Origin: Auricularia sp. M13 | Lineage: Eukaryota; Basidiomycota; Agaricomycetes; Auriculariales; Auriculariaceae | DNA: 64,000 nucleotides | Direction of reading: 5' to 3' | Assembly: GCA_037042915.1 (NCBI GenBank) | Contig: CM073198.1 | Location: 124,001 to 188,000, forward strand | Shown: positions 1 through 64,000 of the stretch, piece after piece | Numbering within the stretch: the stretch's first letter is position 1 | How the letters are laid out: each line of letters opens with the position of its first letter | Position numbers and translations under genes: made by a program | Notes under the pieces: model-generated | Told to the model about the DNA's origin: nothing | The model's database searches: none | What the model saw: the letters and a program-made list of their open reading frames with translations, nothing else

Positions 1-683
1 GATGATGACATCCTTCAGCCTGATCGGATACTGAGACCCATATTTCCGCATGATAGCAGGTCCGTTTATTTCGAGATACGTTTTGAAGAGCCTCGTTTTA
101 GGGTAATGGCACACCGTACGCTCGGGACCCAAGAACTCGAGAAACGCGATCTCCTGGAGAGCGTTATGGGCATACAACGAGACCTCACTGCGAGTCATTG
201 AGGTGAGAACCCGTCCAGGAATATACACAATGAGCGGACCGCACAAGCTTACGGATGTGAGTGGCGCGGCTGCCACGCTCGAGGTGATCCTGAACGTGCG
301 GATGTGCGAGGACAGCAGGGCGCTGGTATTGGGGACGTTGGGGTTCCTATCGATATCCTTCTCGTCCAGGCCGAACGACTCGGGGGGGATGCGAAGCTCG
401 TTTTGGGTGTCGAATACGTTGAAGAACTACTCGTGTGAGACAGACGGGCGTGAGGGTGCATGATCGTACGCGCCTTCACGAAGCGACCTTCAGTTATGTA
501 CCCGCAATCGCCAACGCATCCTTTACTGGCAGATGGCCTCCACAGCGTGTACCCGATCGACGAGTTCAAAAGCAGTTTTGCATAAGCACTAGGGAGCTTA
601 TTGAAGTCGGGAGATCTGGAAACGTTCGCTGGTTCCCCCATGGGGCGAATTCTACGAAAGCGGGAGCGTGGTGCTTGGCTCAT
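1..683 (-). CDS. Uncharacterised agaricomycete family protein, 5' part (runs off the window)
   Basis: I recognise the family only as a hypothetical-protein family common in Agaricomycetes. The first exon carries the conserved block GYTLWRP..VGDCGYITEGRF and then continues into FFNVFD after an intron at 427-473. A later exon (window start to about 200) reads IAFLEFLGPE..KTRLFKTYLEINGP, which aligns with the divergent neighbour at 1813-2963. Translation may start at 683 or at the in-frame ATG at 641, which fits the neighbour's length better. The 427-473 intron appears to use a GC donor (AAG then GCGCGT) where the paralogue has GTGCGT. A second intron lies around 200-245. The 3' part is outside the window, so completeness cannot be judged. 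Function unknown; no signal peptide or membrane segment is visible. Confidence 0.65.
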
Positions 684-1812
684 GTGTCATACACTATGTG
701 TACAGTATCTTATATCACTTCGGACGTGAGTCTCTAGGGCTGCTTGAGTTTCCCGCCGCCATTTCCTCTTGTTTGGGCCAGTTGCCGCGCTTGTGTAACT
801 GACAGTGGCGCCCACCCTGAACTGCCATGAACACAGCCTACAGTAATGGCGGGAGACGCCGCGTATACATGGAGATGAATCGCAGCCTTCCGCCGCCGAA
901 CAGGACATATGGACGGTGATCATATTTACCAGCCAGAGAGCAGGCGTCTCGATAGTTTTGCGGAAACGCCAGCAAAGGGCGCAGGCGGAGAGGGTTTTAA
1001 TCAGGAACGACCGCTAAACGACCGCCGGGCTTCAACTCGCGTCGCCGGCTTCCCGGATCGGGACGTATGCCAAACATTACCATGCTTCAAGGAGACTAGT
1101 GTGGTGGTAGCTTGGAACTCTTGCGTATGTTACAGCAAATATCGCCCACTTTTAGGCGCAACATATGGAGAGAGTGCGGGTACACAGTGAGAAGTGCTTC
1201 AGAGAGATAATCTATTACATCATACGTGTTCTTTTTGGCTCACAGACCGATGGAAGCCTCGGGAGTGCCTCGGGACGCGCTTCAGACACGGCGTATGCCG
1301 GCGTTGCGAAAGCATGATCACAGTTCATCAGAGGTTACTCTAAAGGTGCAGTACGATCCAATTGAAAAGAGCGGGAAAGCAATGTTGATTCATCTGAGCT
1401 CACAATTTCCACTCTTGGGAACGAGAGATCGAACCATTCCCGAAGCAAATAAGAAACGAAACTGCCCTGACCACACCCTGACCTTGGATGATTATGCGGA
1501 CAGAAGTGGCCTCCGTGCTCTTCTGCCAAGACGATCGGTGGATTAACCTCTATGTAACCTGGAGACTGGGTCGCGGTGCTACCGGGAAAGTGTCACCCCG
1601 CCTGCTATGATCGATTTGGCAGGCAGATTCAGCGCCACTGTCATTGGCTTTATTGGCCCGGGAACGCCTCTTCCCTTTACAATTACACAGGCGTGATAAA
1701 CAACCCGGGCGAAACGACCTGCCGTGGCGGTGGGCCGCTCAAGCCGCCCTCAAGACTCACACACTAGAAAAATACGATCCGTCGCTCGCCCCCAAGTGCC
1801 CGATTTCGTCTC
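684..1812. other. Intergenic region between two divergent paralogues
   Basis: About 1.1 kb separates the start codons of the two divergently transcribed family members. Short open frames occur on both strands, but none has family resemblance, splice structure or codon use that I can support. It must contain both promoters; I see no clear TATA box. Confidence 0.5.
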
Positions 1813-2963
1813 ATGTTGCGCCCGGCTACTCTCCCCCCCGCCAACTTTGTCGATAGCAATGCAGCGAGCTTTGCTGCCTTGCTCGAAACGTCGGTGGGCG
1901 GCCACGCGCTGTGGGCTCCGTCTAGGGACGTCGGCCGTGTTGGCGACTGCGGGTTCATTAACGGAGGGCGTTTCGTCAAGGTGCGTGTCACTCTGTTCGT
2001 TTTTCCCATCGCACTCACTGTGTCAGTTGTACAATGTGTTCGACGAGAACGAGATCCAGACCATAACAGAGAGGGACGTGGAGACCGAACGGAAGTCCAA
2101 TCCCGGCGGGCCGTTCGTATCCTCGCGCATCCGTAAACTCGAGATAAGCGCCAGCAGCGATAAAGGGCCACAGTATGCCAATAGGTCGATGTGAGACCTT
2201 TCTCGAGTGTTTCTCCGGATCCCATACTGACGGTCCTGCCTCATACAGTGAAACCGAAGTGCGCGACGGGCCCGATGACAAGATCGCATTTCTCTCTTTC
2301 CGTGGTCTCGAGCACTCGGACACGATATACAAGAAGACGAAGCTACTTGAAACCTATCTCGAGGCAAACGGCCAGAAGATCGTGAAGAAATACAGCGCTC
2401 AATACGAGATCGAACTCACCCAGGTCGTCATCGTGTATCATTCGTTGGCCGTCGACTCCTGGTTGGGTGGCATTTCGTCTGTAGTCAGCAAGGAGCCAGC
2501 GCCAGCTACCAGCACCTCGGGCACGAATTCGGTACGTTACCATCGTCGCTTTAATATCGAGACGCTCATGATCCAGGCCCAGCATAACGAGCGCTGGGAG
2601 TTGACATCAAGCTCAGAAGAGACGTCCAGCTCCGGAGGGAGGGATACGACCGTCTCCGGAGCGGACGATACGACCGGCTCCGAAGGGCAGGATACGTCGC
2701 CACTGAAGTTTCCCATCGTCATCAGATTCGTCCGGTGCCCAGCGAGACAGCCGCTCATCCGAACCGTGCGCGACCGAATCAGCTCGGTGTTTGCTGCGGC
2801 CAAAACGTCAAACCCAAGGTATGTACGAAACGGACTTCAGGATTATTGGCAGCAGTCATCATATCACTGTAGTTCCGATGGGACGGGCGAAGCCAAAGAC
2901 GCTCCGAAAGACGCGGCCAGTCGCTCCACAAACCACGGACCATCAGACGAGGGCGGACAATGA
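1813..2963 (+). CDS. Uncharacterised agaricomycete family protein (paralogue of the gene at 1-683)
   Basis: The start ATG at 1813 precedes the family block [23 protein letters not shown]. Three introns fit: 1981-2026 (GTGCGT...CAG), 2173-2248 (GTATGC...CAG) and 2819-2872 (GTATGT...TAG). After splicing the frame runs [11 protein letters not shown], then a hydrophilic stretch, then [20 protein letters not shown] and a conserved [20 protein letters not shown] segment, then a Ser/Thr/Asp-rich low-complexity linker and [10 protein letters not shown]. The C-terminus is polar. These blocks recur in agaricomycete hypothetical proteins, where the VRG..KT.DW-like motif follows the Tyr/Lys-rich segment. 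No catalytic motif is evident and the role is unknown. The family often occurs in local arrays, which the divergent pair here illustrates. Confidence 0.7.
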
Positions 2964-3198
2964 TTCCGCACCGTAGGGGTATGCACGCCCCCTATATCTC
3001 GTCCATGGCCATTGTTTTGTAATCGTAGAGAACTGGTATGCCGAATGCAATGCCTAGGCGTAGACTGCCTGTGCCCTTGCGACCATGGGGCCCGCAGTGC
3101 GACCCTCGAACCAGCGCTCTGATGGCAGACTGTAGGTGATTTTCCGATCTTTATAGCGGGAAAGGATAGAGTACAGCAGCACAACTCGAAGAAAAGTA

Positions 3199-3932
3199 TT
3201 ATCCAAACTGTAGCAGAGCGTAAGCACGTTGAAGAAGCGAAACGTGGGAGGACACGTACGACGGTCAGGTAGGACTCTGCGACGACACGCGCGCGGGCGT
3301 TGAGCGAGAGCTTCATTTCGGAGATCTCCTTGTCGACGTCCTCCATGAACTGGATGATGAAGTCGACGATCTTGTGCTTGAGCATCGTCTCTGTGTGGAA
3401 GTTGGTGATCAGGAAGGATATGTCGTATCCCTACGCAAATCAGAGCATGAGCACTAGGATAGTTAATGGATAACTGCGTGACAGGACGCACGGGCACGGG
3501 CTTGCGGCGTAGGACGATAAAGTTCTCTGCGCGCATCATCATGAAGCGGGTGAACTTTGCGCAAAGGGCGCGCTCGATCTCGTCCGCCTGCTTGATCTTG
3601 ATGCTCAGCCGCACAGAGTTGACCGACGGCTCGATCAGCACCCGCTCGTTCTCGTTGCGCGAGATCACCAATGGGTTCAGCAGCACCTCGCGCGATGTCC
3701 TAGACCAGGCCAGCGTAAGCTTAGGTAAGCAATACAGGGCCCAGCACGCACTGCGCCTCGACCTCGGGCTTGTTGTGCCGCTCGACGACCTGCGACGCAA
3801 AGTTCTCCAGCGTCAGCGCCGCGGTCAGCGTCGACCGCACAGCGGCGAGGTATGGGCGCAGAGCATGCGACTGTGCGCAGGATCGTATATGAGTGTGTGG
3901 TGTGCTGGCTGCAGGCAAAGGGCGCGCACCAT
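3199..3932 (-). CDS. ARPC4: Arp2/3 complex subunit 4 (ARPC4, p20 / Arc19)
   Basis: ARPC4 forms, with ARPC2, the clamp core of the Arp2/3 complex that nucleates branched actin filaments, for example at cortical patches. Spliced exons give [92 protein letters not shown] and [20 protein letters not shown], which track human ARPC4 end to end at about 168 residues. The first exon is only the ATG (3930-3932), joined across a 59-nt intron (3871-3929) to SHALRPYL. Further introns lie near 3696-3751, 3444-3491 and before the last codons (FG then TAA at 3199-3201). This is a highly conserved single-copy gene and nothing suggests decay. An Arp2/3 activator lies at 19.5 kb, but no functional clustering is implied. 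Confidence 0.95.
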
Positions 3933-4720
3933 GTCTAACGCGAGCGGCTGCGCGAAACGGGATCGGGAAGAGGTGCGGAAGTATATTGTGCCGGAAGCAA
4001 ATCAGTGGAACAACGAAAACTCCTCGAATTCTGAAAGCAACATCTCACAACAACGCCGACTTATTGCTGCTCTTTACGCAGGTACAACATTTCTGACGTC
4101 ATAGTATCTCCTTTCCTGTCCGATTTGGAGGAAGTTTCTCGAAAGTGGACTTCTTCTGAATTTCGATCTTCCCTCAGAAGAAACCCTCTTCATCCACGCC
4201 ATAGAATAGCGAGTGCTTCAATATCTTGGATTCACCTTCCTATTACAAACCGACTCGGCTGGTTTCTGGTTGCGATTCGGGATTCCACGACATGCAGAAT
4301 TGCTTTGCTCAGCTTACGAATACGACTCTTTGGGGGGCCCGAAAATTCCGCTACACTCACTTCAATGACCAAATAGTAACAGGCTGATTCATGGGTTATC
4401 AATATCCTCGGTCGCTGAGAAGTCCTTTTGGACTCGTGGAACTCCGGAGTCTGCAGGTACGTCCGTTCAGTGTCAACATCCTGTAGCTCAGGGTATTCCA
4501 GCTTTGCCTACTTAGACTCAGAAGTCTCGAGCTCCAGGCCAATGCTTCGCCAATTTTCCGTCTTCCAGGCTTTCCAGCGATTGGCTGTTTTCAGCGCTTA
4601 CAAAGTCAGCAGCGCACGTCATATGGTATCCGTCATGAGAACTCCCGAGTATTAAATCTTATTTGTCAGCGGAGTTCAGCACTGCACGCTGCACCTTGCG
4701 CTCCTATCGTCACCAATACC
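3933..4720. other. Intergenic region without supported genes
   Basis: Two short plus-strand open frames (4125-4376 and 4428-4655) have no recognisable domain, no splice logic and composition unlike the flanking genes. The region should hold the ARPC4 promoter (reading left) and the promoter of the Rossmann-fold gene (reading right). Confidence 0.5.
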
Positions 4721-5754
4721 ATGGCCACCGCGAACGAGCTGATCCTACTAACGCTCCCGCGCTCGAAGCAGCTGCGGCCGCTCATCCCGCTCATCCTGGA
4801 CCAGCTGCCCAACGCTTCCCTCCGCCTCGCGGTCTCCGCCGTCAACTTCGACTCCAAGTCCCACGATCTCGTATCCAGCCTCCCCGAGCATCACCGCGCG
4901 CGCGTGCAGGCCGTCAAATGCGACCTGACGAACCACGCAGACGTCCAAGCCGCCGTCTCCGGCGCGACGGTCGTCATCCACAACGGCCCGCCGTTCCACC
5001 CGCTCGAGACGGCCATCGGGCAGAGCGTCGTAGCTGCCTCCGCTGCGTCTGGCTCGGTGAAGCATGTGGTGTTCTGCTCGGTCATCCATCCGTTGAGGAC
5101 GAAGATGACGAACCACGCGGCGAAGCTGGGCGTCGAGGAGCGCCTCATTGAGAGCGGGCTGGGGTACACTATCCTCCGGCCCACGCACGTCATGCAGAAC
5201 CTCCCGCTCAAGGCCATCGTTAGCGCGCGCAAGATTGCGGTTCCGTATGCTGGAGATGTCAGTTTGACCCATGCGTTAATTGTGTTCAAGTGGATTCTGA
5301 TTCCGCATGCTTTGCTTTACTCTAGGTCCTCCATGGTTTCGTCGATCTGAGGGACGAGCAAGAGGTCATCCTCAACGTCCTCAAGAATCTGGAGAAGCAT
5401 AACCGCGCGACATACGAGCTCGTGGGGTACAACGGCACCTACCAAGACGTCGCGCGCGTCTTCGAGGCCGTGACGGGCGCAGGGCCGTTTGCCGTCGAGC
5501 AGACCTCCCCGGATGAGATGGCTAAACGCGTCGGATTCACGGACCCCGCTCAGGTGGAGGGAATGAAGAGTACGTCGCGCTCTCCAGTTCGTCGTTCGTC
5601 GCACACAGAGGCTCAATGGGATCGCTCAGGAATGCTATTTTACTACCAAACGCGCGGGTTGCCGGGGAACAGCAACGTCCTGAGGATGCTCCTCGGGAGA
5701 GAGCCTACGGATTGGGAAGCTTTCCTTCGACGCGAGCTGCCACTACTTCAGTGA
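4721..5754 (+). CDS. NmrA-like / atypical short-chain dehydrogenase-like NAD(P)-binding protein
   Basis: The product is about 320 residues with a Rossmann-type fold of the NmrA/HSCARG group. An N-terminal beta-alpha unit (LILLTLPRSKQL) stands where the glycine-rich nucleotide loop normally lies, followed by VKCDLTNHADVQAAVSGATVVIHNGPP, HVVFCSVIHP, and LGVEERLIESGLGYTILRPTHVMQNL, which is typical of NmrA proteins. The C-terminal half has VDLRDEQEVILNVLKN, the region that closes over the ligand in these proteins. One intron is clear (5258-5325). A second, only 39 nt (5570-5608, GTACGT...CAG), is plausible, but the frame stays open if it is retained. The classical GxxGxxG is not obvious in the first loop, so it may be a sensor or a divergent oxidoreductase. 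Substrate unknown. Confidence 0.8.
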
Positions 5755-6759
5755 TGTACTTATGGGGTACTCTCCAGTCATCCCGCACCAAACGGACATC
5801 CGCTGATGATGAATCTGTGTGATTAGCCTGCCGCAGGTTGCTACTCGCGCCAAGACGCAGGGCCCTTAATGGGCAATGACTGTACATGAACTGAGAACAA
5901 CAGAGAGTTGAGATGGAAGTGCAACAGCTGGGTAGAGTCCATCGCCGTACTGGGACCGATCTGAGCATCATCAGGGTCGCAGGTGGGGGATCTGGTTGGG
6001 AAAGGGTATGCGTCTAAAGTGTCCGTGGGGGGAGACAGAGTTCGTCCATGTGTGTATGCCGCGCGGGCCGCGGCGAGCAGAGGGCCTGCAAAACGGACAT
6101 CCGCATACTACTGTAAATTTCAAAAGTTGAATCAGTTCGCATGCGTCGGCGCGTTGCACCATCTCTCTGATTCGTATTCAATGGTCTTGCAAATTGCCAC
6201 ACTATACAGCCTTCAATGGGCAGCTATTGATAGATGATAAGCATTTCGTCCATGGGCAAGATTGCAGCGCCAGGGGCAGGCCGCCTATTTTCGTTCAGAC
6301 CATGGGGTCTTCACCGCGCACGTCCATTCTGTCAAAATTGGCCACCAGGAAAGGAACTGTGCAAAGAGCCCCTGACGATCTTGAGTTTGCATGCCGAAAA
6401 GACCGCGTCAATGTTCTTTGTCAGCTCTGCCAACCTTACATCCGCCCTGCGTCCGCCGGTCTGTCCGGGGCTATCAAGCCCAGCTATCCCAGTGGTGCTC
6501 GTATAAACTTCACCACGGAAAGCCTCTGAAGTCAAATAGATTTCACCTGGTTCTCGTGCTAGGGGCAGAAGGATTCAGCCTAAAGGTTCCGCGGAGAGAC
6601 ATGCGCAACCCCCCGGCGCAGTTAGTCAGGCTCCGTGATCGCCAATGTCTGACATGAGATACACGCAAGCTGCCGCGGCCTTTGGCTTATTTAATAACCA
6701 AGTCATCCTGACAGCGTTCGCTTCAGCACTCCCTCGCCTCCGTCCCTTCTACCAGTAGC
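5755..6759. other. Intergenic region upstream of the SNG1-like gene
   Basis: No open frame here has recognisable homology or a coherent exon structure. An AT-rich patch (TTATTTAATAA, about 6689-6699) lies roughly 65 nt before the start of the next gene and could be its core promoter; this is inference from position only. Confidence 0.4.
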
Positions 6760-8490
6760 ATGATGCGTTCCCGGGAGTCTTCAGTCTCACAGACGCTCGG
6801 CGACTCGCACGAGCTCAAAGACATGAACGACCCCAACGCAAAATCCTCGGCTGTGGGCGTCGACGAGAAGCAGAACGGCGGGCCTGCAGCAGGCCGCCAG
6901 CCTGAGCGCGACGCCGAGTCCAACGATGACGAGGGCGAGTTGCGCCCGTTCTCGCACAGGTGGAGCGACCCCGCGCTCGCCGGCGCGCGCAAGGCGTTTT
7001 TGGGCATTCTTGTTGGAGGCACGATGCTGACGATCGTCGTTATCATGTCCATTCTGTCCATCTGTGAGTCCCTCGGAGACCCATTCAATCGTCACTGCTA
7101 CCGCTTCTGACGCGCGTGCTATTCGTAGACTGGGGCGCCTTTTGGAGGGCGCCGATGCATGCACATAATCTGCGAGTCGCGGTCGTCGACTTGGACCAGG
7201 CTGCCATCGGACAAGCTGTCGTCGCGGCGTTCCAGTCGCCAAGTGTAACAGGCGCAAAACAGCAGCTCAGCTACGACATCATCGCACCCGGCACCTTCAC
7301 CGATGAGCAGCAGATTATTCGGCACGTGACCAGCGAGAAGACCTGGGCCGCCATCGTCGTCGCCCAGGGTGCTACGACGCGGCTTCAGAGCGCCGTGCAG
7401 GCTGCCGACGCATCGTACAACGGCAGCCTCGCGCTCACCGTCTTCTTCGAACGCGCGCGCAACGAGAACGCCGTGCCGACCTACGTCCTCTCGCAGATCC
7501 AGGTCGCGCTCGCTCAGTTTGCCGCGCGCTTCGCCGTGCAGCACGCGCGGGGCCTTGCGCAGACTTCCAACACAGACCTCGCGCGGCTGCTCGGCACTGC
7601 CCCTACGGTCGTCACGCGGCCGGTGGACTATAACCTGCGCGACCTGCACCCCTTCGACGTCCCCGTTGCCGCCGCGGTCGACTTCGTCGGGCTGATCTAC
7701 CTGCTTGTCATCTCCTTCACGCTCGCGATGATCAACACCAACGCACGCCTGATCTCCGGACTTGACAGGTTCCTCGACCTTCGCTCGCTCATCATCGTTC
7801 GCCTCGTCGTGCCCCTTACCATCTACTTCTTTGTGTCCTGGTTCTATGCCTTCATCAGCTTGGCTTTCCAGGTGCGTCGGCTCCCACGACCTTTCTCTCC
7901 CCGCATTTGCTGACATTTAGTCCAGGTGCCGTTCTCGAGGTTCCTCGGGCACGGTGGCTTTGTGATCTACTGGGCTATCAGCTTCTTCGGCATGAGCGCG
8001 CTCGGGCTCGCCGTCGAGTCCCTCGTCACCATTCTGACCGTCAGGTCTGTCTGTCCTACCCAGCGCACGTCTCCATGCAGCTCACACACGCGCCCGCAGA
8101 TTCGTCCCCTTCTTTTTGATTCTGTGGATCATCACCAACGTCTCCGTCGCATTCTGTGCGTCTCCCTCCGCGCGCTGCTCGTCGCTAAATCTCTCGCTGA
8201 CCGCCACCGCCCTTGCCTTGCAGACCCGATCGAGCTGTTGCCAGGCATATTCCGATATGGCTACGCCGCGCCGTTCTACCACGTCGGCCGCGCTGTGCGC
8301 GCCATCCTCTTCGGCACCAAGAACTTCTGTGCGTTTCCATCCTCTTCCTCTCCCCCTCTCTCCTGACGCGGCCGCAGTGGGCTTGAACTTCGGCGTGCTG
8401 ATCGCGTGGGTCGTCGTCTCGTGCACCACCATGGTTCTCTTCACGATCCTTGTGCGGAGACGAGAGCGGCGAAGCCAGGCGCAGAGCTGA
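6760..8490 (+). CDS. SNG1 / DUF3533 family multispanning membrane protein
   Basis: The fungal SNG1 (nitrosoguanidine resistance) family consists of plasma-membrane proteins with one N-terminal membrane helix, a large extracytoplasmic domain and several C-terminal helices. Here a polar N-terminus (about 75 residues) is followed by ILVGGTMLTIVVIMSILSIYWGAFW, then the family hallmark LRVAVVDLDQAAIGQAVV, a soluble domain with ERARNENAVPTYVL, and helices such as FVGLIYLLVISFTLAM, IYFFVSWFYAFISLAF, FVPFFLILWIITNVSVAF and FGVLIAWVVVSCTTMVLF. Five introns (7064-7128, 7872-7925, 8045-8099, 8156-8223, 8329-8377) restore one frame ending RRRERRSQAQS. Two adjacent ATGs (6760, 6763) are possible starts. 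Likely roles are membrane lipid organisation or drug tolerance, by family inference only. Confidence 0.88.
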
Positions 8491-8794
8491 GCGCTCATCC
8501 TGCGTGGGTGTGGAATCTATAAGTAGAGATATTTAGAGCTGCGGACACATGGCTTAAGGGCCGTCATGATCTCACAACAGTACTTTATGGTAATCTAGTT
8601 TGTACGTTACGATGAAATTTGCATGATGCTGGGAAGTAATGATACATAGAACGTGGACAAGGACAACTGAAGTGTTTTTTGCTGAGCTTTTGACTGATTG
8701 TATACAAGGATCGGGGCGAAGAGAGATTAAAAGATGCAGTATTGTTACAGGGCTAAGAACGTCCAGGACCCGAAACTGCAGGCGGACAAGCGTC

Positions 8795-9460
8795 CTACGA
8801 GGAGATGGTTGCGTTGAATGCCACGATGAACGGGTCCGTGCGGAAGTCCAACACGTTCTGTAGACAGGCTGAGCTTTTTGTGCACTTGAAAGCAACTGTG
8901 GCAAATGGCAACTGACCTCAGCTGTCATACTGCCCGTCCCGCGCAGCACCGCCGCAGTGAGAACGTACGCGCCGGCGCCGCTGTAGAGGTCTGAGGCCGA
9001 GATGGGGACGTCGACTGTGAAGCTACCCGGACCCTGAAGGCAAATTTCAGTGATCATACTGCCAGGAGAAGTTCTGGTGGTTGGGAAGCTGGGGACTCGG
9101 AGGTCACACGCACGGTGTTGGACTGGTTGAGGGCGATGAGGTCTACATTGCTCAGCGGCGCGCCGAGCGTCGTGTTCCCTGCGTGGTCTGCGGCGGCGGA
9201 GATTCCGAAGCTGACGGACAGGTCGGAGCTGGGCATCGTGGCGAAGGATAGAGAACCTCACTTGAGTTCAATCGCGCATGGTAGACTGCTGAGACTCACA
9301 AGGGGACCTTCGTTGAGGCCGTGTTGAACGTCACCGGGAAGTTTGACGCGGAGGGAGCCGCAGTAAACGTCCCGCTGAACGGCGCGACGTCGCAGATGTA
9401 GGCGGACGTCAGCGGCAGAGCTGCCGCAGCGAGGAGAGTCGTAAACTTTATCATGAACAT
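8795..9460 (-). CDS. Small secreted protein, about 150 residues
   Basis: The start at 9460 (or the ATG two codons later) gives IKFTTLLAAAALPLTSAYIC, a good signal peptide with a short hydrophobic core and an Ala/Ser-rich cleavage region. The mature part reads DVAPFSGTFTAAPSASNFPV, LSVSFGISAAADHAGN, GPGSFTVDVPISASDLYSG, YVLTAAVLRGTGSMTAE and NVLDFRTDPFIVAFNATIS. Introns fit near 9251-9310, 9033-9110 and 8863-8918. It is rich in beta-prone Ser/Thr/Val, has a single Cys in the mature part, and no catalytic motif was recognised. It resembles the many lineage-specific secreted beta-sandwich proteins of wood-decay basidiomycetes; whether it is enzymatic or structural cannot be said. Confidence 0.7.
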
Positions 9461-9537
9461 CGTAACTGGTTGATTACTTCGAGATGAAGGGGGTGAGAGA
9501 CTGAGGTCTGCTGCTGCTCCTGTAGCCGGGATCAGTG

Positions 9538-9547
9538 TTTATATAAG
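9538..9547 (-). promoter_or_regulatory. TATA-like element upstream of the secreted-protein gene
   Basis: Read on the minus strand this is CTTATATAAA, about 78-87 nt upstream of the ATG at 9460, a normal distance for a fungal TATA box plus a short leader. The assignment rests on motif and spacing only. Confidence 0.4.
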
Positions 9548-10505
9548 AAGCCGGTGGAGCGCGATGCCGTGCAGCCAGCTTGCCCTGCGGCTGCGCCACT
9601 CCACAAGCCAGGGGCTCGTCATGGAACGAATCAGGCGGTACGTCCCCGGGCAGAGACTCCCGTGGCCACTCCGTCATTATTTATGCGTTCTTCAAATTTG
9701 CAAATTCATCGAGAAGGACAATGCACGAGAATGAGATTCCTGAAGTGGAAGAGATCTCGTGGGAAAGTCAAAGAAACCACTATGAGCGCGCGTGCAATGC
9801 ATGAGAATGAATGACGGCATCGCATCATGGTGGCCCTCCATGAGAGACGTTCTCCACCGCAAAGGCGTGGCATGCCTCGCCATGTGAGGCGGGCTTAGCG
9901 GGCCGTCTCTCCGTGCCGCAATGCCGATGAGCGTGGCTGTTTACCGGAGTTTGAACCGTGTTCTCTTCACTTGCGTCGCCATCTCGCAGTGTCTACAGCT
10001 GAAATTCAGCAAACGAGGCTCGGATCGGCCTCACCGATATCTATTTACTGCTGTCCCATGCAGTTATTGAAAGATTTCAGGCTCACCATGGCTTCGTTGT
10101 GAGCACAAAATTTTCCCATGGCACTGTGACTGTGTCAACGTGGGCAGCGTTATGAAACCCCAGCTGGTCACCGCGTAACGGAGCATGGGAGGATACTGCC
10201 TTGTGTTGCACGTTCTCTTTGCGTTAAGGGCTGGACGGCTGGTGCTTGACCTCAGAAAGTACGTATCCACTCCTACTCTTGATCCTGGTACGTACCGGTC
10301 CGTACAGCGCATGTGTGGTCTGCTCTGATATGGCTTTCAGCACGCCGACGTACCGATTGTGTGAAAGCTGCCGGCCTTCCCGAGCGTCTCTCGCATAGCA
10401 CGCGCGCCCGGATAAAACCCCTTTCCAGTCTGCTTTCTAATAAAGACCTCTGCGGTGATTCTCGTTCAGTATCTACGCTCCCGCATACGCGACATCTCCT
10501 GCATT
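9548..10505. other. Intergenic region upstream of the P450 gene
   Basis: No supported gene. An ATAAAA stretch at about 10,412 lies some 90 nt upstream of the P450 start and may serve as its TATA element. Several short open frames on both strands lack any recognisable product. Confidence 0.4.
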
Positions 10506-12525
10506 ATGACCTTGAGCATGCTGGAAGTCGCAGTCATCGTCGTGGTACTCGTACTGGCGACCGAACTTGTGCGATGGGCGAATCGGCGCAACACCATTCG
10601 TTCCGCCCTGCCCCCTGGTCCAGCTGAATCGAGTTTCATCCTTGGAAACGTATCGGACGTCCCACCTTCGCCAGATCAATGGAAGAAATATCGTGAGATG
10701 AGCAAACGCTTTGGTATACATCGGGCTGCAATCTGCTCATTATGCGCTATTCACATGAGCTGCAGGTCCCGTGATGCATTTGCGTACCTTCAACAAACAC
10801 CTTATCATACTCGACACCATGAAGGCGGCGGTGGACCTTCTTGAAAAGCGAGGCGCGACTTACTCGAATCGACCGCGGCTTCCCTTTCTCGGTGAACTGT
10901 GCGATCCCGTTCCTTACTCACGTTTTCGCTGATGTCACCGCCCAGGATGGGATATGACTGGAATATGTCCATCATGCCCTATGGCAACTTCTGGAGGACG
11001 CATCGCCGCGCTTTTCATCAGCATATGAACGAGGCCGCTGTAGCGCGCTTGAGCCGGAAACAAGAACGGCTGAATGCCAGATTTCTCAAGGCGCTCGTTG
11101 ACACACCCGGAGATTGGTGGAGTCTCACGCATTGGTAAGCTTCCTCTCGCAGTAGCTTGGCTCTCAAGGAGATGACATATGGCCACAGGTTGGCCGGCGC
11201 GAATATCATGTCCACGGTGTACGGCTTGGAAGACACGCAGCTGAAACACGATCCCTGGATCCAACTAGGCGAAGATACCCTGCAAATCGCCAACGAGGTG
11301 TTCAAGGCGGGCGTCTATGCGGTCGATATCTTTCCCATCCGTAAGTGGACGCAGAAGCGCTGCATGCGATTGCCGCCTGATCCCTGGCGCCCAGTCAAGT
11401 ATATCCCCTCGTGGTTCCCCGGCGCTTCCTTCAAACGGAGGGCGAATAAGGCCTACAAACTTAAAATCCGCGCCAAGGAGAACCCATATGCATGGGTCAA
11501 GGATCAAATGGTGGGCAGGATGCAGACGTTTTGAATGGTCAGCGTCTGTCTGGAACATTTGGGCAGGCAGCTGGAACCGCAGTCCCTTCTATTACGACTG
11601 CACTCATTGACGCAGAGGTGGACGGATCTTGCCTCCCCGAGGAGGTCATCAAGAACTGTACAGGCATCGCCTACATCGGTGAGCAGAACCGTTTGTTCCC
11701 GTCTGCGTTATTTGATAGACCCCTCAGCCGGGGCTGACACTGTCCGCTCATCGTGCCCATCCGTATGTCATCTGACCTCACCTCTAGACCTTATCGACCA
11801 TACAATCTTTCTTCATGGCCTTGGTGCATAACTCGAGCGTACAGCGGAAGGCGCAGGAAGAGCTCGATCGCATTATCCCGGCTGATCGCCTTCCCACCTT
11901 CGCTGACCGAGATAATTCCAAGCTCCCGTATGTCGAGGCGCTTTTGCGCGAGACGTACAGGCGATACCCTCCTGTTCCCCTTGGTTGCGACAATCTATCT
12001 CAAGATTTTAGGAAGCGAATGGCTAACCAAGTCTTAGGCCTCCCGCATACATCAATCCAAGAAGATGATTACGAGGGGATGCGTATCCCAGCAGGGGCTA
12101 CGCTGGTACCGAACATCTGGTATTTTGCTTCGAAACGCTGAAGGCGAACTCTAACAGTGTCGTAGGTCTATGACGCGGGATGAGGAAATCTTTCCGGATC
12201 CATCCTCTTTTCGCCCTGAGCGCTTCATCAAAGGAGGCCTCCTTGACAAGGATGTGCTTGACCCTCGTGACATTATCTTCGGATTCGGAAGGAGGTGAGA
12301 AGGGACCCGCTCCACGGTCTGTGCGACCTAACGCCCCCGTTTAGAATTTGCCCGGGACGATACTTTGCTGACGCCGAGATTTGGCTGATGATGGCGACGG
12401 TGCTATATTGCTTCGACATTTTCCCAGCACTGGACGACCATGGGAATAGCGTTCTGCCTGGAGAAGAGGTGACAGACGGCATTGTCGTGTTTGTGTCCCA
12501 TCGTCTTCGTGACCTCACCTTCTGA
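10506..12525 (+). CDS. Cytochrome P450 monooxygenase (CYP5144-like), complete
   Basis: A microsomal haem-thiolate monooxygenase. The N-terminal anchor LEVAVIVVVLVLATELV is followed by the proline-rich hinge LPPGPAESSFILGN. Conserved P450 parts appear in order: SIMPYGNFWRTHRRAFHQ (helix C WxxxR), the I-helix AGADT, the K-helix EALLRETYR (ExxR), FRPERFI, and the haem-binding loop FGFGRRICPGRYFA with its axial cysteine. Splicing about nine short introns gives one frame, for example 11135-11188 (GTAAGC...CAG); several donors are weak (GTCCGC, GTTGCG, GTGGGC). The ATG at 10506 was chosen because it lies just before the membrane anchor; an upstream in-frame ATG at 10455 would add 17 residues. Such enzymes act in xenobiotic or secondary metabolism; the substrate is unknown. 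A truncated relative lies at 32.9-33.8 kb. Confidence 0.88.
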
Positions 12526-13578
12526 CACGCTTCCGCAGAGCTCCCGTCCAATTTGATTGCCGCATACTGTCACGATCCGCCATGAAAGAATCCCTCATTC
12601 TTCACAATTTAGAGCAGAGCCTTTAGGACCCAGTCCATGTGCAACTACTTACCTTGCTAGTTGTGTATGTGCAAAGTCTCTAGGCACTCTCAGCCTTGAT
12701 GAAGGAGCGATCAGAGAGAACGTTCGTTCTCTGTCGACAGTCGTAACGTGCATGTTTTCTATGGGGAGCAAATAAGAGAACTCGATTGTTTCAGAGCGAT
12801 TGCTGAGGTCATGCCGGTGCGATCACAGGGCTGTCGTCCTCTCTGTATTGCAGCTTGGCTGAGGTCGTTTCTTCTGAGAGAGGAATCTGGGCCCATGGTG
12901 GTCAGTTGATCCGGCGTCCACGCCGTACGCGCGTGTATCAATGAGACGGTGGGACCAATTACTGGTGAAAGAAGTTTTGTGAGTGATGTATTATTCTCAC
13001 TACAATATGAAGAGCAAAATTTAATGCATTATACATTGTAGCAGCGTACCGAGGTCAGCTGCCGGACTAATATCGGCCGATAGTGCTCGAGGTAGAGTCC
13101 AATATTATTATGCGCCCGGGGCAAGATGCTTGAAAGGAATGCTTCGTGTCATTCGTCGTCCACCCGCATCCGGGAGGACGACTTTGAAAGATCCAGTTAA
13201 TATACCTTGGGGATACATAACATCGTCTACTTCAAGCTCCTGAGTATCTGCATAGTCTGCTGGGCAGCACCACGAGTTGCACGCGCAGGCTGGCAATGCG
13301 GCCATGCATGAGACAGCAGCGCTAAGCTTCAATGATCGTTTAACTCCCCCCCTCGCTGCGACTAGGACGGATGTCGCGCAATCATTCTAGGGCTGAGAAT
13401 TGGGAAGGCTGACGACTTCGTGCAGAACGATCAAGCTTGAACCCAGCATGTACCATCGCGGCACTAATTCAGCGAAAATACACACCTCGTACAACCTCAC
13501 AACTACTCTAGACTGATACACCGGGAAGATACGATAGCGGATAAACAGCAGAAAAACAGCGCAGACAAATCGTGATGG
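12526..13578. other. Intergenic region; one weak 74-codon frame
   Basis: A minus-strand frame at 13108-13332 begins MKLSAAVSCMAALPACACNS, which could be a signal peptide, and ends in SIPFKHLAPGA. It is short, has no neighbours of its kind in the window, and I do not recognise it. The rest of the interval shows nothing. It separates the convergent P450 (plus) and SMC1 (minus) genes, so it mainly holds their 3' ends. Confidence 0.35.
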
Positions 13579-16500
13579 TCACTCGTCGTATTTCGTGAGC
13601 TGAGAAACAATAAGGCGTCAGCAAAAGGGCCCAGACGCACAACAGAGCTGAACGCACATCAAGTGTGAGCGATCGTGAGCTGTTGAGCTCCTGGTCGCGA
13701 TATATACCAACGAGCGAGTTGCCGCGCTCATAGAGCGAGCCCTTCAAGCTGATGACGATGAATTGGAACGCATCCGATGCATGGCGTCGAATGTAGTTTG
13801 CGATCTTCGCGACGTTGGTGTTATCCAAGGCAGCATCGACCTCGTCAAGCACAAAGAACGGCGCGGGTTGGTAGCTGATGAAACGATGTTCATCAGTGCG
13901 CCCGATGGGAAAAAAGAGTCATAGCTGACCTATGTATGGCAAAGAGCAGCGCCAGAGCAGCGACCGTCTTCTCGCCACCAGACAGCTGTTCCATATCTCT
14001 AAAGCGCTTCATAGGTGGCATAGCGTGATACTTGATACCGCTCAGGTACGGTTCCTAAGAGACAACGTGAGCAACGTTCAAGCTCGCGCGCATCGCAACG
14101 CACCTCGCTGTCCTCGAGACTCAGATAAGCCACACCGCCCATAGGCGCGGCCTTGCCCTTTGTCAAGTCCTTGTACACCTGGTCGATGCAGTCGGATATA
14201 TGAGTATACGCCTTGTTGAAGAGGTCGCAACTGCACAGCAAATCGTGAGCAACAAACTGCAGAATGCAAGCCTGGTGCACTCACCGCCGCTTCTTAACGT
14301 CGTTGAACGCATCGCGCGTCTCCCTAGACTCCTTGCGCGCCTTTTCCGCCTCGCGCTCGGTGTCCGCGAGCTTGGCCTCGACGTCGTCCAGGCGCTCGGT
14401 GGCCTTCATGTTGGGCACCATACGCTCGATTTCCGCCGTCAGCTTCGCGATGTTGGCGTCCAGCTGCGCGCCCATCTCCGCAGAGCCGTCCTCCCGCTCG
14501 TCGTCGTCCAGGCTCGCGAAGTCGACCTCGATGCCATAGTCTTGCACCGCCTTGGGGCGCTGCGTGCCGTCCTCGTCATCGACATCCATGGCGACTTCGT
14601 CTCGCAGATTCTACGGCACGGTGTTAGCGAGTAACAAGGCGAATGGGAGCAATGTCCACCTCTTCCATGGGCACGTTCTTCAAGTCGCCCGCCAGTAACG
14701 GCAGATCGATCTTCTCCATCTTGCACTTGCGGTAGACGCCCGATCTCTCGACGGCGGCCTTCTCGATCTCGTCGTTCTACCGCACGCTCATCAACAGATC
14801 ATCCCAGAAAAAAAATAAAGGATGCAACATACCCTTGACGCGATTTCCTTGAGCACCTTCTCGAGCGCCTTCGAGCTCTTACTCGCAGTCTTCTTCATCT
14901 CATCCAGCTCCTTCTTCTTCTCCTCCACCCCATCAGAAAACAGCTTAAGGTCTTCAACCAACTCCTCCAACACGCCCAGCATCTCGTCCAGCTCCTTCTT
15001 CACCACATCCCTGCGCTCCTCCAGCTTCGCAATGGTGGCGGCCTCCGCATCGACGGCCCTGCGCACGCCGTCGAGCCGCGCGCGCACGCCGTCGAGCGAG
15101 TCGGTCTCGAAGCCCACCGCGTGCGTCATGCGCGCAATCTGCGTGTCGAACCGCAGACGCGCGCTCGCCGCCTCCTCCGCCGCGCGCAGCTGCCGGTCCT
15201 CGTACGTCCGGATGTCCGGCACGCCGATCTTGGCGCAGAACGCCCCGAAGATCGCGTCCTCCGCGTCGTGCACCACGCGCGACAGGCCGTCCATCTTCGC
15301 CCTGAGCGCCGCCAGCGCCGAGCGCGCCTGCAGCCGGGTTCAGCGAAACGTGAGGTGTAGTTGGTACGGCTGTAGGAGGGACGCACCTTCTCGACGGCCG
15401 GCTTGACCTTCTTGGCCTCCTTAACGACGAACTTGAGCTCGTCCCGCTTGCCGGTCAGCGCGAGCTTGCAGGCCGACAGGTCGTCCCGCAGCAGCGAAAG
15501 CGCGCCCTCGAGCCTGCTGATTTCCGCGAGCAGCGGCTCGTCGGCGTTCGGGCGCGGCTTCTGCTTTGCGAGGTCTTGCAGCTGCTGCATGAGCGTTTCG
15601 CGCGCGCGGCGCAAGTCTAATGAATACACCCTGCAATCAGCGACGGGAATCAAGGTGAACATCGATAGGGCGTACTGGCGACGTCCTTCTCCTCCCACTT
15701 CTTGCTATTGTCGTGGCTGCTGCGCCCACCGGTGATGAGACCGCTCTTGTGAATGACCGTGCCCTCGAGCGTCACGGCTAAGGCGACACACGTGAGCCCC
15801 AGTCTTGTGCAAACGCGAAAAAAGACGCACCTTTAACTTCCTGCCCCTTCTCCCAGCAGACATACCGCGCGACGTCCATGGTATCACACACGAGCGCATT
15901 GCCGCACGCATGGTGCATCGCGCGCTCGACGGCGGGGTCAAACTGGATGACATCGACGGCGAGCCTTGCACCGCGCGCGAACGAGCGGAACTTGTCGTTG
16001 ATGGGCTTGACCTGGATCGTGTCGAGCGGGATGAACGTCGCCTGGCCCGCGCGCTGTGTGCGCATGTACTATCGGCAGCGCGGCGGGGATGTATCAGGGG
16101 GCAAGTCGAAAGAAAAAACGAGCGCGTCTGGCGCACCTCGATGCACTCGATGGCGGTCTTCTCCGTCTCGACGACGACGGCGTCGAGGTTGCGGCCGAGG
16201 ATGACGCCAACGGCCGTCTCGTACTTGCGCTGCGTCGGCTTGCACAGGTCGACGACGCGGCCGCGCACGCCGGGGAAGACGCGCTGCAGCGAGGCGAGCG
16301 TGTCCTTCAGCCGCGCCTCGCGCTCGGACTCGCGCCGGTCGACGCCGGCTTGCAGCAGCTTGTTGTGGATGTCCGAGAGCTTTTCGTTGGCCTCGTTCTC
16401 CAACTGGCTGTGAATCATCAGCTAACACTGCAGCGGACTGGATCGACAGCTTACTTGATTCTTTGTCGCTCGGCGGTGATTTTCTCCAGCTCGGAGCGCG

Positions 16501-18028
16501 CCTTCGCAAGGTCCTCGCTCAGGGTGGCCATCTTGGCCTCGAGCTCGTCCTTGCGCGCCTTCTCCTTATCGACCTCGGCCTCGAGCCTTTCTCGCGTCGC
16601 CTCAAACTCGGCGAGCTTAGCCTCGTCAGCAGCAAGCGCGCGCGCAGACGTCTTCTCGTCGCGCTGCAGCGACTCGAGCTGCTGCCGCTCAGAGACGGCT
16701 GTGAGCTGCGCCTGCGACTTGAGCGCGCGGTATTCCTCCAGCGCCTCGGGCGAGAGCGAGACGTTGTGCTGCGACGCCTTGCGCTGCTCCTCGGCCGCCT
16801 GGTCCGCCGCGCGCTGGACGGCCGCGAGCTCCTTGCGCGCGTGCTTGATGCGTTCCTCCGCCTTGGCGATGTCGGCCTCGAACGCCTTGGCCATCTTCTC
16901 CGCGTTCTCCTTTTTGCGCCGCGCGTGCGCCAGCTGCGTCTCGATGTCCAGCAGGTCTGGTTTCTGCGCAATTACCACATTAGAAAAAAAGTGAATAATA
17001 TTGGAAGAGAGAGAGAGAGAGAGACACTTGCCTTCTTCTCCAGGTTTTTCTCCTGCTTCTTGATACGCTTCTCTTTGGAGATAACCTCGCTGCGCGCCTT
17101 GGCATACTCGACCCGCGCCGCCTCCGCAGCGGCGTCGTTCAGGGCCTGCTCCTTCCTCAGCTCGTCGAGCGCCTTACTCTGGCTCTTGATCGCGCGCGTG
17201 TTGTCCTCGATGCGCTCCTCGATATGGTACAGCTTCCACAGCAGGCGCTGCAGGACCGCATGCTCGCGCTCCTCGACAAGCCGCTCGAATCGGTCCGCCT
17301 CCTGCTTCTGCTCGCGGAACTGGCGGATCTCGCCCGCGATGCCGCGCCGCTTGGTGAAGTTGAACGTCGCGTTCTCCGTCGCGCGCTCCTGCGCGGCCTT
17401 CGCGCGCTCGTACTCGCCCGCCAGCTCGAGCGAGCCGGATATCTGCTCGATGAGCCGCGAGAGGTCCCGCGGCGACTGCGACGCGATCGCCTCGACGTCG
17501 CCTTGGAAGACGAGGAAGTTCTTGGCTTTGACGAGGATGTTCTGGCCCTCCAGCGCCGCGTTGTAGGCGTGGTAGGTCACGATGCGGCCGTTGAGCTTGT
17601 ATTCGCTCGAGCCGTTCAAGGATACACTGTACCAAAAATGATATATCAATCAGAATCATAGACACCATATTAATATTTGAAACCAGAGCTTACGTGCGCT
17701 GGAACGTCCATTCTTTGTCCTGCGCATCGACCAGGACAGCGAGCACCCACGCCTTCTGAGCGTCTCCTTCACCCCGCGCCTCCTCCTCGGGGTCGTCCTG
17801 GCTCTGCGTACCATCCGACAGCCGCCGTCCGCGGTATATGAGGTCCTTGAGCTGGCTGGAGCGCAGCTGCATGCTCTTGACGCCCAGCACGAACGATATG
17901 GCGTCCATGAGGTTGGACTTGCCCGCGCCGTTGGGCCCGATGACCGAGGTGAAGTTGCTGAATGGGCCGATGACCTGGTGCCCGCGGTACGACTTGAAGT
18001 CGCACACTTCGATGCGCACGACCGGCAT
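13579..18028 (-). CDS. SMC1: Cohesin ATPase subunit SMC1
   Basis: SMC1 pairs with SMC3 and the kleisin RAD21 to form the cohesin ring that holds sister chromatids and extrudes DNA loops in the nucleus. The N-terminus has [12 protein letters not shown] and the Walker A loop GPNGAGKSN, then [13 protein letters not shown] and LIEQISGS. Long coiled-coil exons (17.6-16.4 kb) lead to a hinge with [20 protein letters not shown] and [11 protein letters not shown] second coiled coil (15.6-14.3 kb) leads to the ABC signature [18 protein letters not shown], Walker [14 protein letters not shown] and the C-terminal [20 protein letters not shown]. Total length is about 1,230-1,250 residues, normal for SMC1. 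Roughly a dozen introns; the one at 16974-17031 is GC-AG with consensus donor GCAAGT, and a GA-repeat lies inside it. The final intron leaves LTKYDE as the C-terminus. All catalytic motifs are intact. Confidence 0.96.
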
Positions 18029-19533
18029 CGCGGCGGGATGGTGGCGGGCGAAGCGAAACGCGTTTTGAAGTCCGACAACCGCGCTTCGTCTCTTGCCACA
18101 CGATGTGTCTGCTCAGTATACTGTGAGTAATTCAGCTGGGCGGCCGCACATTATTTCTGGGCTTTTATTTAAAATGATTGCGTGCAACTTATTTTTTTTT
18201 CAGCGCCATAGGGCGCCCAGGTGCGCCAGTTATGTAAACAACCAGGTCAACTGAAGGCTCGAGCCAACACCGCGCTACAAGGTATAGGTTCTCGCTGTTC
18301 ACATTCCTCATGCTGCGTGGTCAGGCAGCTCGGTTTTAAGGTGAGTAATAGTTTTCATACCTGACCATAGAAACCGCCCGCTCAACATTTGACATAATCC
18401 CATTATTGCAAGAAGGCACTCTTAGACTGTTACAGCGCAGTTCTACATACGAGCGCTTGCGTGGTCGACGACACAAGGAAGGTCACGCGCTGTGCATTGC
18501 AAGTTCGAACTCGCGGACGCTGGCTCTGACAGTCGCATTCCCGGCCAATGTGGTATACTCTGCCCGCGATCTCGCGACGGTAAAGCAGCAGGACGAGGCT
18601 TGGAAGAAACGTGGTACAACGGCGCCCGTGCATGAGGATGCTTTCGTACAGCACTAACACTCGGAATACGTTCAGGCTGCCCAAACGTCTGCGGTCGTCG
18701 CTTTCAACGTTTACATTAGCACCGTGTCCACTGTCCAGCACCCGAACTCAACATGGGGACTCCGCCTACAGCGACTGATCCTTCTCGACGGGTTTGCTCA
18801 CTGCACGACTTGACCTGCCGTTGCGAGAACTGCGTCTCCGTCTTGTGAGGTCTCTGTCGTCTTCTGGGTGCTTCGTGCAGCGTTACCGGTATCCCGGCCT
18901 CCGAGTCTCTCTCGTTCCGCTCGCAGTCACTATCCCCGTCCCGGCCTCATCTCGCCTCTCACCTTCGTCTGCTCCATCATCTGGCCGTCGAGTGCTGCTG
19001 AGCGGCGGATTCCTGCTTGGCTTTTCTGTCAGTGGTCCTCTGTGGACGGCGGCGCTGCCAATTGATTTCACTCGAAACATCGTCAAGTTTGACCTCCTTG
19101 CTATTTCACTGGCAGCTGCATGCCCACAACTTGGCGACACCGCTGATTAAGAGACGCTCTTTCCTCCCGTGACTGACAGCAGCAGTAGCAACTGTGATCT
19201 TTTCCACATGTAGAGTCGCATAGGAGCCGTGGCCAATGTCTCCGATGAGCAACTGCCAAACATTTGTTCTCACTGTCAGATTTGGCGGTGATTTATGTTT
19301 CATTTCAGCATCTCATACACTTAATACTGTAATCCGAATGGTCGTTGTATATATGAGAATTACAACGCGTATCCCATCTTCCAGAAGAGGGCGAATGTGC
19401 TGCCGTTCATGATGTGAATCGGAACTGGAAACCGGACCGATCTGTCTGTTGCCTCGCGCGTCAGAGTGAGCGGCCGACAAGTCTTGGCTTATGACCTTTG
19501 GCCCGCGCCCATAGCCCGCAACCCGCGAACGCC
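18029..19533. other. Intergenic region between SMC1 and the SPIN90-like gene
   Basis: About 1.5 kb between divergent genes. Open frames at 18406-18657, 18794-19150 (plus) and 19106-19303 (minus) have no recognised domain and no supporting splice structure. Both promoters must lie here. A poly-T run at about 18191-18200 is the only simple-sequence feature. Confidence 0.45.
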
Positions 19534-21579
19534 ATGGACATTGGCTTCGACATTGGTCTGGTGTACCACATCGACGATGCCCATCAGTTCTGGACCGGTG
19601 AGTCCGTCCGCTGCCCGGTGCCGGCGCCGCGCGCTGAAGCCACATTGCGGATTGCAGAGCTCGAGGACACGCTGCGGATACCCGAGACGGCCACGCTGTC
19701 GCAGATAGACGGCCGGCTGCGACTCTACGTGTCGCTGTGCGCGACGTACCATCGTGCGTGCCGCCGAGCCCGAGAGCGCCAGCGCTGACTATGCTTTGAA
19801 AACGCAGAGCAATATCTGCAGACGCAGCTGCAGCTGCAGCACGCGTGCACGATGCTGCTCGACTCGGAGCTCTTCGCGTTCCACTCGGAGCGGATGAGCC
19901 ATCTGCTCATCGACGAGGCCGTCGCCAACACGAACCCGCACGCCCAGCTCATCCTGCACAAGACCCTGCTGCTCTACGGCCGCGCGCACACGGCCTTCCT
20001 GCGCTCCCAGGCGAAATGGGCGCCGCTCATTCCGATTCTGATGGACCATGTCTCCGTCTCCATCGACTTTGACGCCTTTGCCGACTCCAAGGGCGCCAAC
20101 GCCCAGGCGGTGCCCATCGAGGCCCGCCTCATGACCCTGGCCGTCGGCATTCTGTATGAGGTCTGCCGAGTGCAGAAGTTTGACATCGCCGGCCTCCGTA
20201 CGTGCCTTTTGCCGCCCGTCCAAGCACACGAAACGCTAACTAACACACGGTCTGCAGGAATATTCAGCGACGCGTTCATCGAGACGCTATTTGATCTGGT
20301 CGAGGAGACGCGCGATCTCGCGGACGAGACGCTCAACTACACGCTCATCAAGCTCATCCTCGCGCTCAACGAGCAGTTCATGGTCGCCGCGCTGCCCGAG
20401 AAGGAGAAGGAGAAGGAACAGCATCAGCACCCCGCCAATGCCAATGCCAATGCCAAGTCGTCGTCTGCGGCCTCGCGCAACCGCGTGCTGCAGATCCTCG
20501 TGGCGCGCGGCGCGTCGAGCAAGACGTTCGCGGAGAACATCATCTTCATGCTGAACCGCGCGGGCTCGTCCGAGGAGGACTTCTGCATGCAGCTGCTGGT
20601 GCTCAAGATCCTCTACCTGCTCTTCACGACGCGCGGCACGCACGAGTACTTCTACACGAACGACCTCTGCGTCCTCGTCGACGTCTTCCTGCGCGAGCTC
20701 AGCGACCTCCCGGACGAGTCCGAGTCGCTCCGCCACACCTACCTGCGCGTGCTCTCCCCGCTGCTCACCAACACCCAGCTGCGCACCGTCCCCTACAAGC
20801 GCGCGCAGATCGTGCGCACGCTCCAGGCGCTCGTCGACCACGCACACATCCGCGACGTCTCGCCCACGACGCGCCGCCTCGTCCAGCGCTGCCTCCAGGC
20901 GGAGTGGGCCGCGAGCGTGCTGCAGGAGCGCCGCGGCTCGGAGAGCTCGATGTCGTCGTCGCAGCAGCACAGCCCGACGTCGCCGTCCAGCATGAGCAGC
21001 TTTGCGTCCGCCTTGCCCGCGACGAAGAGCTTGCTCGGCCCGCCGGCGCTCAAGCGCGACAAGTCGCTCCGCTCGAGCGCCAGCGCGAGCGACCTCAAGT
21101 CCGCCGCGGCCGACAAGTCGCATCTGCGCGTCGCGACGCCGCCGCACAACGGGAGCATGGTGAGCCTCGCCGTCGCGCAGCCGCCGGCGCCCGCTGCGGC
21201 GGTGGGCAAGGGCGCGCCGAAGGCCGGCCTGCTCGGCGTGCGCCACCCGCAGCGCGGCGTGTCGCTCGGCGAGGTGGCCGACACGCTGCGCGCGTCGTTC
21301 GGCGACGACGCCGTCTCGTTCGCCTCGTCGTCAGCCTCCTCCTCGGGCTCGCCCACCCCGCCCCCGCCGGAGCGCGCAGACTCGCTTGACGCGCCGCCCG
21401 TGCGCGCGCGCACGACGTCGTCGCCGTACCGCAAGGCGCCGCCGCCGCCGCCCGGCGTGCACCGCCGCAAGGCGCCCGCGCCGCCCGTCAAGGCGCCCAC
21501 TTCGACGACCGCCGCGGCGAACGGGCACACCCTCTCGCCCATCGCGCGCTCGCGCGCCCGGCCGGCCGTCGTCCTCTGA
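19534..21579 (+). CDS. Ldb17/Dip1/SPIN90 (WISH) family activator of the Arp2/3 complex
   Basis: Fission-yeast Dip1, budding-yeast Ldb17 and animal SPIN90 bind Arp2/3 and make it nucleate linear actin filaments that seed branched networks in endocytic patches. The start ATG at 19534 gives MDIGFDIGLVYHIDD; introns 19598-19657, 19754-19807 and 20198-20257 join the exons. The helical leucine-rich domain is clear: LLDSELFAFHSERM, FSDAFIETLFDLVEETRD, LNYTLIKLILALNEQFM, VLKILYLLFTTRGTHEYFYT, DLCVLVDVFLRELSDLP, LRHTYLRVLSPLLTNTQL, YKRAQIVRTLQAL. About 230 C-terminal residues are disordered and Ser/Pro-rich, with proline stretches (PPPPPG, KAPAPPVKAP) that could bind SH3 partners, as in Ldb17. The total is about 620 residues. 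The asparagine/alanine insert after residue 200 is low complexity. Family assignment is strong. Confidence 0.9.
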
Positions 21580-22316
21580 GTCCCACATCCACACGCTCCC
21601 TCCCTCCCGTCGCGCTGTCCCGTCTCCCGTCCCGCTCGCATCTGTACACTCGCATCCAGTCACCCATCGCACCTCGTCTTCTTGAACGCTTCACACTTCG
21701 TTTCGGTTCGGTTCGGCGCTGCTCTCTGCTCTTTACTTTCGGTGTCTATGGTTATGTCCTGCCCTCTTTTTGCCTTTTTGCCCCCCTCACATACGTCGCT
21801 TATCTACAATATCAGGCGCCAATCTACGGTTTTGCGGACCTTGGACAGTGGACGCCGTCGAGCGTGGTCATGTGCATGAGGATGGGTGCGCTGGTCTATA
21901 TTGGCTTTCATGCAGTTTTGTCGTGCTTTTTGTTATCGGGGACCGATGAGATTAAATAAAAAACGCCAAGGGGTCGAAAGTCTGCAGTATTAGGATTTTT
22001 TTTTTTTCGCATTCTACTAGCTTGTAGATAGCTTGGGCGTTGTTGGCGGACGAAGTTACTATCCCACAGATATCCTTAGACGTGACAGTCTCGTGACCGC
22101 GATGTCGTGTTTGGAGTGCCAAACAAAACCACTTGTCCCCGGACGGCGGCCAACCGCTTCAGAATCAGGGCCACACCGCGCACTCGAGCCTCCTCTTGTA
22201 CGAATCTACAACCCGACGCGTATGCTATAAAGGGCGCCGAGCTTCTCTGGCACGCCCTGTGACTCAATATTGTCTCTGGTCCGCCCGGCAACGTGATCTT
22301 CACGTTAACCTTCCTG
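21580..22316. other. 3' region of the SPIN90-like gene and promoter of NTPase gene A
   Basis: Pyrimidine-rich sequence just after the stop, then AT-rich sequence with an A/T-rich run at 21951-21962 and a T-tract near 22000, consistent with a polyadenylation zone. No gene-like frame. The start region of the next gene follows at 22317. Confidence 0.4.
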
Positions 22317-24712
22317 ATGGTGGACGCACGCGTCGAAATCGACAATTGCACTGACGCTATCCGGACGCTGCTTCAAGGCCCAGTGGAATACCCTTCTTGG
22401 CTTCCAATCCCCTTATCTTGGGATGCCGACAATGCCGCCCGCATAACGAGTTTACGCATCCCTCAGACTTCGCAGCAGGCCAATCGACAAGGAGATCCCG
22501 ACATGATTTTATATCATCTGGGTCACCTGGAAGACCTGGATCCGTCCTTTGAGGCTCGAATGCGACAGTTCACGGCTGGCAACCACCACACGTGCGCTTC
22601 CCGTCGGCCACTCTCGTTTCGTGCTGACCGTACTTTATCATTAGGCTTTTAGTAAATGCTTCTGGCTCTGGAAAGACTCGTATGGCTCTCGAAGTCCTGT
22701 ATCGGCATTGGGGATTTTATCTTGGAGCAGATATCGACTACATTGCGAATCCTTACGGCTCAGAGGACTTTCCCAACCTCGTGTCTGACGTCTCAGGCTT
22801 GGTGAGGCATGTGCCCCTTACTCCGCGGAAGGAAAGACTGTCCCTTCTAGAGCGTAACCGAGCGGTTGTTGCTTCACATATGCGACAAACGATGCTTGCT
22901 CGCCTTCTCGTCCTCGACCATTTCGTGACGCTAGCGAGGCAATCCGGCATCGACGATGCGGAAGCCCGTGCGAAGTGGTTGTGGCTCCAACTGCGTCCTA
23001 CCGAATTCGTCGGATGCGACATTTTCCGCTCCGTTCACACCACGTTATACCGCTGGTCCGAAGACGCCCTTTCCACCCAGCTTCACGATCTCGTCAACAA
23101 GCATAAAAATCTCTTGGAGTTCATGGTGATCGACGAAGCGCAGATTACTGTGATCAAAAACAGCTACTCGTTCGTCTCATCTGATCACCGCATGCATCAG
23201 CCTCTCTTACATGCGCTGGTTACCCATCTCGCGTCGCTGTTCCCGTCGTCACGATGCATCGTCTCTGGCACTGAAGTGCCCTTCTCTATCATGGAGGATG
23301 CTATTAGCCTCTCTGACCACTCGATCAAGACTGTGCGTCCATTCACGAGTCTGGGCGATTTTGGGGATCTCGAGCGGACCTCTAGCTACCTCCGCCATTT
23401 TCTGGGATCGGACCTGTCTGCAGAGGAGTGTGCCCTTGCCCATCATTGGTTGCGAGGCCGGTACGTTGCAAAATACCTGCATTGAGTTAATAACTGAATA
23501 ACGCTAGTCACCGGATGCTGAGTGTCCTTGTAACTCGTACCCTGCGCTTTGGCCGCGCGCGGTATACAACCATCCTAGACTCAATCGTCCGTACGACCAC
23601 TGGTTTCGATCCTCACACTCGATCAACTGGCGCGATGATCGGCGTTGGACTGATGCCTGTCGTCCGCGACGAGAATTTGGAAGGCACGGATATTGTACCG
23701 TTTGCGAGGAGAATTGATAATTGACCGCCGCCTTCATTTTTCAGATACAGATGGCCCGTCTGCTGCCCTGCGATCGGCCGCTTATATCTATGTGACGCAC
23801 GGCGTTCCAGCAACCTTCACAGCTGATTGCACGAGACTGGTCGGCACAGGGTTGGCCCGCTTCGGCGATAGCATCGACTCAGCCACAGTGGACGAGCCTA
23901 TCATGCTGTTGAACCTTGCGCGGTGGCTGCACACATCGCGTGGGTTTTCCACTACGGCTATCATCAGACGACGCTTGCGCGACCCATCTGAGCCGGTCCG
24001 CGGCCTGGCCCTCGCCGAGGCATTTGCTTTCTCACTTTGGAAATCCTTTGGGACGTCTGGTTTTAGATTGGACCAGCTTGTCCGGTTCCCCGGGAAAGCC
24101 CCAACTTGGGCTGCTCGGCGCGCAACTTTCTGCCTGACGTCAACATCTGAAGGTACTCGTGCTTTTCGCAAGTGCTCGGCGAACCCAACATCTCTCGTAC
24201 GAGCTGCTCGGGATATCGAAGACGTTCTAGATTGGTTCTCGGATTCCAGAACTCCGTTCTTGATACCAGACTCCGACTTCGGAGCGCAACTCATTTTCGT
24301 TCTTTCGATACCTCCTTCCCACCGATTGGTCATCGTTCACCTAGATCCATTCCCTCGCGATCGGCCTCATAGGCACAACTGCGTCGTCCCTCGAGATCCG
24401 ACAAAGCTGTATTCGCACGTAAGCCAATGACTTCGGAGTTTCGCCATTGGCTGACATGAAACGCAGAATCGACTGTCCCAAGCCAAATTCCTTACTGTCC
24501 TATCCTCATTTACACGCACTCAACGATCGTCAACGCGGTCTACGGCCGCGTATTCATCATTGGAGACGCTGCAGATCTATTGCTTTGCGGACTTGTATAA
24601 GCCCGAGCATGTGTATGACCCTCCCATCGTGACGATGCGACTTCGAGACCTGATCTCGAGGGAGCAGCTCGTGGAGCTCACGCCAGCAGATCTTGCGGGT
24701 CACCTTCACTGA
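22317..24712 (+). CDS. NTPase with C-terminal nuclease-like domain, catalytic residues missing (module gene A)
   Basis: A P-loop NTPase joined to a restriction-endonuclease-like domain, similar in layout to the CR/Crinkler-type NTPase-nuclease proteins of basidiomycetes. The N-terminal domain has YPSWLP and MILYHLGHLEDLDPSF. The NTPase has Walker A NASGSGKTRMALEVLYRHWG, Walker B EFMVIDEAQ and sensor-like VSGTEVPFS. The C-terminal domain has GLALAEAFAFSLWKSFG, FLIPDSDFGAQLIFVL and LVIVHLDPF. Where the sister gene B has GPD and QCK, this one has GAQ and HLD, so it is probably nuclease-dead. The end reads LQIYCFADLY and TMRLRDLISREQLVEL. Introns: 22593-22644, 23461-23507, 23684-23744 (GC donor) and 24419-24466. 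Gene B starts 525 nt downstream in the same direction; no gene is seen in that gap. The start at 22317 matches the start of copy E. Confidence 0.82.
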
Positions 24713-25236
24713 TGTTGCGTTTCGGGGCACCGTTTAGAGACTCGTGTGGGGGTCGAATCGAACGACAAGCCCAGTCTGAGCGCTTAACGCTTGATGCCAT
24801 ACATGTTCCCGTGCAGTTACGTCGGACCGATGCATCCACATTTACGTGTATCATATGCTTCTGCCGCGCTTTCTCGCCCGGCCCAGACCTGTGTAATTGA
24901 CCGCGTGGTACCCGGGTACAATATCAGGTCGCGATTTCCTGAGCATATCCTCAGTCAGATTTGAACTTGCAATGGGTGCGCTCAGCAATAAATCCATCAT
25001 GGGACATTGAACTTTTGCAACTAACCGATATGCTTGAGAGATATGGGACTAGGAAAGCTCATTGCTGGAAGGCTCCCAGAACGAGTTGACGTGCAGAAGC
25101 CGTATTCGACAGGTGCTGTTGATGTCAGCTATTGTTACCTGGGCGCTCTGGGAACAACCAGAGAACAACAGTCCTGCGGCTGTGATAAGGGCATCTCAGC
25201 GGCTGTCCACGAAGAGCAGCTTGACCTCCGCCCACT

Positions 25237-28200
25237 ATGGCAACCTTTTCCGACGACCTCAAATATCGCCTATTTATGATCCAGTCAGTGCGTCGCCCGC
25301 TTCTAGTACTCGTCACTTACCGCTCCGTAGGCAATCGTTCTCATTCGGTGATCAATTCGGCCAGTCCTTCGACAATATGACCTTGGCTCGAAACATTTAT
25401 GCACTCGGGGCTGGGTATCCAGCACCCGAGACCATTGACGATGCGCTTGCTGAGCAATTCGTGCAAGACATGATGCAAATGCGAGGCAGCACAAGTCTGG
25501 ATGTTATTGACAGTTGGAAACGGAGTGAGCGTCTTAATGCCCCAGTTTCTGCTTCGATGCTGACCCCCTCCGAGCTTTCGATGGTCAGCGTCAGCACGTG
25601 CAACCGTCCCTCAACACCGACCCCTGTACGCATCCCGATCTGAGAAAGTGAATAGTTTCCTGACATGCAGGCGTATACTATCAGCGGATGCCATTGCTCA
25701 AATATTACGCCAACTTGAATCACGCATCGAGCCATTTCTAAAGAAGGAGAACCCTCTCCCTCTGTGGACGCCGCCTCCTGTCTGGAATGGAGAAAAAGTG
25801 CCTGGCACAGGCCTTGATCTTCGCAGCCACCTTCTTCAGCTAGGTCTTCCCTTGAACCCGCTGCAGGCATCTCCATCTGCCACGCCCGATTTCCTCGTCT
25901 ACATGTTGGGTCTCTACGAAGCAGTCGACGGGGGTCGGTTGAAACGTCGCGCTGCACGTTTACTTTCGGGCGGGTCCCATCGGTAAGCATCGACTACCCT
26001 CTGTCGCTGAGACAATTCCCCGACGTCTTTTATCTAGTGTCGTGATGAATACGTCTGGCTCAGGAAAGAGTCGCCTGTTGTTTGAAACTCTTTGCCTAGA
26101 ATGGGGCCTCTACCTCACATGCGCATGCGACATGGCAACCAACCCCTATGGATCCGAAGATATCACTGTGTGCCTCGAGGAAAGCTTCCTCAAGTCGCTG
26201 AACGTTGATGGATGCACTTTCAAACCCGACGCATGGTCCATCTCCTCTTCCAGCAAAGCTAAATGCCAGCAACAGCTCGAGCATAATCATTCGGTCGTCG
26301 AACACGTCATGGGGTCAGTTGTTCTGGCCCGCTTTTTGGTCTTAGAAGTCTACCTCCGTGTGGCCGAGTCATTAAATTTCACGAACGAGCGCCAGCTTCG
26401 CGGATGGCTCATCCTCCAACTGTTCCCTCGTCTGACCGAATCGGGGGAGCTAAAGGCTGGCGTCAACGACTTCTTCGAGGAATTGACCAGGCTCTGTGTC
26501 TCGCTTCCCCCGAATATCTTGACGGACAGGCTACGCGCCGCCCAGAAGGCAATCCCAGCGCACAAGTTCCCCCGTTTGGTGATCTTCGACGAAGTGCAGA
26601 CGGTATCCGCGAAATGGCGTTCTGCTTTCGCCGGCGAAACATACAAGAAGACTCGCTCATTGCTACGACCGATCGTCATTGGTACTCAGAAGGCTCACCG
26701 TTCCGCACGTTTCATGATTGCTGGAACGCGCTTGTTCTATAACGATGTGCTCGATGCATTGTCGTCCAACGTTTTCAAGCAGCAAAACTTCACGGAGTTC
26801 ACGGACATAGGCGGCTACTTTCGCTGGAAGGCAGACATGCTTCGGTTTCTCAATCATATATTCACCCCGTCATTGGTTAACAGCTGGCCCTCTGATGTAC
26901 GCGATAATATTCGCTTCTGGATGAGCGGCAGGTACGTCAGCATTGCGTACTTATTTCCATATACACCAATGATGACATTCGCAACAGACACCGATTCTTG
27001 ATTGTCTGCGTGCAGCATATCCTCATGGAAGGACCGCACGCCGACGCTGTTCGAAATGTTATCGATAACATTGTATTTGTGGCAACAAAAGAACACTTGC
27101 CCCAGTACGCAGCACTTTACAAGCCGATCGAAAGAGTGCAGATTAAAGGGCTCGTTCCCACGGCGTTTATGGCGAAAACCACTCGGGCAAAGGAGCGTGG
27201 TACGTGTTAAGCTTGAAGGGTCCGTCAAATCATTAAAGGTCCTGTCTCAGCGAGTATTCGACAAGCGCGGAAAGGTGTATTGCAGTTCTTGACGCAGATG
27301 ACCTTTCCCAAGTTTGGCTTGAAACAGTTAGAACTCGTCGATTATGGCATAGGTCGATTTGTCACACGCGCCGACAGCAGACATATCGAGATCAGCGAGC
27401 GCCTCGTCCTCAGCGCACTTAGAGTCTTCTTTGACTCCCCTTCGCTATCCTCAGGCTCGAGCATTCGTTCAGTCATCAACGATGCACTCAGCGATCCAAG
27501 CGGTAGCGAGGCTGGCACCGGGCTGGCGTTCGAGGACGCTATGATATACCTCTTCTGGCTTCGCTTTTCAGGCGACGGTGCTTTGTTGTCTGACGTATTC
27601 GAATTTGAAGCCGACCTGCGTCCCGCCTGGGCGGACAGGAAAGGCAGACTTATCGCGGCTTTCCACCCTGGGTCTCGCGTTGCCAAGGACTTTGCCCTCC
27701 GAGGACTCGTGTCTGTGCTTGCGCGGAACGTTACGACGATCGAGGAGTCTCTGGCATGGTTCAAGAACACCATGGGCGTCCCGTTCCTGAAACCGGACAA
27801 TTTCTGTGGGCCCGACATCATCTTCGCGCTGCAGCTATACGATGCGGATGGACGAGCCTGTGCTGCAGATCAAACCCTGTTTGTCTGCGTACAGTGCAAA
27901 AATTGGTCCCAGCAGCGCCAGGGGTTCGCCGTCCGCCATGCAATCTTCACCGCGTCGCCGGAGGGGTTCTATAAATCATACGTGAGCAACAATGCTCACG
28001 TGGTATATGTTGAGTCTAATTTTCCGCAGGCAGGGCGCCAAAGAGAGCTCTACGGGTACCTCAGGCCGTTCACACCTCTTCCCGGCACGCTGCTGGACAG
28101 GTCAGATGTCCATGCCACGGGCTCCGCCAGCGTACCGCGTCCACGAACTAGCGCTCGCGACGCCAAGGAAGAGGCGAAGATCAAGTACGCTGACACTGTC

Positions 28201-28860
28201 GAGTTCGCCATTCTCCGCTGCCTGGCAACGTTTCCCGACACAGCTGTCATCGACAGGCCGGTCAGCGCGCATAATGGCATCTATCCACTCGCAACCATCA
28301 GTCACCAAGTCATGCAGCTCGGATGCTCCATTGGTTTCGACCGCTTTAAACACGCCCTGGAGCAGGCGAATATTGCTTTTCCAGCGATGTCGGAAGAGGA
28401 GCTGCTGGAGATGCGGAACGACGAGTTCGACATCGCAATCGCGCCGTATGACCCAGAAGAAGAACTGCACAACAACTTCAAACTCGCGTGGGAGCAGGCT
28501 GATAGTGACTCCGAGCCTCTTGATGGCGAAGAGGGGGGTGGCTCGGCACCAACAAAGAAGTCGTCAGGCACGCAAAGCCGGGCTAAGGGGCAGTTGAAGG
28601 GCAAGGCGAAGGGGAGGGGGAAGGGGAAAGGGACAGGAAAGGCGCCGGCGAAGACCAGAGCCGACGCTACGGCGATGGACGAGGACTGGGAGGACACCGA
28701 AGTTGATGAACCGCTGCCACAGCACCCGGCGACATCGCCTGAGCCAGCGACCAAGGCAACACATCCTGCGACCAAGGCGAAGCGTCTTCCCAAGCGATTG
28801 CGTCCAACCTCGTCCGAAGTCTCCGTCAACACTCGACCAAAGCGCAAGCAGAAACTTTAG
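25237..28860 (+). CDS. NTPase fused to a PD-(D/E)xK-type nuclease with intact QxK motif (module gene B)
   Basis: Same architecture as gene A but with nuclease residues present. The N-terminus is MATFSDDLKYRLFMI, then a domain with TLARNIYALG and LRSHLLQLGLPLNPLQ. The NTPase has Walker A NTSGSGKSRLLFETLC, Walker B RLVIFDEVQ and IAGTRLFYNDV. The nuclease has FEDAMIYLFWLRF, FLKPDNFCGPDIIFAL and LFVCVQCKNW, giving E, D and Q-x-K. A second globular region (FAILRCLATFPDTAVIDRP) precedes a long acidic then lysine-rich tail ending RPKRKQKL, a likely nuclear localisation signal. Introns: 25284-25330, 25598-25670, 25983-26037, 26932-26987, 27200-27250 and 27982-28029. Four of these share position and phase with gene A. 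About 1,090 residues; no damage seen. Confidence 0.83.
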
Positions 28861-29118
28861 GGTATATTGGTTCATGCGTCTGTAATAATATTGAGTTTGT
28901 TCTTGCCCGCCGACAGTCAGCATACGAAAAAAAAAGGTCAGTCTGTTAGATACACCAAAGAATGAAAACGTGCGCCGAGGATTGGCGTAAAATATTGGAT
29001 TGGCGTACAGACCAGAAGGTTACCGCCGTGCATAAGCTGACAACACGCAGCGTGCCCCTTCGAACCGCTGCTGTCAAGCCGGTACATACGCCGACTTGGG
29101 TCGGACACCCAACCCCGA

Positions 29119-30624
29119 CTACAAAGCGTCAACGACCTGGCCTTTGGCACATGGAATGCCGGAACGCACCTTCTCGTATATCCGTTCAACAGCCTCCATC
29201 TGCTTGACCGAGTCGTCGCCCTCCATCCAATAGTGCGGCTCACGCCCGCGCACCTTGTCCACGAACGCCTCGAGCTGATAGCGGTAACTGTCGCCGGTTC
29301 CAGTGAGCAACGAATGGAAGCCTGATTCAGAGAAAGTGCTCACGTCGACCACCACTCCTCGCCCTTGCCCTCCTTGGGCTTATACACCTTCTCCGTGCGT
29401 CCATTCACAGTGATGTAGTGGTACGCGGTGGGCAGGACGAAGTTGAACACGTGCGCATCGCCCTTCTTGCCGTGTATGGTCGCGCCGAGCTTGAACATGC
29501 GGGGGATGAAACCTAGGCGCGGCGCCATGGCTAGGCTGCATTCGATATCGGCTACGACGTCGTCCGGGAACGCGAGGGACGCGACGAGCCCGGCGTCGAC
29601 GCGCGCTGCGTCTCCGGGGAATGGCGTTGCGTGCACGTTGAGGACCTGTGTGGGCTCGGAGCCCAGGACGAAGCGGACAAGGGAGAGTGGGTAGACTGGC
29701 CGGGTATGTCAGCTTCGGCAGCAGGTAGCAAGAGCGACGAGACATACCGCCCATGTCCATGAGGGCGCCACCGCCGAGGTCCCATTTGAATCGAATGTCG
29801 TCCTTGGCTACGATACCCCGCGGCACTGCGAGCGCGGCCGAGACGGACTTGATCTTTCCGAGCTCGCCAGAGCGCACGATCTCGCGTAGACGTTGAGCTA
29901 CAGGATGGAAGCTGCAATGAAAGCATGAGCAAGATGCTCGTTGGCCATGGCATATCTGTGGCAACGAAAAGGATCGCCGCGACATGCCAAACAGAATGCA
30001 GCCGTACATACCGGTAGTGGAATGCTTCGAGCAGCACGACGCCCTTCTCGTTGGCCTTCTCGAATAGAGCTCGCGTCTCTTGCGCAGTATTGCAGCTTGG
30101 CTTCTCCAGGAGGACATGCTTCCCAGCAGCCAATGCCTTCATTGTCCATTCGTAGTGCAGACCATTGGGGAGCTGGACCGTATGCTGGTCAGCAACAAAC
30201 CATGCACTACTACTGAGCTCGCGCACCGGGTTGTAAACTGCATCGATATCTGGGGAGTCAAGCATTTCTGCACACCCAACTTCAGCGACGCGTGCAAAAC
30301 GAAGAGACAGCGTACTGTACCCTGATAATTCGCGAAAACCTTAGGTATGCCATGCTGCTTCGCATACTTCTCGCCTTTAGTCTTGTCACGCGCGGCCACA
30401 GCAGCCACGACCACGTCCGGGTGGCTGCGAGCGGGCAGTATGAGCGCGCTGGGCGCGATACGCGCCGCACCGAGGATCCCGATCCGCAACGCGTTCGGTT
30501 CCTTGGGCACGGTCGGCGGGTTGTTCATCTGGATTCCTTCGTCAGTCAATGCAGTCACCAGCAACATCAATACTAGAGCGCGCACCTTGCGCACGCGGTC
30601 TATGAGACCGAAGAGGCCAGCCAT
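29119..30624 (-). CDS. Gfo/Idh/MocA family NAD(P)-dependent sugar/diol dehydrogenase
   Basis: The family oxidises sugars or cyclic diols with NAD(P); the nearest characterised relatives by motif are fungal D-xylose 1-dehydrogenase and dihydrodiol dehydrogenase. The nucleotide-binding loop is LRIGILGAARIAPSALI; then VVAAVAARDKTKGEKYA, the catalytic-lysine motif LLEKPSCN, and the C-terminal beta-sheet domain with FKWDLGGGALMDMGG. The exon FHSLLTGTGDSYRYQLEAFV ends at the stop at 29119. Introns lie near 29316-29350, 29697-29755, 29912-30014, 30175-30240 and 30536-30590, the first joining MAGLFGLIDRVRK to MNNPPTVP. The gene is convergent with gene B and tandem with URC4. Length about 390 residues, normal. 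No signal peptide, so probably cytosolic. Confidence 0.85.
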
Positions 30625-30997
30625 GGCGAAGGTGGAAGAAATGGGCAGTTGAAGGTGAAAGTGAGGGTCAAAGTTCGGTTTGCAGCCATGTGGACCCGTT
30701 TGATGCTTCCCTGAGGAAGGCCGAAGACCCTAATGTTCAGGTAGTCCATATCATACTTTGTCGTATATTGCTTGCGGTTCTGTTAAATACGGTGCCAGCG
30801 TCATTGCGAGACGCAGGTGGAACGGTAGAAGCAGCAAGAAAGACAAGCCGCGGCGGAAGCAACCGTCTGCAGTTCATTTCCGTGGAAGGACTCGCAGGAC
30901 ATAGCCAACTGGGTCGAACGAGTGAACGCGGCTGCGATGAATGCCCAGAAAATTTGATACAGTACTATACACGATCGTATCCTACATGGGAACGCGC

Positions 30998-32594
30998 TCA
31001 GAATACCGTGCCATCGCTGATGATGCCAATCGGCGGACCACCTCCTGCAGCGCCGCGCTTGCGCTTCGCGATTTCGCGTCCGCCCTTCCACGTCGCGGCC
31101 TCGAGTATCTGCGCAGTGCTCAGGTCTGGCGCGCCGAGCTCCTTGCGGATCGCCGCCGCCGTGCGGTCTCTGCGAAATATGGGTGTGAAGATGCCAAGGG
31201 GATAGAAGGGCGGCAGCGTACAGCAAGATGACCGTCAGAGCGCGCCATTCGACAATCGCGGGATGCGACGGCTCGAACTGCGGGATCTCGTCCGCGCTCG
31301 CGGGCGGCGCGCGCAGCTTGAGCACGCCGAAATCGACGAATAGACCGCCTGCGATGCGCTCAGCGTTCCGTCCGCTATCTGCTATGTGCGCAAAAAGGGC
31401 GTACCGTTGCGATATTCAGGTAGCCCAGTCATGTCCTCGAGCCCGTCGACCTTCCAGCCCAGCACGCGCTCGAGCGGCTCGACGAGCGAGTACGCGAGCC
31501 ACTGCGTCAGCTTGTGGAACGGCACCAGGTCCTCCCCTGCACAATGAGCTTGGAGCAACAGAGCGCGCGAAATGATGCGCACCTTTAGCAGGGTCCGCGC
31601 CTTGCGCCACGAGCGCGGGACACGGCCAGACGTCGCCGAGGCTGACGCCGCAGAACTTGGTCCTGGTCGCGGGCCAGACGCGCGCAAGGCCGTCCATGAG
31701 CGCGGCCCAGAGCACGAAAATGTGCACGCGCCCGTCCTTGAGCTGCGTCGCCAGGAAGTCTGCACGCAGATTGTCACAAACTGTGAATAGCAGGCTGCGC
31801 AAAGCCAGGCATACCGACGAGATTTCCCGCTCGCGCGTCGCTGCCAAAGAACTCGCTCCCGTCTTGGAGCGCCAGTCCGAGGTTGCTGAGCAGGGCGGCG
31901 CGGCCAGCAAGGCCCTCCATCTGGTTATCCGCGCCAACCTGCATGGCGCGACCGACAGTGGATTCGCCCGCCCGGGCAAGTCCTTCGGCGTCGACGCGCC
32001 ACACGTCGCTCTCCCCTTTGCCGCTGAAGAATCCCGCCTTGTACATGTCGAGACTGGCAATAGCTAGCCCCTCCGACCGCGAGTAAGGTTTGGAAGTTCC
32101 GGGCGAGGTATACGACCAAGTAGGGCCAGCGCCGGCGTCGAGCAGAACGGACACGAGAGACAGCTCGATCAGACGGCGCGCGATTTCGACCTTGGGAGCT
32201 CCTTTGCCAGTCCAGGTATCTATGAGCGGTTGCAGGCGCGGCTCATCGATGTCAAAATGGCGCCAACGACCGTGCGGAGGAATCTATGGGTCAAGTTCAG
32301 ACTTCAGGGGCTCGTCCCCCCAAGTCTGACCATACCGACGCGTAGTTGGTTCCAAAGTCGCGCTGACGATTTACATTAATGAGGTGCAAGGACAAGTTAA
32401 ATGTATGTACTGACCTTAATGATTTCACAGCAGAATTTGACAACCTCGGCCTCCTGGCTCTCGTGGTAAGTGAAGTGCTGCAATTTATCCTCCTGGGCCA
32501 GCTTGAACACGCGCGAGCATCGTTCCCTAATGGCTGGGAGTGTGCGCAAATAGGCTGCCGTTGCGTCTGGTGTCTGTTTCGCAGCTAAGAGCAT
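30998..32594 (-). CDS. URC4: URC4/Urg3-like protein (DUF1688), uracil catabolism
   Basis: In Lachancea kluyveri URC4 is needed for the URC pyrimidine degradation route; its chemistry is not settled. Recognisable blocks in order: AAYLRTLPAIRERCSRVFKL, RWRHFDIDEPRL, LLDAGAGPTWSY, SEGLAIASLDMYKAGFFS, RAALLSNLGLAL, VHIFVLWAALMDGLARVWP, LVPFHKLTQWLAYSLVEPLE, FVDFGVLKL and the C-terminal ATWKGGREIAKRKRGAAGGG..PIGIISDGTVF, which is diagnostic. Introns include 32363-32414 and 32284-32335, which bracket a 27-nt exon (32336-32362, RDFGTNYAS). Further introns fall near 31757-31810, 31533-31590, 31345-31400 and 31168-31225. Total about 430 residues, as expected. No lesions were seen. Confidence 0.88.
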
Positions 32595-32939
32595 TGTCGT
32601 TCACGATGGTCAAGAGGAAGAGTGACACCGGCTCGATCCGGTAGACGCGCCACAGGCGCGTGTATCGATGAAACCGAATCACTGTACTATGAGACAACTT
32701 TGACATTGTTTTTTTTTTGGTAACTCGTAATCAGGTGTCAAATCAACACTGGCAGGAGTGTCGATTCACATTTGCGGCTTCCGCATGACCATGTACACGT
32801 TCGGTAATTGTTTTCACGAAGCTTGCTCTGAGGCGTGCACGATCAACGCTGTCTTCGAAGTAGATCGTGGCAAAATGCGGCAAGAAAATTCGACAGGAGC
32901 TCTGCAGAAAGCTCGTTGGATGATTAAGTTCGTGCAATG

Positions 32940-33845
32940 AGGCAAGTGTTCCTCCAGTCACCGCATCGCCGGGCAATACGCTATTCCCTTCGTCGTCCAA
33001 AGCCGGGAGAATGTCGAAGCAATATAGAACGGTCGTCATCATCAGCCAAATCTCGGCGTCTGCGAAATATCGGCCGGGACAGATTCTGCTTGCGAGCGTC
33101 AGACTCGTGCATTGCCGGATTCACCTCCTCCCGAATCCAAAGACAGCACTTCGAGGGTAGGGAACGTCGGTAATGAGGAGCCAGTCTTTTATGAACCTTT
33201 CAGGGCAGTAACGGAGTGGGTCGGGACAAGTTTCCCGCATCATGGACCTGGGATCCTGTCAGAACTCTGTACCGGCAGACATGTTGGGAATACGTACAGC
33301 ACCGCATGGGATCCTCATGCCTTCGTACTCATCCTCCTGAATTGATGTATACGGAATGCCTGTGAGAGTTTTTAGTCATTCGCCCGCGATGATGAATACA
33401 TACAGTATCGTTGAACCAACAAAGTGAGATCGGAGGGTGCTTTCTGTATGTCTCACGCAGTACTTCCTCGAGGCACGGAAGCTTGGCATTGTTCCTGTCG
33501 GCGAGAGACGGAAGTCGCTCTGCGGGAATGACACGATCGAGTTCTTGGACTCTGCGTTGCACATCAGGATTGCGTGTCATGGCGAGAAAGAAGGATTTCA
33601 GCGTTGATAAGGTCTAGAGATCAGGTTAGATGATATCCAAGTACAGCATACACGAGCGCTGGTCACACGGCGTCGGCTCCAGCTGTCGTATCATCAGGTT
33701 GAATTGAAATTTTGAAAAGCCCAATTTTCAAGGCAAAAGGGTACTTATTGATATAGGAACACCCGTACAGTTCTTGACGACATTTTCAGGGAGGGTGGAC
33801 CCGTCCATCTCAGCATCAAGCAATGCGGTGATAAACGAAGGGAGA
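32940..33845 (-). pseudogene. 5'-truncated P450 relic related to the P450 at 10.5-12.5 kb
   Basis: Reading leftwards, exons match the C-terminal half of the complete P450: LPSFITALLDAEMDGSTLPE, TLSTLKSFFLA, RVQELDRVIPAERLPSLADR, EEVLRETYRKHPP (ExxR), SIQEDEYEGMRIP, FGFGRR then ICPGRYFADAEIWLMM, and FDILPALDDEGNSVLPG. The N-terminal membrane anchor, the C-helix region and everything before the I-helix exon are absent, and similarity stops abruptly near 32,940 before a normal end. Motifs that remain are well preserved, so truncation is fairly recent or there has been gene conversion. Without an N-terminus it cannot make a functional enzyme. Confidence 0.75.
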
Positions 33846-34359
33846 CCGTGCGCTGCCCGAGCTTACCCGCAGCGACGACAAACATCTGGCTGTGACAATT
33901 AGCTTCAGGCCGCACGCTGTGACGCGCAAGCGCACCTTGACATTGATAATAAAGTTCGCCTGCGGAGCGTTGCTCTCATCGTAGAGACGAGCGGTGAGGA
34001 CGTCCTGAACCTCCCCGCAGAACGGGAAGCGTGCTATCATTCCATACGCACGCAGATTTAATCACGATGGTGAAAACAGCTTAAAACCCGCCATCGTGAA
34101 ACCCCTAATCAGACAGGCGCGCGACGAGTTTGACCAGAAGTTGGGAACAGGGGGAAGGAAAGAGTTGAACGCGACTTGAAACTCAGCCCCACTGCTCTTT
34201 CTCCGGTTCTACTCTCGACGTGCCCACATAGTCAAGCTAATCGTCCAGGCTCTCTGATTACGCTCAGGATGATCCATGCTCATGGTTAAGCGCCAAACCG
34301 CGAGGAATCGCAAATGACTGCTCAACGCTAAAGAGGAGTCTTGTCTACTGGGCGGCGGC
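33846..34359. other. Unassigned interval between the P450 relic and the nitrilase relic
   Basis: A minus-strand segment at about 33935-34040 reads FPFCGEVQDVLTARLYDE and NFIINVK before a plausible donor site, which looks like genuine coding sequence, but I do not recognise the family and no further exon could be joined. The remainder shows no gene. Confidence 0.35.
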
Positions 34360-36025
34360 AACTGTGACGAAGCTGCTCAAGGATGATGGCCGTGTGTCTG
34401 CTGTTGCATGGCGCACTCACCTCGCGTTGCGGCTGCTCTTGTAGAGCCCAAATGGCTTGACCCTGCGGGCACCGTCAAGAAGACCCGCGTGCTCATCGAC
34501 GAAGCCGCGGACAACGGCGCCAGACTCGTCGTCTTCCCCGAATGCTGGGTGCCAGGTTATCCTGGTTGGATCTGGCCACTGATTATCTGATTTAGTTTTC
34601 CAGGGACCGCCCAGTGGACATGGAACTCGGCACAGAATACATCTACGACTCGCTCTCTATCGACTCGCCCGAACTCAAGACGATTCAGGCGGCGGCGAAG
34701 CGCCATTTCCATCGCGGTGGTGCTCGGCTTCTCCGAACGCTCTCCCAGCGACAGCTTGTACATCGCGCAGGCCATCATCTCACTCGCGGGGAGGCTGCAC
34801 ATGCACCGGCGCACGGTGAAGCCGACACACGTCGAGCGTGCGGTGTTCGGCTCCGGCTCCGGCGCCGATCTGTCGAACGTCGTCGACGTCGACTTTGGTG
34901 GCGAGCTCGGCATCGTCAGGGTCGGCGCGCTCGCGTGCTGGGAGCACACGCAACCGCTGCTCAAGTACCACACCTGCAGCCTCTGCGAGGCGGTCCACGT
35001 CAGCTTGTGGCCGCCGCTCGACCCGCATGCCGGCGTTGCGCGCCCTGGGCTGTGGAGCATGAGCGCCGAGGGCTGCCAGAACCTCAGTCAGACGTACGCT
35101 ATTGAGAGCGGCGCGTACGTGCTGCACTGTACTGCGGTATGCACGGAGGCCGGCCGGGACGTCATGCGCAGGGCTGCTGTTCCATACACCTGGCGGCGGG
35201 TATAGCTGCGTCCTTGGTCCGGATGGCAGACGCCTGACCTCGCCGTTGCGCGCCGACGATCCGGAGAAGGAAGGTATAGTGTACGCGGATCTCGACCTGA
35301 GCAAGGCCGTCGCGAACAAGGCATTCCTGGACAATGTCGGCCATTACAGCCGACCGGACCTGCTCTGGCTCAGCGTCGACAGTCAGCAGAAGGAGCATGT
35401 CATCGATCGAGACCAGCGGAAGTAGGATTCGGACGGCCGCAACGACTCGCAGCTGGCCTAAAGCTCGTCGCGGTATGTGCAGTCTTGTTGGAACAACGCA
35501 GACTAAACGTGGAACGGACAGGTTGCTTTGTCAAGTTTCGACACTGTATCGTGTGTAGTTACGACGCGAGGCCCGCTCAGCACGCATTGTGTATGTAGGA
35601 CTTCTCAAAAGCCCATCGCTGGTGTTCTGCAAGCTTATGCAGTCTTTTATTTTCGATCTGCTCACCCGTAATTCTGTTCTGCAGCGCGCTCAAGCCGAAG
35701 ATACATAACATATCGCAAGATTACAAGAATTACCACTACAAAAATGGACCAGAAAAGAAAACCAAACCCATTATAGGTCGCGCGTCCCACCCCGAACCCA
35801 CCTGCGTCCGTGCTGCTCACAGATCAACAGGCCGCGCGCCTGGAGTGTGGGATATTGCTCGCGTGCCGCGCGGATAGCAGCGACACGCACCGAGGCGCCA
35901 GCAGTCGGCGTACGCCTCGCGAGCACCCACAAGTGCTCGCATGGCGCGCCGAAGCTGCCGCGACCCGGCAAGACTGTTCGTCGACGCTGTGTGCAGCGTT
36001 GCAGCCGTCATTTCGTTTGACTCGA
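34360..36025 (+). repeat. Left arm of an inverted segmental duplication (nitrilase locus)
   Basis: This stretch is repeated in reverse orientation at about 62170-63860. The match begins upstream of the nitrilase ATG (GCTGCTCAAGGATGATGGCC in both), covers the gene, and continues some 600 nt past its stop, through CAAGCCGAAGATACATAACA and the GC-rich segment up to about 36,025, where the copies diverge. Because non-coding flanks are shared, this is a DNA-level duplication rather than a retrocopy. Confidence 0.8.
34408..35427 (+). pseudogene. Nitrilase pseudogene (decayed copy of the gene at 62.7-63.8 kb)
   Basis: Compared with the intact copy, this one retains [16 protein letters not shown], the lysine region, and [17 protein letters not shown], so all three catalytic positions remain. 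It has lost about 24 nt covering the 5' splice site of its only intron (around 34573). It has one extra T in the run near 34707 that shifts the frame after AAAKRH, and about 8 nt are missing near 35168, shifting it again before [13 protein letters not shown]. It therefore carries at least three inactivating changes. Downstream, the frame [20 protein letters not shown] remains readable. It is a host gene copy, probably relaxed after duplication. Confidence 0.85.
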
Positions 36026-37245
36026 GACCCTGCAGTGCGCGTTCAAGGGCGTACGTCTCGCTGCGGGTGCCAGGGCACCTTCACGAGACGCGCCGCAGAA
36101 CGCGCGCTGCCCAAGTTCGAGCGACGGTTGCTGGCCTCTGAGCAATTTTATGGAGGAGGCCGTCTGCCAGTTTTGGCACATTCTTGTGTCTCTGGGGCGA
36201 ATGCAGCATCGCCAACGCTAATTACTGATGTGCGAGCCCGACCGATGTCGCGTTACGAGAATTTGCAGGCTGTCGTCGCCAATGACTTCAAGAGATCGCT
36301 CCTCGGCGACGGTGAACAAAGGTAATTTGGCGGCGAGTCATGGACAGACAGGAGCATTGTAGCGCTAAAGTACAAAGGAGAGATCCATGCAGGACGCGCG
36401 TCCCACCCCATTCCCACTCGCAATCGCGAGCCGCGCGCCTGATGCCCTGATATGGGCGAGCCTGGTATGGCTGGGCCTAATATGGCCGGAGCAGATATGC
36501 TCTAGAGCGAAGTATGCTCAATGGCGAAGTAACGCCGGGGCAATAGCCCCATGAGGGTACAGTAATGGTAGTCCTCCAAGACATCGGCGCGGTGGCCGTG
36601 CGAGACGAGTGCGTCTCCCCGCAGCGGCGTCGCAACGCAACGGCGTACGCCACGTCAACGGCCGCGAGGGCCGTGTGACGAGACGCGCCGAGGCTCCTGC
36701 ACGTCTGCGAGCGCGGCTTGCCCAGCTCGGGGGCAGGGGCCGCTTTGCCTGGTGTGGCACGGCTGGTATGCCAGGAAGGCAGAACGTTGCGTGGAGATTT
36801 CCGGTGCTGCGAGGCAGGCTTATATACCTAAATTTGCTTCCGGGGTCATGTGTCAGCCACATCCGGTGGCACAATAGAACTTTCGTTGCTTTGTCTCAGA
36901 GTCAGCGACATTTCCCCTTCCACAATTCAAGATGCTTCGAAGAAAATCGAGACGCCGTGTGCTTGTCGGACTCCACCCGCCAATAGGCTGAGACTCTGAG
37001 TGCCACCTCTCACAGCGCTGTCTGACCTCCGAGGCCTTGATGCACCACCTTCCGTACGTGAGACAGATACTCTTTGCGCCTATGCACCTGGTTTTGGTAC
37101 TCACTCCTACCATTAACTGAGGGTCGCGACAGCCAAAAAGGCGAAATGGGAGAGCAACTCGCTGAAAGTCAGGTTAAATTGAACTACTTTACCAAATTAG
37201 AATGTATAAGATAACTTAAACAAACTTTCAATTGTCCAGAACAGA
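36026..37245. other. Gene-free interval after the duplication breakpoint
   Basis: No supported gene. Short open frames (36518-36874 minus, 36609-36986 plus) overlap on opposite strands in a GC-rich patch and have no recognisable product. A short degenerate GATATGG/TAATATGG-like repetition occurs near 36450-36500. The 3' end of the C segment lies immediately to the right. Confidence 0.4.
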
Positions 37246-39501
37246 TCAGCGGCGCTTGCGCTTCTGCCCGGGGTTGAGGGACGAAGCGGATGCGCGTCTC
37301 TTGGCTGCCTTCCCCTTCAACTTCGCCTTCGTAGACGGCGGAGATGGCGAAGATGAAGGCCCGGGCACATGTGTTGGGTCAGGAGTAGGTGAGGACGTCG
37401 ACGTCTCCGCCCGTGTGGCTGCGGGCGTAAGATCGTCTTCGTCAAAGTCCTCCCATTCCTCTGCGTCTTCCTTCGGCTCCTCCGCGTCCACCTCCTCATC
37501 GCCGTCATCACCGGCATTCTCGTCATCTATCTCACTCTCCCCGTCGTCGTGCCCCTCGAACTCGGGCGGCTTGACCTTCTCCCACTGCGATTTGATGTTC
37601 GCGTGCAGTATTTCCTCGCGGTCGACGTCCTCGATGCTCTCGCCGAACGAGTCGTTGAGGAACTCGAGGAGCTCCTCCTCCGTCCTCTCAGGGTACGCAA
37701 GCTTTGCCTCCTCCATCGCGTAGCGGAAGCGCTCGAAGCCGATCTCGCAGCCCTGGCGCATGACGGCTTGGTTTATGGTCACGAGCGGGTAGATGCCGTC
37801 CTGCTTGCTCACTGGGCGGTCTATATCTGCCGTGTTGGGGAACGCCGCAAGACAGCGGAGCACTGCGAAGTCGACTTTATCGCCATACTTGATGTTAACC
37901 TTCTTCCCTTGACTTGCTGGGGCTTTCTTGCGAGATGGTGTGGAGGACACCGCAGGTGTGCAAGGCATCAGCGTCTGAAGTCTTGCATTCACTTGATGCC
38001 TGTTCAGCAAGGTCCCAGACAGAGGCTTGAAGCGCTTGAGAAGCTTGAGAGCCTCATTCCTTTTCGCGATCTGAGAGAGTAGAGGTAAGTACGCGCACCC
38101 ACAAAACTCTCAGGGAATGTGAACTGACGTTTGATCTGTAGAAACCCTCTGGAGACGCTGTGAATATCGCACTGCGGACCTCCTCGCCGCCGCGTGACTT
38201 GGCCCAGTTCTTGCACTGTACGCAGACAAGTATCGTCTGATTTGGGTCGTCAGAGGCCGCACCGTCGTCGTAGAGCTGCAGTGCGAAGATGATGTCGGGT
38301 CCAAACAAGTTGTCCGGCTTGAGGAATGGGACACCGTCAGTATTCCTGAACCACCGAAAAGAGCCCTTGCAGGTCGAGACATTCCGCGCGAGCACAGATG
38401 TAAGTTTTCGCAGCGCGAAGTCCTTCGCCATGCGCGATCCCGGGCGGAAGACCGAGATCAGCTTCCCCTTCTTGTCGGCCCAGGCAGGGCGGACATCCGG
38501 CTCAAAATCGAACACGTCGGAGAGCAGCGAACCGTCTCCAGCGAAGCGCAGCCAGAACAGATAAACCATGGCGTCCTCAAAGCCGAGCCCTGTGCTCGAC
38601 TCGCTGCCAGTGGGGTTGCTCAGCACCTCGTTGATCACCGCGCGGATGCTCAACGAGAGGCTTGGGCTATCAAATAACACCATGAGAGCTGCGAGAACCA
38701 GTCGTTCGTTGATCTCGATATGCAGCTTCTTGTTCTTGTTGATCACAAATCGACCGATGCCCATGTCGACTAGCTCGGTGCGCTTCATGTCGAACTTCGG
38801 AAAGGTCATTTGCGTGAGGAATTGCAGAACTCCTTTCCGAGCAAGTCTCACAGAGACTAAAACATCGACGGACAGTGTGTTAATGAAACACAACAAGCCC
38901 AGTGAGTACATACGTACCACGCTCTTTGGCCGTCACAGATTTCGTCAAGAAAGCCCTTGGCACCAGGCCCTTGATCTGCAACCCGTCGATGGGACGGTAA
39001 AGCGACCGGTACTGTGGCAGATGTTCGCCTGTCGCGGAGAATATCACATTGTCGATCACATTACGGACACTATTCTCATGTGGTCCCTGCATGAGAATAT
39101 GTTGTACTGGGACGACCAGGAAACGGTGCCTATATGAAGCGTCAGCCGATTGACACGACTCTAAGATGGAGCTCTAACCGGCCGCTCAGCCAAAATTTGA
39201 TGTTATCATGAATGTCGGATGGCCAGCTATCCACCAGTGCGGGCGTGAAAACGTGATAGAGAAACCGGCGCATATCTTCCACCCAGCGAACATAGCCTCC
39301 TAGGTCAGCGAACTCCGTGAACGAGTCGTCTTTAAAGACGTTGGATGAGAGTGCATTGAGAACGTCATTATAGAATAGCCGTGTCCCTGCGATGATGACT
39401 CGCCCGGCATTGAGAGTGCTGTGCGCACCAACAACGATGGGTCTCAGCAACGAGCGATTCGCCGTTAGAGTCGCATTGGAGAATGCTGATCGCCATTTTA
39501 G
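37246..39501 (-). pseudogene. C-terminal part of an NTPase-nuclease gene interrupted by the 17-kb transposon (segment C)
   Basis: This minus-strand segment corresponds to the C-terminal two thirds of module gene B. It contains LLRPIVVGAHSTLNAGRVII, IAGTRLFYNDVLNAL, MTFPKFDMKRTELVDMGIGR, the nuclease block FLKPDNLFGPDIIFALQLYD and ILVCVQCKNW with D and Q-x-K retained, the second globular region FAVLRCLAAFPNTADIDRP, and an acidic tail ending GQKRKRR. It begins exactly at the border of the large mobile element; the matching N-terminal part lies beyond the element's other end at 56603-57992. It is incomplete on its own, with no Walker A. Apart from the insertion, the exons look well preserved, which points to a young interruption. 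Confidence 0.85.
39495..39501. repeat. Target-site duplication, left copy (ATTTTAG)
   Basis: ATTTTAG here is repeated at 56603-56609, directly flanking the 17-kb element. Similarity may extend imperfectly by AGCC on the right side of both copies. KDZ elements are usually reported with 8-bp duplications, so one end base may have changed. Confidence 0.75.
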
Positions 39502-39575
39502 GAGCCTCCTCAGTCAACTTAGGGTTATTCTCAAGTGGCTTCAAGCCTCATCGGAATTATTTTATTGAGGGTTAG
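39502..39575. repeat. Left terminal inverted repeat of the KDZ element
   Basis: From 39509 the sequence CTCAGTCAACTTAG aligns with the reverse complement of 56525-56595. Shared blocks include CTCAGTCAA, ATTCT, GCCTCA, GAATTATT and TTGAGGG/CTGAGG. The left copy is more diverged and its internal hairpin is imperfect. The outermost seven bases of the two ends do not match. Confidence 0.75.
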
Positions 39576-39915
39576 GCCAGGATATGCACAAGACGGGTAT
39601 ATACAGTGGCAAGCGGGAGAGTACATCAAGATAAAGTAAACCCGGATAAACACGGGGGGAGGGTTGGACCAGACGGGGTAAAACAGGATATACCGAGATG
39701 CGCACCAAGTCGCAGCGATCGGGATAAATCGGGGTATGTCAAGATAAGATGCATGCAAATATCCCGATAAAGGCGATCCGCCGATCATGCGCACAGAACG
39801 AAGTAAACCGCGATAAACCCCAAAGCCACCGCGCGACAGTGAAGGTCAGAGTAAATCGGAATGGGGGTAAATACCGGTATAAATTCCAAATCAGGGTAAA
39901 TTCCAGGTTTGTAAG
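39576..39915. repeat. Subterminal short-motif repeats, left end of the KDZ element
   Basis: A non-coding stretch carries about ten copies of a degenerate motif, (C)GG(G/A)(G/A)TAAA or its close variants: CCCGGATAAAC, GGGGTAAAAC, CGGGATAAATC, CCCGATAAAG, GCGATAAACC, GGGGTAAATA, CAGGGTAAATT. The right end has two or three similar copies (CAGGGTAAAA, GAGGGTAAAA). Clusters of short motifs just inside the ends are typical transposase-binding regions in large DNA transposons. Confidence 0.6.
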
Positions 39916-40820
39916 GCGATGCACGGTGCGGAAGAGAAAATGGAGCAGAAAGAAACGAGATACCGTCAGTAAAGAGCGCAGAATGCGAGTGTATTTTCTA
40001 CGCACGCTGTCATTGCATACTGTGCACGCCATCACCTGCGGTGTGCGCGGCATACGGCATTAGCGCCGGTGTCCACCCGTCCCGCCACAGCCCACTTCGC
40101 ATCCGCAACCCTCATCGCCTCGTCCCTGCCGTCCTCGTCAAGTTCTGTCGCATGATGCGATGGTGTCTGCCTCGGATGGCGCGATGGCAACGGAGAGCGG
40201 TGGCCGCCGCCGCAAATGCGGCGACGGCAACGGTGTTGGTCACCGCTGCGAATGCAGCGACGACGACGATGGCTGAATGTTGCGGCGAGCACGCTGCCCA
40301 GGCCATGTACGAAAAGACGAGCGGCCGCGGCCTTCGAATGAAGACCGTGGGTGGGGAAAGGGAAAGAGAGTCAAAAGCGGAGCTTGAAGTGATTGGGTTC
40401 TCAACCAGCCCCGGACAATCGAACGATGGCTCCCGGTAATTAAATCAGTTCCCACGCCAACAGCTGACAGAACAATAGAAGCCCCGACTCAGGGCATGCC
40501 GACAATTGTCTGACGTCGGCGCGCTTCATCACTTCTCAGATCGAGGGAATGTTGCGGTTCTCATCTCTCACGATTACTCAGGGCGTATTGGACAAGGCAG
40601 AGAATATTTCGTTAGGGATGGACACAGAGCGCATGCTCGGATTGACTCAGGTCACATTGTACATGGTTAATTAGCGTCGGCGCACTGACCGATTCATCTC
40701 ATTTCATCAGATCCTGGGAATGTTGCAGTACAGCTCGGAATCACGCAAGTCGTATTGCATCAAGGCAGCAGCAAAGATCTTATTGTGAAGGACGCATAGG
40801 GCAAGTTTTCGTATCTAGCA

Positions 40821-41734
40821 TTAGAGCTCGGGGGACAGGTCGCGGCGCTCGACTTCATCGTCAGTGGAGTCGATCACGTACACCTTTTCGCCGCGGATGG
40901 TCTCGACCTTGACCGGGAGCTTGGAAGGTCCAGCCTTCGGCGACTTGCCTGCAATGTCGATGTCAGCCAGATGTGGTTACAGAGAGAGAATTAATGCGAA
41001 CCTTTCGAGGACGACGCCTCGGGCTGAACCTTGGCGCGCTTCGCGCGCGCGCTCGGGCTGCTATCGCCGTCGCTCTTGCGCTTGGCGGGGCTGGAAGAGC
41101 TGGCCTCGGCGGCACGCGGGCGAGCGCCAGTAGCACGGCGCCGAACGACGTGCGTGGTGCCGTTGATCTTGGACGAGACGAGCGACGTGGCCTGGAGAGA
41201 GGTCTTCGCCACCGCGAGAGCCTTCTTCGCGGTCTCAGCGAGCTCGGCGGCGGCCTCGGAGACGCCTTCGGAGGCCGTCGCAGCGGCCTGCGCAGCGTTG
41301 AACGCAAGCGTGACGGCTTTCTTCTTCTCCTTGAGCGCGTTGGTCTCGCTGTTAGCGTTACGAACGCATCTACAATACAATCAGTATAGGAACTGCGAGA
41401 GGGAGAGAACACCTGACGTACTCGTCGTGGACCTTCTCGTATGCCTCCAGAGCGGGCTTGGACTTCGCGTCAGTCACGAATCGAGGCTTGCACTCTTTGC
41501 CAGCGAGGCACTAGCATAGAAATTCAGTATTAAAGCGTGGAATACGAACGCGAGTCTCACCAGGACGTAGTATCGACCGACATTGGCAAAGCCGCTCTTG
41601 TCCTGGGGCTTCCATTGGAACTTGATGAGGAAGGCGACTCGCTTGTTGCCGCATTGAGTGCAGTCCAAGTCGTTGATGACGGGCTCGGGACCAGCAAGTC
41701 CGTGGGCGTAGCCGCGCGCGTATTCCATGGCCAC
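40821..41734 (-). CDS. Transposon-borne zinc-ribbon protein (GRF-like finger), nuclear
   Basis: The N-terminal domain has VINDLDCTQCGNKRVAFLIK, then FANVGRYYVLCLAGKECKPR, giving CxxC, an N-x-GRYY core and a CxxxxxC pair, a layout like GRF-type zinc fingers that bind single-stranded nucleic acid. A helical, Ala/Lys-rich middle (CVRNANSETNALKEKKKAVT, then AAAELAETAKKALAVAKTSL) and a Ser/Lys-rich tail with KRKSDGDSSPSARAKRAKVQ, a bipartite-like nuclear signal, follow. It ends VIDSTDDEVERRDLSPEL. Introns: about 41512-41556, 41372-41424 and 40949-41001. A TATA-like CTATATAAAC lies 67-76 nt upstream of the ATG. The finger assignment is by spacing only; a role in transposition or host targeting is inference. 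Confidence 0.65.
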
Positions 41735-41800
41735 CGATGTGCGTCGTAGAGCTGAGAGAGAGAGAGAGGGGTGTCTGACGGAAAGCGCAGGTCATAGCTG

Positions 41801-41810
41801 GTTTATATAG
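41801..41810 (-). promoter_or_regulatory. TATA-like element of the zinc-ribbon gene
   Basis: On the minus strand this reads CTATATAAAC, ending 67 nt before the ATG at 41734. Motif and spacing fit a core promoter. Confidence 0.4.
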
Positions 41811-41979
41811 CCGCGGCGCGCTGCTTTGCATTCTCCTGCTTTCCGAGCTCACGCGGCGATCTGCGCAGCTCGGTGACGACGGGATTCTCCTCGCTGGATG
41901 GCGTGATGCCTTGCCGATGATAAGCGTAGCGGGAGAAATGCAGACAATGGAATTGCTATGGCCTAAGCGGTTGGTTACA

Positions 41980-44900
41980 TCACGTCGAGACAGTGTTGGA
42001 GAAGGGATGATTCGGCATTGATCTTGGGAGGGTGGGAAGAATGCCAAAGTAGTCGTAGAAGGTCTGTGCATAGAACTTCCAGACATCGCGTTCCACCTGC
42101 ACAAGTTGGTCCATCGTCAGTCCTTCATGCGTCGTAAAGCGCCTGAAGTTGGCAACTTCGTGGCACCTCGGCCAAGCTCGAACGAGCTTCCAAAAATGAT
42201 ATATGGAACTGAGGCGTTTTGCGGGATCGGGATCGGTCTGCGCGGGTGTGGACATCCCGGAAGGCACAAAGCCGTCATCTCCGCCCCAGCATTGTTGCAG
42301 GATAGAGTCGCGCTCGGCTTGAATCTCAGGAGTCCAGATTTTCATGGACTTGAGCACGGTGGTGTCCGTACGACGAAGCTGGAACCGAAATCCTGCTTCC
42401 TCCAACTCCCAGATGAGAAAAGCGCGAACCTCCCGGCGATTCAGGTCAGACGGCTTCAAGAGATGCTGGCGGATGACGAATTCCTTCAGGGAATGGCCAT
42501 TCGGCAGCTCGCGGTTATACCCATAGACGGGATCAGGCGGGGGAGTTCGGGGATGTGACTTCATCGAGGGACGCACACCCTGACCGGTCTCAGCCTCCAA
42601 GTCGCTCGCAGACGGCATCGCGTGCAGTCTTGAACCTCCACGGTCAGATTCCGAAACCTGAGATCGCGCAAATGTGAGATGATCAGTAGGTTCTCAGCTT
42701 TCTCGGCACGCACCGTCAGCGCAATCTTCGCGCGACTGTACAGAACGAGTCTCCCTTCGGAATTCTGCACAAAGTATGAGAAACATGTACTTGAGCGAGC
42801 CCAACTTACCGTTACGAGCGGCGTCAGCGCTTTCCACATGGCCCGAGACGCGGGGCTCAGACCGCATTCGTCGTCACGTGACTGATGCCACGTGATGACG
42901 TCGGTCAGCAGGATCTCCTTGTCGCGTTGATCTTGAATGCCGTCGGGGACGCGAGAGAAACGATTGAAGAGCAAGACTCTCTTCATATCGTAGTCCCAGT
43001 ATTCGTCCCAGAGAGTAGACGACGAGGAGACCGTGGGGAAGTCCACGGCATCCATGAGTACCATGCGGCGCGCCGCCACCTCGAAGAAAATATCCAGATT
43101 CGGAACCATGTTTAACCAGCCTTCTGGTTCTACCTCTGCGCGAGATGAGGTCGCGGGAAGGTCATCGCCGGGGTATGGGACTCGGGTATATTCGTCTACT
43201 CTGGATTCCCCCGCGTGCGGATCCTGCTGGGCGAGCGCTACATGTAGCTGCTCGGAGAGGCTGGTGACCCTCTTCTCGAGGGTTTCGCGTTCACCTCGCG
43301 TCAGAGGCGCCGGCGTATGAGAGCCTTCGCCGCCCGCGGCAGTGTCACCGTCGTCCTCAGGCCCGTGCTCCTCGATCCAGTTCGCGAGCTCCCGATCGAT
43401 GTGATACTTGTCGTCCAAGATCTTGCGCCAGACTGAGGCTGTGAGGCCGCACAAATAATCGGCCATTATCTTTCGCAGCCAGAAGTCGCGCAGTGCGACC
43501 CAAGCTTTCATGACGAACATGAACCTCTTCTCGTGCTTCAAGATGAGATGCAACGGGGGTAATGCAAATTCCAACGGGCGCGTAAATACGTCCTGCGGAA
43601 CGGCGTGCGGGGTATCGTCGGCGCAAAGTCGCCACTCTCGAGTCACCGAGCGATCTACCGAGTTTGCGACGTCCGTCATCCAACGCGGTAGCGGAGGGAC
43701 CCACTCTGGCAAGGCAAAATGCTCTGTCGCCTGGTGGCCAGGATCCGTGGACCATGTTCTGGGGCGCCATTGCTTTGGCGCGTCGGGGTGTCTTCGCGGC
43801 TCGTGATCTAAGAGAAACTCAGTCCCGTCACCTGTTCAATGAATCGCAAAGCACGAACCTGAGGTTCGGGCTTGTTCGTGGAGAATATACCGAGGTAGGA
43901 CATTGTTCAGCGCCACGTCGCCCCGCGATGACGCTCGCGCCGATCTTGGCGATTGAGAGCGGCGAGACGATGACGACGACGGCGGCGGAGAACGAGAACG
44001 GCGAGATGGGCGCGGCGTTGGGTCTTCCTCCACATACGCTGAATATCTCGGCTGGCGCCCTCGGGCAGGAGAGTGGGCACGACTGTGACCAGATCGAGCT
44101 TCAGGTTCGGCACGCTCGTCCGTCTCGCGCATCTCAGTCGTCGGTGGAGAAACCTCACAACGATCCCGATGACGGCGACCGTACGCGTCCCAGTGGTAAT
44201 GCTCTAAGGAATCGAGCGGCTGCGTTTCTACTGCTTTTCGCCATAGAGCCGGTTGCTTCACATTACTGCGGCTGACGTTCTTGGGAAGCCCGCGAAGAAC
44301 GCGATACGCGGGAATTCCGAGTCTATGCAACATGTCTGCCATTGTTGCATCTGACGTGAAAACGCCGACGAGGTTGAACATGCGATCAGATACGAACAGA
44401 GGATCGTGTACATGATGCTGTACGTCGAGGCGGAAAAGTCGAAATGCGCGAAGCTCAGCAATGCCTCTCTGTACTCGCGTGACCAAGAGGGCCGATTCCT
44501 TGAATGTCGCGGCCAGAGTATGGAGGTCAGACAAGAGCCGTATGCACTCTGTGATGGTAGCTGTCGGCAGCAGGTGTCTCGTTCGCGCGGCCGAGAGGAG
44601 GGGAAGCACACGGAGATGGATGTCGTAGAAGGCCTCGCTGAGCCTTGAGTGAAGCTCTCTTGAGATCCTTCCGTACGCAGCGCCGTCTGACAGCGCTTTC
44701 CAGTCGTGAGACTGGAAGACGTAGCCCACAATGTTCTTCTGATGCAGCTCGCGATGGAGCTCGTGTTTCTCGATCCAGGCCATATGCGGAGCTGTGCTAA
44801 CCCACATCTGCGGGTACAGCATAGGTTCATGAGGCCCAAGACGGTAATCGATTCGCGGACGCGGGAATTCGGGCGGTGGGAGCTGGGGTATGGCAGCATT

Positions 44901-45050
44901 CACGCACAGAGAGGCTACGTATTGACCATCTCCGATACCGTATGATACCGTCCTGATATCGCTGGGCCAAGATTCCGAGGGAGTGCGAGGGCGGGACCCT
45001 GGGATAAGCTCTGGGGGGCCGTCGAGATCGCCTCGTCGCGAGTGATACAT
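41980..45050 (-). CDS. KDZ-element accessory protein 1 (uncharacterised, about 930-970 residues)
   Basis: The large protein starts at 45050 (MYHSRRGDLDGPPELIPGSR). Its N-terminal half has MLYPQMWVSTAPHMAWIEKH and the block VGVFTSDATMADMLHRLGIP, which recurs in hypothetical proteins beside KDZ transposases in agaricomycetes. An Arg/Ser-rich linker (PSRRSRSPPPSSSSSRRSQS) resembles an RS domain. An intron at 43808-43858 joins a central region with EWVPPLPRWMTDVANSVDRS; another near 42770-42814 follows. The last third (42618-41980) contains LSSIYHFWKLVRAWPR and FYAQTFYDYFGILPTLP. Between the middle and last thirds the frame changes near 42,560-42,618; an intron is likely but I could not place one with confidence, so two genes remain possible. 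No catalytic motif was recognised. Confidence 0.65.
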
Positions 45051-46838
45051 GGCGTCTTAGAAGTCCAGATCCAGGGACAAGGCGAGACAAAGAAGGAGAA
45101 CTGGACAAGGGCTCGAATGAGCCCTTGCCTATTGGTGACAGTGATGAGCGCGATGGAATCAAGCGCGGGTTCGGCGCGCACGCGAGCGACCAGGAGTTCG
45201 GTTGTGCACCCTCGAATGAGGGCACACAGATTATGATACCAAGATAAAGGCCTCGAATGAGGCCTTCACCGTTGTTGGGTGTTGTTCGGTGCCGCGCTGA
45301 TCAGAGAGAGGAAGAGACGAGCTATCGGAGTTGTCGGTCTTCGAATCGTCTTCACCTCGCGGGCACGAATCAGCACATACCGCCGCAGGCCTCATTCGGG
45401 GCCTGCGTCAGCACCTGGCTGCTTCCATTCGGAGGTGGCCAATCGTATTCGACCGCGCGCTGCCCAAGCACGCGACAGGTCGCGCCAGCACGCGGAACCC
45501 GCACGACTGCGATGATTGGGCGATATCAGCACCACGCGCTCAGCTCATTCGAGCTGGGTGCGCTTGTCGCCCGCTTGAGGGCGCCGATGAAGGTTGGCTC
45601 ATCGCTACGGAGCATCGGGCTTCATTAACTCCTGCTTTGCAGCTTCATTGCGCCGTCGCAGCCGTTCGCGAAATTAGGATCGCCCATCCAGCTCTGCAGC
45701 TTGGCGCATCAAGGCGCGTCGCCTCCAGTGCTATGTTTATAACGATATCGCTCACCATTCCTCATCAGTTGCCCAGGTTATTGTCGAGGGCGACTCGGGA
45801 GGTGCTTCGTTTGGCGTCCAACGCGCCGTGTCTGGTACGCTTGTACTGTCTGGCCAACATCCTCCCTCGCTGACCTATTTCCACTGAAGGTTCCCTGTTC
45901 TGCCGCTGTCTGCTTTTGTCTTAATCTGTTTCACCTGTAATTTGTGTAGCGTCCATCGTGCCGTTTGTAATCTTTCGTATCATAATCCATTCGTCTCAAT
46001 TTTTTTTCTCGGACGATGAGCGCTCAGTGACCGCATGTCCATTTTTGCTCATTAATCTACGATGAAACTCTGGTTCACGGCGCCGACCAGTATGCGGACG
46101 TTCGCTGAAGACACCACTGACGCTCTCGACCTTTCCAGCGTCCGTTTTCAAACACCCACGCAGCCACGTCCTCTCTCTGAATCTCCCTCACGTAGCTAGC
46201 CGTCCCATGACGCGCGAGAGCCACAGACCGAACAGGAAGGAACATCTCAATCTGACCAACGTTTGCTGATTGTTCCAGGAACAGAATTCACGCGCGACGC
46301 ACCTTGTGTTTTTGGGCGAAGAACTTCCAGGTGAGAAGCTGGAGTCGAGCTTCCTCAAGAGTTCTTGAACTCGGTAAGTGTCTCACTCTACATCTCACAA
46401 GCAACAACTCACTCCGCATAGAAAACGGCCCTGAACTCGTGCGTTTCCGGCGGAATGAGCGCAGGGTGCGACCCCATTTGCGCGGAAACTCCTACAACGA
46501 ATACGTCGCCGTCTTTAGGGCGTTGCCAAATACCGAGCAGCTCGGCGGTCAGCGCGGACGCCTTCGGGAGATCAAGAGTGGGCATCGCGCAGCATGCTTA
46601 GCAACAATAAGCTCTGGATTATAACGGTCTCACGGACGAGTGACGCAGATCACTTCTCGCGCGTTGCCTTAGTCCGGGATGTTCCCGCTGGATTGCTCCT
46701 TGGCTGCGAGACAATGTAAGTCGGCAAACACTGCGGAGGCTTATAGATGATAATGCGCTGCACAGCTCTGGGCTCCGCCTTGAAATCGCGGTTTACTCGC
46801 GAGTCCCGGCAACCTGATCCCCCTCCTTCTGCTTCAGC
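45051..46838. other. Intra-element interval without a supported gene
   Basis: This 1.8-kb stretch lies between divergent accessory genes. A repeated phrase, TCGAATGAGGCC/TCGAATGAGGGC, occurs near 45110-45265. Exon-like pieces around 46061-46600 with plausible splice sites (donor AGGTGAGAAG near 46330, acceptor CCGCATAG near 46423) could belong to a small gene, but I could not assemble a convincing frame. Confidence 0.4.
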
Positions 46839-49420
46839 ATGTCCGAGGCGAACGAGAGCCGGACGAAGATCTGGAACAGGCTCGCGGAGGACCAGAAGAA
46901 TCAGTTCCTTGGCAAATGGCAAGCTGACGCGCGCTGGACGCAAGACAGGTTCGGTCACGGAGGCCTGCAATCTTTCGTCGAGGAGGTCAGCGCTGACTTC
47001 AAGGCTACGTTTCCCGACATCGTTGGCGGCGATGACAAAGGGTGGACGAAGGTGCGTGAATACTTCCGGACCGCATGTACTTCGCAGATTGCTCGAGTCT
47101 CATGGTCATTCAGTACTGGCAGAACAAAATCAAGAACGACAGGAAGACGAAGAGGAAGCCCGCGGTGACCGGGAAGGCGATCGAAACCTTGCTCCTACCT
47201 CCCCAGACCGGGAAAAAGGCACAGCCCGCGCGGCTCGCGTTCGCGGACATTCACAAGGACGACCTCTCGCGTGCCTATGAGTCTGTCACGGGCGGCGGCG
47301 AGGTGCAAGCGGGGGACCGTTCTCGCATCTGGAACAACGCGTTGGATAAGTATATCGAGAATAATCAAGACGAATACGACAAGTTCAAGGCCGAGCACGA
47401 GCGAGCCAGGAAGGAGAAGTTGCCGGCGAAGGACGATTCCTCTGGAGATAGGGTCGACGAACGTGCGGCAGACGCCCAGCGCCTTCTGTATGATCTTCTT
47501 CCTGACGCGACGTCTCTACTTATCCGCGATTTCAGGATGCAGCAGGCATTCAAGGAGACGCTGAGCAGGCAGGTGGATCATATGTCGTCCCTGACAGGCT
47601 TCACGATCGTCGCAATGTTCGTCGGGCAGGAGAGCAACTTCAACAACGTTGTCGGCTGGTGAGCGCCATCTCATTGCGAGTCGCTGTTCTGCGTCTCATC
47701 AAATGCAGTGTTCACGACAGTAACTACAAATTCTGGTTCAGCGATCGAGGACGTCAGCTCCGACTCGAACTGGAGGACGCACTCGTGAAGCATTATGAGA
47801 AGCTCTCGGGTGGTGCGCGCAGTTGTTCTGTCTATCTCTGCGGGATTTACGAACATATCCGCAGACGATCAAAACGAGGGACAGCACGGTAAACATTTCA
47901 ACGTAGCCTTGCCGCATACATACTGATAGCCAGGGAAGACCGCGACAGATTCATACCCTCTCGTACTCCGTCGCCCGGCGGCGAGGGGATCGAGCCCGTC
48001 ACTCAAGCGTCACAGGCTACAGTAGACGACTCAGAGGATGCCGATCGACGCGCTAACAGTGCGTCTTCCGATGGCACGCTGTCCGCAATCTAACATTGCT
48101 CAGGCGATTCCATCGAGACTCGGGTTGAAATGGAGGAAATGGTGTCTCATACTGATTTAGACTTCGGCAATGGCGGTGTCTCCAGTGCGTAGAATCGCCT
48201 TTGATTTTTCCCACACTGATGCGCGGAATTCAATGCAGGCGATGTTGAAATGGAGGAAGTCACGTCTCATACCGACTTGGAATTGGACGTCTCAGGTGCG
48301 TAGACTCGGCTTCAACTTGTCTTACGCTGAGGCGCGAAATTCAACGCAGCTAAGGGCCCTTTCAAGAATGACACGACGATGGAAACGCGTCGCGTCTCGC
48401 ACGAGCCAGGCGAGTTATCCTTAATTCTGACGAGTCGCAGCGCGAACTGACTGAACACAAGCCGTCAAGGACCTCGCCACAGCCACCGATCGGCACCCTG
48501 AGGACCCTGTCAACGCCGCGGGAGACATCGACACCGACCCGCGTTCTGCGATTGCAATACGCAAACAAGAGATACTGGGCGAGCTGGCGGTGCTACCAAA
48601 CAATCTCAAGTGGATGAAGAGTGACACCAAGTTTCTTCTGGATATCAACGGTTCGGAAGACTGGGTTTCACTCGTACAGGCTTGGGTCGAGTACGAACGC
48701 AACTCGGTCAAGATCAAGAGGGTAGGCACCCGGAAAATGTCCGGAATACACGTTTCTCACTTTTCCGAAGACCCTCATTCCTATTAAAAAGCGTCCTGAG
48801 GCTTACAAGGCCTGGACAACGAAGCGGCATGAAGTTCCCAGCGACGACAATCTCTTCGGCTTCCACGACCAATTTATGTCGTGGTATATTGCGCTTCAGC
48901 CCAAGGAACGAGCAGTGGAAGAACAGTCTTTTTCCTCTCTCCCGCCGGTCGCTTCGGTCGACAAACGAAATTATGGTAACCTTCATCACGTCGGGACCCG
49001 CGGCTTCGTCAGCCTGCTCTTTGGAGTCGCCTGGATGCTCAGCACTGAACAAAGGCTCGTGCTTTCGCAGCGCCATCCTACCGCGAATGCGATGGCCCTT
49101 GTCTCAGAATTATCTGAACTACTAGCGTACCTTTGCTCGGCGTGCGTTCGTCTGTTCTCTGCGCGTTTTTGATCTCATATATCCTTAGAGTAACCCCGAA
49201 TTCTGTGGCCATCCAGCGCGCGGGAATACCAAACGAGTCCGACGTTCCCGCAACTGTTGGGAAGAAGCGTAAAGCCAATATGAGCGCGAATCCGCGGAAG
49301 AAGGTCAGATCTGCAGGTGAAGCGAGGTACGAGTCGTCGAGTAATGGCGAATTCGGTCTAACGATCTTTCCACGCAGAGAGGAGGGTGAGAAAATCACGA
49401 AGCGCAAAGGGAAGAAGTAG
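46839..49420 (+). CDS. KDZ-element accessory protein 2 (uncharacterised)
   Basis: The start at 46839 gives MSEANESRTKIWNRLAEDQK. Exons in order carry VIQYWQNKIKNDRKTKRKP, DIHKDDLSRAYESVTGGGE, MQQAFKETLSRQVDHMSSLT, FTIVAMFVGQESNFNN and VHDSNYKFWFSDRGRQ. Small acidic exons follow, then IRKQEILGELAVLPNNLKWM, IPIKKRPEAYKAWTTKRHEV, FHDQFMSWYIALQP and a final exon with VTPNSVAIQRAGIPNESDVP ending in KITKRKGKK. Two 54-nt introns at 48185-48238 and 48296-48349 are copies of each other. Proteins with the MSSLTGF..G block and a YxxW-type N-terminus are frequent beside basidiomycete KDZ transposases, but their function is unknown. The Lys-rich segments suggest nuclear location. The gene lies 107 nt upstream of the transposase on the same strand. 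Confidence 0.7.
48104..48349 (+). repeat. Tandem duplication of an exon-intron unit in accessory gene 2
   Basis: Two consecutive units, period 111 nt, each contain an exon encoding VEMEE(M/V)(V/T)SHTDL followed by a 54-nt intron that begins GTGCGTAGA and ends with a GCGCG(G/A)AATTCAA(T/C)GCAG pattern. Both introns keep GT-AG borders and identical length, so each copy remains spliceable and the frame is kept. Confidence 0.75.
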
Positions 49421-49527
49421 CATCGTGTCCCGGGCATCGGCCCGACTAAACAATGTAATCGATAGTTGGTCGTGGTCCAACGCGCTTCGTGTGTTCTCAA
49501 TTCCTTTGTCCACTTACCACCGTGACG

Positions 49528-52500
49528 ATGAGCAAAAAAAAGCGACAGGCCGACATTGACGAGCTCCCCGTCAAGAGCGTGCCGCGACATGGTATCAGCG
49601 GTTATCAGCGTCTCGATTTGATGGGTGAAAGCGAGCTTCCCACTAAACGAAGAGCACCAGTTGCGACGCCACCGTCTGCTTTGACCGCCTTCGAACCCAT
49701 TCGAAGCATCCCGCGTGCAGGATCCTCTACGACGAAGGCGAATTCCATTGCAGCCCCCGCAACGCATCCTCCGCAAATACCAACTCTCAACCGATCCCAG
49801 GTACGTCCCAGATATTCGCGGCGCGCGCGCGAGACAGCTAAAACAGCTTCTCAGAAACCGTCACAGGTATTGACGGAATTCAAGGACAACTGGGCGACCT
49901 CAATGCTTGGGATAATGTACGAACGCGAGTTCGACTCTCGCTTCGGAAGCCAGTGCCGCGGGTGTGCTCCTCGTGATCGTTCGGCTTTGTACAAATGCTT
50001 CGACTGTTTCCAAGCTCCCCCTCTGTGCAAGGAGTGCACGCGGGATGCTCACAAGCATTCACCTTTTCACGACGTCCATCACTGGACCGGTACTTTCTTG
50101 AGAAAGGTGTCTCTCGCAGAGCTCGACCGTCATCCATATCGGGCATGACGGCGATCCCTGTCCTTCAGGTGGATCCTCAGTCCCAACGAAAATGACCATC
50201 GTCCACGCGGGAGGTATTCGGGAGATGGACGTATTACCATGCCGCTGCGGAGACACAGGTGCTGTTGGTGACTCGGCCATGAAGCTGTGGCGTGCGGGCC
50301 TGTTCCCTGCCTCCTTCAAGCGGCCCAAGAGCGTCATAACTGTTGCCGCGCTGCGCAGTTTTCATCTGTTGACATTGACGACCAAGGTCACAGCGAGCGG
50401 CTACTGCACATTCCTCCGCCGCCAGACGAATTACCTGGCGGTGGAGACGGTCAAGGTGAGATGACGGGCAATGTTCGAACAGTAACTCATTTGCGGACTA
50501 GGATCGAGCGCGCGAGTTCTTTATGGGTTTTCGGATGTACTGTTACCTCAAAAACTTGAAGCGCAACGCTCTCAGTGTTCCGGGACCCGGCACGGAGTTA
50601 GAACCTGGATGTATGGCTGTGTTCTGCCCTGCGTGCCCTCAGCCAGGCATCAACATGGCGCCCGGATGGCGCGAGCGCGAGCCACATCTGAGGTACGCTT
50701 TACGGGATCGATCTGCACACCACATAACTTGCCTACAGGTTTCTGGATGCGTTGTACTCGACGAGAGACGGAAATTTTACGTTGGGACAGAAGAACAAAA
50801 GAATGGACCAAGAGGACCTGCCGATGACGATGAACGCGATGTACTTCGTTCACTACCTCCAGAACCGCGAGCTCATGCTGAACACGATGTCCGATCTCGT
50901 TGTAAGCTGGTTCTTCGTCCACATTCGCTTGCTTAACATCGTGATAGCCTCTGGGTTGTAACAACTTCAAAGCCGTCGATTATCGCGGAATTAAATCCGG
51001 AATAGTCTCTCATATCTGTCGCCATGACTTTTTCCAAGCAAATGGAACATCTGATTTGGTGAAGGGCGAGAGGTACGCCAGTGGAAAAGTGCATATTACC
51101 TTCTAACGCGATGCAGATTCGCGAACGTCGATTTCGCCGTGATTAGCTCGCATTACAGATACCTGGAACTTCTGCTATTCTTTCAGTTCTACGACATCGT
51201 TTGCCAGTGGTGGAAGAATTTCAAGAAGCGGATTGACGAGAGTCCTGCGATCACTTCGGCATATCCCGACGTGGCGACGAAGTGGCCAAAGACGATTACC
51301 GGCATAGGGAAGTATCACATCCTCAATCACAAGGACGACTGTAGGCAACTTCGGGACGCCCATCTACTACCGGGTGCCGCTCAAATGGATGGCGATAATC
51401 CCGAGCGCGTTTGGGCGGTGGAAGGCAAGATCGGACCCAGCATTCAAGAGATGGGCATCGGCGCTCGAGAGGACATGATGAACGAACACTTTTCCGACTG
51501 GAACATGCGGAAGACGGTTAATATTGGTAAGCACACCATCCTTGAAGGTACGAAGCTCAAGGTAGATCGCGCAGCCGCGTACCTCGACGCCAAGCTGAAA
51601 GCCGCGAGAATCGAGCTCAGCGCGCAGAGTCGATACCTTTCCGACCTGCGAGAGACAGTAAATAATGAAACCCTGGAAATCTGGGATGACGAGGTCAAAA
51701 AGTGGACGGCAGGCATTGTACATGGCGATGGTTCGCGGCCCGACATGCCGTGCCCGTACCAGGTATCCAAGGAAAAAGGTACGCTAAGTCGTCTACCATA
51801 GTGTTTGTGGATTAATACCGGGAAGCACCTACGGCGAAGCAGGTCCAAACGGCTCTGAAGGAAAGGCCGACGGTGCAATCGCTGGACGACGCCATTGGCA
51901 GCGGAAAGAGTGTCGTGGACTTGATCAAAGTGGGACTTGACATAGAGGAGAAGCAGTGAGTCTCTAATAATCTGCTCGTAGGATCTGACTAATATTCTGT
52001 GCAGAGTTCTCCTTCGACTGTCGAGGGAGAGTAGTAAAACCGATGCTAAGCACGACGAAGTTGCCGCCCAAGCCAATGTGCTCGCGCGTCGCATTCGCGC
52101 GTGGACAAGTTGGCAGCGATCTACGTTTGCCACACTCTTCCAGCTTAGCGAATCATCTGACGCGCAGGACGTCGACGAGGAGAACAACATCCTCCCCGAG
52201 GACATCGTACTGAGTTTTCCCAGCGCGTACATGTCGGACGAAGACGTCACAAGCCGCGATCCATTCAAGGAGCTACTCGCATTGGAAAAGGAACTGCGAG
52301 AGGCCATGGCGAACCAGGCGGTGCAGTCCTTGCGGAGATATATTGCATTGCGCACGCTTCTCGAGTTTCGGCGCCCAAAAGGTGTCATCGAGAAGACGAA
52401 GTCCCACAAAACGACAGAGCGCGCGAGCTTCTCGGTGAAGCATTGGCACGCTTACTACAACATTGTGTTTCAACATCTCTCATCTCTCGGCGGCGAGATG

Positions 52501-53106
52501 GTGCCGCATCTCCGACAGCTCGAAGACGCCGACGTCAGGAACCTCGACATGCGTGGCGCTCACATGGGTTACAGCAAGAATAAAGTATCTTGGATATGGG
52601 GGAAGGTGGGGGATAGTGAAGCAGTACCTGAGCGCGAGCTCGATTCGTGGGCGGACGAAGGTTCGAATGCCATTCTCTTGTATTCGGCGGCGCGCTGACG
52701 AGTAGCTGCGCAGTACAAAAGGTGGAACATAATCTAGCGGCAGCCCGGGTTGCCAGATGGACTGAGGAGGTCGCTTTGCTCGATGAGGAGATGAAGCGCA
52801 CGCTGCGGTTCTTCGCCTTTCAAGAGAAATCGTGGATGGCTCGTCGCGGCTCTCAAGGTGACAATACGGGCTTCGATGCGTACTGTGCACGGTGAGAATC
52901 ATATATTCTTGATTAGAGAGAGTCTAATGCTTTACAAGTCGCGCCTCTCAGTTCAGCGCACAGTTGGAGGACGGCAGACGCCATTTCATGAGATGGTTGC
53001 CGCAGAGCGATATTCGCGAAGCAAGCGCACGCGATGACGACAGTAAGTCAATGAGTCTCCCGGACGCTGTTTCTCAATCTAACACAACATAGTGGAGGTG
53101 GATTAA
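49528..53106 (+). CDS. KDZ-superfamily transposase with CxC2-like cysteine cluster
   Basis: The enzyme that cuts and moves the element. The N-terminal cysteine cluster is CRGCAPRDRSALYKCFDCFQ followed by PLCKECTRDAHKHSPFHDVH. Then come LFPASFKRPKSVITVAALRS-like FHLLTL, VFCPACPQPGINMAPGW, FLDALYSTRDGNFTL (the first acidic position of the catalytic core), LVKGERFANVDFAVIS, FYDIVCQWWKNF, GKYHILNHKDDCR and the strongly conserved tail MDGDNPERVWAVEGKIGPSI. The C-terminal half is helical and ends DDDMEVD. About nine introns (for example donors at 50457, 50700, 51073 and 51959) join without a stop or frameshift, giving about 1,030 residues. The ATG at 49528 follows a 107-nt gap after accessory gene 2. 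A canonical DDE triad cannot be assigned fully by eye, but the Asp in YSTRDGNF and the NPERVW glutamate fit. Confidence 0.88.
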
Positions 53107-53934
53107 GGAGAACTACAGATTCTTTATCCTGCGCGCTTTTGCCTCGCTATCCCGCACGGTTATATATTCGGATACCAGTCTGTAAGTCTAGCAAGTGCAG
53201 CCGGGTAGCTTAAGGCTTTTGGAAATGAAAGAGCCTGGCTAGAGGCGTGCTTGCGCTGTTGCAAGATCACATCAGCGAGCAAGACGTGCGCCGCGCAGCT
53301 GGCGCAGATCGGCACGCTGCAGCGTGCGCGCTCACAATCTCGAGGCGTGCGTCATGCGGCGCGAGGATGAGATCGGCTTGCGGTAGAGCGCTATTGCGCG
53401 GCTTGAGACGAACTCGCGGTTGGCGGAGGACGCGGTGATGGACGCGGAGGAGATGCGCCGCGGACAATACCCGCATCGCCCCCGCGCGCTGGGAAAACGG
53501 CGGCGAAGCGTGTCCGCAGCCCCTGCGATAGCGCTCACCGTGTGCTGGAAATTGGCGCTGATTTGCAGGTGGATGATGAGCGAGACGACGTGCCATCTGT
53601 ATTAGCTGACATCGGGAAGGTGCGTTCTCGGATAGATAAGATTACAAGTCGAGCTCACGTTTCTTCATTCTACTCGATCTTCAGCTGTTTTCCACGTGTA
53701 ATACAAGCAAAGCAGGAATCGATCGTGCAACAGCTGGTCAATATAACACTCAACGTAATGTATCGTTCAAAGAGCAAGGTAAATCCCCAAAGGCAGACGC
53801 ATCGATAACGACGGTAAGTACCGAACAATTCCAAGAAAGTACCAGTTCATTGAGCAGACAGGTGCAGCTAAGACGAGCAGAGAAACATGTGGAAAGTATC
53901 AAGAAACGGGGCGACCATATCTGACGTACACAGC
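53107..53934. other. Intra-element interval after the transposase
   Basis: No gene supported. A GC-rich block at 53250-53540 gives overlapping open frames on both strands with low-complexity Arg/Ala translations, which is a composition effect. Convergent 3' ends of the transposase (plus) and the repeat-protein gene (minus) flank it. Confidence 0.4.
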
Positions 53935-55253
53935 TCAGACAAGACCCTCCTCGGCCATTCTTTCCAGCTCGAAGCTGGTGTAAGCCAAAATCTCCGATAT
54001 GGCCAGCACGGCGTGGTTCAGCGCTTCCACGTGGATGAATGCGATGTAGGCGGCGTAGCAGACAAGAATGGCGACGACGATGTCGAGAACGGGGACCGCA
54101 ACGCGGCCAAGGTAGCACAACGCGAGTAGCTTCGCGATGCGGACGCTGACGGGCTAAATACTGTCAAAACACGCAGAAGCTATTAATCTAACGTGCGTAC
54201 GTTGTACGATACGACGGGATTTCCACCGCGTGCCGGACGGGCAGGATGGACGCCGCCAGACGAATGGCCATCGTCAGCACGAGCGCCTGTGACAGTCTCG
54301 TCTTCGCTTGCATGGGCGCGAGCTCGTCGCGTAGCGTGGTGACCTCTGGGCGGCGCAGGGGGCGTCGCGCACGGTACGCCGGCGTGGGCAGTATCGGGCT
54401 CGGATCGAGGCGCGTTCGCGGGCACAGGTGCGCCGTCAGCTTGAGCCTGCGCTGGGAGCGCTACCTCGGGCGTGCTCTGAGCGACGCGGACGGGCTCGTT
54501 GACGTGCGCCAGGTCGCTGTGGCTCATGGCGGACACAGGGAGCGCGTGGGCAGTGTCGGGCTCGGATCGAGGCGCGTTCGCGGGCACAGGAGCGCCGTCA
54601 GCTTGAGCCTGCGCTAGGAGCGCCGCCTCGGTCGTGCCCTGAGCGACGCGGATGGGCTCGTTGACGTGCGCCAGGTTGCTGTGGCTCATGGCGGACACAG
54701 GGAGCGCGTGGGCAGTGTCGGGCTCGGATCGAGGCGCGTTCGCGGGCACAGGAGCGCCGTCAGCTTGAGCCTGCGCTAGGAGCGCCGCCTCGGTCGTGCC
54801 CTGAGCGACGCGGATGGGCTCGTTGACGTGCGCCAGGTCGCTGTGGCTCATGGCGGACACAGGGAGCACGTGGGCAGTGTCGGGCTCAGATCGAGGCGCG
54901 TTCGCGGGCACAGGAGCGCCGTCAGCTTGAGCCTGCACTAGGAGCGCCGCCTCGGTCGTGCCCTGAGCGACACGGACGGGCTCGTTGACGTGCGCGAGGT
55001 CGCTGTGGCTCATGGTGGACAGAGGGAGAGAGAGTTCGAGCTCAGATTTGACAGCCAAATACTGTACATCATGCCGGAGGAAATTCCACTGTTCTCCTTC
55101 GCCTTTTGCATGCATAGCAACATAACAGGGTACGTTATTTTGAACTTCAAGGGCCCAGACGAGCACGCCCTGGTCGTCGGAAGGCAACTTGCTCTGTCTG
55201 ACGTACCGACCAACAGCCAAACGCTCGATTGAACGCGATCGAGTCTTGAAATA
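53935..55253 (-). CDS. Transposon-borne repeat protein with C-terminal hydrophobic segment; 5' end unresolved
   Basis: An open frame runs from about 55253 with no ATG before the in-frame one at 55113-55115 (MHAKGEGEQWNFLRHD), so either that is the start or an upstream exon exists. After about 70 residues come four 54-residue repeats beginning MSHSDLAHVNEP and containing VAQGTTEAALLAQAQADGAP and VPANAPRSEPDTAHA. A Pro/Arg-rich segment follows, then an intron (about 54138-54192) to a last exon with RVAVPVLDIVVAILVCYAAY and IAFIHVEALNHAVLAISEIL, at least one transmembrane helix. It ends ERMAEEGLV. I do not recognise the family. The repeats are Ala/Pro/Asp-rich and probably disordered. Confidence 0.5.
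54366..55013 (-). repeat. Four tandem 162-bp coding repeats
   Basis: The unit contains GGGCTCGTTGACGTGCGC on the plus strand, recurring at 162-bp spacing (near 54489, 54652, 54814 and 54976). The two inner units are nearly identical; the outer ones differ by a few substitutions. The unit length is a multiple of three, so copy-number change would keep the frame. Confidence 0.85.
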
Positions 55254-55721
55254 TTACACAAGTTGGCTCAGACATGGCTGCCGAGCCGGTGGTCGAGTGG
55301 CTATGGATGCAGGCGGGTCACGGGGTGCGCGGCATGCACTTCGGGGAGCTCGCGCTCGTCGCCAATGCGCGGTCCGAAATTGGCAATGTCTCTCGCCGCC
55401 CGAGCAACTTGAACCATATGAACCGCAATTTATGAATATCACGGTCGGCAGAGGTCAACTCCACACGCTCGATAGCGCGGTCTCCGAAGTGATTGGCTCT
55501 GTCACGTGATTCGGAGCGCTGCTGTCCGCAGCCTCCAGCCGCATTCACCGCTGGTATTCGAGTCGTAGCTCCCTCCTTGCAGCAGCTACGTGACGTCGCC
55601 GTACAAGGAGGGGGCTTAGGGCCACTGCATCGCTGAACTCCAGTGCGTCCGCCCGCGTAAACCTGGCGACGAATGTGGCGTTGCATACATGCCGTGTTCA
55701 GTTCGCATTCCCGGGGCAGCA

Positions 55722-56205
55722 TTGAGGTCGGCGACGAGGCGGCGGAATACCGCAAGTTCTACCAGTTCACCAGCCAATGGAGCACGGCACTGTGGGCAAC
55801 TGGGAGGACATGAAGCATCTCTGGGACTACGCCTTCAACGAGAAGCTTAAGCCCACTGGCTGCAAGGTCTTTTCTCACTGAGCCGCCGATGAACCCCAAG
55901 GTCAATCGGCAGTGGATGGCCCAGGTCATGTTCGAAAAATACTGGTTCGGCAGTGCTGTCTATGTGGCCGCCCATCCAGGCCGGGTTTACGCTGTGTGCC
56001 CAAGGTGCGGATTAAACCAACCATGCTCTCATTTCACTGACGTTATGGGATCTGACCACCGGAGTGGTCGTCGATTCTGGTGACGGTGTAACGCACATAG
56101 GCCCCGTATTCGATAGTTTCTCGCTGGCGCATCTCACCCATGAACTCGACATCGCCGGTCGCGACGTGGCGCGCTACCTGATCAAGTTGCTGCTCATCCG
56201 ACGCC
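55722..56205 (+). pseudogene. Decayed fragment of the host Arp2 (actin-related protein 2) gene inside the transposon
   Basis: Readable blocks match the middle of Arp2 in order: [90 protein letters not shown] and KLLL. The frame shifts at least twice (before MEHG and before TEPP), there is extra change around KYWFG, and the N- and C-terminal thirds are absent. Between the CAQG-like and TGVVVDSG parts lies an intron-sized stretch starting GTGCGG, which suggests capture from genomic DNA rather than mRNA. ARP2 is a single-copy core actin gene, so this must be a spare piece. Confidence 0.8.
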
Positions 56206-56524
56206 TTGAACCGCACCGGCGACTTTGAACCTTTGCCATGTCAGGTACGTGCATGGAAATTATTTTTGTGCGCAGGATGTTACGAGTTGTGACTGCAGCT
56301 ACGAACACAACAGCACCTATTAAGCGCCGGTGGAGACGAGTCCACGCGCTGATGCGGCAGTGCCGGAGCATGATCATCACGGTGGGCGTGGGCTTGATGC
56401 GGCGGCGGGCATGAGCGACGCATTGTGGCAATAAGCGCCGGCTGCGCCTTGAGCCGAGCTGTCGCCGAAGAGATTTATCTCAGGGTAAAATGAAATAAAA
56501 GGCTCTGTGAGACTATCCTACATG
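56206..56524. other. Right subterminal region of the KDZ element
   Basis: No gene supported; a minus-strand frame at 56174-56431 is Arg-rich and unrecognised. Near 56480 a CAGGGTAAAA motif resembles the left subterminal repeats. Confidence 0.4.
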
Positions 56525-56602
56525 TGAGGGTAAAACCTCAGTAGAATAATTCTGTGAGGCCTACAGGCCTCACAGAATTATTCTAATTGACTGAGAGTGT
56601 TG
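56525..56602. repeat. Right terminal inverted repeat of the KDZ element
   Basis: Its reverse complement starts, after seven unmatched bases, with CTCAGTCAATTAGAATAATT and aligns over about 65 nt with the left end. It includes GAGGGTAAAACCTCAG and the large hairpin at 56543-56584. Confidence 0.75.
56543..56584. repeat. Perfect palindrome in the right terminus
   Basis: Two 20-nt arms (starting AGAATAATTCTGTGAGG) are exact reverse complements around a 2-nt centre (AC). The left terminus has a degenerate version at about 39520-39575. Confidence 0.85.
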
Positions 56603-56609
56603 ATTTTAG
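56603..56609. repeat. Target-site duplication, right copy (ATTTTAG)
   Basis: Direct copy of 39495-39501 at the outer border of the right terminal inverted repeat. Confidence 0.75.
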
Positions 56610-57992
56610 AGCCACGGACTGGACCTCGTCGAAGACCAGCAAGCGCGGATATTTGCCTGCTGGGATCTCGCTCGCGACATTTCGAACCTCCCCAGGAAGA
56701 ACAGTGGCGGGGAGCCCAGCGCAGACTTTGGTCAAGTCCTCGAAGAAATCAATGGGCCCCGTCAGCTCACCATTCTCGGAGAGCCTCGGGAAAAGCTGCA
56801 GCATGAGCCATGCGCGCTTCAACAGCGGCTCGTCGGTAATTCCGAGGGATTGAGAGACATCAAGGAATAGTCTGAGAACCAGAAGGCGGGATAGAACGAC
56901 CGCCGACATGACATGCTGCACAATCATGTCGTTGACCTCGAGTTGATCGCGATGTTTCTTCGTGCTCTGATCCTTCAGCCTGGCCGCCTTCGAATCAAAT
57001 CTGAGTTGATTCTGCACGTTGGGAGACAGCGTCCGCAAAAACTGTTCCTCGAGACAGGCGGTAAGGTCCCGAGAACCGTAAGGGCTAGACACTGAATCGG
57101 ATGCACACGTGAGGTATAAGCCCCACAGCTGGCACAGCGCTTCAAAAAGCAAGCGGCTTTTCCCTGAGCCAGAAGTGTTCATTACAATACTAGCAAAGTG
57201 TTAGGAAACCTCACGCTCAAGCTTCGTGGAACGCTCACCGATGCGAATTTCCCGAGAGTAAACGAGCGGTGCGCTTCGTCAGCCGACCAGCGTCAACAGA
57301 ATGATAGCAGCCAAGTCTATACAGGAGGAATTCTGGAGTAGCAGAAGATCTAAGAGGGTGCATTGGCAGTCTGAGGTTGCGGAGATAGGTCTGGAGATCG
57401 ACCGTTGACCCAGGTGGAGAGGCTTGCTTCCACGCAGACGGAGGCTCCCAGACGGGTAGAAATTCGGACAGCTGCAGGAATAGCTCGATCTTCTTGCGCA
57501 AGACGTTGAGCTTGTGCGAGATACTCGCGTTGAGATTATGGCTGGTACTCTCGGCTGGAAAGTGAATCAGACCGGAGCTCGGGAACCAGCGCCAACGTAC
57601 TTCGTATACCCTGTGGCACATTTACGGTCTCATTTTTCCCGCTGAATACTAGTCTATGTGAGAAGGAAAAAAGCAGAGTTGTAGCGCTTGACAAACTTAC
57701 TATCCCTCCACTTAGACACGAGACTGAGATCCGTGGGCGCATTCCTCAGTTGCATCATGTCAGACACAAAGTCGTTCGCGAGGGAAGCAGGTAATTGGTC
57801 AGGCGCGGGCTGCCCAGATCCCTGGAGGTAAACGTTTCGGGCCAAGGTTTCGGGCAACTGGCCGTGCTCGTCACCGAATTGGAAACTAGACCTACGAGAG
57901 ACATCAGCGACATGCTTTCTCTGCCGTGCGCGGACTAGGACCCACCGAATCATTGCCAGGCGGTAGTTAATCACCTCTATGTCGCTCATCAT
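56603..57992 (-). pseudogene. N-terminal part of the NTPase-nuclease gene interrupted by the 17-kb transposon (segment D)
   Basis: The segment starts at 57992 (MMSDIEVINYRLAMI), equivalent to the start of module gene B. It has SFQFGDEHGQLPETLARNVY, DLQTYLRNLRLPMHPLRSS, LLYRLGCYHSVDAGRL, the Walker A block MNTSGSGKSRLLFEALCQLW and Walker B RLLVFDEVQ, and stops at the transposon border. The parts it lacks are those found in segment C on the far side of the element (37246-39501). Introns match those of gene B, including the one just before the P-loop. It lies 424 nt downstream of gene E on the same strand, mirroring the A-B spacing of 525 nt. It is incomplete as it stands. Confidence 0.85.
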
Positions 57993-58415
57993 ATTGAAGG
58001 TGTGGGAGGAGGGTGTCACGACTCGTGTGGCAGGTGATGGTGAAGGGACCATCAGTCAAGTCACCAGTGAGGCTTATCAATGGACGCGCTATTGTTCTTC
58101 GCACAGCAACAAGAATAGCAACCATTGAAAACGAAGAGCACGTCTATCTTTGCAGGGTAGAACGCGAAGTCCTGTCAAAAGGAAGCAATCCGGAAATTTC
58201 CTTTTGTGGACTTGTCAGCTGCGTGGGAGCTGGGCGCTCCGTCCGAGCGTTGTTCTTCAGAAGGTATGGCGGATTGTTCCTCCCATCAGTGCAGACTCGA
58301 CAATCTCCCTAGATAACAGACACTGCCCTCGCTGGCAAAATATGGTAGCGAGTACATGGGCCAGCATCCAGTGTCGGACTCGATCGGCGCACGTCGACCA
58401 CTGTCCGACGACGAA

Positions 58416-60825
58416 TCAAGCGAGGGTGTCTGCGATAGCGGCTGGAGCAATCTCCACTAGCTGACCTTCCGAAAGCAGGTCTCTGAGGCGCATGGTTGCA
58501 ACGGGGGGATTGTACGGATGGTTTGATCGGTATAGATCAGCGAAGCAGTAGATTTGGAGCGTGTTCAATGACGGCTGATTTGATGAATGAGCTGCAGAGG
58601 ACCGGGCGGACGCAGCTTGCGTCGATGCGAACGACGAAAGAATCTCCGAAAATCTGGAACGTGAGAGGCGATCCTGGCCCGCACGAATCAGTAAGTGGGT
58701 GGAGTTGAATCTCACAATCTAAACGTACCTGCGGATAGAAAGAAGTCGGATGTCGCGGGACTACTCGATTATCGCGATGTGGTCGCTCGCGGTCAAATGG
58801 GTCGAGATGAATCATCACCAATTTCTGAACGGGAGTGGTGGCAAGGAAAAATACGAGCTGTGCTCCGAACTCGGGGTCCGGTATGAGGAACGGCGTAGTC
58901 GAGTTTGCGAACCACTCCATCACCTCGTCAGAGTTTTGCGCGACGCGTACAAGAGGACAGGGCGATGAAGAAACTTTGCGGAATGCGCGTCGGCCGTTGC
59001 GTAGTGCAGTCAGCGCGAAACGCGCAGGCCGAGACGCCCACGGCGGAGTGTCTCCCGTAAAATTCGCTATCTGGTCGATGCGAAGACCAGACGCGCCAAA
59101 TGATCGCCAAAGCGAATACGCAAAGGCTTCGGCCAGAGCAAGCCCTTTGACGGAGGACGAGGAATCGCGTATTCGACGCCGGATGATCGCCGCAGTCGAG
59201 AAGACTCGGGAGGTCTCCAGCCAGCGGGCTATGTTTAAAAGCATGATAGGCTCGTCTACGCATGCTGAAGTGATAGTATCACCAAATCGAGCCAAGCCAA
59301 TGCCGACAAGCTGTTCGCAATTGTGATGGAATATCGCGGGCATGCCGTGCGTGAGGTAGATATACGCTGCAGAGCGCAGAGCGGGTGATAAGAGAGGCGG
59401 GGCAAGATTCGTTCCTGGCAAAATATGAGCAATACGAGAGGGCCTTATCTGAGCATACCTACCTTCAAGCGTCTGGTCGCGAACGACCAATGACAACCCA
59501 ACACCGGGCATGTCTGCATTTTTGTCCGTCCGACGGTCAAATCCAGTCGTCGAGCGGATAATTGAATCAATGATGCCCGCAAACTGCGCGCGACCAAACC
59601 GCAAGGTCCGATTTACGAGCACAGCGATCATCCTATGGCTAATGCTACGTTAGTAGATAGATTCAAGAGGGGCAGGATGACTTACCGACCCCGCAGCCAG
59701 CGGTGCGACAGTTCGCAATGTTCGGCGGATAAGTCTGCCCCAAGGAAATGGCGCAGATAATTCGACGTCCTATCAATGCTGCCAAAATCTCCTAGGTCTG
59801 TGAAGGGTGAGGCATCTCTAATCGGATGGTTCGATGAGATGATGGCGTCCTGGACGACGGAGAGAGGCACTTCAGTCCCAGAGACAATCAACTTCGAAGC
59901 CGTGAAGGTTGAGGCGAGATATGCTACAAACGCATGCAACAACGGCTGATATCGACGATGGTCAGACGTCAGGAAGGAGTATCTCGCATGAATTGCAGGT
60001 ATCTGCGCTTCATCGAGAACCACGAACTTCAAGCGTTCGCGATGCTGACCTAGGAGCTGTTCCATACGCGTACTGACTGACATCTCCGACCAAGAACTCA
60101 GCGCATAGTAAACGGAACAGAAGACGTCGCGCCCGAGTAGATCTGATGGGCGAAGCTGCAGCCACAGCCATTTGGCTCGTGCATCGGCCTCCGGTATGTC
60201 AGCACTGTCTGCGAGCGTCACGAAGTTGTCGAAGACAAGCAGACGCGAAAGCATCACCTGTCGCAGCCGCTGATCGACCCAGCGCTGGTTCGCTTCGAGC
60301 AATGCGACTCGTTTTTTGCGCGGCGTTAGAGTAACCGTTCCGATGGCAGACAAGGAACGGACAACGTCTGGAAAGTCCGCAGAACCGTACGGGTTGACGG
60401 TATAGTCGAGATCAGAGCCCAGATAGAATCCCCAATGACGATAGAGAATCTCCAGAGTCATGCGCGTTTTCCCAGATCCCGAAGCATTCACTAGCACGCT
60501 GCAAAACACTTCAGCGACTCAGCAATTACACAGCGAGGTGTGCATACGTATGATGGCTGCCAGAAGTAAGATCAGAAATACGATCATCGAAGGATGGATC
60601 CAGGTCGCCCAGATGCCCAAGCCGGTACAGAATAAGATCGGGCCCTCCGACCCTACCGCCCTGTTCGGAAGTCTTCGGAATGCGTAGGTCCGTGATACGC
60701 GAAATATTCTGAGCATCCCAAGCATCCGCCTTGGGAGCCCAGCTAGGGTATTGAAAGGGATTCTGGAGCAGCAACGCTTTCATAGCATCGGTGCGCAAGT
60801 CAATATCACCGGTGTTTCGCTCCAT
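58416..60825 (-). CDS. NTPase with nuclease-like domain lacking catalytic residues (module gene E, paralogue of A)
   Basis: The full-length counterpart of gene A. It starts MERNTGDIDLRTDAMKALL, then YPSWAPKADAWDAQNISRI and LILYRLGHLGDLDPSFDD. The NTPase has Walker A LVNASGSGKTRMTLEILYRH, Walker B KFVVLDEAQ and VSGTEVPLS. The nuclease-like domain has GLALAEAFAYSLWRSFG, FLIPDPEFGAQLVFFL and LVMIHLDPFDRERPHRDN, with GAQ and HLD instead of GPD and QCK. The end is LQIYCFADLYRSN and TMRLRDLLSEGQLVEI. Four introns (60499-60547, 59639-59685, 59415-59462, 58674-58728) match those of A in position and phase, all with GT donors. About 735 residues; no lesion seen. It is followed by segment D. Confidence 0.83.
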
Positions 60826-61182
60826 TTCTGTGGGACGCTCGTCACTTCATTCTGGCTGCGCTGTGACCGCGAGCTTACCAACAAAGATCGACTAATCCAA
60901 TCCAAAGGTCTAGTCTGACTGTCGTTGAAGCGCGCCAAGACTGTAGTTAGCGATGTGCGGCTCAGTTGGTGGTCGGTCGACAAGCGGTTTTGTTTGGTCG
61001 CGCAAACAAGACCGTGTTCGTCACGGGATCGCTATAGAGGTGGTTCCGGCGCGTTAGAAGGGGCAGTAGGAACCATACACCTCGATATCAAATGTACACG
61101 CTCAAAGTCACACGAAAATTCTGATATATTGTATGTTCCATGAGCAGTTCAAGCAACTCGGCGTTTACGGTCCGGACTGCAC
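60826..61182. other. Promoter region of gene E and MITE flank
   Basis: No gene seen. The 8-bp target duplication GACTGCAC of the adjacent MITE lies at 61175-61182. Confidence 0.4.
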
Positions 61183-61707
61183 TAGGGTGCTGTTAAAAAC
61201 TCCCCAGGAGTTTTTAACATGTTTTAAACAAAAGTTGTTATTAACACAGTGTTAAAAACAGTGTTAATAACAAAGCTTATATAATATAACATTTCAAGCG
61301 CTGACAGTCCTCTACAGCCTGTACAAGGCTCCCGAATGGTCTCAGCACTTGAATGGGATGCTATAAGCTTCTGCAGCGGCCATAGCTCCCTGTAATGATT
61401 GGGAAATGTAGCCAAGCCTGAGAGAGATGATTAGTCAGCATGCTCTCACTCAACTCTCACTTGGAATTTCGCCTACCTAGGCCTACATGCCGTCTGAGAT
61501 TGCAAACACCGGACCTTTGACACATGTATGGAACAAGCATGCTCATAGAACACCTGGATTCTCTTCCTGTAATTTGCCTGGGCCTCAGATATTGATGTGT
61601 TCGATTTTGTTTTTAACAAGGCTCATACGAGGTCTCATGTTATTAACGTGTTAATAACATTTTGTTAATAACATTGTTATTAACAAACAGTTTTCAACAG
61701 CACCCTA
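61183..61707. mobile_element. hAT-like MITE, 525 bp, with 8-bp target-site duplication
   Basis: The left end is TAGGGTGCTGTTAAAAACT and the reverse complement of the right end is TAGGGTGCTGTTGAAAACT, an 18/19 inverted match. GACTGCAC occurs directly on both sides (61175-61182 and 61708-61715). The interior is AT-rich, with nested GTTAATAAC/GTTATTAAC palindromes near both ends and no coding capacity. An 8-bp duplication with TAGGG-type ends fits a non-autonomous hAT element; no related transposase is in the window. Confidence 0.85.
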
Positions 61708-61715
61708 GACTGCAC

Positions 61716-62169
61716 GCTGCCAATAGTTGCGGGAGCAGTTCTGAATTATGAGGAAGCTCTGACAGGAATACTGACCCAGCGCGTCTGAGCCCATTCGCGG
61801 AGACGCCGAGAGAGGACTCGGCAGCGCTGTGATGCTTGTGGTTGTCCACTTGCGACGCCCGAGCAACTTCCCTGGGCCATTTCGAATTGCGGAAAGACAA
61901 ATTACGCTGATACTTTCAGAGACAAAGAAAGGATAAATCTTGTGCCATGGAAGGCAGACGACCGCTATCCAGGCGGAAAACCGTTTCATGACTTCGCAGC
62001 GCAATCATCTCGAAGGGAGTCGAAGTAACCAGACAAGAGAACGGCTTGTGGTGACATCCGTCGGCCAACCTTGGCGCACTAGCCGTCCGGGGTCGGCGAT
62101 ACTAACGTCGCCGACGAGAAGCAAAAGAACTGGACGAGTTGCACAGCGATTTGCACATTAACCCGGGTC
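61716..62169. other. Interval between MITE and duplication arm
   Basis: No gene supported; short open frames only. The right arm of the inverted duplication starts near 62170. Confidence 0.35.
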
Positions 62170-63860
62170 TTGAGTCCGAAGAACGACGGCTGCACCGCTG
62201 CACACAGCGTCGATGAACGGTCTTGCCGGGTCGCCTCAGATTCGCAGATCCGGCGCGCCATGCGAGCACTTGTGGGTGCTCGCGAGGCGTACGCCGACTG
62301 CTGGCGCCTCGGTGCGTGTCGCTGCTATCCGCGCGGCACGCGAGCAATATCCCGCACTCCAGGCATGCGGCCTGTTGATCTGTGAGCAGCACAGACGCAG
62401 GTGGGTTCGGGGTGGGACGCGCGACCTATAATGGGTTTGGTTTTCCTTTCTGGTCCATTTTTGTAGTGGTAATTCTTGTAATCTTGCGATATGTTATGTA
62501 TCTTCGGCTTGAGCGCGCTGCAGAACAGAATTACGGGTGAGCAGATCGAAATCAAAAGACTGCATAAGCTTGAAGAACAGCAGCGATGGGCTCTTGAGAA
62601 GTCCTACATACACAATGCGTGCTGAGCGCGCCTCGCGTCGTAACTACACACTATACAGTGTCGAAACTTGACAAAGCAACCTGTCCGTTCTAAGTTTAGT
62701 CTGCGTTGTTCCAGCAAGACTGCACATACCGCGACGAGCTACGAGTCGTTGCGGCCGTCCGAATCCTGCTGCCGCTGGTCTCGAGCGATGACGTGCTCCT
62801 TCTGCTGACTGTCGACGCCGAGCCAGAGCAGGTCCGGTCTGCTGTAATGGCCAACGTTGTCCAGGAATGCCTTGTTCGCGACGGCCTTGCTCAGGTCGAG
62901 ATCCGCGTACACTATACCCTCCTTCGTCGGATCGCCAGAATGCAACGGCGAGGTCAGGCGTCTGCCATCCGGACCAAGGACGCAGCTATGCCCGCCGCCA
63001 GGTGTATGGAACAGCAGCCCGTTGTGCGTACGCATGACGTCCCGGCCGGCTTCCGTGCATACCGCAGTGCAGTGCAGCACGTACGCGCCGCTCTCAATAG
63101 CGTACGTCTGACTGAGGTTCTGGCAGCCCTCGGCGCTCATGCTCCACAGCCCGGGATGCGCGACGCCGCCGTGCGGGTCGAGCGGCGGCCACATGCTGAC
63201 GTGGACCGCCTCGCGGAGGCTGCAGGTGTGGTACTTCAGCAGCGGCTGCGTGTGCTCCCAGCACGCGAGCGCGCCGACCCTGACGATGCCGAGTTCGCCA
63301 CCAAAGTCGACGTCGACGACGTTCGACAGATCGGCGCCGGAGCCGTCGCCGAACACCGCGCGCTCGACGTGCGTTGGTTTGATCTTGCGCCGGTGCGTGA
63401 GCAGCTGCCCTGCGGGCGAGATGATGGCCTGCGCGATGTACAAGCTATCGCTGGGAGAGCGCTCGGAGAAGCCGAGCACCACCGCGATGGAATGGCGCTT
63501 CGCCGCTGCCTGAATCGTCTCAAATTCGGGCGAGCCGACAGTCAGCGAGTTGTAGATGTATTTTGTGCCGAGTTCCATGTCCACTGGGCGGTCCCTGGCA
63601 AACTAAATCAGATAATCAGTGGCACAGTTGGGAGAGTCAGGGCTTACCAGATCCAACCAGGATAACCTGGCACCCAGCATTCAGGGAAGACGATGAGTCT
63701 GGCGCCGTTGTCGGCGGCTTCGGCGATGAGCTCGCAGGTCTTGTTTACGGTACCGGCGAGGTCAAGCCATTTGGGCTCGGCCTGAGTGACCGCAACGCGA
63801 AGTGAGTGCGCCATGTAAGAGCGGACACGCGGCCATCATCCTTGAGCAGCTTCCTAACAG
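62170..63860 (-). repeat. Right arm of the inverted segmental duplication (nitrilase locus)
   Basis: Reverse-oriented copy of 34360-36025, including about 600 nt downstream of the gene (for example TGTTATGTATCTTCGGCTTG and the GC-rich GAGGCGTACGCCGACTGCTG segment). The copies diverge at about 62170. Confidence 0.8.
62739..63814 (-). CDS. Nitrilase (carbon-nitrogen hydrolase)
   Basis: Nitrilases hydrolyse nitriles to acids and ammonia (cyanide hydratases, close kin, make formamide) using Glu-Lys-Cys. The glutamate is in [17 protein letters not shown] (about residue 49), the lysine in the [17 protein letters not shown] region, and the nucleophile in [37 protein letters not shown] is the canonical first strand. 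One intron (about 63605-63649, GTAAGC...CAG) joins WIW to [17 protein letters not shown]. Later blocks [39 protein letters not shown] and [20 protein letters not shown] are typical. The end is [13 protein letters not shown]; about 340 residues, normal length. It is the intact partner of the decayed copy at 34.4 kb. No signal peptide; cytosolic. Confidence 0.9.
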
Positions 63861-64000
63861 CAGCCGCTGGTGCGCAACTGCTGCGCCAGTCGCGCCAGAA
63901 GAGAAGAGAAGAGCTCTTTAGCGCTGAACAGGTCTTCGCGAGTTCTCACGGCGTAGCGCTGAGCTGAGAGCGAGAAAAAAAAACAATTTTTTGAGAACTG
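63861..64000. other. Window end, no feature
   Basis: Short non-coding flank upstream of the nitrilase gene with an A-tract near 63974-63984. Nothing else seen. Confidence 0.4.

Follow-up and report, generated by a model that had tools for sequence, protein, structure and literature searches.

A probable Kyakuja-like KDZ DNA transposon of 17.1 kb, with a recurrent companion gene, in Auricularia sp. M13

The stretch of 64,000 nt from Auricularia sp. M13 analysed here (contig CM073198.1, positions 124,001 to 188,000; hereafter, the window) contains a block that has the appearance of a whole mobile element, and not of a transposase accompanied by chance passengers (Table 1). We propose that this block belongs, as a complete DNA transposon, to the KDZ superfamily, and that the Kyakuja type is the one it most resembles. 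The KDZ transposase would cut both ends, recognising the tips together with a CTCAGTCAA box near both of them, and would insert the block at staggered 7-bp cuts. The hairpin adjoining the right tip would act as a dyad to which a protein of the element binds, and protein A would be a second element-encoded protein acting in transposition or its regulation, not a passenger. Gene B could code for a helper of one branch, and short derivatives with the same tips would have been moved in trans. To this reading as a whole we assign a probability of about 0.6. KDZ transposons, a name that is said to come from Iyer et al. in 2014, have received little study, and any further genes they contain can readily be mistaken for cargo.

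Table 1. The element, its components and the interrupted host gene, in window coordinates.
Feature	Position	Strand	Remarks
Uninterrupted host-gene paralog (paralogous empty site)	24557-28854	+	
3′ part of interrupted host gene (segment C of the initial annotation)	37249-39501	-	Flank ORFs match 26612-28854 of paralog
Left copy of 7-bp target-site duplication ATTTTAG	39495-39501	no strand	
KDZ DNA transposon, apparently complete	39502-56602		17,101 bp; C6:163502-180602; bounded by two ATTTTAG copies
Left (gene-A-side) end	39502-39561	+	Starts GAGCCTCCTCAGTCAACTTAGG; inverted repeat, imperfect and subterminal, begins at base 8
Gene S	40991-41728	-	Hand model, about 210 aa; cysteine pairs in N-terminal part, basic tail
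Gene A, companion gene of the KDZ lineage	41980-45050	-	972- and 987-aa models, 3-4 exons
Gene B	46766-47892	+	Core conserved at about 46839-47662; exon limits uncertain
CxC2-KDZ transposase, multi-exon	49528-52646	+	952-aa hand-spliced model, junctions partly checked
Tandem repeat	54382-55028	no strand	162-bp unit, 4.0 units
Palindrome (hairpin), right transposase-side end	56543-56585	+	17 bp from tip
Right tip	56586-56602	+	Finishes in TGACTGAGAGTGTTG
Right copy of 7-bp target-site duplication ATTTTAG	56603-56609	no strand	
5′ part of interrupted host gene (segment D of the initial annotation, extended)	56603-58598	-	Flank ORFs match 24557-26614 of paralog

The insertion into a gene claimed by the initial annotation is borne out by the paralog located elsewhere in the window. 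When the ORFs of the two flanks were searched separately their matches abutted, one stopping at 26614 and the other starting at 26612, and in a genome search this paralog was the only close match of the C-flank exon besides itself (65 %). The proposed identity of the host gene as an NTPase-nuclease is based on matches of its 5′ part to AAA_16 (E 0.0069) and of its 3′ part to Mrr_cat (E 0.046), both of them below the Pfam cut-offs.

The tips of the element recur in the genome: the left 22-base tip was found at six places without mismatches in a search allowing two, and the right tip at 11 places when no more than one mismatch was allowed, whereas the reversed controls gave no matches. Besides the window copy we examined seven others with the same tips, among them a second long copy (C2:4636745-4653194, hereafter C2), three short derivatives and two 15-kb elements, for which the right flank had served to predict where the left end would lie. 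Exact 7-bp duplications flank seven of these eight copies, confirming as a target-site duplication the 7-bp direct repeat ATTTTAG of the initial annotation; in the remaining one, the copy at C8:1171344-1194250, two of the seven bases agree. The second long copy has the same tips and its interior in the same order, at another site and with its own duplication, which corroborates that the block moved as one unit, and a short copy at C10 has a perfect duplication though most of its hairpin is missing. Exact duplications were also present at nine out of ten sister loci, which represent the ends of elements of roughly 23 kb; the tips of these loci are exactly CA..TG, those of the window family being GA..TG. 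The genome holds several related large KDZ families, some with nearly identical copies. The insertion had been described as recent and the element as possibly active; what the copies support is that the lineage has been active recently. A KDZ-type enzyme appears to move blocks of 15-17 kb, and probably of 23 kb, as units.

The assignment to KDZ was confirmed by profile matches above the cut-offs. The transposase model matched PF18758 (KDZ; E 8.4e-31, 107.8 bits, cut-off 26.6), covering only profile positions 74-217 of 217, as well as PF18803 (CxC2; E 2.7e-19, 69.8 bits, cut-off 27). Its exons contain, as seen by eye, a DGNF motif and then acidic motifs, which may represent the acidic catalytic triad. 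Between the window copy and C2 there were 11, 9 and 39 substitutions at codon positions 1, 2 and 3, respectively, over 1523 exon sites, and 16 of the 96 sites in two introns were substituted; judged by sequence, the transposase gene is under constraint. In the exons for the N-terminal part of the transposase, the window copy and C2 differ by 2-bp indels, and activity of the window copy itself is no more than a possibility.

Aligning both ends, a check suggested for fixing the terminal repeat and the duplication, gave the 7-bp duplication and an imperfect inverted repeat. The description of the termini as inverted therefore holds only loosely, for a subterminal repeat from base 8, but not for the first seven bases, which do not pair. 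The score of this repeat (30) was reached by one of 5000 random pairs of 60-mers taken from the element, and an imperfect subterminal repeat of about 76 bp exists in the sister element. Within the window, the sequence CTCAGTCAA is confined to two positions, 39509 (+) and 56587 (-), although its presence at both ends is within what chance alone gives, since two or more matches resulted from 14 of 100 shuffles. On folding, the right-end hairpin reached -24.5 kcal/mol (z -11.2), and z was -0.24 for the left end; at the sister ends folding is weak, with z of -2.8 and -1.4. Nine out of 13 inner pairs of the hairpin were changed on both sides among six distinct rows, a result reached by none of 500 shuffles. 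The hairpin is thus maintained by paired changes between two families; it is missing from some copies, and was not formed in two of the eight right ends folded.

Linkage between gene A and the transposase was counted after thinning the 149 KDZ matches by hand to one per place. At 17 of the 19 gene A loci a KDZ match is no more than 24 kb away, and at 16 gene A is in divergent orientation from it, against a background of about 10 % of the genome that is no further than 30 kb from any of the KDZ matches listed. We read these 19 loci as approximately six lineages; copies within a family are not independent. No Pfam match above the cut-off was found for the gene A exons, and a scan of the read-through minus-strand frames of 39495-48000 gave one weak match, below the cut-off. 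Profile searches of the PDB with two of the exons produced no match for one and a single match at E = 1 for the other, and single-sequence structure models of two exons were poor (pLDDT 45.5 and 38.4). In view of the lack of a recognisable domain and of these poor models, the role suggested for gene A is based on its linkage. Paralogs of gene B occur at seven loci, including the window, being situated between gene A and a KDZ match at five of them, and gene matches indicate that the two 15-kb elements share the order A-B-KDZ. Neither gene B nor gene S had Pfam matches above the cut-off; in a genome search gene S matched only at C6, C2 and C8:1172555, and was found nowhere outside the window family. 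The term cargo-bearing of the initial annotation is only partly apt: genes A and B accompany KDZ transposases repeatedly, in distinct families, and look like the element's own genes more than like genes captured from the host.

It is possible, though on balance rather doubtful, that genes A and B are true cargo, taken up by an ancestor of this same KDZ transposon and without a role in transposition. Gene A indeed has no transposition-like domain, genome searches did not find genes B and S in the sister element at C1, and two of the 19 gene A loci have no KDZ match nearby. However, both of these loci contain internal stop codons and one of them is part of a rearranged copy. Moreover, the place and orientation of gene A are constant across families that, according to exon alignments, are only about 44-60 % alike in protein, and its dN/dS values against the C8 copy (0.21, 0.25 and 0.47) show purifying selection, as far as can be read from sequence comparison.

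A nested composite, formed by a smaller KDZ element and other repeats that ended up between two tips, appears improbable. It could account for the mosaic nature of the two long copies, whose divergence is 0.47 % to the left of 50702 and 7.9 % to its right, and for the large insertions in the C8 copy; nevertheless, C2 repeats the interior, order and tips at a different site with a duplication of its own, and the order A-B-KDZ is found again in the two 15-kb elements. Exchange between copies is a simpler explanation for the mosaic. We also rejected, as having hardly any likelihood, a chance match of ATTTTAG in a gene split by another rearrangement: the heptamer is found three times in the window, considering both strands together, but 7-bp duplications different from this one accompany the other copies, exact at the proportions given above for same-tip copies and sister loci, and the host-gene parts abut in the paralog.

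Within the preferred reading, a complete KDZ transposon with genes of its own, we tentatively suggest a two-gene core of CxC2-KDZ and protein A, and a 15-17-kb branch with asymmetric ends whose palindrome, at one end only, is kept by compensatory changes. This would be a two-protein, end-polarised system undescribed for KDZ in the literature searched. In the accessible text of that literature we found neither gene A nor the hairpin described, and both may be new. With complete ends, duplications and a conserved companion gene, the need for a second protein and the role of the one-ended hairpin become directly testable.

According to the accessible text of Kojima 2025 (PMC12730594), Kyakuja DNA transposons from Agaricomycotina have a KDZ transposase, 7-bp duplications and 5′-CA..TG-3′ tips, and TIRs are reported absent. 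The window element shares the transposase, the duplication length and a right tip ending in TG, and its sister loci also the exact CA..TG tips; it differs in the GA of its left tip, perhaps in the imperfect subterminal repeat, and in gene A and the hairpin, which that text does not describe for Kyakuja. Since the tips of the window family are GA..TG and not CA..TG, we call it Kyakuja-like and not Kyakuja. Zisupton was rejected on its 8-bp target-site duplication, as given in the same text. A TET-bearing KDZ transposon was likewise discarded, because none of the 19 genome matches listed for PF12851 lies inside the element; PF12851 was the only TET/JBP profile used, and a divergent PE type might escape it.

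KDZ transposons are described as common in mushroom genomes in the accessible part of PMC8290104, and those of Pleurotus ostreatus, as far as PMC7641404 could be consulted, resemble this element in being intact and having a CxC2 region preceding KDZ; ends, duplications and companion genes are not mentioned there. Mobility has been demonstrated experimentally for KDZ1, KDZ2 and KDZ3 of Cryptococcus neoformans, which, in the accessible text of PMC12810828, are also large (about 9-11 kb), combine a cysteine cluster with a KDZ domain and insert into a gene with duplications, but are smaller and have TIRs of 139-241 bp, duplications of 8 bp (KDZ1) or 4-8 bp, and CxC1 instead of CxC2. Starships, from the accessible portions of PMC12134995 and PMC13066641, are likewise large fungal elements with several genes, although larger and with a tyrosine-recombinase captain where the enzyme recognised here is a KDZ transposase; in the stretches of the interior that were scanned, Pfam gave no match of the tyrosine-recombinase kind.

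The C2 copy lacks 488 bp of the tandem repeat, about three units. In the window, a 356-aa open frame, which may be coding, overlies this 162-bp repeat.

The direct repeat ATTTTAG that the initial annotation placed at the borders of the block is present on both sides of it (see table). The duplication is 7 bp long; of the inverted termini described earlier, an imperfect inverted repeat starting at base 8 was retained, the outermost 7 bases of the tips being unpaired. The ORFs flanking the element, each searched on its own, both found an uninterrupted paralog at window positions 24557–28854 (plus strand), in which the host 5′ part stops at 26614 and the 3′ part starts at 26612. The two parts thus abut in the paralog, confirming the insertion into a gene, whose designation as NTPase-nuclease is weakly supported by AAA_16 and Mrr_cat matches, both below Pfam cut-offs. 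Further members of the host gene's family occur in the window at 22646–24310 (plus) and 60147–60506 (minus); apart from the uninterrupted paralog, the exon on the left flank has nothing but weak matches (28–31%) elsewhere in the genome. We put the probability that this is a KDZ transposon flanked by a 7-bp duplication at about 0.97.

Features of the element and of related elements; positions without a contig prefix are those of the window
Feature	Position	Strand	Length	Remarks
Element proper	39502–56602		17,101 bp	
Target-site duplication	39495–39501 and 56603–56609			ATTTTAG; read in window sequence
Gene A	41980–45050	-		paralogs at 19 loci
CxC2-KDZ transposase	49528–52646	+		hand-spliced model
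Second long copy	C2:4636745–4653194		16,450 bp	duplication ACGACGC
Third long copy	C8:1171344–1194250			rearranged; no duplication (2/7 bases)
15-kb element	C11:3020963–3036145		15,183 bp	duplication AGTATCT
15-kb element	C9:402105–417460		15,356 bp	duplication AATGGCC
Short copy	C11:243294–245510			window-type tips; exact 7-bp duplication
Short copy	C8:1051969–1055313			window-type tips; exact 7-bp duplication
Short copy	C10:3123059–3126017			window-type tips; exact 7-bp duplication
Sister element	C1:8578218–8601139		about 22.9 kb	tips CAATGG...CAGCTG

The initial annotation had also called for other copies with the same termini, and these were found in the genome (52 Mb, 14 contigs; the window is C6:124001–188000): the left 599 and right 353 bases of the element each matched additional places, and the copies comprise long ones on C2 and C8, 15-kb elements on C11 and C9, and three short ones. 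The short copies are about 80–81% alike to the window element at the left and 91–92% at the right, and 98–99.8% alike to one another over shared parts. A pattern of the left tip had six matches in the genome and one of the right tip had 11, with none for either reversed control. Two right-tip matches adjoin loci with already known matches to gene A (the transposase's companion gene, ca. 970 aa), gene B (between A and KDZ) and KDZ, at ca. 3.03 Mb of C11 and ca. 0.41 Mb of C9. The 7 bases following each right tip were therefore predicted at the left end and sought beyond gene A, in a 1.5-kb stretch of each locus; at both they stand immediately 5′ of GAGCCACCTCAGTCA, as predicted. With these, seven of the eight examined copies with window-type tips, window element included, have exact 7-bp duplications, a count that leaves out further right tips at C6:619871, C12:620490 and C8:1124987. 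About 3 kb separate the last of these from a match to gene B.

The genome contains 149 KDZ matches, an abundance that points to a probable basidiomycete. Between the window element and the C2 copy, the transposase exons differ at 11, 9 and 39 sites in codon positions 1, 2 and 3 (1523 sites), and 16 of 96 sites differ in two of its introns; this indicates that the transposase gene has been under constraint. The N-terminal exons contain two 2-bp indels between these copies. Over the first 11.2 kb of aligned sites the two copies diverge by 0.47%, and over the final 5.2 kb by 7.9%. The break is near 50702, within the transposase gene. This mosaic is likely due to recombination or conversion among copies, and it prevents the age of the insertion from being read from a single divergence figure. 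A 162-bp tandem repeat (54 codons; 54382–55028), beneath a 356-aa minus-strand open frame, differs in unit number between the two copies.

Gene A had no Pfam match over the cut-off and, in profile searches with two of its exons, no real PDB match. At 17 of its 19 loci it lies 7.7–23.7 kb from a KDZ match, and at 16 it is directed away from it, ca. 10% of the genome being within 30 kb of a KDZ match (hand-thinned list). Many of these loci are copies of one family, making a binomial statistic on this linkage misleading; by our reading they represent roughly six lineages. Both loci without a nearby KDZ match are on C8 and have internal stops, as do two KDZ-linked loci. Comparison with the C8 copy gave dN/dS values of 0.21, 0.25 and 0.47 for three parts of the gene, and the middle part gave 0.20 against C11, with dS near saturation. 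Gene B was found at seven loci, five between A and KDZ and two on C8 with no KDZ match nearby, and matches to gene S, a small gene near the left end, are confined to the window element's family; no match to B or to S was found in the C1 sister element. None of the genome's 19 TET/JBP matches is in the element. Five (on C3, C4, C6, C9 and C11) are, by eye, less than 30 kb from a KDZ match, all of them outside the A-KDZ intervals, so there may be other families of KDZ elements in this genome that carry a TET gene.

The unit, its ends and duplication, the other copies, the transposase domain and the linkage of A are directly observed. In the full explanation that we favour at rather better than even odds, the KDZ enzyme would cut and paste the element, protein A would be a second protein of the system, and the short copies would have moved in trans. 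A palindrome at the right end, which folds at -24.5 kcal/mol (z -11.2), would provide a hairpin as putative binding site; the left end has no such fold (z -0.24). The 15-kb family has a palindrome equally far from the tip (z -6.8), and its bases are largely different. Among six distinct rows, nine of 13 inner pairs are changed on both sides, with a single two-family comparison accounting for most of the double changes; the paired-change score was reached by none of 500 shuffles, and slid versions scored lower. Such paired changes could also arise from self-templated repair of the palindrome. Besides that dominant comparison, against its conservation count its absence from two of the eight right ends folded (C8:1194250 and C8:1125003), the loss of most of it in the C10 short copy, and the weak folds of the sister ends (z -2.8 and -1.4).

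Kyakuja elements are described as lacking TIRs, with CA..TG tips and 7-bp duplications, and Zisupton elements as having 8-bp duplications (Kojima, 2025, PMC12730594). Mobile KDZ elements of about 9–11 kb are described in Cryptococcus (PMC12810828), and a CxC2 region is reported to precede intact KDZ transposons in Pleurotus (PMC7641404). No description of gene A was found in the available portions of these papers or of PMC8290104, PMC7473861, PMC6431247 and PMC13066641.

The C1 sister element, representing a related group of probably ca. 23-kb elements, shares the CA..TG tips reported for Kyakuja (PMC12730594) and has a subterminal inverted repeat of ca. 76 bp. Sister-type ends at ten loci, compared by eye, showed nine exact 7-bp duplications and one with 6/7 bases. 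The interior was read for C1, the other nine being known from their ends and KDZ and gene A matches; in six of these, 2.0–2.8 kb at the KDZ end are 99–100% identical to C1, which points to a recent spread. The C1 element lies in a cluster (C1:8514000–8796000) of a repeat or gene present in multiple copies, in several of which the element's two flanks (in stretches L056 and L058) abut; these look like paralogous empty sites. An ORF of this element (L056:7103–7501) matches the HMG box weakly, at E 0.0087 and thus below the cut-off, and lies between gene A and KDZ, roughly in the place of gene B in the smaller elements.
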